Shown here: positions 1 through 35,708 of the stretch, one piece after another | How positions within the stretch are numbered: position 1 is the first letter of the stretch | Layout of the letters: the number at the start of each line of letters is the position of its first letter | Virus record (IMG/VR): IMGVR_UViG_3300025769_000374 | Span: 1 to 35,708 of that record | DNA: 35,708 nucleotides | From: a virus | Reading direction: 5' to 3' (one strand) | Program-made: the position numbers and the translations under genes | Notes under the pieces: model-generated | Databases searched by the model: none | The model's input: only the letters and a program-made list of their open reading frames with translations | Told to the model about the DNA's origin: nothing

Positions 1-196
1 CTGGTTGTCAATCTGCTGCTGCGCCATGCCCTCAAAGCGCGCGATGCCGTCAGTGCCAAGCGCTTCTTTCGTCCACGCAATCACTTGCGCTTCGGTGATG
101 TCAGGCAGCGCTACGAAGTCCTGCGCGTCAGGCGGCAACAGCTTGGTGTCGCCCTGCACAAAGCCTTTGAGTCCGTCTTCGCTGGCGTCAATGTCA
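1..196. repeat. Left copy of imperfect terminal direct repeat
   Basis: Bases 1-196 align without gaps to 35513-35708. I count 10 mismatches, all between 49 and 70; the other 174 positions are identical. The two copies lie in the same gene and frame, and joining base 1 to base 35512 restores one complete 111-codon reading frame. The simplest reading is a circularly permuted or terminally redundant genome whose two contig ends came from slightly different variants. A real tandem duplication of the gene is the alternative. Confidence 0.9.
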
Positions 197-279
197 AAGC
201 AAACGGTGACCACCACGTTTTCTAGGTCGCCTTCGTTCATCGTTTCGATTTGTGTAATCTTCCAATCAAACTGTGCCAT
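1..279 (-). CDS. Small tail-fibre-associated protein, DUF7936-like (N-terminal 93 codons; continues past left edge)
   Basis: The protein begins MAQFDWKITQIE and carries the pattern of the small DUF7936-like proteins seen beside tail fibre genes in many podoviruses: an N-terminal beta region, a middle segment PDITEAQVIAWTKEALG and a QQQIDNQ helix. Its function is unknown. The ATG at 279 has a GGAG Shine-Dalgarno that overlaps the last codons of the upstream tail fibre gene (GGAGTAAC), so the two are probably translationally coupled. The frame is open to base 1. If the contig is closed onto 35512 the protein ends with KVEQPKAVALPW and a short acidic tail, 111 residues in all, matching the family's usual size and its Pro-Trp ending. 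The family name is from memory and was not searched. Confidence 0.8.
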   Translation of the reverse strand, partial: MAQFDWKITQIETMNEGDLENVVVTVCFDIDASEDGLKGFVQGDTKLLPPDAQDFVALPDITEAQVIAWTKEALGTDGIARFEGMAQQQIDNQ

Positions 280-285
280 GGATAG

Positions 286-2487
286 TTACTCCGTAAATTC
301 GTGAATCATGTCCAAATCAAAATGTTCGTTGATAAACCGCAGCATCTTTTCAACGTCAATCTTCAGCACCTTGCCGGTCGGCGTGTGCTTGGAACGGAAT
401 ATCCACTCGTTTGTTTCGCTGTCGTGAGGCGATAGCAGGGTTGCGTTACCGGCTGCGTCCATGACGTTTGCCTCACCGCTTGATGAATAGAACGAAACGC
501 CGTTTGCCAGAGTGCCGACGGGTGCGGTGCCGTCAAACAGTACAAGTTGAGCGGTGCCTGCTGTCGTTGCGCGGTCTGCCGTGCCGCCGATTTTTAAGTT
601 GTTGGCGACGTAATTTTCGGCTGTACCGTTGCAGAACAGGTTCCAGCGATTAGCGCCAGAGGCGATGTTAGAGTAGAAACCGTAGTTGTTGGTGCCGTTG
701 TTAAAAGAACTGTGAACATAAAACCCATACCGATTCGTAACGGTTGAGCCAGCGCCGATTGAACCTTGAATGGCAAAAAAGTGTTGGACTTCATTAACAG
801 TAAATGAAGCAGCTTCAGTATCGAAACTTGAATAATAACCTCTGGCTGCATTCGTAATGCTTGATGGAATTGTTGGGTCCACAACACTACCAAAACTGTT
901 TGTGTTACCACTTAAAACCGGCATGGTGCCGCTTATATTAAATTTTTGATTGTCAGCCGCCGTCCCGCCGATCCCGACGTTGCCGGACGTTACAACCTGC
1001 CCCACCGTGATCGCATCGGCATCTTGGAAAGCCATCGTACCGAGATACTGATTCAGCGGAACTTCGTTCGGGGCGGTGCCAATGTCGGTTTGAGAAACAA
1101 TGTTTGAGCCGTTTTCAAGGAACTGAACGCCATAAACATCTTTGAACTGCAACGCCGACGTACCCAAGTCACGCGCATTGTCGGTGCTGGGGACAAGGTC
1201 GGTGTTGAATCGACCGTTGGCAGTGATGGTGTCAGAGGTCGCATCACCAAGCGTGACGTTGCCTGTTGCGGATAGCGTGGTGAATGCGCCAGTGTTCGGT
1301 GTTGTAGCGCCGACCGTGCCATTGATGTTAATTGATGCAGTGCCGGTCGCATTGGTCACTACCAGCGCAGAAGGCGTGCCAAGGTTTGGCGTGACCAGGG
1401 TCGGGCTGTTGGCAAGCACGTTACTGCCCGTGCCGGTGTTCGTAACACTAACGATATTCTTTGACGCATCCAACGCCAACGCGGTGCTGGCCGTCAGGTT
1501 CGATAGCGTCGTAACGCCCGTCACCCCAAGCGTGCCACCCACAGTGACATTGCTGCTAAACGAGCCAGTGCTACCCGCAACCGTGCCACCGGAAATGCTT
1601 CCTGTGACGTTACCCGTCAAGTTGCCGGTGACGTTGCCACTGACTCCACCCGATGCGGTAATCGCACCAGTCACGCCCAAAGTAGACGACAGCGTCGTGG
1701 CACCTGTTACCCCCAGCGTGCCGCCGACTGTGACGTTTGATGAGAAAGTGCCTGTCGTACCGGCAACCGTGCCGCCTGAAATGTTACCCGTGACATTGCC
1801 CGTCAAATTGCCGGTGACGTTGCCAGATACGCCCCCCGACGCAGTCAGTACGCCCGTGACGCCCAGCGTGCCGCCAATAACACCATCGCCTGCCAAGTAC
1901 AAATTGCGCGGGCGAGTCGCGCCGGACGCGCCAATGTCGTAGGTGTTGTCAGTGAAAAGCAGGTTCGACGTAATGGTCGAGTTGATCGTCAGCGTGTCGG
2001 CTGAAGAATCGCCTACCGTGACGTTGCCGTTTAGCGTCAAGCCGCCCGTCAAAGTCAGCGTGCCGCCTACAGACAGGTTGCCCGTCACCGACGCACTGGC
2101 AAGCGTCGCTGCGCCTGACGTCGTAAGCGTCGTTGCCGTAATGCCACCGTTTGCCGTCAACGTTTTGCCCGTTGGCACCAACACACCAGTCGCCGTGTAC
2201 TGCAATATTTGCGCACCACCAACAACGCCCCACATCTCGCCAGAGCCTTCGCGGTAAAAACCTGTGCTTGGCTCATTGAGCCACGCAATACCAGGCGACG
2301 CCTGCAAGCCGTCGGCAAGTCGGAACGGCGCGAGCATACCGCCCTCGCCCGACCGCGACAGCGAGTCGGTCAATTCATTGGCGATGTCGTTGAGCGTCGT
2401 GTTCGCCCAGTTCGCTTCAATGAGCGTGCCGGAGACAACAGGGTTGCCTGACGGAAGGGTGTATGTACCAGATGCGTTACGGGGCAT
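286..2487 (-). CDS. Tail fibre / receptor-binding protein, repeat-rich shaft
   Basis: This 733-residue protein starts MPRNASGTYTLPSGNPVVSG, an N-terminal signature common to podovirus tail fibres that probably anchors them to the tail. Residues about 100-400 are a Gly/Thr/Val/Asn-rich beta shaft (GNVTGNLTGNVTG, TLGVTG) with two long near-identical copies at residues 206-262 and 268-324. Residues about 520-690 are less repetitive and may form the receptor-binding part. The last 45 residues (NEWIFRSKHTPTGKVLKID) form a helical end of a kind seen in phage fibres. I see no Ser-Lys peptidase S74 chaperone motif. It is the last large virion gene before the DUF7936-like gene. Start ATG at 2487; the preceding gene stops 9 bases upstream. 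Confidence 0.85.
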   Translation of the reverse strand: MPRNASGTYTLPSGNPVVSGTLIEANWANTTLNDIANELTDSLSRSGEGGMLAPFRLADGLQASPGIAWLNEPSTGFYREGSGEMWGVVGGAQILQYTATGVLVPTGKTLTANGGITATTLTTSGAATLASASVTGNLSVGGTLTLTGGLTLNGNVTVGDSSADTLTINSTITSNLLFTDNTYDIGASGATRPRNLYLAGDGVIGGTLGVTGVLTASGGVSGNVTGNLTGNVTGNISGGTVAGTTGTFSSNVTVGGTLGVTGATTLSSTLGVTGAITASGGVSGNVTGNLTGNVTGSISGGTVAGSTGSFSSNVTVGGTLGVTGVTTLSNLTASTALALDASKNIVSVTNTGTGSNVLANSPTLVTPNLGTPSALVVTNATGTASININGTVGATTPNTGAFTTLSATGNVTLGDATSDTITANGRFNTDLVPSTDNARDLGTSALQFKDVYGVQFLENGSNIVSQTDIGTAPNEVPLNQYLGTMAFQDADAITVGQVVTSGNVGIGGTAADNQKFNISGTMPVLSGNTNSFGSVVDPTIPSSITNAARGYYSSFDTEAASFTVNEVQHFFAIQGSIGAGSTVTNRYGFYVHSSFNNGTNNYGFYSNIASGANRWNLFCNGTAENYVANNLKIGGTADRATTAGTAQLVLFDGTAPVGTLANGVSFYSSSGEANVMDAAGNATLLSPHDSETNEWIFRSKHTPTGKVLKIDVEKMLRFINEHFDLDMIHEFTE
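1516..1872 (-). repeat. Two tandem 171-bp shaft repeats within the tail fibre gene
   Basis: Copies at 1702-1872 and 1516-1686 are offset by 186 bp and encode residues 206-262 and 268-324. Both read TLGVTG, TASGGVSGNVTGNLTGNVTG, ISGGTVAG, FSSNVTVGG, TLGVTG with only a few substitutions. The DNA copies differ at many silent positions, so the protein repeat is under selection rather than being a very recent duplication. Unequal recombination here could change shaft length. Confidence 0.85.
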
Positions 2488-2496
2488 GTCTTACTC

Positions 2497-4122
2497 CTAC
2501 TCTGAAGCAGCCGCTGCGCCGACGGAACCCGCCAGCCGTGCTTGCCGCCTTAATGCTTCTTCAAGTGCCTTTTGATAATTGTATCCGCCAAGCATGAAAC
2601 GTTGTACGGGGCGGGAATACGCAGGCACGCCTAGTGTGACAGCAGAACCTACGCCTAACGCAGTGCCGTACGGATTACGCGCCGCTTGCATTAACAAGCC
2701 CGCTTCCGCCGCACGATCAAACGTGCCGCTGTTCGGCACGCGGTTACGCAAGATTGACCCCGCGTCCGTCAAGTCCTGCATAAACGCTTGCCCACGGGCG
2801 TATGTATCGCCTTGCGACATCGCTTTGACTGCGCGATTCAATTGCGCGGGGGTAATGTCGCCTTCGTTGCTGTACTTTCCCGCTCGCGCAAGACGCTTGT
2901 AAGCAGCATAAGCGCGGTCGGTATCTGCCAACTCTTTGACAACATCCGGCGGCAAGTTGCGGTTTCGGTATTGTCCTAACGCGCCTTCAATGGCGGTCAA
3001 GATGCGACGCTCTGCCAACGCCTCCGTTCCTTGCTGTCCTGCTAGATCGCGAATACGACGCCCTATTTCCGAATCCAAATTCTTAAAACCTTCGCCAGAA
3101 AGAAATGCGCCTACTCCTTGCGGCCCTTGCTGAAATTTCTTCGTGTAGTTTTGATCCACAAAACTTAGCACGCGATCAATGGTTTCTTTGTTTGCTTGGA
3201 AGTTTGGATTTGTAACAACCGTTAGGATGTCCTGCTCAAACTGTTGGTCAGGCTTAAAGATGTACTGGTCAATAACGCCATAGGCTTGCTTAAATTGTTT
3301 GGCTAATTCGTTAATGCCTTCACGCGATGCTTCTTGCGCCACACCACCAGGCGGCACTGCGCGATTGGCCGCTGCTTGCACCAACTCACGTTGCGCACGA
3401 CCGCGTGCATTTGTGATGACGTCGCCCATAACGGGAAGGCTTTGCGCAGCTTCTTCTAGCTTCGCCACACGACGACCAAACATCGTGCCTTGATCTGCGC
3501 CTTGGCCAATCGTAGGTTGAACGCCTTCGGCCATCAATTTCTGAGCCTGCGAACTGGGGCGGACAATGCCGCCTGCCGTGCGGGCCAGCGCGCGTCCAAG
3601 GAGTTGCCCGCCAACACTGCCTAACGCGCCAGATACGGCAGCGTCACCTTTATCCTCTGTGGAATATGCGGCGGACAATCCGGCATCAACCGCCGCGTTT
3701 GCGCCTAACGCGGTCGCTCCCCGCGCAGCACGCGGTAGCATCGTCAAACCTTTGGTAATGCCTTTTGCGGCAAGCCCACCAGGCAGCGCAAACGAAACCA
3801 CATCTGCGGCAAATCCGCCGACTTTGCCGGCGGTGTCTTCTTCTAAGAACTGTCTGTTTGCAGCCGTCGTTCTTTGCTCTTCAGGCGACAAGTCAGTAAA
3901 AACGTCTTTAATGCCCAGCGCCGCGTTTTGTAATGACGCGCCTGCGCCACGCAGACCGCGTCTTAACGCGCCGCCTTCACGCATCTGCGCAACGTCTTGG
4001 TCGACCTGAATGCCCTGCCGAATTTCTTGAACACGCGCCTTAATTTGCGGCGAGTTCGGATCAATGTCGTCAGGGATGTTTCGTAAAACGATGCCGTCCT
4101 TGGTTTCTATGGTGTACGGCAT
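2497..4122 (-). CDS. Large virion protein, possible internal/ejection protein
   Basis: 541 residues with no confident family. The N-terminus MPYTIETKDGIVLRNIPDD resembles short beta N-termini found on some phage virion proteins. Residues about 95-200 are Ala/Gly-rich and hydrophobic with predicted helices (FAADVVSFALPGGLAAKG, ATALGANAAVDAGLSAAYS), which could insert into membranes. Residues 210-470 are charged helices with many Gln, Arg and Glu. The C-terminus is again small-residue rich. Its place just upstream of the tail fibre gene matches T7 gp16, so a role in the internal core or in DNA ejection is a reasonable inference. No lytic transglycosylase motif was seen. The start ATG shares its A with the preceding stop (TAATG). 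Confidence 0.6.
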   Translation of the reverse strand: MPYTIETKDGIVLRNIPDDIDPNSPQIKARVQEIRQGIQVDQDVAQMREGGALRRGLRGAGASLQNAALGIKDVFTDLSPEEQRTTAANRQFLEEDTAGKVGGFAADVVSFALPGGLAAKGITKGLTMLPRAARGATALGANAAVDAGLSAAYSTEDKGDAAVSGALGSVGGQLLGRALARTAGGIVRPSSQAQKLMAEGVQPTIGQGADQGTMFGRRVAKLEEAAQSLPVMGDVITNARGRAQRELVQAAANRAVPPGGVAQEASREGINELAKQFKQAYGVIDQYIFKPDQQFEQDILTVVTNPNFQANKETIDRVLSFVDQNYTKKFQQGPQGVGAFLSGEGFKNLDSEIGRRIRDLAGQQGTEALAERRILTAIEGALGQYRNRNLPPDVVKELADTDRAYAAYKRLARAGKYSNEGDITPAQLNRAVKAMSQGDTYARGQAFMQDLTDAGSILRNRVPNSGTFDRAAEAGLLMQAARNPYGTALGVGSAVTLGVPAYSRPVQRFMLGGYNYQKALEEALRRQARLAGSVGAAAASE

Positions 4123-5399
4123 TAGAAATCCACCACAACTCTTGGGGTTGATCCAGATTCACCGCCTTGTGCAGGCGATTGCCCGCCCAGTTGTTCTGGA
4201 ACGTTAATCGGCAAGCCTTGTTCACCAAAGACCGCATTGTTGCGACCCAGTTCGTTACCAAGGAATTGAACGCGGTTGTACTTGGCTTGGTACAACTCAC
4301 GCAACAATCTTTCAACAGTCTGCGGGTTTTGCAACGCGTTGAAATCTCCACCTAGCGCCTGAATGACGCGCTGTGCGTCGTATTCGGTCATCACGCCAGG
4401 GCCAACAATGGTTTCTCGGAACATGCCAAGTAGACCCTGCAACTGACCGCGAGCCACTTGCGTCGCCAACTCATCCGGCGACAAGCCACTGCCAAACAAC
4501 GTCTTGGCGTTTGCCGCAACCTGATCAGCAAGTCGCTTAAAGCCAATGTCTGTGTCCTTCACAGTCTGGAAGTAGTTATTTAATTTGCGTAGTGCAGATA
4601 GTTCCGTGCGCTGTTCATCGCGCAGATTAATAAACTGCTGTTGATTCAACGGCCCACCCATGCTGGGCGTGCCAGGGCGTGCGCCGGCAGGGGCAGGCGA
4701 CCATCCTGTGTCTGTCTGCACTTCGTATTCGCCCGTTGACGGGTTAAACCGCGACTTCACCACCCTGCCGGTGGGCAGCACCATTGTGTCGGACTGTTGA
4801 TAGTTGCGATTGCTGCCAAAGCCACTAACTGCACGCAGCGCCGCCTCTTCGTTATCAAGCAGCTTTCCTCCAACATCAATTAGCGCATTAGCCTCCACAT
4901 CACGCTGCGCATACGGGTCAGCCACAAACCGACCGCCAGCAATCGTGCCGTAGTTACCAACCTTCATGGGATCTTGCGCAGCCATTGCACGACGCAGGTA
5001 TTGCGCTTGAACGGGTTGGAAACTTTCGCCTGCAAACTGTGCCGCCAACGCGTTTAGCATGGCGCTATCGCCTTGCTGCGCACGCTGCTGGGCAAATTCA
5101 TTCAGTGCGGCAACGTCAACAGGATTGCGAAGTTGGGTCAAAGCACGGCTTAACATCTGCCGCCCCGTGCCAAGTTCGTCTTCATTGGCGTTTGAGGTCA
5201 ACGTACCGCCAACCGACTCTTTGGCTTTCTGAAGCACACTGGGTCTTGCAGTCGGTGCGGATGCAACAGCCGGCGGCTGGCTAACCGCAACCCCACGATT
5301 GCCGCCCATCATGGCCATGCGCAACTTTTCCTCTGCGTCCTTCACAGGATCGACAGAGAAGTCAGTGCGCGGCATGTTGTAGTTCATGTAATTGACCAT
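4122..5399 (-). CDS. Virion protein of unknown function, possible internal protein
   Basis: 425 residues, helical and Gln/Ala/Arg-rich. The first 70 residues look disordered (Pro/Ala/Ser-rich). Residues 80-200 are helical (LNEFAQQRAQQGDSAMLNAL, AQYLRRAMAAQ), 205-250 include a beta-like segment (DTMVLPTGRVVKSRFNPSTG), and 265-400 are helical again. The C-terminal 30 residues are Gly/Pro/Ser-rich. No enzymatic motif is visible. It is coupled to the next gene through a TAATG overlap, and its position matches T7 gp15. The first ATG (5399) is used here; an in-frame ATG four codons later is equally possible. Confidence 0.6.
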   Translation of the reverse strand: MVNYMNYNMPRTDFSVDPVKDAEEKLRMAMMGGNRGVAVSQPPAVASAPTARPSVLQKAKESVGGTLTSNANEDELGTGRQMLSRALTQLRNPVDVAALNEFAQQRAQQGDSAMLNALAAQFAGESFQPVQAQYLRRAMAAQDPMKVGNYGTIAGGRFVADPYAQRDVEANALIDVGGKLLDNEEAALRAVSGFGSNRNYQQSDTMVLPTGRVVKSRFNPSTGEYEVQTDTGWSPAPAGARPGTPSMGGPLNQQQFINLRDEQRTELSALRKLNNYFQTVKDTDIGFKRLADQVAANAKTLFGSGLSPDELATQVARGQLQGLLGMFRETIVGPGVMTEYDAQRVIQALGGDFNALQNPQTVERLLRELYQAKYNRVQFLGNELGRNNAVFGEQGLPINVPEQLGGQSPAQGGESGSTPRVVVDF

Positions 5400-5413
5400 A
5401 AAAGCTGTCCTCT

Positions 5414-5782
5414 TCAGGGCATGTACATGGAGCGGATGCCTATGAAGTCTTCTTCTTCCTCTTCTTCCATTGGGTTTGCCGCCATGTTGCGGGGTTTTCT
5501 CAACGCCCTAAGCATAGCTTCTTGCCGCGCATTGAAGTCTTGATACTTCCCTTCAAGCTGTTCCTGCCCCTTACGCGCACCGTAGGCGTTAAACAATTGC
5601 CCCGCATACTGCGTCAAGGACGGCGCAACGTAGTGCTTGCCGACCATCTGACCTTCGGGCGACGTCATGCTGCGATCCCGCATCGCATCGACCTGTGCCT
5701 GCTGACGCGCCATCTGCGCTTCTTCAGGACGCATCGCGCCAATGCTGATTAGGTACTCAAAATACTTGTCATCGTCATTCAT
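5414..5782 (-). CDS. Small virion-associated protein, hypothetical
   Basis: 122 residues, mostly helical, Gln/Met/Ala-rich (MRPEEAQMARQQAQVDAMRD), with a run of six Glu near the C-terminus followed by DFIGIRSMYMP. I do not recognise a family. It lies between the Gln-rich repeat protein and the 425-residue protein, 3 bases after the former, so it is surely co-transcribed with the virion genes and may act as a small partner or chaperone of an internal protein. Confidence 0.6.
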   Translation of the reverse strand: MNDDDKYFEYLISIGAMRPEEAQMARQQAQVDAMRDRSMTSPEGQMVGKHYVAPSLTQYAGQLFNAYGARKGQEQLEGKYQDFNARQEAMLRALRKPRNMAANPMEEEEEEDFIGIRSMYMP

Positions 5783-5785
5783 GGC

Positions 5786-7417
5786 TTAGCCTCCAAACCC
5801 AAACAGCCCAGGCGCACCAATCGCTGCGCTACCTAATCCAAACAACCCGCCCATCAAGTTCGCGCCGCCTGCTTGTTGTGCATTGTAAGCGCCTAGTGCC
5901 GCATCGTATCCCATCTGCGTCGCGTTCAGAATCTGCGGCGTCTCTGCTCGCCCTGACGCGTTAAACGTCGGCATCTGCGGCATTCCGACCTGCTGGCCAG
6001 AAAGCAATGCGTTCATTTCGTTCAGCGACATGCCGCGACGTTGCATCTGTTCGGCAATTGCCTGCTGACGCAACTGGTTCATTTGGTTGGCGTACTGCTG
6101 GTTCAAACCAAACTGCTGTGCAGCGGCTTGGTTCTGAGCCTGCATACGCTGCAAGTCCAACGCCGACGCCTGCCCTAATGCCTGATTGCCAAACTGCGCA
6201 GCGGCCAAGTTTTGCGCAAACTGCTGCTGGCCCGCTTGGTTAGCTAAGTTCGCCTGCCCCATCATCTGCTGATAAAGCTGATTTTGGGCTTGGTTCCCAA
6301 ACTGTCCTGCGCCTAATGCCTGTGCATACGCCTGCTGAGTGGCTTCGTTGCCAAACTGGCCAGCGGCAAGCTGTTGACCAAACTGCTGCTGCAAGGCTTG
6401 GTTCTGCGCCTGCCGCGCTGCCATGTCTTGCTGGAAAGCTTGGTTAAGGGCTTGGTTCTGGAACTGGTTTGCTGCCAAGCCCTGCTGGAACGCTTGGTTC
6501 GCCGCTTGGTTTGCAAACTGCCCGCCTGTGACGTCCTCTTGGAACGCTTGCTGACGCTGACCCATCTGCATTCCGTACAGACGCTGTGCTTCGTTGCCAG
6601 CAATGTCCAAGGCGTTAAACCGTTCTGCCGCCTGTCTCTGAGCTAAATCATCTAATGCACGCTGGTAGCCTTCGGTGCCAACTTGAAAACCCTGATTGCT
6701 TAACTGCGTCTCAAGCTGCTGCCGTGCATAGTCCTGCTGCGGCTGCATACGCGCCATCAAGTCGCTGGCAATGCGGTCACGGTAGGAAGCATCAAACGCG
6801 GGTAGCGCGGGGTTATCGACAACGTTCAGGCCACGCTGCACGGCTTCTTGACCAGTCTGACCAGCGAGGCCACCCGTCATCGACGTAAAGCCGGTGTTTA
6901 CACCTGTCGGCGCTACACCACGCTGAATATCGCCTGTCATGCTTTCGACGCCCATCTGCGGGCCGCCAAAGTTAAAACCACCAACAAAGTTTGTGCGGCC
7001 AACATCTGTTTGCAGCCCTGGCACATAATCTGCCGTCGCAGTTTGCAATTGTGCGGGCGTGCCGGCAGACGTTAAAGCTGGCAGGTTTTGCCAATCAAAC
7101 GGTTGGCCGTACTCATTGGCTACACGACCCATAAAGCCTGACGCTAAATCGCTACGGCCTTGCTGAAGGCCAAGCTGTGATTCCAGTGCATTTTGTAGCT
7201 CTGGCGCAAGCGTCGTGTTTTGCGTCCACTGCGTAACCAGATCGCCTGTCGCAGGATCGCGAACTGCTTGGGTGTCCCAAGTGGTTGAGCCAAACGGCGT
7301 GTTTTGCACAGGCCGGTTGGCAAAGTTCTGCATGTTGAGGGCTTCTTTGGACAGTTCCCCCTGTAGCTGTGCTGCGCCGACATAGTCTGGCGGTGCAGGT
7401 GCTTTACCCTTACTCAT
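5786..7417 (-). CDS. Gln/Asn/Ala-rich virion protein with 18-residue repeats
   Basis: 543 residues. The N-terminus (MSKGKAPAPPDYVGAAQ) and the following NTPFGSTTW beta segment are typical of a podovirus structural protein usually annotated as hypothetical or tail protein. Residues 210-280 form a charged helix (QDYARQQLETQLSNQGF). Residues 282-443 are nine consecutive 18-residue units with consensus Q-F-x-N-Q-A-x-x-Q-x-F-x-Q-x-L-A-A-x and no spacers. Eighteen residues are five alpha-helical turns, so each unit presents the same face. The C-terminus is Gly/Ala-rich and hydrophobic (LMGGLFGLGSAAIGAPGLFGFGG), possibly membrane active. Position after the GNAT-like gene suggests an analogue of T7 gp14 that enters the host envelope; this is inference. 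Start overlaps the upstream stop as ATGA. Confidence 0.7.
   Translation of the reverse strand: MSKGKAPAPPDYVGAAQLQGELSKEALNMQNFANRPVQNTPFGSTTWDTQAVRDPATGDLVTQWTQNTTLAPELQNALESQLGLQQGRSDLASGFMGRVANEYGQPFDWQNLPALTSAGTPAQLQTATADYVPGLQTDVGRTNFVGGFNFGGPQMGVESMTGDIQRGVAPTGVNTGFTSMTGGLAGQTGQEAVQRGLNVVDNPALPAFDASYRDRIASDLMARMQPQQDYARQQLETQLSNQGFQVGTEGYQRALDDLAQRQAAERFNALDIAGNEAQRLYGMQMGQRQQAFQEDVTGGQFANQAANQAFQQGLAANQFQNQALNQAFQQDMAARQAQNQALQQQFGQQLAAGQFGNEATQQAYAQALGAGQFGNQAQNQLYQQMMGQANLANQAGQQQFAQNLAAAQFGNQALGQASALDLQRMQAQNQAAAQQFGLNQQYANQMNQLRQQAIAEQMQRRGMSLNEMNALLSGQQVGMPQMPTFNASGRAETPQILNATQMGYDAALGAYNAQQAGGANLMGGLFGLGSAAIGAPGLFGFGG
6089..6574 (-). repeat. Nine in-phase 54-bp repeats encoding 18-residue helical units
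   Basis: Residues 282-443 of the 543-residue protein divide into nine units of exactly 18 residues, for example QFANQAANQAFQQGLAAN and QFQNQALNQAFQQDMAAR. The first unit is the most divergent. Positions 1, 4, 5, 6, 9, 11, 13 and 15 are the most conserved. Codons differ between units, so conservation is at the protein level. Confidence 0.85.
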
Positions 7418-7827
7418 TGCAACGTCTCCTTTGCAAGATACCGGCAGTCCTCACGTCGCATTTCTAGCAACACGCAGTCAACCGTCTCTGCTATTTGCTT
7501 AAAGCCTATTTTTTTGTTAAACCGAATTGCCTTGTCAAAATCCTTTGGCGTCAAACCGTAAATTGCTTTCACGCCAATAGACTCAAACGGGTATTCAAAC
7601 GCCGCCTTCAACAACTTCTTCGTCAAGGAATGCGGCGTGTCGAAAGCAACGTGCATAAAACAACTTTCGGGAGTCCATGAGCCAAACGCCACAGCGGCTG
7701 CAATTTCGCCGTTGTCGCGGATAGCCGCAATCGTCCGCAAGTCCGTCGACCAGGGAATCTGAGTTTGTTGACTCATCCATTGCCATATCACAGGCGGCTC
7801 ATTAGGTTTGTCAGTTACGAGCTTCAT
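7414..7827 (-). CDS. GNAT-fold acetyltransferase-like virion-region protein (T7 gp13 position)
   Basis: 137 residues. The order of elements fits a compact GNAT fold: TIAAIRDNGEIAAAVAFGSW (beta2-beta3), CFMHVAFD (beta4), a helix LTKKLLKAAFEYPFESIG, KAIYGLT (beta5), a helix KDFDKAIRFNKKIGFKQIAE ('N-kk-iGF' motif), then DCVLLEMRRED (beta7). GNAT-like proteins are known at this place in podovirus tail operons, including the gp13 position of T7-like phages. It lacks a clear RxxGxG acetyl-CoA loop, so it may be structural rather than catalytic. It is linked by ATGA overlaps to both neighbours. Confidence 0.7.
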   Translation of the reverse strand: MKLVTDKPNEPPVIWQWMSQQTQIPWSTDLRTIAAIRDNGEIAAAVAFGSWTPESCFMHVAFDTPHSLTKKLLKAAFEYPFESIGVKAIYGLTPKDFDKAIRFNKKIGFKQIAETVDCVLLEMRREDCRYLAKETLQ

Positions 7828-10589
7828 GCCAGCATCCGCCTATTACCTTTGACCGGCCTCATCACTTGTCTTTCTTCGGCTGCTCGAGTTTGAGCTTCTA
7901 ATTGCGCCAGCATTGCTAGTTCTGCTTCTAACGCAGCCTGCTCTGCGGCACGCTGTTCAGCTGCGCGTCTTGCTGACTCTTGGCGCGCAAGCTCAGCCTG
8001 CCGTTGCGCTTCAGCTTGGCGCTGGGCTTCGGCTTGTTGCTGCGCTTGAAGTTGAGCTTGGCGTTGAGCTTCTGCCTGTCTTTCACGCTCTGCTGCTTGC
8101 CGCGCTGCTTCTTGCTGACGCGAAATTTCTGCCTGTCTTTGACGTTCTGCTTCCGCTCGGCGTTGCGCTTCTAGCTGTGCTTGACGCTGTGCCTCTAGTT
8201 GAGCTTGACGTTGTGCTTCCGCTTGCCTAGCTAATTCTTCCTGGCGAGCTATTTCTGCTTGACGTTGACGCTCGACTTCAGCTTGACGCCGTGCTTCAGC
8301 TTGTCGTTGCCTTTCAAGCTCAGCTTGCCGCTGCAATTCAGCTTGTCTTTGACGTTCTTGTTCTTGTCGAGCTACTTGCTCTTGTCGTGCAATTTCCGCC
8401 TGACGTTGACGCTCCGCTTCAGCGCGACGTTGAGCCTCTGCTAATTGAGCTTGTCTAGCGGCTTCTTGTTGACGAGCGATTTCAGCTTGACGTTGCGCTT
8501 CCAATTGCGCTTGCCGCTGACGCTCTGCCTCTGCTTTACGCGCTTCTTCTGCTCTACGCGCCTCCTCTGCGCGGCGAGCTTGCTCTGCTTGTCTTGCTTC
8601 TTGTTCACGCATTGCGCGTTCAATTTGTTCACGCAAAGCTAGTTCTTCCGCACGTCTTTGAGCTTCTTCTCTTGCCCGCTGTTCGCGTGCTAAGCGTTCT
8701 TGCTCAGCTTGCCTTGCCGCTTGTTCGCGTGCGCGTTGTTCGTTAGCAAGACGCTCTTGTTCTGCCCGACGCGCTGCTTCTTCACGGGCAATACGCTCCT
8801 GCTCAACGCGGCGGGCTTCTTCGGCCTGACGCGCCTCTTCTGCACGACGAGCTTCCTCTGCTAACCGTGCTTCCTCTGCCCTTTTAGCTTCTTCAACAAG
8901 ACGCGCTTGCTCAGCTTTTTGCGCTTCTTCGGCAACGCGTGCCGCTTCTGCCGCTTGCGCTTCTTGCGCAGCCAGCGCTTGATCAATCTGATCGCGCAAA
9001 GTTAATTCACCTGATGGCTGTGTGATGGTTGCGGCATCACTGGGCATTGCGACGTTTCCGCCAACCGATGACAAGTCTGGCCCCCCCACAAAACCCGTAT
9101 CGCCAAAACCTGCGCTGCCGCCTGCATTTAGACCAATAAACGGGTTTGTAAACGGATTGTTTGGCCCGTCAATGGGACTAATAACTTCAGAGCCTGGATC
9201 AAATGTACCGCCAGCCGTCGGATCGAAATTTTCGGTAACGGTTGTACCTAAGTCATTGCCATAGTCCACAAGAGGATTAGTCGACTCAGGCACGCCTGTG
9301 TCATCTAATTCTTCAACTGTTACTTCACCAACAGGCTCAGTCCAATCGCCAATAAACTCATCTAATATTGGATCAGGCGGCTGAAAATCGACTGGCCCTG
9401 GAACAACAAAATCTGGCTCTTCGACAACCGGCTGTTCAATAACTGGTTCGTCAACTAGTTCCTCAATAACAATTTCAACCTCTGGCTCAGGTTCTGTCTC
9501 TGAGGCAGGGGGTAATTCTGGCTCTGGCTCTGGAACCGGAACGTCAACAAAAATGTCGTCTTCTGGCGCAACCGGCTCAATAGTAATCACGCTGTCCAGT
9601 TCTTCTGGCTCAGGCTCCGGTTCGGGTTCTGGCTCAACTTCTGGTTCCGGCTCTGGCGGAAGCGGCGGCGGTGGTTCTTCTACAAAAATATCGTCACCAG
9701 GATTAACTGGTTCAATGGTAATTACGCTTTCAGGTTCCTTATCAGGCTCCGGTTCCAGTGTTGGGGGCAACGGCTCAGGAGGGGAAGATGGAGGAATAGG
9801 ATTGTCTACAAAAATATCATCGCCAGGATTTACTGGTTCAATGGTAATAATTCCTTCCGGCTCATTTGGCTCCGGTTTAGGCTTTGGAAGCGGCACTGGT
9901 AATGGTTCAGGCGGTGGCAATGGAACAGGTTCGTCCACAAAAATATCGTCACCAGGGTTGACCGGCTCAATAGTAATTATGCCTTCTGCTGGCGGCTCTT
10001 CGGGCTGAGGAGCGGGAGGAGGCGGTGGTGGAGGCGGCGGGAATACTGGCTCAGGCTCTTCTGCCCAAATATCGTCACCAGGCTCTACAGGCTCAATAAT
10101 GATTATGCCTTCTGAATCATCTGGCTCCGGTTCAGGGGCTGGCGGTAGCGGTACAGGAGTGTCTGCCCAGATGTCATCTCTAGGAGTGACTGGTTCAATC
10201 GTAATAACACCTTCTGGTTCATCTGGTTCAGGTTTAGCAGGCGGTGGTTCTGGAAGCGGTGGTTGTGGCGGTGTTTCACCTCCATCTGGATTTTGCGGTT
10301 TTGGCTTATCGCGTTCTGTCGACGGCGGAACGTCTACAGGAGGCGGAGGAGGATCAGGTGGGGGCTGATCATTTGATCCGCTACCGCTAGGCGGAGTGGG
10401 CGAAAGCGGAAACGGCAATTCAAAACGCTGCGGGTTAAGTAATGCTGCGCGCCGCGCTGCATAATTTAACTCGTTTGGACTTTTCATCCAATCAAACATT
10501 AACGGGCTAACACCGCTTCCCATGCGAGGGCCTTGCGGAGCATCGCCCCGCAATGACGCAATCATGGCGCTTCGGTAGCCTTCTGCCAT
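7824..10589 (-). CDS. 921-residue Pro-rich, acidic-motif-repeat and coiled-coil virion-region protein
   Basis: No known family recognised. Residues 1-60 are ordinary sequence (MFDWMKSPNELNYAARRAAL). Residues 60-125 are Pro-rich. Residues 126-353 hold six copies of a motif close to EGIITIEPVNPGDDIFVDEP, separated by Pro/Glu linkers at 34-45 residue spacing. Residues 370-530 are acidic then Gly/Pro-rich. Residues about 530-905 are an uninterrupted Ala/Glu/Gln/Arg helix (EEARRAEEARQAEEARR, RQRQAELQRQAELERQ), TolA-like in composition. The tail VMRPVKGNRRMLA is basic. The start ATG shares a base with the nozzle gene stop (TAATG) and the stop overlaps the GNAT-like gene as ATGA, so it is translated with the virion genes. 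A role as an elongated internal or tail-spanning component is inference. Confidence 0.75.
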   Translation of the reverse strand: MAEGYRSAMIASLRGDAPQGPRMGSGVSPLMFDWMKSPNELNYAARRAALLNPQRFELPFPLSPTPPSGSGSNDQPPPDPPPPPVDVPPSTERDKPKPQNPDGGETPPQPPLPEPPPAKPEPDEPEGVITIEPVTPRDDIWADTPVPLPPAPEPEPDDSEGIIIIEPVEPGDDIWAEEPEPVFPPPPPPPPPAPQPEEPPAEGIITIEPVNPGDDIFVDEPVPLPPPEPLPVPLPKPKPEPNEPEGIITIEPVNPGDDIFVDNPIPPSSPPEPLPPTLEPEPDKEPESVITIEPVNPGDDIFVEEPPPPLPPEPEPEVEPEPEPEPEPEELDSVITIEPVAPEDDIFVDVPVPEPEPELPPASETEPEPEVEIVIEELVDEPVIEQPVVEEPDFVVPGPVDFQPPDPILDEFIGDWTEPVGEVTVEELDDTGVPESTNPLVDYGNDLGTTVTENFDPTAGGTFDPGSEVISPIDGPNNPFTNPFIGLNAGGSAGFGDTGFVGGPDLSSVGGNVAMPSDAATITQPSGELTLRDQIDQALAAQEAQAAEAARVAEEAQKAEQARLVEEAKRAEEARLAEEARRAEEARQAEEARRVEQERIAREEAARRAEQERLANEQRAREQAARQAEQERLAREQRAREEAQRRAEELALREQIERAMREQEARQAEQARRAEEARRAEEARKAEAERQRQAQLEAQRQAEIARQQEAARQAQLAEAQRRAEAERQRQAEIARQEQVARQEQERQRQAELQRQAELERQRQAEARRQAEVERQRQAEIARQEELARQAEAQRQAQLEAQRQAQLEAQRRAEAERQRQAEISRQQEAARQAAERERQAEAQRQAQLQAQQQAEAQRQAEAQRQAELARQESARRAAEQRAAEQAALEAELAMLAQLEAQTRAAEERQVMRPVKGNRRMLA
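7875..9002 (-). repeat. Long Ala/Glu/Gln/Arg coiled-coil repeat region
   Basis: Residues about 530-905 of the 921-residue protein are short imperfect repeats of the type AEEARRA and RQRQAEL. No Pro or Gly interrupts the stretch, so it can form a single helix or coiled coil. At 0.15 nm per residue a continuous helix would be about 55 nm. On the DNA this appears as a 1.1-kb run rich in gcttgacg and gcttctg words on the plus strand. Confidence 0.8.
9531..10214 (-). repeat. Six spaced copies of an acidic 22-residue motif
   Basis: Within the 921-residue protein the motif (E/D)(G/S)(I/V)I-x-IEPV-x-P-x-DDI(W/F)-x-(D/E)-x-P occurs at residues 126, 160, 202, 245, 287 and 332. The first two copies have DDIW and the last four DDIF. 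A degenerate seventh trace (EIVIEELVDEP) begins near residue 372. The flanking linkers vary in length and composition, so the motif itself is the conserved part. Confidence 0.85.
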
Positions 10590-12175
10590 TACACCACTCC
10601 GCCCAGCTCAGTCATCATGTGCGACGAGGTAAAGATCGTTCCCGACAAGCCACGCACACGCATACGCAGCGAGCCGTAGTAGCCCAATCCCGTCGTCCCA
10701 ATCCATGCCTGGTAGCTGTTATTAGTTCCTACCCAACGCGCCACGTTCCAGTTACTTTCGTTCCAGAGCGAGTCGAGCGTTTCTGCAAACGACGGCGAGC
10801 CTGCCGTGTTGCTAAAAGTGAACTGCGTGTTGACCTGCACTTTTACCGACGGTGCAACAGGGGCGATAAAAATTGGACGCGCCAGGCCAAACTTCTTTAA
10901 CTGCGCAGGCGTGCCAAACGCGTTAAAGGCGGTTTGCATATCGCCTTCAATTGCATCGCCACCACTACCATCTGTTTCAACACCGTCTGATGCTCCAAAA
11001 AGCCCGCGAGCAACGCGGCCATCTTCGGTGCCAAAGTAAAGCTGCCCGTTGAGCAACGCACAGCACGCCATAGGCACGCCAGAAAACGTACACCACGCGC
11101 CTGTGTTCACGTTCATCGCGAACTGCTGATACACGCCTAAGTTTTCCGGCAGCTTGATTACCAGCACGTCGCTATCTGCAACGACGAAAACGTCCCATGA
11201 TTTTTCGTCTTTAAGCTGCGACACTAATGGCCCCAGTACTGACTGAATCTTTTGCGATGGCCCTGGTTGGATTTCACTGAACTGACCGTTGACCAGACGC
11301 GACACAGGCACCAAGCCCAGCGTCGACACGATCATCACGTCGCCGCCATAGCCTGTGAAGAAACGCCCGTAAGTCGGCACTGGCCCGACGTACCACACGC
11401 CCTGCAATGCAAACGAGTTGGCATTAGAAGGGTCTGTGCCTCGCCATACGCCGACGTCGCCTTGCGAGCCGACCACAACCAAGTGATCATCGACACCAAT
11501 ACCGGCATCGAGCGTCCAGTTAATTAAGCCGCGTACATAACCGCCGTTACGCAATAGCGAACCCATCTCAAACGACGTGGCTGTGCCGGCTATGGCGTCA
11601 ACGGTGTCGAGATACCAAACCTTTGAGCTTTCTTTTTCCGTGAACCATACGCGACGCTTCCACACCGCTACCGACGTCAAATCTGTCGGCAAATTAGTTG
11701 GCGTCTGCTGCACCCACCCGTTTGTTGTGTCGTAAGTCCAGTATCCGGCGCCAGGTGATACCGCCAACAAAAACATGTCGGCGTTGGTTGAAAACTGCGT
11801 AACCGACCACTGATCGTCCGTAGAGGACGTCCCTGTCACAACCTGCACAGGCGTTGAACCCGTCACGTCGTAAATGTTGCCGCCCGCTGCGGCAAAGATT
11901 TTGTTGTCGGCAGGATCAGGCGCGTTAAACGTAAAGATCGATTTAATGGGCAGCGACACCGTCGATGACGTGTACTTCCAGCCCTTGCGTAACTGCACAC
12001 CCGTTTGCGTCGGGATAAAGTTATCTAGTACCAACGCGTCGTTGGGCGACATGTTGCTGATTGGGTCGCGATAATTCAGGCCGCCCACAGGGGCAGGCAA
12101 AATAAAGGGTTGCGCTACCCTTGCCGCAGCCGACACTCTCGGCTGCTTAAATTGTCTGACAGAAACGAGCGGCAT
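10589..12175 (-). CDS. Tail nozzle / stabilisation protein (T7 gp12- or P22 gp10-like beta-propeller)
   Basis: 528 residues. The N-terminal half begins with LPAPVGGLNYRDPISNMSPNDALVLDNFIPTQ, the usual opening of podovirus nozzle proteins ('gl(n)-r-d-..-m...A..ldN..P'). It then repeats short beta strands with aromatic residues and Gly turns (IFAAAGGNIYDVTG, VVVGSQGDVGVWRG, LYFGTEDGRVARG), consistent with a beta-propeller. The C-terminal part is beta-rich (SVKVQVNTQFTF, GSLRMRVRGLSG). It would seal the tail tube below the adaptor. It lies directly after the adaptor gene and before the unusual 921-residue gene, with stop/start overlaps on both sides. Confidence 0.8.
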   Translation of the reverse strand: MPLVSVRQFKQPRVSAAARVAQPFILPAPVGGLNYRDPISNMSPNDALVLDNFIPTQTGVQLRKGWKYTSSTVSLPIKSIFTFNAPDPADNKIFAAAGGNIYDVTGSTPVQVVTGTSSTDDQWSVTQFSTNADMFLLAVSPGAGYWTYDTTNGWVQQTPTNLPTDLTSVAVWKRRVWFTEKESSKVWYLDTVDAIAGTATSFEMGSLLRNGGYVRGLINWTLDAGIGVDDHLVVVGSQGDVGVWRGTDPSNANSFALQGVWYVGPVPTYGRFFTGYGGDVMIVSTLGLVPVSRLVNGQFSEIQPGPSQKIQSVLGPLVSQLKDEKSWDVFVVADSDVLVIKLPENLGVYQQFAMNVNTGAWCTFSGVPMACCALLNGQLYFGTEDGRVARGLFGASDGVETDGSGGDAIEGDMQTAFNAFGTPAQLKKFGLARPIFIAPVAPSVKVQVNTQFTFSNTAGSPSFAETLDSLWNESNWNVARWVGTNNSYQAWIGTTGLGYYGSLRMRVRGLSGTIFTSSHMMTELGGVV

Positions 12176-12924
12176 TACGAGCCGTATCCCGTATCAGGGG
12201 TGTTAGTCAACGGCTGGATGTACGGGAAACGATTCATACGCACCATCGACAGCACGTTCGCTCCCTTTTCATTGCCCTTTCGGTTTTCGTAGTTGACTTG
12301 GAAGTCACGCATAGCGGACGACGAATCCAAGCCTTTAATTTCCAGCCATTTGACGCGAGCTAACAGCGTCGTCAAGTACGAATCCAAAAGGATGACGTCG
12401 CCGTTTTTGGTCGCGCGATTCTTGTACAGCGACGAGTTATCCTGGTCGCGCACCCAGGCGACCGACTGGTAATAAAACGTCAGAGTCTGGGCGGACGTGG
12501 GTGGCGACAGGATGTAAAGCTTGTTGTCGCGAACTTGCCAATAAAACGACAAGGTGGGCAGCGTCTGACGGATCAGCAACTGCTGCCACATTTGCGGACT
12601 GACCGGCCCAATCGCCGGCCACTGCATCGTGCTATTCCACTGCGTTTGATCAAGGAACGAATAAAAGTCCTCGGGCAAGTCAAACGCCTTTTCGCTTTGC
12701 CCAGGCGAATCCGCAACGATGCTAATGGAATGCGTCTTCGTCAGTTCTTGCCAGTCTGCAATCGACAACAAATCAATGCCGGCCAGATTGACCGACTGCA
12801 CCATCTGCTGGACAGCAGGATCGGTGTCACCTGCCGGATCGGCAGGGGTAGGAAAGCCCACCAGAGCAGCGACATTTTGGACGATTGCGGATAACGTCGA
12901 ATCGTCAATGATCTGGTAGGCCAT
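12175..12924 (-). CDS. Head-to-tail adaptor protein (T7 gp11 / P22 gp4-like)
   Basis: 249 residues with the layout of podovirus adaptor ('phage adaptor' or tail tubular A) proteins: N-terminal helices (TLSAIVQNVAALVG, AVQQMVQSVNLAGIDLL), the segment ADWQELTKTHSISI, FDLPEDFYSFLDQT, then LTFYYQSVAWVRD and a final helical region DSYLTTLLARVKWLEIKG. In this family the protein forms a dodecameric ring under the portal. The start at 12924 follows the preceding gene by 8 bases, and its stop is fused to the next ATG (TAATG). Confidence 0.8.
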   Translation of the reverse strand: MAYQIIDDSTLSAIVQNVAALVGFPTPADPAGDTDPAVQQMVQSVNLAGIDLLSIADWQELTKTHSISIVADSPGQSEKAFDLPEDFYSFLDQTQWNSTMQWPAIGPVSPQMWQQLLIRQTLPTLSFYWQVRDNKLYILSPPTSAQTLTFYYQSVAWVRDQDNSSLYKNRATKNGDVILLDSYLTTLLARVKWLEIKGLDSSSAMRDFQVNYENRKGNEKGANVLSMVRMNRFPYIQPLTNTPDTGYGS

Positions 12925-12932
12925 TCCTATAT

Positions 12933-13544
12933 CTACTCCTCAGTTTGCTTGGACTTACCCTTGGAGTTCATCATCTTGGTCAGCGCTTCAATCTGTGCCT
13001 GCATCTCTTCAATCTTTGCATCACGCTCTTTAAGCTCAAGATTCATCTTCTCAATCGGTGCGTTGCCTTTCGCCAGTTCAATAAACGCATTGGCTGCACG
13101 CTTGTCTTCCTGAAACCCAAAGAATTTCTGCCCTACCGCATCCGGCGCGACGGCCAACTGTTCCACCGTATGAATGTTGAAGAACTTGTATTCCTCAACC
13201 TTCGCGGGCGTCATCTTTGGAAGAGAAGACAGCGGAGTGCCTTCAATGACGTTACCCGCGCCGGCTTTCCACTTCTCATATCGCGATGCAAAGCGCTTCG
13301 CATCAATTGAATTAATCGGACGCTCAATGATGCTTAGCTTGTCACCAGGCACCATGATTCGGATGTAGTCGGTTTCTTTGTAGATCGCTCGCCCTTCCTG
13401 TTCTGACAGCCCAGGCTGCAACACAGGTTTGCGAAAGAACTGCACAAACAAACGGTCATCCATACCAAACCGTGACTCATCTAATCCAGGGGCGTCGGGG
13501 ACGCCGCTCCAATCTGTCGGTAATGTGGCGGTATTCACCTGCAT
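12933..13544 (-). CDS. Head/neck-associated protein with helix-hairpin-helix-like segment and coiled coil
   Basis: 203 residues, similar in layout to a common podovirus protein encoded between capsid and adaptor genes. The N-terminal half includes FVQFFRKPVLQPG, YIRIMVPGDKLSIIERPIN and RFASRYEKWKAG. Residues 100-145 (GTPLSSLPKMTPAKVEEYKF, VEQLAVAPDAVGQKFFG) look like a helix-hairpin-helix-type unit. Residues 160-198 are a heptad-like coiled coil (MNLELKERDAKIEEMQAQIE) followed by a Lys-rich tail. No function is established. The ATG at 13544 has an AAGGA-type Shine-Dalgarno (plus-strand tcctttt). Confidence 0.65.
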   Translation of the reverse strand: MQVNTATLPTDWSGVPDAPGLDESRFGMDDRLFVQFFRKPVLQPGLSEQEGRAIYKETDYIRIMVPGDKLSIIERPINSIDAKRFASRYEKWKAGAGNVIEGTPLSSLPKMTPAKVEEYKFFNIHTVEQLAVAPDAVGQKFFGFQEDKRAANAFIELAKGNAPIEKMNLELKERDAKIEEMQAQIEALTKMMNSKGKSKQTEE

Positions 13545-13575
13545 GGGATTTTCCTTTTAGTGGTTATCAAAGAAG

Positions 13576-13614
13576 GACAGCGCGGGTGTTACCCCGCGCC
13601 ATCCGGTTGCTGTC
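13576..13614 (-). terminator. Hairpin downstream of the decoration gene, weak terminator candidate
   Basis: The inner stem is 13580-13586 with 13593-13599 (7 bp, GCGCGGG/CCCGCGC, 6-base loop). An outer stem of 5 bp (13576-13580 with 13610-13614) encloses a bulge. It begins directly after the stop at 13615. In the leftward transcript it is followed by TGTCCTTCTTT, only a weak U tract, so partial termination or mRNA 3'-end protection is as likely. Confidence 0.5.
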
Positions 13615-14121
13615 TTACAGCGTTGCGCCGACAGACGGATACGTGAAGATCGCATCCGCGTTAGTCGCCGCTTCGGCACCCGTGGCAGTGCCAAGCACCA
13701 AGCCCACGATGGCTTCGGCACCAGCGGTGCCGTCGTCGTCGACAGCGCCAGCGGTGCCGGTGCTGTTAAGACGGGTTCCCTTCGCGGCAGACGCCAGCGT
13801 GCGAACGCTGCCCTTGCCGTAAATCTGGAACCAGCCAAACTCGTTGTCGGCCAACACAGCCTGTGCAGCACCGACGCGTGAGCCGTGACCGGCAGCGCCA
13901 GGAGCAGTCGTCGTGGTGCTGGCCATCGCAAAGTCAAAGTTAGTCTCTTCAACGCACAAATACCCAGCGCCCGTCACCGCACCCTTGGCGCGGCCATACA
14001 CAAACTCCTGATAGCCGTTCGACGGATCGTCGTAGCCACCCACGGTTCCCAAGCGGAAAGCCGGCACTGCGGTAGCCGCAGTGACCTGAGCTTTGCTAAT
14101 TCCAATAACTGCTGAACTCAT
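13615..14121 (-). CDS. Capsid decoration / head-fibre-like protein
   Basis: 168 residues, Ala/Gly/Thr-rich and predicted all-beta (AFRLGTVGGYDDPSNGYQEF, GYLCVEETNFDFAM, FGWFQIYGKGSVRTLA, GAEAIVGLVLGTATG). This composition and the position right after the capsid gene fit head decoration proteins of podo- and siphoviruses (DUF2190-like in style). A strong AAGGAGACAG Shine-Dalgarno lies directly upstream, just after the T tract of the terminator, so it can be translated independently of the capsid gene. Confidence 0.6.
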   Translation of the reverse strand: MSSAVIGISKAQVTAATAVPAFRLGTVGGYDDPSNGYQEFVYGRAKGAVTGAGYLCVEETNFDFAMASTTTTAPGAAGHGSRVGAAQAVLADNEFGWFQIYGKGSVRTLASAAKGTRLNSTGTAGAVDDDGTAGAEAIVGLVLGTATGAEAATNADAIFTYPSVGATL

Positions 14122-14135
14122 AAATCTGTCTCCTT

Positions 14136-14189
14136 AAAAAAGCCTTGGTAGGGAGGGGTTCACCCACCTACCAAGGCAAGGTGAACCCC
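14136..14189 (-). terminator. Strong intrinsic terminator after the capsid gene with a competing upstream arm
   Basis: In the leftward transcript the arms GCCTTGGTAGG (14177-14167) and CCTACCAAGGC (14152-14142) form an 11-bp stem followed by six T (14141-14136). The 14-base loop contains GGTGAACCCC (14164-14155), which is perfectly complementary to GGGGTTCACC at 14189-14180, transcribed just before the first arm. The two 10-11 bp pairings interleave (A-B-A'-B'), so they should exclude each other or form a strained pseudoknot. This looks like a terminator with an anti-terminator arm sitting between capsid and tail genes. Confidence 0.85.
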
Positions 14190-14202
14190 CACCACGGGGC
14201 CA

Positions 14203-15186
14203 TTAGTCTTGAATGCGACCCTGGAACTGCGCACCACGGCAGGTCAGGTTGCCGGCCCAAGCCAAGATCTGCACTTCGGCATCTTGGTTGATGGCATACC
14301 GACGGTTCGGGCTGAGGGCCACCATGTTGCGATCACGATGCGGACGCATCGAGATGTACTTGGTGTTCAGCATAAAGCCGGTCGAGGCGTCGATGTAGCC
14401 ACCGATACCACCGTCAAGCACCACGTCCGCGTCCATAAATTTCACGGTCGGGAAGCCAAGCGAGCCGGTCGACGGATCGGTGAAGCGCTGCTGCGCCTGC
14501 AACGAAGCCATGTAGTATGACCAGTACACGTTGTCGAGAATGACGAGGTCGGGACGATCCGAGCCACGCACCAACTGCGCCCACAACGCGTTCAAGCCAG
14601 CCTGAATGGTGGTTGAGCCTGGGGTCGGCGTGCCAGGGGCGGCAGAGAAGTCGTACACCTTGGAACGCCAGAACGTCCAAGTGGCACGGTCAATGCCGCC
14701 ATAGGTGCCGGTGGTCGGGTCGGACGGCACAGCGGCATCTAAGCCGGTGACTTCCTTACCGCCAGCGCCAGTGCCGTCAGAATAGACAGACTCAGCGAGC
14801 TTGTTAGCCATCGTGGCTTCCGCCACGTTGATGCGGGCTTCAAGCAAGTCGATGAACGCCTCACGACCGCTGTTCTGCAACATCTCCAAGCCGCTCATCA
14901 CGACAGGGCAGGCAAGCTGCTTGATGTTGAACTCAGCAGCGCTAATCACGTCCTGAGCCGCAACCGGCAACAAGTCATAGCCGCTGTAGAAGCCCGCGTT
15001 GCCGTTTTCGGCAAAGCTCAACTCTTCAAGAATGACGTTTCCGCCCCCAAAGGGCTTCACATTGCCGCGCTGGTTGAGCTTGGCAAGCAAAGCGTTGTTC
15101 TTGGTGACGTTGTCAGCAATCGACCGCGAACGATTCTGAATCGTGGTCGCAATAATGTCCGTAACGGACGTATTCGCAAATGCCAT
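14203..15186 (-). CDS. Major capsid protein
   Basis: 327 residues, typical for a podovirus capsid protein of HK97-like fold. Recognisable parts are the N-arm helix (IIATTIQNRSRSIADNVTKN), the loop NVKPFGGGNVILEELSF, the SGYDLLPVAAQDVISAAEF segment, the spine helix (REAFIDLLEARINVAEATMA) and the C-terminal LTCRGAQFQGRI. Scaffold and portal genes lie upstream. The ATG at 15186 uses a GGAG Shine-Dalgarno located in the last codons and stop of the HNH gene, 7 bases upstream. Confidence 0.9.
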   Translation of the reverse strand: MAFANTSVTDIIATTIQNRSRSIADNVTKNNALLAKLNQRGNVKPFGGGNVILEELSFAENGNAGFYSGYDLLPVAAQDVISAAEFNIKQLACPVVMSGLEMLQNSGREAFIDLLEARINVAEATMANKLAESVYSDGTGAGGKEVTGLDAAVPSDPTTGTYGGIDRATWTFWRSKVYDFSAAPGTPTPGSTTIQAGLNALWAQLVRGSDRPDLVILDNVYWSYYMASLQAQQRFTDPSTGSLGFPTVKFMDADVVLDGGIGGYIDASTGFMLNTKYISMRPHRDRNMVALSPNRRYAINQDAEVQILAWAGNLTCRGAQFQGRIQD

Positions 15187-15192
15187 TTTTTG

Positions 15193-15777
15193 TTACTCCA
15201 TGAAACGGTTGCCCTTACGGGCGTTTTCTTCCGCCGAAAGCAACTGCAAGTTGTTTTCGACGTGAAGGCCACACACATTCGTCCCTTGCAGCGGAACTAT
15301 GTGGTCAACCGTCATGTTCATACGCCGCGCTTCGGCGTAGATGGCATTGATGACCTGTTTGTCAGCCCAAGTGGGGCATTGTTGTTTGACAACAAAGCCT
15401 CTTAGGATATTTCGCTGCCTTATCTTGTCGTAATGCCTGCGATACTTTTTGCGTTCATACCAGCGAAAGCGTTCTGGATCTTTACGTCGGGCTTCTTGAA
15501 GCCAGAGCTTTTTGCGTTCCCGTACTTCGGGATGGCGCTGTCTTTCTCTGGCTTTAGCATTAAACGCCTCTCTATTGCGCTGACGATAGGTTGCGCTGTA
15601 GACGCGTTGCTTTGTTAAAAACCGTCTGTCCTTTTCCTCACGCTTCCTGCGGGCATACTGGCGCACACGTTCACGCGAGCATTCCACACAAGTCCATGAC
15701 CGAGAAAACCGCAGCCCTTCTAGTTCAGGATGTTTTTCACACACCTTTCCTTTGTAAAGTCGTGGTTTTCTCGCCAC
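15193..15777 (-). CDS. HNH homing-type endonuclease between scaffold and capsid genes
   Basis: 194 residues. The C-terminal HNH core reads VDHIVPLQG (Asp158-His159), then VENNLQLLSAEENARKGN, with the Asn and His/Asn positions and the final KGN expected for this nuclease family. The N-terminus has a zinc-knuckle-like set C13, H16, C30, C33. Residues 35-125 are a very basic Arg/Lys/Tyr/Glu helix that would contact DNA. The only start in this position is GTG at 15777 without a good Shine-Dalgarno, which implies weak translation. It interrupts the usual scaffold-capsid gene pair and probably targets a phage capsid-region sequence lacking it. Confidence 0.85.
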   Translation of the reverse strand: MARKPRLYKGKVCEKHPELEGLRFSRSWTCVECSRERVRQYARRKREEKDRRFLTKQRVYSATYRQRNREAFNAKARERQRHPEVRERKKLWLQEARRKDPERFRWYERKKYRRHYDKIRQRNILRGFVVKQQCPTWADKQVINAIYAEARRMNMTVDHIVPLQGTNVCGLHVENNLQLLSAEENARKGNRFME

Positions 15778-15792
15778 GATGTGTTTTTATCA

Positions 15793-16887
15793 TCATCTAG
15801 TGTGAACTGCAAGCGCAGCTTCAATTGCAGATCGCACGTCGGTCGCTCCTTGTTGGGGAACGGCCAAAGCCGGCGCACCTGACACACTGACCGCAGCGGC
15901 TTTAGCTTTTTGTGCCGCACCTTGAAGCGACTGCGCACCCCTAGCTTTAGCGCGGGCTTGTAACACTGTGCGCACTTTAGAATTAATCATGCACGCCTGC
16001 CTATAAGCGTCGTTTAAGCTAATTTCACGCCCGCGCTTTTGCGCCAACTCCATAATGTCGGCCATTTCTTCGCGCACGTCTTCGCCAAATTCAGCCTTTT
16101 CTAAAAACTGCCCGACTTCGCTGACCGCCTGCTGCTGTACCTGCGCAGCTTGGGCAGCTTGTGCCTGCTGATACTGCGACATGAACTGCTGCATGGGAGC
16201 CAATTGCTGTTGAAGCAATTGCTGCATCTGCGCTTGGTTAGGATCAACTTGCGGCACTTGCCCTGCCAGCGCGGAGTCAAGTTGTTCAATGAACGTGTTG
16301 CCAAACCGGCCTACGCCAAACTGTTTGACAATGCCAGCAACCAAGTTAGCTAAATCAGGCGCAGGAGCCGTGCGTAACCGCGCTGCGGTCGCCATAAGCG
16401 AATCAATCGCCGCCAGCGTATTGCCGCCTTCAGCTTTAATTAGCATTTCATAGGGCTGCACTGTGCGTTGAATGGATTCCGCGAGTTTACGGGCTTCGGA
16501 CGTTTCCTGAAGCGTACGCTGTACTTCCTGTTCGCGACGCATCACTTCCGCACGCACGTCGGCGGGCAGCGTCGACCAATGCTCACGCACTTCCGGTCGC
16601 CATGACACGGGAGCCTTTTCCTTGACCGGCTCTGACTTTGGCTCAGACTTTGGCCCAGGCGTAATAGCCGGTGTGTCTTGCGCTTTTAGCGCTTCGTTAA
16701 TAGACGGTTCTTCTTTGGCAAACTTACCGTCCGCGCTGCGGACAGGTTCTGCTTTAGTTTCTTTGGCAACAGGCTCTGTTGGCTCTGCCACAGGCTCTGG
16801 CGCTGGGGCAGCTTCAACTGCCGGTAAATCGTCTTCCTGCGGAACAGCCGCTTCTAACGCGTCCCGTATCGTGGTGGGTTCAGTCAT
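15793..16887 (-). CDS. Capsid scaffolding protein
   Basis: 364 residues, highly charged and helical. The acidic Pro/Ala/Glu N-terminus (residues 1-95) is followed by PVSWRPEVREHWSTLPADVR, a hallmark of podovirus scaffold proteins, then helices REQEVQRTLQETSEARKLAE and a Gln-rich stretch (PNQAQMQQLLQQQLAPMQQF). The C-terminal basic helical part (SKVRTVLQARAKARGAQSLQ) would bind the coat. It lies just before the capsid gene apart from the inserted HNH gene. Confidence 0.85.
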   Translation of the reverse strand: MTEPTTIRDALEAAVPQEDDLPAVEAAPAPEPVAEPTEPVAKETKAEPVRSADGKFAKEEPSINEALKAQDTPAITPGPKSEPKSEPVKEKAPVSWRPEVREHWSTLPADVRAEVMRREQEVQRTLQETSEARKLAESIQRTVQPYEMLIKAEGGNTLAAIDSLMATAARLRTAPAPDLANLVAGIVKQFGVGRFGNTFIEQLDSALAGQVPQVDPNQAQMQQLLQQQLAPMQQFMSQYQQAQAAQAAQVQQQAVSEVGQFLEKAEFGEDVREEMADIMELAQKRGREISLNDAYRQACMINSKVRTVLQARAKARGAQSLQGAAQKAKAAAVSVSGAPALAVPQQGATDVRSAIEAALAVHTR

Positions 16888-16890
16888 TTG

Positions 16891-17211
16891 TTATCGTCTC
16901 TCTAGTTGTCGTATCGCCTCGGCAATGTCCTTTTTTGTGACACTGCCACCATTTCTCATGTAATGCTCCCGTTCGCTTCTGGCTTTGTCCCAGTGCGACT
17001 TAAAGTCATCCGCTGTGGTTAATCCCATTCGCTTCATATATTCGCGATGTTTTTTTCGGCTGGAAATGTCGCTGCCATCTGTTGCGCGTAAGCCGTGATA
17101 ATGCCGGTCATTCCACAACGCACTTGTGCGTGTATCTTTGCTAGGCAACCACTTTGCGGTTACTTCAACCATTTCGCCCACTTCAGGGTCGTATACCCAC
17201 TTACGACGCAT
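16891..17211 (-). CDS. Small phage protein of head region, hypothetical
   Basis: 106 residues starting MRRKWVYDPEVGEMVEVTAK, an N-terminus shared by many small podovirus proteins encoded next to portal and scaffold genes. The middle contains ISSRKKHREYMKRMGLTTADDF, likely a helix-turn-helix-like pair, and the C-terminal helix is KKDIAEAIRQLERR. An in-frame ATG at 17313 would add 34 residues, but that extension overlaps the preceding small gene in another frame, so the start at 17211 (one base after that gene's stop) is preferred. Function unknown. Confidence 0.75.
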   Translation of the reverse strand: MRRKWVYDPEVGEMVEVTAKWLPSKDTRTSALWNDRHYHGLRATDGSDISSRKKHREYMKRMGLTTADDFKSHWDKARSEREHYMRNGGSVTKKDIAEAIRQLERR

Positions 17212-17212
17212 A

Positions 17213-17362
17213 TCACTTATCCTTTGCCGTTTTGGCGGCTTCCTTGAAATCCTTGGCAGTCGGCGCACCTTTCTCACCAAGCTTACGCATCCGTTCGCCA
17301 CTACCCTGCGCAATTCGCTCGCGCTTTCTTAGAATGTTTGCGTACAATCCCATTTTGCTCAC
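17213..17362 (-). CDS. Small Lys/Arg-rich phage protein (49 residues, MGLYANI family)
   Basis: The product reads MSKMGLYANILRKRERIAQG and continues with SGERMRKLGEKGAPTAKDFK, a widespread short phage protein of unknown role next to portal genes. The GTG at 17362 overlaps the upstream stop (GTGA), which favours this start; the ATG at 17353 would give 46 residues. The stop is separated from the next ATG by one base. Its basic, helical character would suit nucleic acid or capsid binding. Confidence 0.8.
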   Translation of the reverse strand: MSKMGLYANILRKRERIAQGSGERMRKLGEKGAPTAKDFKEAAKTAKDK

Positions 17363-17910
17363 GGCACATCCTCCGCACTATGCCACTCGGTACTACGCTT
17401 GAGAAACTTTGGCCATTCCACATTTCTACAGAAAGACTTGTCTTCTACTAACACATGGTTTGTCGGCTGCGCGGTAATGCGGCCATTGTTTAAGGCGATA
17501 AAGTAAAACTCCTTGCCCTGTTCTGGCTCTGCCGTAAACGCATCAGCAGTTGGCACCATCGTGAACATGTACATCCCGTCGTGTTCGCTCTTGTCCTGCA
17601 ACTTCACCTTCGCGTTCATGCCTGACAAGAACGGATACTCAATCGTCGAAAACTGCCAGCCATACGCATCCCATGTCGCCGCCTGCCATGCTTCCCACTC
17701 TGGCGCGTCATTACTCAGCGCCAGCTTGTGAAGCGGCACGTTGCGATACACCGCCCCGCATTCCAACAACACATGACAACCAAACGCCCTGCCTGGATAG
17801 CTCGTTAAACCAAACCAGACGCCGCGTAGCCAGCCATGTTCGCCCATGGCATTTGGCTCTACCCACACATACAAATGGCGCGGTAAAGCTCCTGCGTGCG
17901 TATAAAGCAA
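17359..17910 (-). CDS. Conserved-type phage protein downstream of portal, hypothetical
   Basis: 183 residues, mixed alpha/beta with many aromatic residues: HLYVWVEPNAMGEHGWLRGV, FGCHVLLECGAVYRNVPLHK, a Trp-rich centre (PEWEAWQAATWDAYGWQFST) and a C-terminal WPKFLKRSTEW. I recognise it only as the sort of protein often placed after the portal gene. It could be a head completion factor. The start at 17910 is the first ATG after the preceding gene, 12 bases downstream of its stop. Confidence 0.65.
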   Translation of the reverse strand: MLYTHAGALPRHLYVWVEPNAMGEHGWLRGVWFGLTSYPGRAFGCHVLLECGAVYRNVPLHKLALSNDAPEWEAWQAATWDAYGWQFSTIEYPFLSGMNAKVKLQDKSEHDGMYMFTMVPTADAFTAEPEQGKEFYFIALNNGRITAQPTNHVLVEDKSFCRNVEWPKFLKRSTEWHSAEDVP

Positions 17911-17922
17911 TGCGCCTCCCTG

Positions 17923-18222
17923 TTACGGTGCTTTGTAGACAGCAATCAGACTGGAATTGGCGCTAGTCGTCGCCGTCCAGCCGGTCGCGTTAGACGTCAA
18001 GTTCAACTCAATGCTGTAAACGCCCTTGCCGGCCCCACCTGGCACAAGCAAGTGCGTGTGCGAATCGTGCGAAATCGAAATGTCCGTGTGGTTATTGTCC
18101 GTTGTTGTCACGATTACGCGATGCAAATACGTCTTAGCCGTCGTGTTGCCAATAGCCGCAGCCGTTTGATTTGCGCCCACAATCGCGTGTTCAAACTCAA
18201 ATGGATAAGTAATTCCGGACAT
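17923..18222 (-). CDS. Small beta-rich virion-type protein, hypothetical
   Basis: 99 residues, Thr/Ala/His-rich and probably all-beta (KTYLHRVIVTTTDNNHTDIS, GKGVYSIELNLTSNATGW). Ends IAVYKAP. Size and composition suit a head decoration or head-tail protein, but no family is recognised. It starts 4 bases after the small acidic gene. Confidence 0.6.
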   Translation of the reverse strand: MSGITYPFEFEHAIVGANQTAAAIGNTTAKTYLHRVIVTTTDNNHTDISISHDSHTHLLVPGGAGKGVYSIELNLTSNATGWTATTSANSSLIAVYKAP

Positions 18223-18226
18223 TGCC

Positions 18227-18361
18227 CTAGTCCTTTTCCATTTCGTCGTCGTCCTCTTCCATCTCCGACGACTCTTCCATTTCTTCGTCTTCTTCCGACG
18301 CTTTGTACGGAATGTCTCGAAGCTGACGCAGGATTTCTGCGTAGATCATCATCTTGTTCAT
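18227..18361 (-). CDS. Very small acidic protein after the portal gene (44 residues)
   Basis: ATG at 18361, stop TAG at 18227. The product starts MNKMMIYAEILRQLRDIPYK and ends in a tail of about 25 residues that is almost wholly Glu, Asp, Ser and Met. A GAGG Shine-Dalgarno spans the portal stop, and the gene fills the gap between portal and the next gene almost exactly. Acidic microproteins can bind basic portal or capsid surfaces, but no function is known. Confidence 0.7.
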   Translation of the reverse strand: MNKMMIYAEILRQLRDIPYKASEEDEEMEESSEMEEDDDEMEKD

Positions 18362-18364
18362 GGC

Positions 18365-20281
18365 TTACCTCACAATGGGCGGCATCGCGGAATTCGGTTG
18401 CATCGCGGCACGCGCCATCGCGTTCATCTGCACCACCTTGGCCTGCGTATCTACAGTTGTCTCACGCGCATTGGCTTCGCGTTCTTTGGCCTTGGCCATT
18501 TCTGCCGCCATTTCCACTTGCTGCATGGGCGACGGCTCTTGCGGCTGTACGCCCGTTTGCTGCATGGAACCAATTGCTTGATCCAGCACGCCTTCGATTT
18601 CGGACGACACGCGGAACTTGGACACCGCCCACTGCAACAAGCGCAGTAGGTACGGCGCAGCCCCTGGCACTTGCTGTGCCATTGGCGCGACCTGCGAGAC
18701 AAACGCGCCTAAGCCCTGCATGAACTGCACGGCAGCATCACGTTCTGCGGCATAGTCCATTGCCGCCATCGAATCGGCTTCTACCGAAATGCGGTACTCG
18801 GCAAGCTGTTCGTCTTTGATCAGGGCAATAGCTGCTTGCGCATACTGAGCGTCCGGTGTGCGCATAATGTTGGAACGCGTGGCAATTGTCTCCGGCTGGA
18901 AGTGCTTGGAGATGATGTCCGCCTTGATGCGCAACGCGTGCGTAATCCACTCAGCAATGTAGAACTGCGACAACTGAATACGGGTCGAGCCAAACTGCGC
19001 TTTGATTTGCTGGGCCGTAGCCGTTTCAGATGCCTTGGACGATCCACGCATAACGTCCGAAATGCCCAGCACTTCGTAAATCTGCATGGTCTTGTCTTGG
19101 CGGTACTGGCGCAGTCGTTCAATGCAATTGACCACCTGTTCGATTGGGGCAAAGTCGACCTTGCCTTTGACACCGCCCGACTCTGCAAACATCGCCCAGT
19201 TGTCAACCGGAATCAGTTGATTTTCAGCCGCCTGACTAAACATGCGTCCGACTGAATCACCTGCCGCCTTGTCATAGACGCCTGCCACCTTGGCCGCCCG
19301 CGTCAGCCAAGTAATGCGCGTGTTGATTTCGTCCAATTCATTGAACTGATCCTGCGCAAAGATGTAGTCCGCACGCGGCATGAAATTCGACGACGTGACG
19401 TTTGCGGCCAAAGGCTTCGGACAAGGGAAAAACGTATCCAACTGCAACGGATCTTCTTTGACGTCCAAGATAACCTCAGAACCTTTGGCCATCCAGTAGA
19501 CGCGCTTGGTTTCTTTTTCCCAAATCTCAAACACCTCGGCCTTTGCCCACGGGTCAAACTTTGGCGCTTGATCGTTTTGCGATGATTTCTGCGTCGTCTG
19601 TAGTGGCACTGTCTTGCCGATTTCTTCGCCAAAGCGGCTCATCAATTGATCGCGTGTCATGTACACGCGACGCGCGACCCAGCGCACTTCGTCCCAAGTG
19701 CGAGCAGGCGACCAAAAGAAATCCTTCCAGTAGATATAATCGACCGGCGCGTCTTCGTTAACAATTCGTTCGTAGGTCTGCTCCGGCACCAATTCTTCGC
19801 CCGTGATCGGGTCAAGCTGGGCGGGAATGACTTCTAGCGCCGTCTCAACCTCATAGCGCAGCCAAATCTGGCCCAAACCCACAACCAACCAATCCTCAAT
19901 GCCCTGACGAATCGCGGCATCCCAAGTCGAGATGTTGTCGTCAAACGACTTATTCAGCAGGCGCTGCACAATCTGCCCTGCCACTCGCGCCTGATCGTCG
20001 TCCGCGTCCAAAAACGCACGCGCCGCCGACGCTTTGGGCGGGCGGGCATAGAGCAAACTCAGTAAGACTTTGGTGCTAGACCAAAACAGATTGACCCGCG
20101 ACTCTTCCTTCTGCCATTCGTCGCGCTTGTCAAGGTATCGACGCGTAATCTTGTCCGCGTCATCGTGGAACTTTTCTAACTCTTTCTTCGACGCTTCCAG
20201 TTCTGCCGACCATCGCTGGGCTAGGCCAGTCGGGGTGTCGGCAAAGTCATTGGCTGACTCTATGCGTTCGCTATTTTCCAT
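18365..20281 (-). CDS. Portal protein (P22/BPP-1-like)
   Basis: 638 residues. The N-terminal part (FHDDADKITRRYLDKRDEWQ, FWSSTKVLLSLLYARPPKA) and the core (VDYIYWKDFFWSPARTWDEV, RVYMTRDQLMSRFGEEIG) follow podovirus portal proteins of the P22-like group. The stem/wing region includes FAQDQFNELDEINTRITWLT and IYEVLGISDVMRGSSKASET, the latter a highly typical portal segment. The C-terminal 130 residues are Gln/Met/Ala-rich helices that would form the crown or barrel. It forms the dodecameric ring for DNA packaging. The gene directly abuts the terminase stop (TAAATG). Confidence 0.9.
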   Translation of the reverse strand: MENSERIESANDFADTPTGLAQRWSAELEASKKELEKFHDDADKITRRYLDKRDEWQKEESRVNLFWSSTKVLLSLLYARPPKASAARAFLDADDDQARVAGQIVQRLLNKSFDDNISTWDAAIRQGIEDWLVVGLGQIWLRYEVETALEVIPAQLDPITGEELVPEQTYERIVNEDAPVDYIYWKDFFWSPARTWDEVRWVARRVYMTRDQLMSRFGEEIGKTVPLQTTQKSSQNDQAPKFDPWAKAEVFEIWEKETKRVYWMAKGSEVILDVKEDPLQLDTFFPCPKPLAANVTSSNFMPRADYIFAQDQFNELDEINTRITWLTRAAKVAGVYDKAAGDSVGRMFSQAAENQLIPVDNWAMFAESGGVKGKVDFAPIEQVVNCIERLRQYRQDKTMQIYEVLGISDVMRGSSKASETATAQQIKAQFGSTRIQLSQFYIAEWITHALRIKADIISKHFQPETIATRSNIMRTPDAQYAQAAIALIKDEQLAEYRISVEADSMAAMDYAAERDAAVQFMQGLGAFVSQVAPMAQQVPGAAPYLLRLLQWAVSKFRVSSEIEGVLDQAIGSMQQTGVQPQEPSPMQQVEMAAEMAKAKEREANARETTVDTQAKVVQMNAMARAAMQPNSAMPPIVR

Positions 20282-21622
20282 TTATCCCAACCTGCCGTAA
20301 GTTCGTGGTTGACAGTCCCAAATGTCTTCCAAGGCAAATGCGTAGTTGTTGCCGTCGCCTTGGCGCGTTGCGATAGTAGCATCAGGACTTGACTTTTTAC
20401 CAGAAACAGGTCTTGTGGATAACGATAAGTAACGAAAAGCGTCAGATGCGTGGCTATGTTGATCATGTTTCGGGCGGCTGCGGTACGTTTGCGTCCGCTC
20501 ATCCCACTCACGCATGTACGCCCGTAAATGCTCTAGCCCCTCGTACACGGCTTTCTCATCAAACCAGCATTTTGGGATGGTAAGCCTTGTCGCCTCAATG
20601 CCGTCCTGCAACGACATCTCCGGCACTAGGCGCGGGGTAATGCCTGCAATCAGGAATTGTTCGATGATGCTTTTGCCCGTTTGGAGGCTCTTGGCTTTCG
20701 CGTCGTGCGGGAGCCAGACTTGCCCGACTTTGTACGGACGCGATTTGATCCAGTCGATGTAGTGGCTGATTGGCTGTCCATCGGCTTCGTAGAAGTCGCA
20801 GACGCGGTATCCGTCGCGGGTGGTTTGCCAGCCCCACCAAGAACAACTGTCCGTGTAACCCAAATCCGCGACCAAATCGACCGGATTTTCTGCGTCAACG
20901 GGATGATCACCCACCCTACCTTGCTCATACGCCTCTCCAATTAGTTTTGCGTAGTACGCGCCTGGAATCGCTGCATCGAAACTGATTTCGTATTCTGTGA
21001 GATACGTTTCTTCCGTCATTTGCGCACGCGCATCGCGCAGTTCGTCAGGATGCAAGATGTTAGTCTTGCTGGCCGGTAACTCCAACAGCACATGCGTGTC
21101 AGGGTTTAACCGCGCCTCTTCGCGCATCTGCCAAAAGAAATTTTTGCCGGCAGGCGTGCCGGCGAATATCGCCCAGCCGCGTCGGTCGGATAGTGCTGGT
21201 CGCAACACGCTGTACCAAGCGGACGGGCGAATCTGCCCGACTTCGTCTAATACGACGCCGTCAAAGTACATACCGCGAAGCGCGTCAGGGTTGTCCGCAC
21301 CGGCTACGAAGATTGTGCTTTGGTCGCCGTACCCGTTGTTAATGACAAGCTTGAGTTCGCTTTCGTTTGGCGGCTTGGCCCAGATGGGCTTGCTCAGTTC
21401 CTTTAGGTAGTTCCACGCCACCTTTTTCGCTTGGTCGCGAAAAGGGGCGAGATACGCAAATTGTGGCTTCGGTTTATTTGTTTCCAGCGCGGCCACGATG
21501 ATGTCGGCGCACATAGCGACCGTCTTGCCGGCGCGGCGGTGCGCAATTACGACCGCCCAGCGTTTGTTGCGCTGGTGTAGCGGCAGAAAGACGTTGCGGG
21601 GCTGGTAGCTGGTAATGTCCAT
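20282..21622 (-). CDS. terL: Terminase large subunit
   Basis: 446 residues. ATPase domain: Walker A-like HRRAGKT (28-34), Walker B GVVLDEVG (122-129), coupling motif FAGTPAG (153-159). Nuclease domain of RNase H fold: acidic residues at D253 (VADLGYTD), D306 (LPHDAKAK) and D394 (HASDAFRYL). These are all the expected catalytic positions of a TerL that translocates DNA and cuts concatemers. No strong Shine-Dalgarno is seen before ATG 21622, so translation may be low. Confidence 0.95.
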   Translation of the reverse strand: MDITSYQPRNVFLPLHQRNKRWAVVIAHRRAGKTVAMCADIIVAALETNKPKPQFAYLAPFRDQAKKVAWNYLKELSKPIWAKPPNESELKLVINNGYGDQSTIFVAGADNPDALRGMYFDGVVLDEVGQIRPSAWYSVLRPALSDRRGWAIFAGTPAGKNFFWQMREEARLNPDTHVLLELPASKTNILHPDELRDARAQMTEETYLTEYEISFDAAIPGAYYAKLIGEAYEQGRVGDHPVDAENPVDLVADLGYTDSCSWWGWQTTRDGYRVCDFYEADGQPISHYIDWIKSRPYKVGQVWLPHDAKAKSLQTGKSIIEQFLIAGITPRLVPEMSLQDGIEATRLTIPKCWFDEKAVYEGLEHLRAYMREWDERTQTYRSRPKHDQHSHASDAFRYLSLSTRPVSGKKSSPDATIATRQGDGNNYAFALEDIWDCQPRTYGRLG

Positions 21623-21663
21623 TCAGTTTTTCAGAACAGGCGAATTTTGTGGTGGGAGATATG

Positions 21664-21699
21664 AGGGGGGAGGCTCCTGTTAAGCACCCTCTCCCCCCT
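21664..21699. other. G6/C6 inverted repeat spanning the TerS stop
   Basis: AGGGGGGAG at 21664-21672 pairs perfectly with CTCCCCCCT at 21691-21699 around an 18-base loop that contains the TerS stop codon. There is no T tract on either strand, so it is not a standard terminator. It could limit TerL expression, protect mRNA ends, or be a terminase recognition structure. The 57-base gap before TerL holds nothing else. Confidence 0.6.
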
Positions 21700-22159
21700 G
21701 CCGATTGATGGGGGGTGGGGTGTCAATTTCGTCCACCTGGTGGTCAGTCTCGGACTCTATCAATTTACTCTTATCAATCAATGGCTTAGGCGCGGACTGT
21801 GTCGCGGGTGTGACGTCAACGATGCCACGCCCCGCAAGCCAGCCTAGATTGATCGTGATGCCTGCGCCTTGAGCGTTGACGGTTAAGGGCAACGCCTTAG
21901 CCACCATCCCCGCGAATATCTGGCGGTCTGCTACAGAGCCGTTTGCACGCTCTAATAGCCACGCTGCAAGCCCCTTCTTGCCTTTGCTGTCCGTGACTTC
22001 ACGCGCCGCTATTTCGACAGCCTCGCGTATGGTTCGCGTAACTTTATTTTGCGTCCCTTTCGGGCGTCCCACAGGCAGGCGCGATCCGCTCAGTGGCGAG
22101 GGTTTCTGTAACTGCATTTTCGTTTCTTTTTTTGCAGTCTGCTGCTCTACTGAACTCAT
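21680..22159 (-). CDS. terS: Terminase small subunit-like DNA-binding protein
   Basis: 159 residues. The segment SRLPVGRPKGTQNKVTRTIR is the AT-hook-like, basic start common in phage small terminases of the 'GRPKG-x-NK' type, followed by helices REAVEIAAREVTDSKGKKGL and RQIFAGMVAKALPLTVNAQG. The C-terminal third is disordered and acidic. It lies directly before TerL. An in-frame ATG at 22117 (145 residues) is an alternative start, because the upstream ATG lacks a Shine-Dalgarno and lies very near a candidate promoter. Confidence 0.75.
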   Translation of the reverse strand: MSSVEQQTAKKETKMQLQKPSPLSGSRLPVGRPKGTQNKVTRTIREAVEIAAREVTDSKGKKGLAAWLLERANGSVADRQIFAGMVAKALPLTVNAQGAGITINLGWLAGRGIVDVTPATQSAPKPLIDKSKLIESETDHQVDEIDTPPPINRQGGEGA

Positions 22160-22167
22160 ACACTAAG

Positions 22168-22195
22168 ACTATCCGCATTGTGGATACAAACGCAA
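22168..22195 (-). promoter_or_regulatory. Weak leftward promoter candidate for the late block
   Basis: On the minus strand TTGCGT (22195-22190), a 16-base spacer and GATAGT (22173-22168). The -35 overlaps the inverted repeat at 22191-22204. The transcript would begin only a few bases before ATG 22159, which is a reason for caution or for the later TerS start at 22117. Confidence 0.3.
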
Positions 22196-22204
22196 CCCGT
22201 TGCG
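22191..22204. promoter_or_regulatory. Inverted repeat CGCAAC-CC-GTTGCG, operator candidate
   Basis: Perfect 6-bp arms with a 2-base spacer lie in the 114-base divergent region between TerS and the first rightward gene, upstream of the promoter at 22213 and overlapping the leftward -35. The half-site GTTGCG recurs at the other two rightward promoters. Confidence 0.5.
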
Positions 22205-22212
22205 CTTTTCTC

Positions 22213-22240
22213 TTTACATACGCAAACGCTTGCCTATACT
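22213..22240 (+). promoter_or_regulatory. Rightward sigma70-like promoter P1
   Basis: TTTACA (22213-22218), 16-base spacer, TATACT (22235-22240), 33 bases before the start codon at 22274. The spacer contains ACGCAAACGCTTG. The same CGCTTG shortly before the -10 also occurs in P2, suggesting related promoters. It would drive the three genes up to the terminator at 22969. Confidence 0.65.
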
Positions 22241-22273
22241 AGCCACACCAACCACGCAAACGAGGTAACAACG

Positions 22274-22525
22274 ATGTTTGACTATGCAGACTTTGAACGC
22301 CACGCGAAAAAATACGAGCATTACAAGACCGCACGAATTCGCGGTCATGTATTTACGGAAAACGGCGAGCATGACTTAGAAGCCGGTCAGTTTGTCGCCG
22401 TTCGTCACATTCGCAACGCATGGAACGGTTTAACGCGCCGTGTTGAGCCGGTCTACAGCATCACCGCAAACGGTAGCGTTTGGGGCGTCATGTATGCGTC
22501 CAACCTTTCTGACTTTGTTTTATAA
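22274..22525 (+). CDS. Small early protein, hypothetical (83 residues)
   Basis: The product begins MFDYADFERHAKKYEHYKTA and contains a compact beta-rich part (ARIRGHVFTENGEHDLEAGQ, VYSITANGSVWGVMYASN). The ATG at 22274 has a GAGG Shine-Dalgarno eight bases upstream; an upstream in-frame ATG at 22178 lies before the promoter and is rejected. First gene after P1, so probably an early host-takeover protein. No family recognised. Confidence 0.75.
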   Translation: MFDYADFERHAKKYEHYKTARIRGHVFTENGEHDLEAGQFVAVRHIRNAWNGLTRRVEPVYSITANGSVWGVMYASNLSDFVL

Positions 22526-22545
22526 CCACGCAAACGGAGACAACC

Positions 22546-22788
22546 ATGCAAACGTTCACGAATAATGAAACCAACATGCAGTCAGAAGTCACGTTCGTCC
22601 CCTTGCCACTGCGCCATAAATCCGGCAACGCTTACCGCGTCACGCTGCACGATCTGGACTCTGGCGAGATTGTCCCTGTGGTGCGTTACTTCCCAACACT
22701 GGAGGCAGCAGCGGACTACGCGGAACGAATTGCAATGGGTATCAGTGAACCCAACGCGGTTGTGTCGGTTCCCGTGTGGAATTCGTAA
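22546..22788 (+). CDS. Small early protein, hypothetical (80 residues)
   Basis: MQTFTNNETNMQSEVTFVPL, then a segment NAYRVTLHDLDSGEIVPVVR and a helix LEAAADYAERIAMGISEPNA. The alternation of strand and helix suggests a small alpha/beta domain. A GGAG Shine-Dalgarno in the leader ACGCAAACGGAGACAACC is nearly identical to that of the 23426 gene. Function unknown. Confidence 0.75.
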   Translation: MQTFTNNETNMQSEVTFVPLPLRHKSGNAYRVTLHDLDSGEIVPVVRYFPTLEAAADYAERIAMGISEPNAVVSVPVWNS

Positions 22789-22789
22789 C

Positions 22790-22945
22790 ATGAACGCCCC
22801 CCGCCTTAGCACTATCTTGATGTGCCTCGGGTATCCGATACTGCTCGCCGTCTTCTTCGTCGATCAACCAACCCAACCCGCACTCGCCGCACTCGGCGGG
22901 CTGATTGCATTCGCCGCCGCAGTCACGAACTATTGCGGCGACTGA
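22790..22945 (+). CDS. Small membrane protein (51 residues, two TM segments)
   Basis: ATG at 22790, one base after the previous stop, TGA at 22943-22945. The product MNAPRLSTILMCLGYPILLA continues AVFFVDQ, then a second hydrophobic segment ALAALGGLIAFAAAVTNYCG. Two membrane spans joined by a short polar loop are clear. It is the last gene before a strong terminator. Function unknown; a small membrane effector is one possibility. Confidence 0.7.
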   Translation: MNAPRLSTILMCLGYPILLAVFFVDQPTQPALAALGGLIAFAAAVTNYCGD

Positions 22946-22968
22946 CCGCCCCTCAAAAGGGCGACACT

Positions 22969-23000
22969 GAGGGCGGCCATGTGCCGCCCTCTTTCTTTTC
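22969..23000 (+). terminator. Intrinsic terminator of the first early operon
   Basis: A perfect 9-bp stem GAGGGCGGC (22969-22977) and GCCGCCCTC (22983-22991) with a 5-base loop is followed by TTTCTTTTC. It closes the 22274-22945 operon and separates it from the repeat-rich region. Confidence 0.9.
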
Positions 23001-23340
23001 TGCCTAACTAACCGTCACAAATAACGTCCGTCACAGCGCCGTCGCACACAGGGGTACTACGTACCCCCTGTGACGCCTTGCGACGCTTGGTGCAACTTTT
23101 TGCGACGCTTTGCGACGCTTTGCGACGCTTGAACGAAAACACTAACCATAACAGACGCTTACACGCGCCAGAGCGTCACACGTTTTTTGTCACGCCTTGC
23201 GACATTTGTTGCAAAGCGTCACAAAACGCCTTGCGACGCCCCCCCCTATTTTCGCCAAAGATTGCGACGTTTAGAACTTTTGTGCAGACCCCCAAAATGA
23301 CCGCATCGTGGCCAGGCTTGCGATCAATTTAGACCGCAAT
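23001..23340. other. Gene-free iteron-like region, replication origin candidate
   Basis: No credible gene lies between 22946 and 23425. TTGCGACGC occurs at 23078, 23100, 23110, 23120 and 23231, with variants at 23197 (TTGCGACAT) and 23262 (TTGCGACGT); the three at 23100-23128 are spaced exactly 10 bases. A second word, (C/G)CGTCACA, occurs at 23012, 23028, 23173 and 23216, and reversed at 23069. A bulged palindrome (CACAGGGGTAC/GTACCCCCTGTG, about 23047-23072) lies at the left. Clustered iterons with helical phasing next to a hairpin are typical of origins or multi-site regulators. The short ORF here is repeat-derived. Confidence 0.6.
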
Positions 23341-23350
23341 CCGTTTGCGC

Positions 23351-23378
23351 TTGACTACTCAACCGCTTGTGCTATTTT
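23351..23378 (+). promoter_or_regulatory. Rightward sigma70-like promoter P2
   Basis: TTGACT (23351-23356), 16-base spacer, TATTTT (23373-23378), 47 bases before the start at 23426. It shares CGCTTG before the -10 and a CCGTT(T)GCGCTT upstream word with P1. It would drive the cluster of small overlapping genes up to 26202. Confidence 0.7.
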
Positions 23379-23386
23379 CTCCTCAT

Positions 23387-23407
23387 GCGTTGCGATTGTC
23401 GCAACGC
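23387..23407. promoter_or_regulatory. Perfect inverted repeat in the P2 leader, operator or hairpin
   Basis: GCGTTGCGA (23387-23395) and TCGCAACGC (23399-23407) form 9-bp arms with a 3-base centre, placed between the -10 of P2 and the Shine-Dalgarno of the 23426 gene. The core TTGCGA/TCGCAA is the same word as in the iterons to its left, so the same protein may bind both. Confidence 0.7.
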
Positions 23408-23425
23408 CCTAACGGAGACAAAACG

Positions 23426-23890
23426 ATGCAAACGCAAACTCTGACTCTTCATTGGTCAACTTCACGTGGCCGAGATACTTACGGCTACAACATCCGGCGC
23501 ATTACAGATATCACCACCGGCAAGCATTACCGCACATGCGGCGGCGGTTATGACATGACCGGATCGGTATTTGGTGAGTGGCTAAACGATGTGTATGCAG
23601 ACCGATTGCAAGCCATTGGCCACCGCGCCGCAGCGTATTACTCAAAGGCTGGCGGTTATAAAACGCACACCGACGCCAACGGCTACCGGCTGCGCGGCTA
23701 CATCTACGGCATGACCCGTAACGATGACACGGGCCGTGTGACGCTGGACGGCGCTTGCGGAATGTCATGCATGGAGGACATCGCGCAGGAAATTGGCTTG
23801 ACCCTCAAGCGCGTCACTGACCGCAAGGGCAACACGATTGCTTTTATTGTTACGGATAACGGCGCACCTGTTGTACAGGAGGCCGCATGA
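23426..23890 (+). CDS. Early protein, hypothetical (154 residues)
   Basis: MQTQTLTLHWSTSRGRDTYG opens a beta-rich domain (YNIRRITDITTGKHYRTCGG) followed by helix FGEWLNDVYADRLQAIGHRA, a Tyr/Gly-rich part and a C-terminal alpha/beta region (EDIAQEIGLTLKRVTDRKGN, TIAFIVTDNG). No catalytic motif is evident. ATG 23426 has a GGAG Shine-Dalgarno; the in-frame ATG at 23345 lies upstream of the promoter and is rejected. The stop overlaps the next ATG (ATGA). Confidence 0.75.
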   Translation: MQTQTLTLHWSTSRGRDTYGYNIRRITDITTGKHYRTCGGGYDMTGSVFGEWLNDVYADRLQAIGHRAAAYYSKAGGYKTHTDANGYRLRGYIYGMTRNDDTGRVTLDGACGMSCMEDIAQEIGLTLKRVTDRKGNTIAFIVTDNGAPVVQEAA

Positions 23891-24057
23891 ATACTTACCG
23901 CAACCTTTTCCAGCAAATGGAGCAGCACGTCGCGGAACTTATGGCGCAAGGTTGGACGCGCCACGACGCCGAAAACGAAGCGTATGACCTGTTTATCGGT
24001 GCTGATGAACGGCACCCAGAGCGATACGAAAGCCCGCAAGAGGTGAGCGATGATTGA
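23887..24057 (+). CDS. Small helical early protein (56 residues)
   Basis: ATG at 23887 overlaps the preceding stop as ATGA; TGA at 24055-24057. The product MNTYRNLFQQMEQHVAELMA is an amphipathic helix followed by QGWTRHDAENEAYDLFIGAD. It overlaps the next gene by 8 bases. Function unknown; the tight coupling on both sides supports translation. Confidence 0.7.
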   Translation: MNTYRNLFQQMEQHVAELMAQGWTRHDAENEAYDLFIGADERHPERYESPQEVSDD

Positions 24058-24313
24058 CACCGAAAGCCCCGCCGGATCGTGGCGGCGGGAAATTTTGAAT
24101 AGCCCCGCGACGACGACGCAATTGCGCGAAGTGATCAGCGAGCTTGAACACTGCTTGAAGGTGAGCCGCCGTGACTTTGATGAATTACGGGCGGCGAACT
24201 TGCACCTAGTCAAGCGTCTAGCGGAAGCCGTAGCGCGTGAGATGGAGCAACGGGCAATGGTCGCCAAATTGGAAAAAGAGTTAGAGGCATGGAGCGTTCG
24301 CAAGACGGGATAA
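24050..24313 (+). CDS. Coiled-coil early protein (87 residues)
   Basis: Starts MIDTESPAGSWRREIL and continues with a long helix LREVISELEHCLKVSRRDFD, ELRAANLHLVKRLAEAVARE, ending KLEKELEAWSVRKTG. Nearly the whole protein is heptad-like. It starts inside the previous gene's final codons. Function unknown. Confidence 0.7.
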   Translation: MIDTESPAGSWRREILNSPATTTQLREVISELEHCLKVSRRDFDELRAANLHLVKRLAEAVAREMEQRAMVAKLEKELEAWSVRKTG

Positions 24314-24373
24314 ACGTGGGCGGCATTCTCCCCTTGCCCACACGTTGAGGCAGTCAACGCAGAGCTAGCGGCG

Positions 24374-24401
24374 TGTCGGGCGTCGTACTGCCCCCCCGAC
24401 A
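24374..24401. other. Inverted repeat in the 105-base gap before the 24419 gene
   Basis: TGTCGGG (24374-24380) and CCCGACA (24395-24401) form a 7-bp stem with a 14-base loop. The following TCTTTACGAGG contains the Shine-Dalgarno of the next gene. An earlier GTGGGC/GCCCAC pair lies around 24319-24345. Without a T tract these are more likely translation or RNA-processing signals than terminators. Confidence 0.4.
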
Positions 24402-24418
24402 TCTTTACGAGGTCAAAC

Positions 24419-24583
24419 ATGGAATACACACAAGACCGGCTAAGGTCGGAAATCCGCCGCCTTGAAGCTGAAAACGAAGCGCACAAAAGCGTCGAACGTG
24501 AGCGGGTGTGGACTGAAGCCGCGCTGTTTCTGATCGGCTTTGCGGTCGGCACGTTCCTCGGCTATCACTGGGGGGCGTGGTGA
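24419..24583 (+). CDS. Small coiled-coil plus membrane-anchor protein (54 residues)
   Basis: ATG at 24419 with an ACGAGG Shine-Dalgarno; TGA at 24581. The first 30 residues form a charged helix (MEYTQDRLRSEIRRLEAENE), followed by one membrane span (AALFLIGFAVGTFLGYHW). This is a C-tail-anchored or type III layout. Function unknown. Stop and next start share the A (TGATG). Confidence 0.7.
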   Translation: MEYTQDRLRSEIRRLEAENEAHKSVERERVWTEAALFLIGFAVGTFLGYHWGAW

Positions 24584-24813
24584 TGACCCGCGACGATATT
24601 CGGCGCATGGCGCGAGAAGCAATTAAAACTCAACATTTTCACGGCTACCAACACTCATGGACTTTTCTTGATTCGGGGCTTGAATACTTCGCCGCTCTTA
24701 TTGCCGCAGCCGAGCGGGAGGCGTGTGCTTTGGTGGCTGAATCTTATGAGCCAACCTGTGAGTCCTGCCCGAGTGGTGTGGCTAATGCGATCCGTGGGAG
24801 GAAAGCGTCATGA
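24583..24813 (+). CDS. Common small phage protein of unknown function (76 residues)
   Basis: MTRDDIRRMAREAIKTQHFH, then LEYFAALIAAAEREACALVA and CESCPSGVANAIRGRKAS. The order 'MtredI.rMareA ... erFaalvAaAERea...v ... c..aIRaR' is very frequent in phages of Proteobacteria but has no known function. The start ATG at 24583 is preferred over GTG 24577 because it is fused to the preceding stop. It overlaps the next gene as ATGA. Confidence 0.8.
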   Translation: MTRDDIRRMAREAIKTQHFHGYQHSWTFLDSGLEYFAALIAAAEREACALVAESYEPTCESCPSGVANAIRGRKAS

Positions 24814-25007
24814 CCGACGAACTGCACTTTGGCGCAACCCATGACAAAACAAAGCTCGCCGTTTTGCGCGAAGCCGTAGAGCGTGCTGACCACCTGGCGG
24901 CCACGCAGACGCGTTTGATCGAATCGCAAGACGCCTTGATTGCCACGCTTCAAGCGCGAATCAGGACGCTAGAAAGTGAGTTATCTGAGGTGAGGTGTGC
25001 GCTATGA
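24810..25007 (+). CDS. Small coiled-coil early protein (65 residues)
   Basis: MTDELHFGATHDKTKLAVLR leads into a helix VERADHLAATQTRLIESQDA and LQARIRTLESELSEVRCAL. Strong heptad character suggests a dimeric coil. ATGA overlaps at both ends place it firmly in the translated chain. No family recognised. Confidence 0.7.
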   Translation: MTDELHFGATHDKTKLAVLREAVERADHLAATQTRLIESQDALIATLQARIRTLESELSEVRCAL

Positions 25008-25222
25008 CTGACGGCATCCGTTTTGACCCCTGCCCGCATTGTCTGGGCAAGTTCTGGATCGACGATGGTTTTGGCGATTGGATCAAGTGTTCGGTATGCA
25101 ATGGAGCAGATAGACAACATGAACGAAATACTCGAAGCCGCATTCGGCTGGTGTATAGCAATGACCGCCCTGTGGTTAAGCTGGAAAATTATGACGGCCC
25201 TGATTTGCCGCCCGCCGCTTAA
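25004..25222 (+). CDS. Small zinc-ribbon-like protein (72 residues)
   Basis: MTDGIRFDPCPHCLGKFWID is followed by DWIKCSVCNGADRQ. Two CxxC knuckles 17 residues apart make a rubredoxin-knuckle zinc ribbon. The C-terminal half (RNTRSRIRLVYSNDRPVVKL) overlaps another frame that may also be coding. The ATG at 25004 is fused to the preceding stop. Role unknown, possibly a regulator. Confidence 0.65.
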   Translation: MTDGIRFDPCPHCLGKFWIDDGFGDWIKCSVCNGADRQHERNTRSRIRLVYSNDRPVVKLENYDGPDLPPAA

Positions 25223-25271
25223 CCTGCCGCCCCCGTCTGAGGACGCCAAACGAGGCACAGGAAATTGGTGA
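25119..25271 (+). CDS. Overlapping small membrane protein candidate (50 residues)
   Basis: In another frame from the zinc-ribbon gene, ATG at 25119 opens MNEILEAAFGWCIAMTALWL and continues SWKIMTALICRPP with a polar tail. One clear membrane span is present. A GGAG lies 11 bases upstream, and the stop at 25271 overlaps the GTG of the next gene as GTGA, exactly like the other junctions in this cluster. That makes it plausible despite a 104-base overlap. Confidence 0.5.
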   Translation: MNEILEAAFGWCIAMTALWLSWKIMTALICRPPLNLPPPSEDAKRGTGNW

Positions 25272-25819
25272 GGGTAGAACTCACTGCACAAGAGGTGCAG
25301 ATTGCAGCACTGGCGGCGGTATTACGAACCGGCGCAGCCCTGACGAACGCACTACAGCACCGATATGGGTACGACGGCGCGAATGGCTGGCAAGTTGAGA
25401 TAGAGTCTAGTTGCGCCGAGCTTGCCGTCTGTAAGGCTCTAGGAGTCTATTGGAGCGGTTTAGCGGGGCCAGGGGCTAGGGATGTGACGGGGTGCGAAGT
25501 GCGGCACACAGAACTCGACCACGGGCGTTTGATTCTGCATCCGTCCGATCCCGACGATGTGCCGTTCGTATTGGTCACGGGGCGACGCGGTGACTACGAA
25601 CTGCGCGGCTGGATTTTCGGAATAGATGGCAAAAAAGACATGTATTGGGATGACCCGACACGCAAAGGGCGTCCCGCTTTTTTTGTGCCACAAGCTGATT
25701 TAAATAAATGGGAATTAAGTGATGACGATAGACGACGAAGTGATACGCAAAGTGATGAGCGAAATGGGCAAGAAGGGCGGCAAGACGACAGGCAAAAGCA
25801 AGCGCCGTGGGGGGCGTGA
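25268..25819 (+). CDS. Phage early protein, hypothetical (183 residues, GTG start)
   Basis: The product begins VRVELTAQEVQIAALAAVLR and contains ESSCAELAVCKALGVYWSGL, CEVRHTELDHGRLILHPSDP, VPFVLVTGRRGDYELRGWIF and GRPAFFVPQADLNKW. This mixed alpha/beta layout is common in phages of Proteobacteria and resembles restriction-endonuclease-like folds (EVR...L in a strand), but no motif is complete enough to name. The last 33 residues are Asp/Arg/Gln-rich and lie in the region also coding for the next gene. GTG 25268 is chosen for its GTGA overlap; TTG 25265 is an alternative. Confidence 0.7.
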   Translation: MRVELTAQEVQIAALAAVLRTGAALTNALQHRYGYDGANGWQVEIESSCAELAVCKALGVYWSGLAGPGARDVTGCEVRHTELDHGRLILHPSDPDDVPFVLVTGRRGDYELRGWIFGIDGKKDMYWDDPTRKGRPAFFVPQADLNKWELSDDDRRRSDTQSDERNGQEGRQDDRQKQAPWGA

Positions 25820-25892
25820 ATTTTACGAACGCATTGCTAGAATGCGGTGGAAGAAAGAAAAACTAAAGCCGGAGCCGACGCCAGATGATTGA
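25722..25892 (+). CDS. Small basic phage protein (56 residues)
   Basis: ATG at 25722, TGA at 25890-25892. MTIDDEVIRKVMSEMGKKGG continues KTTGKSKRRGGREFYERIAR and MRWKKEKLKPEP. The 'MGKKGGK-tGksK' core followed by a Lys/Arg helix with Trp occurs in many small phage proteins and suggests DNA binding. It overlaps the previous gene by 98 bases out of frame and the next by 8. Which frame is dominant in the overlap cannot be decided by eye. Confidence 0.65.
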   Translation: MTIDDEVIRKVMSEMGKKGGKTTGKSKRRGGREFYERIARMRWKKEKLKPEPTPDD

Positions 25893-26202
25893 TTCGTTTG
25901 AATTGATGGGCCATCGCATTACGGTGAAATACGGTCGCGTTCCGCGTGAGGCGTGGGCGTGGTATCGCGACGATGACAAAGTCATCGTGCTGTCGCCAAG
26001 GATCAAAAAGCAACCCAAGTCGCACTTGCATCACACGCTCTGGCACGAAATCACGCATGCAATCTTGGCGCATATTGGGCGTGAGGACTTGAACCAAGAC
26101 GAAGCGTTTGTCGACTTGTTATCGAATGCGATTTATCAAGTGTTGACCACTGCGCGGCCAGACATCAAATCCGTTTCCACTTCCCTACCCCCACAGGCTT
26201 AA
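25885..26202 (+). CDS. Small zincin-like metalloprotease-fold protein (HExxH)
   Basis: 105 residues. MIDSFELMGHRITVKYGRVP and a beta hairpin lead to HHTLWHEITHAILAHIGRED, an HExxH zinc site, followed by DEAFVDLLSNAIYQVL whose Glu could supply the third ligand, as in ImmA/IrrE- or SprT-like minimal zincins. Such proteins are frequent in phage early regions; their substrate is unknown, with repressor or host-factor cleavage possible. The last 38 bases overlap the end of the convergent primase-helicase gene. Confidence 0.75.
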   Translation: MIDSFELMGHRITVKYGRVPREAWAWYRDDDKVIVLSPRIKKQPKSHLHHTLWHEITHAILAHIGREDLNQDEAFVDLLSNAIYQVLTTARPDIKSVSTSLPPQA

Positions 26203-28099
26203 TCATTCGCTTTTCGCGCAAACCGTCAATCGTGCGCTTCCACGTTTGACGTCGCGACGCTGCGTTTTCGACCATTTCGTTCAGCACTCGGCGCAATTCT
26301 GTTTCGCTGACATCCTGCCCTTGCGGCATAGCATCCACAAAGGCTTGCTCGTAGCGGGTGAGCTTCAACGCCGACTCTTTCACCGCCTTAATGGCATCGT
26401 GCCAGCTTGCGACCAGGCTTGACACTTCTTCGCCGTCTTCATCCTTCTCTAGCACTTCCCGCGCTAGTTCAAAATACTGTGCGTTAAGTTTATCGCCGTC
26501 TTTCTGTTTGATAACCTCAATCTGGGCGGCGAGGGCGTCCGCGTTTGGGCGAAAGCAACCAAGCAAAAAGTCGAGATTAGCGGTAATTGCTGAACTCCCA
26601 CGCGGCCTCTCGCTCGCCACATGTCCCGTGTGATGCACCACGATCACGGTTGCGTTGAACGCAGCGCGTAGGTGCGTATTCAGCAGCCGCAAATAACTTG
26701 AAATGTCTGTGCTGCTGTTTTCATCGCCGCTAAAGGTTTGAGAAAGGGTGTCCACCACTACAAGAGTCGGGGGATGGGGTAAGTGGGAAATGGACTCCCG
26801 TAGGGTGGACACTTGATCTTCTTCCGTCAGAAGCAATGGCGTGATGCACACATGAAAGTTATCGGGTTGCGATAACTTGTGCTGCTGATGCCATGCCCTT
26901 ACGCGGCGATAAATACCTGCGCCGCCTTCGGCGGCCACATAGACGACTGACCCGCCACTTGTCTTACGACCGCACCAATTCATTTGGTGAGCAACGTGCA
27001 AGCAGAGGTCAAGCGCAACGAATGACTTAAAAGTACCAGATGCGCCAAACACCATGCCCATCGCATCCGCAGGAATGAGTGACTTGACCATCCAGCGGAC
27101 GTTTTTGGTGATGTCCTGAAGCTCTGGCAGCGTGAGCAATAAGCCCCGCCGTTCTTCGTCGGTCACGCCCAAGGCGATTTCGACCTTCGGCGCACGGAAT
27201 CGTTCTGCACTGGATACCAAGCGCGGAATTTCATCAAAACGCGATTGCCAGCGGTCAAGCTCTGAGCCAAAGGCGGGTTTAACGGCCAGCATTAAACCGC
27301 GCAGGGCTTCAACCACCGCCCCGCCGTGCATTCCGCTCGCCACCATTTTACTCGATAGCTTGAGTAAAGCGTCGTGGTAGCTGCGTTCGTTCGGATCGTC
27401 CGCAGATAGCGCGGCAATTAGCCCCGCATAATCCGCACCCGTCCCCGTAGCGCGTGGCGTCTCACGCATCACGCTCATCTGTTCGCGAATGACATCTAAG
27501 TCAAGCCCAAACGTGGCGCACGCATCCGCAAGGCTATAGCGCACGTTCAGATCAGATTTTTGTATACACACGGTGTGTATACCTGACTCCCGTTGCTTCG
27601 TATTTTTACCGATAGGCAGACGCACATAACGCACGACGTTATTACCGCTGCTATCGGCTTTAATCAAATTAGCTTTGGCCATCGCTTGCATGACGGCATC
27701 GACCAGGGCCAAGTTCTTCGTGTCTTCGTCGTCTTCATCAAGCAAGACGCCGATTTGATAATTCTTTGGACTTGTTTCGATCACATAGCTTGCGCGGCCA
27801 TTGATGTGAGACGGATCGGCATCGTCTGCCACCAAGACGCCCAAGCGGTAAAAGTAAGTTTTGGCGCGACGAAACTTTCCTTCGCTATCAAACCCAGACA
27901 GCACCGACGTACAAAAGAACGTATTATCCTCGGTGCTTCCGTCAATCAGGTTCTGTTGTGCGGAATTGCCAATGTAGGGACGACCGCCCCACACGCTAAT
28001 TGGGGCGTTATTTGGATCGGCTCTAAAATTTGTGATCCATCCGTAAAAACCCGTATCCAACTTTCCATAGACTGCGTCTAGCAGTTCACTGTTTTTCAT
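26165..28099 (-). CDS. Primase-helicase: RepB-like primase N-domain plus RepA-type RecA-fold helicase
   Basis: 644 residues. The N-terminal 200 residues look like a RepB-type archaeo-eukaryotic primase domain: YFYRLGVLVADDAD (acidic residues near 92-95), SYVIETSPKNYQIGVLLD and NVVRYVRLPIGKN (155-166). Residues 330-560 are a hexameric RecA-like helicase: Walker A GASGTFKS (352-359), a Walker B TLVVVD (445-450), VIVVHHTGH (486-494) and a RPRGSSAITANLDF sensor. The C-terminal 90 residues look like a winged helix. It would unwind and prime phage DNA, leaving synthesis to the host. It is transcribed leftward from the repressor gene, opposite to the two flanking early blocks. Confidence 0.85.
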   Translation of the reverse strand: MKNSELLDAVYGKLDTGFYGWITNFRADPNNAPISVWGGRPYIGNSAQQNLIDGSTEDNTFFCTSVLSGFDSEGKFRRAKTYFYRLGVLVADDADPSHINGRASYVIETSPKNYQIGVLLDEDDEDTKNLALVDAVMQAMAKANLIKADSSGNNVVRYVRLPIGKNTKQRESGIHTVCIQKSDLNVRYSLADACATFGLDLDVIREQMSVMRETPRATGTGADYAGLIAALSADDPNERSYHDALLKLSSKMVASGMHGGAVVEALRGLMLAVKPAFGSELDRWQSRFDEIPRLVSSAERFRAPKVEIALGVTDEERRGLLLTLPELQDITKNVRWMVKSLIPADAMGMVFGASGTFKSFVALDLCLHVAHQMNWCGRKTSGGSVVYVAAEGGAGIYRRVRAWHQQHKLSQPDNFHVCITPLLLTEEDQVSTLRESISHLPHPPTLVVVDTLSQTFSGDENSSTDISSYLRLLNTHLRAAFNATVIVVHHTGHVASERPRGSSAITANLDFLLGCFRPNADALAAQIEVIKQKDGDKLNAQYFELAREVLEKDEDGEEVSSLVASWHDAIKAVKESALKLTRYEQAFVDAMPQGQDVSETELRRVLNEMVENAASRRQTWKRTIDGLREKRMIKPVGVGKWKRI

Positions 28100-28111
28100 T
28101 GAACTGCCCTC

Positions 28112-28354
28112 TTAATCTATGAAATATAAATCAGATTCAGATAACTTAATTTTTTCCTTTTTTGCGAAAAAAAGTAATGCCTTCCAATGCTTTTGCGGCA
28201 CAACACCGCCCGTCCCCTTATTATCGCGTTCGGCCATCCAGCGCGATACAGCACTTGGCGCAATACTCAAAATCCTAGCAGTCGCACGAACGCCGCCAAG
28301 CTTAGTCACAACAGACCGTGCTGGCTCTAACTGTTTTGTGGTGGGTTTGGACAT
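28112..28354 (-). CDS. HTH repressor-like regulator (Cro/CI or YdaS type)
   Basis: 80 residues from ATG 28354, which has a GAAGAAA leader; an in-frame ATG at 28426 lies upstream of the likely promoter. LEPARSVVTKLGGVRATARI followed by LSIAPSAVSRWM forms a classical helix-turn-helix of small phage repressors, and the C-terminal helices (PQKHWKALLFFAKKEKIKLS) match the family in which YdaS- or carph-isopro-type regulators are grouped. It is cotranscribed with primase-helicase and divergent from block B, so it probably autoregulates and controls the P3 promoter. Confidence 0.8.
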   Translation of the reverse strand: MSKPTTKQLEPARSVVTKLGGVRATARILSIAPSAVSRWMAERDNKGTGGVVPQKHWKALLFFAKKEKIKLSESDLYFID

Positions 28355-28384
28355 GTGAACGTTTCTTCTACTAATACCAAGGTC

Positions 28385-28414
28385 GGTATAACCCTGCATC
28401 ATCTGTTCGGTAAA
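28385..28414 (-). promoter_or_regulatory. Leftward promoter candidate for repressor and primase-helicase
   Basis: On the minus strand TTTACC (28414-28409), an 18-base spacer and TATACC (28390-28385), giving a start about 24 bases before ATG 28354. A TTGACT lies slightly further upstream at a poor spacing. It is the only credible leftward promoter in the 28355-28557 control region. Confidence 0.45.
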
Positions 28415-28482
28415 AGTCAACAGCAATTTTAACCGCTGAATGGATGAATGTAGACCAAGTTAAGTTTTTTAAAAAAAGGGTG

Positions 28483-28511
28483 TTGCGTTTTTCAGGACAG
28501 TTGCTTATTGT
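28483..28511 (+). promoter_or_regulatory. Rightward sigma70-like promoter P3
   Basis: TTGCGT (28483-28488), a 17-base spacer, TATTGT (28506-28511), 46 bases before the first gene of block B. A T6A7 tract (28465-28477) just upstream may act as an UP-like element. The -35 contains the GTTGCG word seen at the other early promoters. Confidence 0.6.
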
Positions 28512-28516
28512 CTATC

Positions 28517-28533
28517 CACCCTTGATAAGGGTG
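28517..28533. promoter_or_regulatory. Inverted repeat CACCCTT-GAT-AAGGGTG in the P3 leader
   Basis: Perfect 7-bp arms with a 3-base centre start 5 bases after the P3 -10, at the expected transcription start. This is a typical operator position for the adjacent HTH protein. It could also act as a 5' hairpin in the mRNA. Confidence 0.6.
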
Positions 28534-28557
28534 AATTCCCACCACGGAGCTACAACG

Positions 28558-28944
28558 ATGAAAACGCCAGAGCAACTGGCAAGTGATTGGCTGACGGCAA
28601 AACGTGCAGAACAAGCCGCTCAAGCCACCCGCTTGCAAATTGAACAAGAACTTTTATCCCTGGTTCCAGCAAAGCCTGAAGGTAGCAGCACAACCGTATT
28701 AGAAAACGGTTTGCGTCTGAAGTCTCAAGGCAAGCTGATGTATAAAGCCGACGTAGATCGGCTGCTGGTACTCACAAAAGATTGGCCGGAGAAGCCAGTC
28801 AAAACAAAGGTCGAAGCAGACGAAGCTCTGTTAAAAGCCATCCGCATGGATCGGCCTGACCTGTGGCGGCAGATAGCGCCAGCTATCTCACTGAAGCCCG
28901 CTAAAACTTATATCACTATCGAGGAACAACAAAATGGCCTTTGA
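28558..28944 (+). CDS. DUF7173-like phage recombination-module protein
   Basis: 128 residues. MKTPEQLASDWLTAKRAEQA and QIEQELLSLVPAKPEGSSTT lead to a small beta domain (LENGLRLKSQGKLMYKADVD), with PVKTKVEADEALLKAIRMDR, WRQIAPAISLKPAKTYITIE at the end. This order matches small proteins that regularly precede a Sak4-like ATPase and DUF669 in phages. Function unknown; probably an accessory to recombination. The start follows a CACGGAGC Shine-Dalgarno; the ORF's earlier ATG lies before the promoter. Confidence 0.75.
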   Translation: MKTPEQLASDWLTAKRAEQAAQATRLQIEQELLSLVPAKPEGSSTTVLENGLRLKSQGKLMYKADVDRLLVLTKDWPEKPVKTKVEADEALLKAIRMDRPDLWRQIAPAISLKPAKTYITIEEQQNGL

Positions 28945-29662
28945 CTTAAAATCAATAAAGAAGAACGAAGCAATTTCTGCACCGCGCATTATGGTATACG
29001 GCGTGGAGGGCATTGGTAAGTCAACCTTTGCCGCTGGTGCGCCGAATCCGATTTTTATTCTGACGGAAGATGGGCTTGGCAGTTTGAAAGTGGATCACTT
29101 TCCGTTGGCGTCATCGTTCGATGACGTCATGGCGGCAATTGCTTCGCTTTACGCAGAAAAACACGACTTCCAGACCGTTGCGTTGGATAGCCTTGACTGG
29201 CTGGAAACGATGATTTGGCGCGACATCGAAACGAAGTACGACGCCAAAGACTTGGCTTATGGCAAGGGGGCCGTCATCGCGGCAGATCGCTGGCGCGATG
29301 TGCTGAACGGCTTGAACGCCCTGCGTAACGATAAGGGCATGGCGGTAGTGCTGATTGCACACACGACCATCAAGCGTTTCGACAGTCCTGAAACAGAACC
29401 GTATGACCGTTTTCAACCGAAGTTGCAGGATCGGTCAAACGCATTGATTCGTGAATGGTGCGATGCCGTGCTGTTTGCGAACTACAAGACCATCGTGAAG
29501 AAGTCGGATGTGGGCTTCAACAAAGAAGTTGCACGCGGCATCAGCACGGGGGAGCGTTTGCTGTACACCAGCGAACGACCGGCCTATATGGCCAAAAACC
29601 GATATGGCCTACCGGAAAGCATTCCGCTTGCCTGGGAAGCCTTTATTGAAGCAATCAATTAA
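28934..29662 (+). CDS. Sak4-like RecA-core ATPase (single-strand annealing/recombination)
   Basis: 242 residues of the AAA_24/Sak4 type. Walker A GVEGIGKST at 23-31, Walker B TVALDSLDWLE at 81-91, then the conserved VVLIAHTTIKRFDSPETEPY and YDRFQPKLQDRSNALIREW region. Members of this family are short RecA-core recombinases that work with an SSB-like partner and an exonuclease, and both lie directly downstream here. Start overlaps the previous gene by 11 bases. Confidence 0.85.
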   Translation: MAFDLKSIKKNEAISAPRIMVYGVEGIGKSTFAAGAPNPIFILTEDGLGSLKVDHFPLASSFDDVMAAIASLYAEKHDFQTVALDSLDWLETMIWRDIETKYDAKDLAYGKGAVIAADRWRDVLNGLNALRNDKGMAVVLIAHTTIKRFDSPETEPYDRFQPKLQDRSNALIREWCDAVLFANYKTIVKKSDVGFNKEVARGISTGERLLYTSERPAYMAKNRYGLPESIPLAWEAFIEAIN

Positions 29663-29674
29663 AAGGATACAACC

Positions 29675-30142
29675 ATGCCAACTTTTCAATTTGACGCATC
29701 TGAATTCTCACCACAATCGTCCAACAGATCCTATGAGCCGCTGGAACGCGGCATGTACGAAGGCATCATTATTGATTCGTCCATCAAGGAAACGAAAGCT
29801 GGCACGGGCGAATACATCGAACTTGTTATTCAGGTTACGGATGGCGTGCATTCCGGTCGCCGGTTGTGGGAGCGTCTGAACGTTTCTAACCCTAACAAGA
29901 CCGCTGAGGACATTGCGCGTTCACAGCTTGCCATGCTTTGTCAGGCGTTAGGTGTAACGAAACTCACACAGACTGAAGATTTGCACGACAAGCCGTTTTT
30001 GATGCAGGTCGACATTGACCGCAAAGACCCGTCGCGTAATCGCATCATGGGCTACCAGGCGGCGGGGGGTAAGGCATCTGCACCTGCAACGCCTGCACCA
30101 AAGTCAAACGGGTCGTCTGCGCGTCCGTGGGCGAAGGGCTAA
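29675..30142 (+). CDS. DUF669 single-strand-binding-like protein
   Basis: 155 residues. FEPSEF-like opening (MPTFQFDASEFSPQSSNRSY), YEGIIIDSSIKETKAGTGEY, IELVIQVTDGVHSGRRLWER, DIARSQLAMLCQALGVTKL and FLMQVDIDRKDPSRNRIMGY define DUF669, an OB-fold ssDNA-binding family partnered with Sak4-type ATPases. A disordered tail ends with RPWAKG, like the Pro-Trp tails of SSB. Shine-Dalgarno AAGGAT is visible 7 bases upstream. Confidence 0.85.
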   Translation: MPTFQFDASEFSPQSSNRSYEPLERGMYEGIIIDSSIKETKAGTGEYIELVIQVTDGVHSGRRLWERLNVSNPNKTAEDIARSQLAMLCQALGVTKLTQTEDLHDKPFLMQVDIDRKDPSRNRIMGYQAAGGKASAPATPAPKSNGSSARPWAKG

Positions 30143-30145
30143 GTC

Positions 30146-31267
30146 ATGCCTGTTGTGCCTGAATCAAAGCATTCAACCGCGTCCAGAATTTACGACTGGT
30201 ATACGGACAAGCCGCAAGACCATCGCGACCATCTTGGCGCGTCTTTGATCGGGCATGAGTGTGACCGCTACTTATGGATGACGTTTCGTTGGGCGGGACT
30301 TACTCGTTTTAAAGGGCGAATGCTTCGCCTTTTTAACACGGGCGTTCGTGAAGAAGATCGCATCCATGAGGAATTGCGCGGCATTGGCGTCGAATTGCAC
30401 GTTGAGGAAAACGGCAAGCAAATTACTTGCCGTGACTCAACGGGGCATTTCGGCGGCAGTGTCGATGGTGTCGGCAAGGGGTTTCCTGAAGCGCCAAAGA
30501 GTTGGGCGGTGCTTGAGTGTAAGACGCACAACAGCCGCTCATTTACTGATTTAACAAAGAAAGGCGTTAAAGACTCCAAGCCGCGCCACTACGCGCAGAT
30601 GCAGGTCTACATGGGCTTGATGGGCCTAGAACGGGCGATGTACTTTGCGGTCAACAAGGACACCGACGAAATCTTTACCGAATGGGTGAAGTTTGACGAA
30701 CCTGAGTTTGACCGCCTGTTGGACAGAGCGAAGCGTGTCATTAATGAAACAGTTCCCCCGTCTAAGCTGTCGGATGATCCGGCACATTGGCAGTGCAAGA
30801 ACTGCGACTTTTACGCGCATTGCCACCAGCAAAAAGTGGCGCTTGCGAACTGCCGCACTTGTTGTCATGCCACGCCTGTTGAGAAAGGGCAGTGGCATTG
30901 TGTACATCACAACAAAACACTGAGCGGTAAAGAGCAACGTGCAGGGTGCGACCAGCACCTTTTCATTCCCGCGCTAGTGCCTTTTGGCAAGCCCATTGAC
31001 GGCGGCGATAGCCATGTCGTGTATGAGCATGTTGATACGGGTCGCATGTTTACAAACGGCCCAGATGGCTATAGCAGCAAAGAACTGTCTGTTTGCGTTG
31101 CAGGGATTGTGACCGACAGAACCGTCGAAGCCATGCGCAGTGTCTTTAAAGCGCAGGTTACGGAGTCAAAGCCAACCCGTCGCCCAAGGAAGGGCGATGC
31201 GGTTGATTTGTCGAAGATACCGACAGGGAATCCTGACGTTCCGTTTGACGATCCGCTTCCTTTTTAG
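30146..31267 (+). CDS. PD-(D/E)XK exonuclease with Fe-S cluster and extra Cys/His domain
   Basis: 373 residues. The RecB/Cas4-type nuclease core shows ASLIGHECDRYLW (C39), DRIHEEL (E75-E76), GGSVDG (D107), VLECKTHN (E124, K126) and HYAQMQVYMGLM (Q151). C39, C217, C220 and C226 are positioned to hold a 4Fe-4S cluster as in AddB and Cas4. A further group C236, C239, C240, C252, H254, H255 and C268 makes a second zinc-like site (residues 234-272), and a beta-rich domain follows to residue 330. It would resect DNA ends for the Sak4/DUF669 pair, although some members process host or incoming DNA. Confidence 0.85.
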   Translation: MPVVPESKHSTASRIYDWYTDKPQDHRDHLGASLIGHECDRYLWMTFRWAGLTRFKGRMLRLFNTGVREEDRIHEELRGIGVELHVEENGKQITCRDSTGHFGGSVDGVGKGFPEAPKSWAVLECKTHNSRSFTDLTKKGVKDSKPRHYAQMQVYMGLMGLERAMYFAVNKDTDEIFTEWVKFDEPEFDRLLDRAKRVINETVPPSKLSDDPAHWQCKNCDFYAHCHQQKVALANCRTCCHATPVEKGQWHCVHHNKTLSGKEQRAGCDQHLFIPALVPFGKPIDGGDSHVVYEHVDTGRMFTNGPDGYSSKELSVCVAGIVTDRTVEAMRSVFKAQVTESKPTRRPRKGDAVDLSKIPTGNPDVPFDDPLPF

Positions 31268-31275
31268 ATGGAGAC

Positions 31276-31521
31276 ATGATCGTGCAAGAATTTGATTTAA
31301 TTGAACGCCCAGAACATTACAACAAGGGCGACATTGAATGTATCGACGCTATCCGCTCGCAGTTAACTGAAGAAGAATGGCGTGGATATTTACGAGGACA
31401 GATTGCAAAATACAACTGGCGTCTTGGCCACAAAGATGCGCCTGAACAAGATGCGGGCAAGTTGCTGTGGTACGCCACCTGGCTGACGGGAATTGATCCG
31501 CGTGAAGAAAGGCAAACCTAA
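31276..31521 (+). CDS. DUF3310 protein (nucleotide-kinase-associated domain)
   Basis: 81 residues: ERPEHYNKGDIECIDAIRSQ, LTEEEWRGYLRGQIAKYNWR, LGHKDAPEQDAGKLLWYATW. This is the DUF3310 (SaV-like) signature (HY..gdiEcId.i......f..G...KY..R...Kg...D..Ka.wY). DUF3310 forms the C-terminal part of the T7 gp1.7 nucleotide kinase and often stands alone. A GGAG Shine-Dalgarno lies 7 bases upstream. Confidence 0.85.
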   Translation: MIVQEFDLIERPEHYNKGDIECIDAIRSQLTEEEWRGYLRGQIAKYNWRLGHKDAPEQDAGKLLWYATWLTGIDPREERQT

Positions 31522-31639
31522 AGAGTCACACCCGTGGCGCAAGTTTGGCGCGATTTGGACAGCCAAGAAGTTGGCAATGGAATTAGAAAAGAGACGTAAG
31601 GGGAAGAAAGAATATGAACGAGCTAAGAGACAGGATTGA
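31502..31639 (+). CDS. Small basic protein candidate (45 residues, GTG start)
   Basis: GTG at 31502 starts inside the DUF3310 gene and the TGA at 31637-31639 lies within the next gene. The product KKGKPKESHPWRKFGAIWTA continues with a Lys/Arg/Glu-rich helix ending YERAKRQD, a sequence with strong protein character and high basicity. No Shine-Dalgarno is seen, so initiation would depend on coupling. Function unknown. Confidence 0.45.
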   Translation: MKKGKPKESHPWRKFGAIWTAKKLAMELEKRRKGKKEYERAKRQD

Positions 31640-31757
31640 AACGTTTCTGACGATTAGCGTGTCGCTTTTTGCGATTGGTCTTGCGTGGGTAGGGGTGTGT
31701 GTAGTGGTGGGCCTTTCTTTTGGCCTTGCCGTTCGCGCAGCTAATTGGATTATGTAA
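31614..31757 (+). CDS. Small membrane protein (47 residues)
   Basis: ATG at 31614 with AAGGGGAAGAAAG upstream; TAA at 31755-31757. MNELRDRIETFLTISVSLFA continues IGLAWVGVCVVVGLSFGLAV, a single long or two short membrane spans. The stop is fused to the next start (TAATG). No family recognised. Confidence 0.65.
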   Translation: MNELRDRIETFLTISVSLFAIGLAWVGVCVVVGLSFGLAVRAANWIM

Positions 31758-32104
31758 TGGGCGGGCGTATGTCCCGCAACAAGGGAGCGGCGGCTGAACG
31801 TGAATTCACCGCCATCCTCTCTGAGCATTTAGGCACGCAGATTAAACGCAAGCTGGGCCAAGCCCGTGACTCTGGCGATGACGCGCAATGGGGTAAGTTT
31901 CGCTTTGAAATCAAGCGCCGTGAAACGCTCGCGATTATGGATTGGTGTCGCCAAATTGAGGCGCACTGCCAAGGCGATGACGTCCCGATTGTGGCGTTTA
32001 GGCAAAACGGGCAAGCGTGGCGTGTAGTGCTGCGGCTGTCGGATTTCCTGCCACTGATGCAGGGCGAATTAATTGGAACACAAGAAAAAAATAAAGTTGA
32101 TTAA
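31757..32104 (+). CDS. Holliday-junction-resolvase-like PD-(D/E)XK nuclease
   Basis: 115 residues. MSRNKGAAAEREFTAILSEH (E near residue 14), GQARDSGDDAQWGKFRFEIK (Asp and ExK motif FEIKRR) and a final strand IVAFRQNGQAWRVVLRL follow the minimal Hjc-like nuclease seen at the end of phage recombination modules. It would cut branched DNA before packaging. ATG 31757 overlaps the preceding stop; an in-frame ATG at 31769 begins the conserved region directly and may be the true start. It ends one base before the convergent endolysin gene ends. Confidence 0.8.
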   Translation: MGGRMSRNKGAAAEREFTAILSEHLGTQIKRKLGQARDSGDDAQWGKFRFEIKRRETLAIMDWCRQIEAHCQGDDVPIVAFRQNGQAWRVVLRLSDFLPLMQGELIGTQEKNKVD

Positions 32105-32443
32105 CTAAACTCTTCGCTCAAAATGCGGCACATCGACAAACCGCGTCCAGTTACCGCCCCAGCGATTCTTTGGGTCAAGCGACTCCCAGTAATCGCCCAG
32201 TGGTTTGATGAGGGTTTTGTCGTACGTCAGCCTGCCGTTCTGGAAGAAGTTCAGGTCGATAGCACAGCGCTTCAAGTGAATGCTGTTCATCGTCTTCGAC
32301 CGACCTGTCCTGACGTAAATTTCTTGCTGTTCTGGCGTGCGATAGAGTTCGCCGCCTGTGACGACGAAACCTAATTCGTCAGCCCTGGCAAGTAGCTTTC
32401 TGACATCGCGCAGGAACGCGGCTTGTTCTGCGACCAGGCTCAT
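32105..32443 (-). CDS. Endolysin, M15 (VanY-like) L-alanyl-D-glutamate peptidase type
   Basis: 112 residues from ATG 32443, which overlaps the holin stop as ATGA. Motifs: GELYRTPEQQ, NSIHLKRCAIDLNFF (zinc ligands H56 and D63), GGNWTRFVDVPHFE (third ligand H107, with a neighbouring Glu). This is a minimal M15 peptidase that would cleave peptidoglycan stems, with no cell-wall-binding domain, as usual for Gram-negative hosts. An ORF extension upstream runs through the holin gene and is not used. Confidence 0.85.
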   Translation of the reverse strand: MSLVAEQAAFLRDVRKLLARADELGFVVTGGELYRTPEQQEIYVRTGRSKTMNSIHLKRCAIDLNFFQNGRLTYDKTLIKPLGDYWESLDPKNRWGGNWTRFVDVPHFERRV

Positions 32444-32925
32444 TTGGGCCTCCGCATGTCCATGACCTTTTCGACGGTTCTGCCGCCAAAGTAAGCCAGC
32501 ATCACGATCTGCCCCCACTGCCCTAGCAGCGTGACGTAGGACTCTTCGGCGGCGTATCCAAACGCCGACATCGCGGCAAACATGAAGTAGCCAAAGAGCA
32601 GAGCGGTCAGTGTCAGCGGGCGGATATTTTTTGACAGCCAAGAGTCCGAAGTCATGTCCGCCGTCCAGCGCGTCGTGACAGATTTGGCTTCCGCTTTGAA
32701 GGCTTCAATGTCAAGTTTGTTTTCTTCTAAGCGCAAGCGCATGAGTTCTTCTTCATGCTCCATCTGCGCAATCTGCAATTTGGCTAAGTCTTCGGACGAC
32801 ATGCCAGGATTAAGTTCTACGCCAAGCTTTTTTTCAACGTAATCTTTGCCCTTCGCCATGACTGCGTTAGCGACTAAACCTAAACCATTGGCCAAAAGTT
32901 CGGCCAAAATTACTGGGATAGCCAT
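32440..32925 (-). CDS. Holin of the GTA_holin_3TM type
   Basis: 161 residues. A hydrophobic N-terminus (MAIPVILAELLANGLGLVAN) is followed by a long charged helix (EDLAKLQIAQMEHEEELMRL), the hallmark SDSWLSKNIRPLTLTALLFG, and two more membrane segments (FMFAAMSAFGYAA and YVTLLGQWGQIVMLAYFGG). This matches the 3TM holins first described with gene transfer agents. It would permeabilise the inner membrane so the M15 peptidase can act. Stop and start overlap both neighbours. Confidence 0.85.
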   Translation of the reverse strand: MAIPVILAELLANGLGLVANAVMAKGKDYVEKKLGVELNPGMSSEDLAKLQIAQMEHEEELMRLRLEENKLDIEAFKAEAKSVTTRWTADMTSDSWLSKNIRPLTLTALLFGYFMFAAMSAFGYAAEESYVTLLGQWGQIVMLAYFGGRTVEKVMDMRRPK

Positions 32926-33089
32926 TAGTGCTTACTCGTCAATTTGTTAATTAGTTCAAATGCGGTCTTGACCTTTTCCTCCAAAACAGCCACCCGCAGA
33001 TCTAGTTTCGCTAATACAATGATTAGCGTGATGATGGCAAGCAGGATAGGCCATGCCTTGATAAGAAGCTCAACGACTCCCATCTCCAT
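32925..33089 (-). CDS. Lysis-cassette microprotein, TM plus coiled coil (54 residues)
   Basis: ATG at 33089, TAA at 32925-32927. MEMGVVELLIKAWPILLAII continues TLIIVLAKLDLRVAVLEEKV with a final helix KTAFELINKLTSKH. One membrane span near the N-terminus and a C-terminal coil give it an XhlA-like or minimal spanin-like layout. It is fused by TAATG junctions to both neighbours. No lipobox is seen. Confidence 0.7.
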   Translation of the reverse strand: MEMGVVELLIKAWPILLAIITLIIVLAKLDLRVAVLEEKVKTAFELINKLTSKH

Positions 33090-33310
33090 TACTTATCTGC
33101 CTTTTCATCCAGCTTATCCCAGATGCGGGTCAGGATAGCTTCGATTCGCTCCAAGGCTGATTTGTAATCGTCGCGGCGCACAAACTGATTCATCATTTCT
33201 TTATGGTCGCGCTGAAGATTCTCTAGGCTTGTAGTGATCGAACGAAGTGTCCAACCGCCAAACGCCGCAGCCACCATGATTGCGATATTGAACGCCACTT
33301 GGTAATCCAC
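33089..33310 (-). CDS. Lysis-cassette membrane/coiled-coil protein, XhlA-like (73 residues)
   Basis: MDYQVAFNIAIMVAAAFGGW is a membrane span, followed by LRSITTSLENLQRDHKEMMN and VRRDDYKSALERIEAILTRI, WDKLDEKADK. This 'one TM then FVRRDDy...l.rIe..l..I.dKLd.KadK' order is common in phages beside holin genes. It may help or regulate the holin. It starts 13 bases after the preceding gene. Confidence 0.75.
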   Translation of the reverse strand: MDYQVAFNIAIMVAAAFGGWTLRSITTSLENLQRDHKEMMNQFVRRDDYKSALERIEAILTRIWDKLDEKADK

Positions 33311-33323
33311 TTCATCTCTCCTT

Positions 33324-33686
33324 TTAGAACCACACCCGCTGCGGCGTCACCGGATGCACGCGATACGCCTCTAGCTCCGGCGCTTCCTTCAGCACCCGCA
33401 CGTTGACATGGTAGCCGTCAACCGGGGCCATCTCTAACACGTCGCCTTCGGTCGTGTTAATGATTTGGCCGGTTGGTTTACATATGACCCCTATCATGTC
33501 AATGGCAGGGTAGTTCGCGACCTCATACGGCTCACGCTCAACCTCAATGACTTGGCGGCCTGTTTCCTCTGCGGCCTGTTCCGCTGCCTCCACATCAAAT
33601 GGAGCAGGGGCCGGATATTCCCAGCGGTATAACACCGCACGGGCGTCGGCTTCGGAGTCAAACTTTAAGCAGTAGTCGATGTACAT
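33324..33686 (-). CDS. Tail-region protein of unknown function (120 residues)
   Basis: The protein starts MYIDYCLKFDSEADARAVLY, with NYPAIDMIGVICKPTGQIIN, VLEMAPVDGYHVNVRVLKEA and a final VTPQRVWF. The pattern '-iDviGviyKPTGk...-pgwHvNvr' is frequent in small phage proteins placed between tail fibre and lysis genes. It may be a fibre-associated or tail assembly factor; no function is established. The 54-base gap upstream holds only direct words TACGCA. Confidence 0.7.
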   Translation of the reverse strand: MYIDYCLKFDSEADARAVLYRWEYPAPAPFDVEAAEQAAEETGRQVIEVEREPYEVANYPAIDMIGVICKPTGQIINTTEGDVLEMAPVDGYHVNVRVLKEAPELEAYRVHPVTPQRVWF

Positions 33687-33740
33687 GGTGCGTGTCCTGT
33701 AGGCGTTAACTAACGAAATGCGTAAGGTTTTGCGTATGAA

Positions 33741-35435
33741 TCAGCCGGTCAATGCTTGAAGTTGGGCGTTGGTCAGGCGCTGCGGGTAGTAGGCAATCTT
33801 GCGGATGGTGCCGTTAACTGCGTTTGCGCCTGTTGACCGCGACCCAATGTTAAGCTGCGTCAAACCCGCTGGAACTGTCGCGCTACTATCTTCTGTTCCA
33901 AGCGAACCATTAACGCTTTGCTGTACGCTATTAACAATGTAAGCACCAGCCATTTTTCTCATAGACCCTAATGTAACCGTTACGCTCGGAGACGCTGTAA
34001 TCGCTCCGTTATCAGTTAAAACAAGCTGATTGCTAGTGCCGTTTGAAGCTGTTGATTGTCTAATGTAATTGGTTAACGAATTGCTGTTCATATCAGCAAA
34101 AACATAAGTAGCAGCAGACTCTGGCGTATTTGCCTCCGCATACAACGTCCCTTCTGCCGCGTTATACCAATCGCTGAAATTCGTCCCCGTCATGCTGGCA
34201 GCGTCCGCATTGCGCGTGACAGAGGCGGAGGTGGTTGGGATGTACGATGTCGGATAGCCTCCGGCTTCAAGGTCAGCACCCCAGAGGTAAATGCCGGAGT
34301 AGCCGTCGCCGGTGTAGGAAGTTGTTGTTCCGGTTGAAACAAGAATAATGTTTACGCCACCACTGGCGTTAGACCCGCCAAATGTTCCCGTAATAGAACA
34401 GCGATACCAGCCGTTGCCAACAGGCGTAATAGTTCCTGTTCCACTAATGACCGTTCCGGCCGATAAATCAAAATATGCATCCCCCACTGTAGCCCAGTTT
34501 ACAACGCTAGCATTTTGTAGCCTAAATCTTGTTCTTTCTCCTGCTTTTACATAGACAGAAGCCGTGTAGACTGTATTTGCTATTAAAGAAACGTTTTGAG
34601 TCATGAGATGCGTATTGCTTGCCGTCGTATCCTCAACCAACTTATCGCCTGTTAGCGTTCCATCAGGCGCAACAATCGTGTTAGACGTAATACTTGAGCG
34701 TGTCTTCGACCAATCCGAATCGCTAAAATCTTCACTATACGTCAGCGAATTCGTCCGCTGCTCTTCAATGAACAAGCCATCCGCAGCGCCTGTCGTTGGC
34801 GTATGCTGGAAGCGTGCGACACCCGCTGCTGCCGTTTGCAGGACAGGGATGTAGTTCGTGATGGGCTGCGTGGTCGTGGCGGTGTAGGCGGTCATGCTTG
34901 ACCGGACTTCTAATTGTGCACCCCAAACATAAACCTCGTCGCCGCTGGTATCTAGTTTAATTCCAAGAGTTCTACTGCCGCTTGATAACGCGGTAGTAAC
35001 AGAAAATCTTTGCCAAGTTCCGTCCACCGAAACAGAAGTTGCTGAACTATTTATAGTGTGAGAAATAGAAACCGTGCCAGTACCCGTTTTGCGTTTAACC
35101 CAAATTGAAAAAGTAGCGTCTCCTCCGTCTCCATAATTAATGGTTTGCCCCAATACTGCGTCTGCTGAAGTTGCGGAAAATGTATCTGCTGTTAGCGTTC
35201 CATCTGGCGCAGTATCGGTGTTTGCCGTCACGGTTCCGTTAACAGGAACCCAAGTCGTATTAAAAGTCTGACTTTGCAACACCAAATTCTCTTCCGCCTT
35301 CGCGGTCGTGACGCCGTCGTAGTACGTCCCAGAGCTGGCGCGGCTATAGGTTACGCGGGGGTCAAGGCGACCGACGGAAGCGAAATCCAGCAAGAGGCTG
35401 GGACGCGATGAAGGGAAATTGGATGCAATAGCCAT
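33741..35435 (-). CDS. Tail protein with two carbohydrate-binding-like modules and a C-terminal LamG-like domain
   Basis: 564 residues. The N-terminus (LLLDFASVGRLDPRVTYSRA) is typical of phage tail proteins with adhesin modules. Two related beta-sandwich units follow: one around 50-195 (ENLVLQSQTFNTTWVPVNG, APDGTLTADTF, WGAQLEVRSSMTAYTATT) and one around 227-410 (TNSLTYSEDFSDSDWSKTRS, APDGTLTGDKL, WGADLEAGGYPTSYIPTT). The last 150 residues resemble a concanavalin/LamG fold (EGTLYAEANTPE, LTQLNIGSRSTGANAVNGTI, RKIAYYPQRLTNAQLQAL). It is likely a receptor-binding or accessory fibre that binds surface glycans. Confidence 0.75.
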   Translation of the reverse strand: MAIASNFPSSRPSLLLDFASVGRLDPRVTYSRASSGTYYDGVTTAKAEENLVLQSQTFNTTWVPVNGTVTANTDTAPDGTLTADTFSATSADAVLGQTINYGDGGDATFSIWVKRKTGTGTVSISHTINSSATSVSVDGTWQRFSVTTALSSGSRTLGIKLDTSGDEVYVWGAQLEVRSSMTAYTATTTQPITNYIPVLQTAAAGVARFQHTPTTGAADGLFIEEQRTNSLTYSEDFSDSDWSKTRSSITSNTIVAPDGTLTGDKLVEDTTASNTHLMTQNVSLIANTVYTASVYVKAGERTRFRLQNASVVNWATVGDAYFDLSAGTVISGTGTITPVGNGWYRCSITGTFGGSNASGGVNIILVSTGTTTSYTGDGYSGIYLWGADLEAGGYPTSYIPTTSASVTRNADAASMTGTNFSDWYNAAEGTLYAEANTPESAATYVFADMNSNSLTNYIRQSTASNGTSNQLVLTDNGAITASPSVTVTLGSMRKMAGAYIVNSVQQSVNGSLGTEDSSATVPAGLTQLNIGSRSTGANAVNGTIRKIAYYPQRLTNAQLQALTG

Positions 35436-35455
35436 AATGCTTTACCTTTGTCTAA

Positions 35456-35708
35456 TTAGGCCGCTTCTTCAGTCGCCCACGGCAACGCAACTGCCTTCGG
35501 CTGCTCAACCTTCTGGTTGTCAATCTGCTGCTGCGCCATGCCCTCAAAGCGCGCGATGCCTGCTTCGCCCAAGGCTTCCTTTGTCCACGCAATCACTTGC
35601 GCTTCGGTGATGTCAGGCAGCGCTACGAAGTCCTGCGCGTCAGGCGGCAACAGCTTGGTGTCGCCCTGCACAAAGCCTTTGAGTCCGTCTTCGCTGGCGT
35701 CAATGTCA
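35456..35708 (-). CDS. Small tail-fibre-associated protein, DUF7936-like (C-terminal 83 codons; continues past right edge)
   Basis: The frame enters from the right edge as IDASEDGLKGFVQGDTKLLP and ends in VEQPKAVALPWATEEAA, stop at 35456-35458. It aligns with residues 29-93 of the left-end copy with two differences (TD to EA), then adds the last 18 residues. On a circular map this is the same gene as 1-279, lying between the 733-residue and 564-residue tail proteins. A true tandem paralogue is the alternative. Confidence 0.8.
   Translation of the reverse strand, partial: DIDASEDGLKGFVQGDTKLLPPDAQDFVALPDITEAQVIAWTKEALGEAGIARFEGMAQQQIDNQKVEQPKAVALPWATEEAA
35513..35708. repeat. Right copy of imperfect terminal direct repeat
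   Basis: This is the partner of bases 1-196. The divergent patch is 35561-35582. In the encoded protein it changes two residues (Thr-Asp in the left copy, Glu-Ala in the right); the remaining differences are synonymous, so both versions look functional. Confidence 0.9.

Follow-up and report, generated by a model that had tools for sequence, protein, structure and literature searches.

Gene content of the slot locus

The window analysed here is positions 1 to 35,708 of IMG/VR virus record IMGVR_UViG_3300025769_000374, and the phage that it represents is referred to as WIN. The WIN structural operon is related to those of Myxococcus phage Mx8 and Stenotrophomonas phage BUCT555, and its major capsid protein is 70% identical to that of BUCT555 and 61% identical to that of Mx8. 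The gene under study occupies the slot, the position between the tail nozzle gene and a GNAT gene, and the features of the locus are as follows.

12175..12924, minus strand: tail adaptor gene (30.6 bits to Pfam SU10_adaptor, cut-off 27)
10589..12175, minus strand: tail nozzle gene, directly upstream of the slot gene (AlphaFold2 model, pLDDT 85.7, and Foldseek)
7824..10589, minus strand: slot gene, 921 aa (anchor, acidic repeat region, linker and long charged helix)
10434..10589, minus strand: anchor region, residues 1-52 (found by a profile made without the WIN clade, i-E 8e-7)
10545-10577, minus strand: anchor core YRSAMIASLRG, residues 5-15
10485-10496, minus strand: anchor FDWM, residues 32-35
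9465..10409, minus strand: Pro/Glu-rich region, residues 61-375 (34% Pro, net charge -71), which holds the six motifs
10149..10214, minus strand: motif copy 1, EGVITIEPVTPRDDIWADTPVP
10047..10112, minus strand: motif copy 2, EGIIIIEPVEPGDDIWAEEPEP
9921..9986, minus strand: motif copy 3, EGIITIEPVNPGDDIFVDEPVP
9792..9857, minus strand: motif copy 4, EGIITIEPVNPGDDIFVDNPIP
9666..9731, minus strand: motif copy 5, ESVITIEPVNPGDDIFVEEPPP
9531..9596, minus strand: motif copy 6, DSVITIEPVAPEDDIFVDVPVP
9447..9479, minus strand: degenerate motif copy 7, VEIVIEELVDE (IVIEEL), residues 371-381
9294..9329, minus strand: degenerate motif copy 8, GEVTVEELDDTG (VTVEEL), residues 421-432
7857..9008, minus strand: Pro/Gly-free Ala/Glu/Gln/Arg helix, residues 528-911 (384 aa)
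7414..7827, minus strand: GNAT-like gene, directly downstream (phrog_4470, E 1e-24; Pfam Acetyltransf_1 below cut-off)
5786..7417, minus strand: Gln-rich virion structural protein (18% Q; phrog_6121, E 6e-38)

The slot gene is an intact open reading frame with an ATG start. As the preliminary description had stated, it lies between the nozzle and GNAT-like genes; it overlaps both, its ATG sharing a single base with the nozzle stop codon (GTGTAATGG) and the GNAT gene overlapping it by 4 bases. Presumed ejection-protein genes come just after the slot gene. The model of the WIN nozzle was matched by Foldseek to the nozzles of Pa223, VP1, P22 (gp10), SU10 and T7 (gp12), and its fold is of the short P22 gp10 type; judged by this predicted fold, the gene upstream of the slot is a genuine nozzle gene. 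PHROGs and phage records label the family "amidase", an annotation that is probably wrong because a confident nozzle model matches known nozzles.

Motifs and helix of the WIN slot protein

The preliminary description had reported six motif copies at 34-45 residue spacing, and these were confirmed. Their cores, IEPV.P.DDI[FW], start at residues 131, 165, 207, 250, 292 and 337 (spacing 34, 42, 43, 42 and 45 residues); shuffling the region 20,000 times never produced the core, and a chance origin of the six motifs is excluded. Two degenerate copies had been overlooked, the second of which has the same form as the TVEEL repeats of two relatives (L029 and L030). Over 15 codons, the six copies have a mean pS of 0.67, which is near saturation, and a pN of 0.14, and copies 3 and 4 are separated by nine synonymous and no nonsynonymous differences. 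This pattern rules out recent DNA slippage as the origin of the six motifs and shows instead that the copies are old and have been under selection. The WIN slot gene as a whole has only short DNA repeat arrays. When EPVNPGDDIF was searched as a DNA pattern across IMG/VR, the sole match was a close relative already known (L012).

The motifs had been proposed as docking sites for a constant partner, such as internal proteins or the Gln-rich neighbour. This proposal is contradicted by a sister phage, L009, whose nozzle is 94% identical to that of WIN. L009 keeps the GNAT gene and those that follow (84.5% DNA identity over 2,060 bases) and lacks both the motifs and the helix; about 70 bases of the slot gene match WIN DNA, and no further match occurs until the GNAT gene. 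In L009, then, the repeats are absent, with other sequence in their place, while the neighbours are kept, an outcome of the kind that the preliminary description itself had named as refuting its idea. Four phages of the same clade have no slot gene at all.

The C-terminal helix was described as unbroken, which holds for the sequence, free of Pro and Gly over residues 528-911, and is less certain for the fold. AlphaFold2, run without an alignment, models helix at residues 531-678 and 709-906 (pLDDT roughly 70-84), with a dip to about 55-60 at the break between them, and gives a pLDDT below 50 across nearly all of residues 1-525. Residues 529-905 consist of 27% Ala, 21% Glu, 20% Gln and 19% Arg, and opposite-charge pairs are abundant at i+3 (95) and i+4 (52), as against 6 and 1 same-charge pairs. 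The periodicity of Leu, Ile, Val and Met shows no peak at 3.5 or 7 residues, and its power never rises above the shuffle limit, which rules out a heptad coiled coil. Thus the Glu-Arg/Lys spacing at i+3/i+4 characteristic of a charged single alpha helix (SAH) is present without heptads, and the sequence is better suited to such a helix than to a heptad coiled coil. Among solved chains just one matched, that of Klebicin C (7ng8; E 0.002, in low-complexity sequence). TolA domain II, charged single helices and colicin or klebicin rods are similar in having a long Ala/Glu/Arg/Gln helix without heptads; unlike TolA and the bacteriocins, the WIN slot protein has no detected Tol/TonB or bacteriocin domain. 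No comparable helix occurs among 82 other usable complete slot proteins, in which the longest Pro/Gly-free stretch is 120 residues. Since the helix is found in WIN alone, the earlier suggestion that it spans a compartment fails as a general function and could hold for this one phage at most.

A conserved peptide and exchanged cargo in one nozzle clade

Two profile scans of IMG/VR yielded 115 loci with an anchored slot gene, all of them metagenome assemblies and some redundant. Sequence comparison indicates that the conserved element of the family is a peptide of about 45 residues, N-terminal in WIN and missed by the preliminary description, which reads [Y]xSxLIx[AS]LRG followed by NPG...N..N or F.WM. 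Each slot protein contains exactly one copy of this anchor, beginning anywhere from residue 5 to residue 424, and outside it the proteins are mostly unalignable. Anchor profiles made from random halves of the family recovered 20-22 of 22 held-out sequences. The anchor was found neither in other ORFs of the loci nor in the whole records of two slot-less phages, and it had no match among solved structures (best E 0.85). One locus, L158, carries two tandem slot genes with one anchor apiece.

The slot gene is restricted to one group of nozzles. A tree of 145 distinct nozzle sequences, with SH-aLRT support from a quick search and with some long outgroup branches, places all 93 carriers in a single clade of 97 (100% support); the four members without the gene are L038, L055, L065 and L162, and an anchored slot gene is absent from all 48 rows outside the clade. 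The simplest history that fits this distribution is one gain and four losses, and the four apparent losses indicate that some backgrounds can do without the gene. The GNAT gene directly follows the nozzle gene in Mx8, BUCT555, ctMlz233, EBPR podovirus 2, RHph_Y25 and pCB2047-C, and the slot is likewise empty in nearly all other distant relatives, in agreement with the earlier observation that T7-like phages have no such protein at this position. Nozzles of isolate phages reach only about 33% identity to the WIN nozzle, which leaves metagenomes (IMG/VR) as the sole source of the clade in this analysis. A nozzle search of GTDB genomes for prophage hosts returned distant relatives (25-31% identity), mostly in Rhizobiales, and none of these has an anchored slot gene. 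The further observation that no described family has this architecture was upheld: the WIN slot protein has no match in Pfam (and hence none to DUF4214) or among 50,697 phage records and one weak match in PHROGs, to the helix, and we found no publications on the family.

Coupling to the nozzle gene is a constant feature. Each of the 50 loci inspected has its slot gene starting at the stop codon of the nozzle gene; 48 use ATG, overlapping the stop as TGATG or TAATG, and the other two (L029 and L030) use a GTG that overlaps TGA. Where a GNAT gene lies downstream, the slot gene runs up to it in 97 of 98 cases, the exception being the tandem pair. Third-position GC is low in 48 of 50 slot genes. 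Values of pN/pS in 11 informative slot-gene pairs (0.13-0.51) indicate purifying selection, which is weaker than on the nozzle in all but one pair.

The remainder of the protein, its cargo, is exchanged in its entirety between phages whose nozzles are 98-99% identical, the breakpoints lying at the ends of the gene. L018 and L019, whose nozzle proteins are 98.7% identical, share 96.4% DNA identity as far as the opening bases of the slot gene, have no match inside it, and are 84% identical from the stop codon on. Phages L184, L186 and L188 have nozzles only 81% identical to that of L181, yet their slot proteins share 92-94% identity with its own; against the slot proteins of its 97-98% nozzle sisters the identity is only 19-26%. 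The breaks in L181 lie 12 bases into the slot gene and about 3 bases past the stop. On a finer scale, the slot proteins of L029 and L030 (386 and 412 aa) differ by one in-frame TVEEL unit. Cargo types include TVEEL, VDPVVDPEDP (VDPxD repeats), TDDVTD, PDYTDDLWP (DDLW) and PDDFVGP (DDFVGP). We considered DDI[FW]/DDLW as a universal motif and rejected it, as it is enriched (58 against about 4 in shuffles) yet present in just 17 of 58 non-redundant proteins. DUF4214 (PF13946) scores above the Pfam gathering threshold in L019, L043, L062 and L068, and a dockerin-like repeat falls below the Pfam cut-off in L018; DUF4214 and the dockerin-like Ca-binding loop are typical of extracellular proteins. 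The cargo modules of four slot proteins had no match among the 50,697 isolate phages, and no cargo modules were found in other genes of the loci. Slot proteins range from 171 to 921 aa among those usable, and every usable complete one carries a net negative charge, an apparent exception (L066) being a wrong-frame 48-aa artefact. They are also nearly devoid of cysteine, with 2 in 30,395 residues, both in one doubtful C-terminus (L132). The cargo is predicted to be mostly disordered, judged by composition in the relatives and by a structure model of the WIN slot protein alone.

Possible function and relation to known virion proteins

We give an even chance to the reading that the WIN gene is a local allele of an exchangeable tail-operon cassette in an uncultivated clade of Mx8-related podoviruses, in which the anchor docks an accessory virion protein and the cargo contacts the host. 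More tentatively, and with some doubt, the clade may keep a dedicated tail-docking peptide and recombine onto it differing disordered polypeptides with repeated motifs. The gene position, the coupling to the nozzle, the restriction to one clade and the precedents of T7 gp7.3 and P22 gp26, each bound to the tail by a short segment, all suggest docking, and the anchor would hold the protein on the virion, most likely at the nozzle or tail channel. The acidic cargo would be exposed at the tail tip, or be the first released from it, and its repeated motifs may bind a putative factor of the host or its envelope, one that varies from host to host. In WIN, the cargo would present eight copies of a strand-like motif, [IV][TIV][IV]E[EP][LV], six of them followed by PxDDI[FW], and the charged single helix, with a length of at most about 56 nm, would keep the motif region away from a second site. 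The strings VITVEEL and IITIEPV bear no more than a loose visual likeness to TonB boxes. An anchor buried in the channel fits poorly with an anchor located at up to residue 424, with about 400 residues before it.

Tail fibre and tailspike genes also combine a conserved virion-binding end with a horizontally exchanged receptor-binding end, and slot proteins are alike in having a conserved attachment part and an exchanged remainder. Unlike fibres and spikes, they have no predicted fibre, spike or trimeric fold and consist of short linear motifs in a mostly disordered chain. The usual search for host-contact modules of phages looks at folded fibres and spikes. In this case a fast-changing gene of the structural module encodes a mostly disordered protein, one short peptide unites the family, and neither Pfam and PHROGs nor collections of isolates reveal it. 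If the proposal is true, the slot would serve the tail machine as a natural system for carrying cargo, and its products would form a class of host-contact factors that evolve fast and differ from fibres, spikes and needles. If on the virion, the protein would offer a defined test of a disordered repeat-motif protein in short-tailed phage infection, with a clear docking peptide to locate.

Among alternatives, a tail needle or plug like P22 gp26 or SU10 gp18 appears unlikely. In SU10 the gene directly after the nozzle gene (gp17), the position held here by the slot gene, is the needle gene (gp18), and ejection genes (gp20-24) come next (PMC9509320); the predicted fold of the WIN nozzle is that of the short P22 gp10 kind. 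P22-type needles keep an N-terminal virion-binding segment while the shaft length and the tip vary, the tip being dispensable and exchangeable (PMC3741392); P22 gp26 (with Sf6 and HS1) and SU10 gp18 resemble slot proteins in that a conserved segment, which would bind the virion in slot proteins too, is joined to a part of variable length and an exchangeable far end (PMC3741392, PMC9509320). These needles, however, are trimeric heptad coiled coils, that of P22 plugging the tail, whereas slot proteins have no heptads and carry mostly disordered cargo. In WIN the helix lacks heptad periodicity, and no other member has one of similar length. The anchor is often internal, no sequence similarity to needles was detected, and the gene appears to be dispensable, being absent outside the clade and lost four times within it, whereas P22 particles that lack this plug lose stability and do not retain their DNA (PMC3741392).

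An internal head protein, ejected with the core proteins and acting in the periplasm or cytoplasm, with the anchor as a packaging or core-binding signal, is possible though rather improbable. The presumed ejection-protein genes follow immediately, disordered chains without Cys would thread the channel easily, and T7 offers examples of small ejected virion proteins in gp6.7 and gp7.3 (PMC11784390). Yet the anchor is tied to a single nozzle clade, and the genes downstream remain constant while the cargo swaps. The DUF4214 and dockerin-like modules, the latter below the Pfam cut-off, also point to extracellular proteins. 

As for the T7 precedent of the favoured reading, gp7.3 lies at the adaptor/nozzle junction with residues 1-83 unresolved (PMC11784390), and the slot proteins would share with it a short ordered segment at that junction and a long disordered remainder. 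The T7 protein, however, is short, has a mostly positive N-terminus and is encoded elsewhere, whereas slot proteins are 171-921 aa long, acidic and hypervariable; the basic, DNA-facing disordered part of gp7.3 has no counterpart in these net-negative proteins, and the acidic cargo counts against the docking analogy. Because the heptad test fails and the cargo charge is opposite, the slot family is filed under neither needles nor gp7.3, and no test run found homology to either.

A non-virion host-takeover or anti-defence protein, merely placed in the late operon, also seems improbable. Variable presence, rapid turnover and horizontal exchange are all usual for accessory genes, and low third-position GC suggests an origin other than that of the neighbours. 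The invariant position, the start-stop coupling to the nozzle and the peptide conserved across unrelated cargoes, however, suggest that the protein has a constant partner encoded in that operon. Least credible, and already disfavoured, is a neutral filler, a disordered spacer drifting without function, as low complexity, the wide length range and several losses might suggest. Against such drift stand the pN and pS values of the motif copies, the pN/pS between alleles, the reading frames intact up to the GNAT gene in 97 of 98 cases, and an anchor that is conserved though the surrounding DNA is replaced.

The tail nozzle family

The family phrog_5107 carries the label 'amidase / lysis', which has been passed on into phage annotations. 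Its predicted fold, with likeness to P22 gp10, SU10 gp17 and T7 gp12, indicates that phrog_5107 is a tail nozzle family, and the label is probably wrong. Its members include:

Window 10589-12175 (-), tail nozzle
Mx8 p52 (locus L001)
pCB2047-C (locus L007)

Composition and occupancy of the slot

The slot gene, which lies between the nozzle and GNAT genes (window 7824-10589), has a third-position GC of 0.31-0.37, versus 0.53-0.73 in ten other structural-module genes, and this value was lower in the slot gene than in the nozzle gene at 48 of 50 loci. A tandem pair of slot genes occurs at L158:2167-3758, each bearing one copy of the conserved anchor peptide and a different cargo. In two more distant relatives (L074:3636-4334 and L075; nozzle 36%), the slot is filled by an unrelated 233-aa gene lacking the anchor.

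Loci L036 and L045 both lie on IMGVR_UViG_3300043444_000155 (42,838 bases), which has two differing nozzle-slot modules, one near each contig end; this contig is either a chimeric assembly or two joined phages.

Other features of the window

15193-15777 (-), HNH-endonuclease-like ORF (VDHIVPL...N..QLL, judged by eye only)
286-2487 (-), tail-fibre-like protein

The HNH-endonuclease-like ORF has a 364-aa ORF on one side and the major capsid gene on the other. No convincing long gene was found on either strand of 22160-26160 (~4 kb), which separates the early and late gene blocks. Within the tail-fibre-like protein are long repeats, SGNVTGNLTGNVTG..GGTVAG and VGGTLGVTG.
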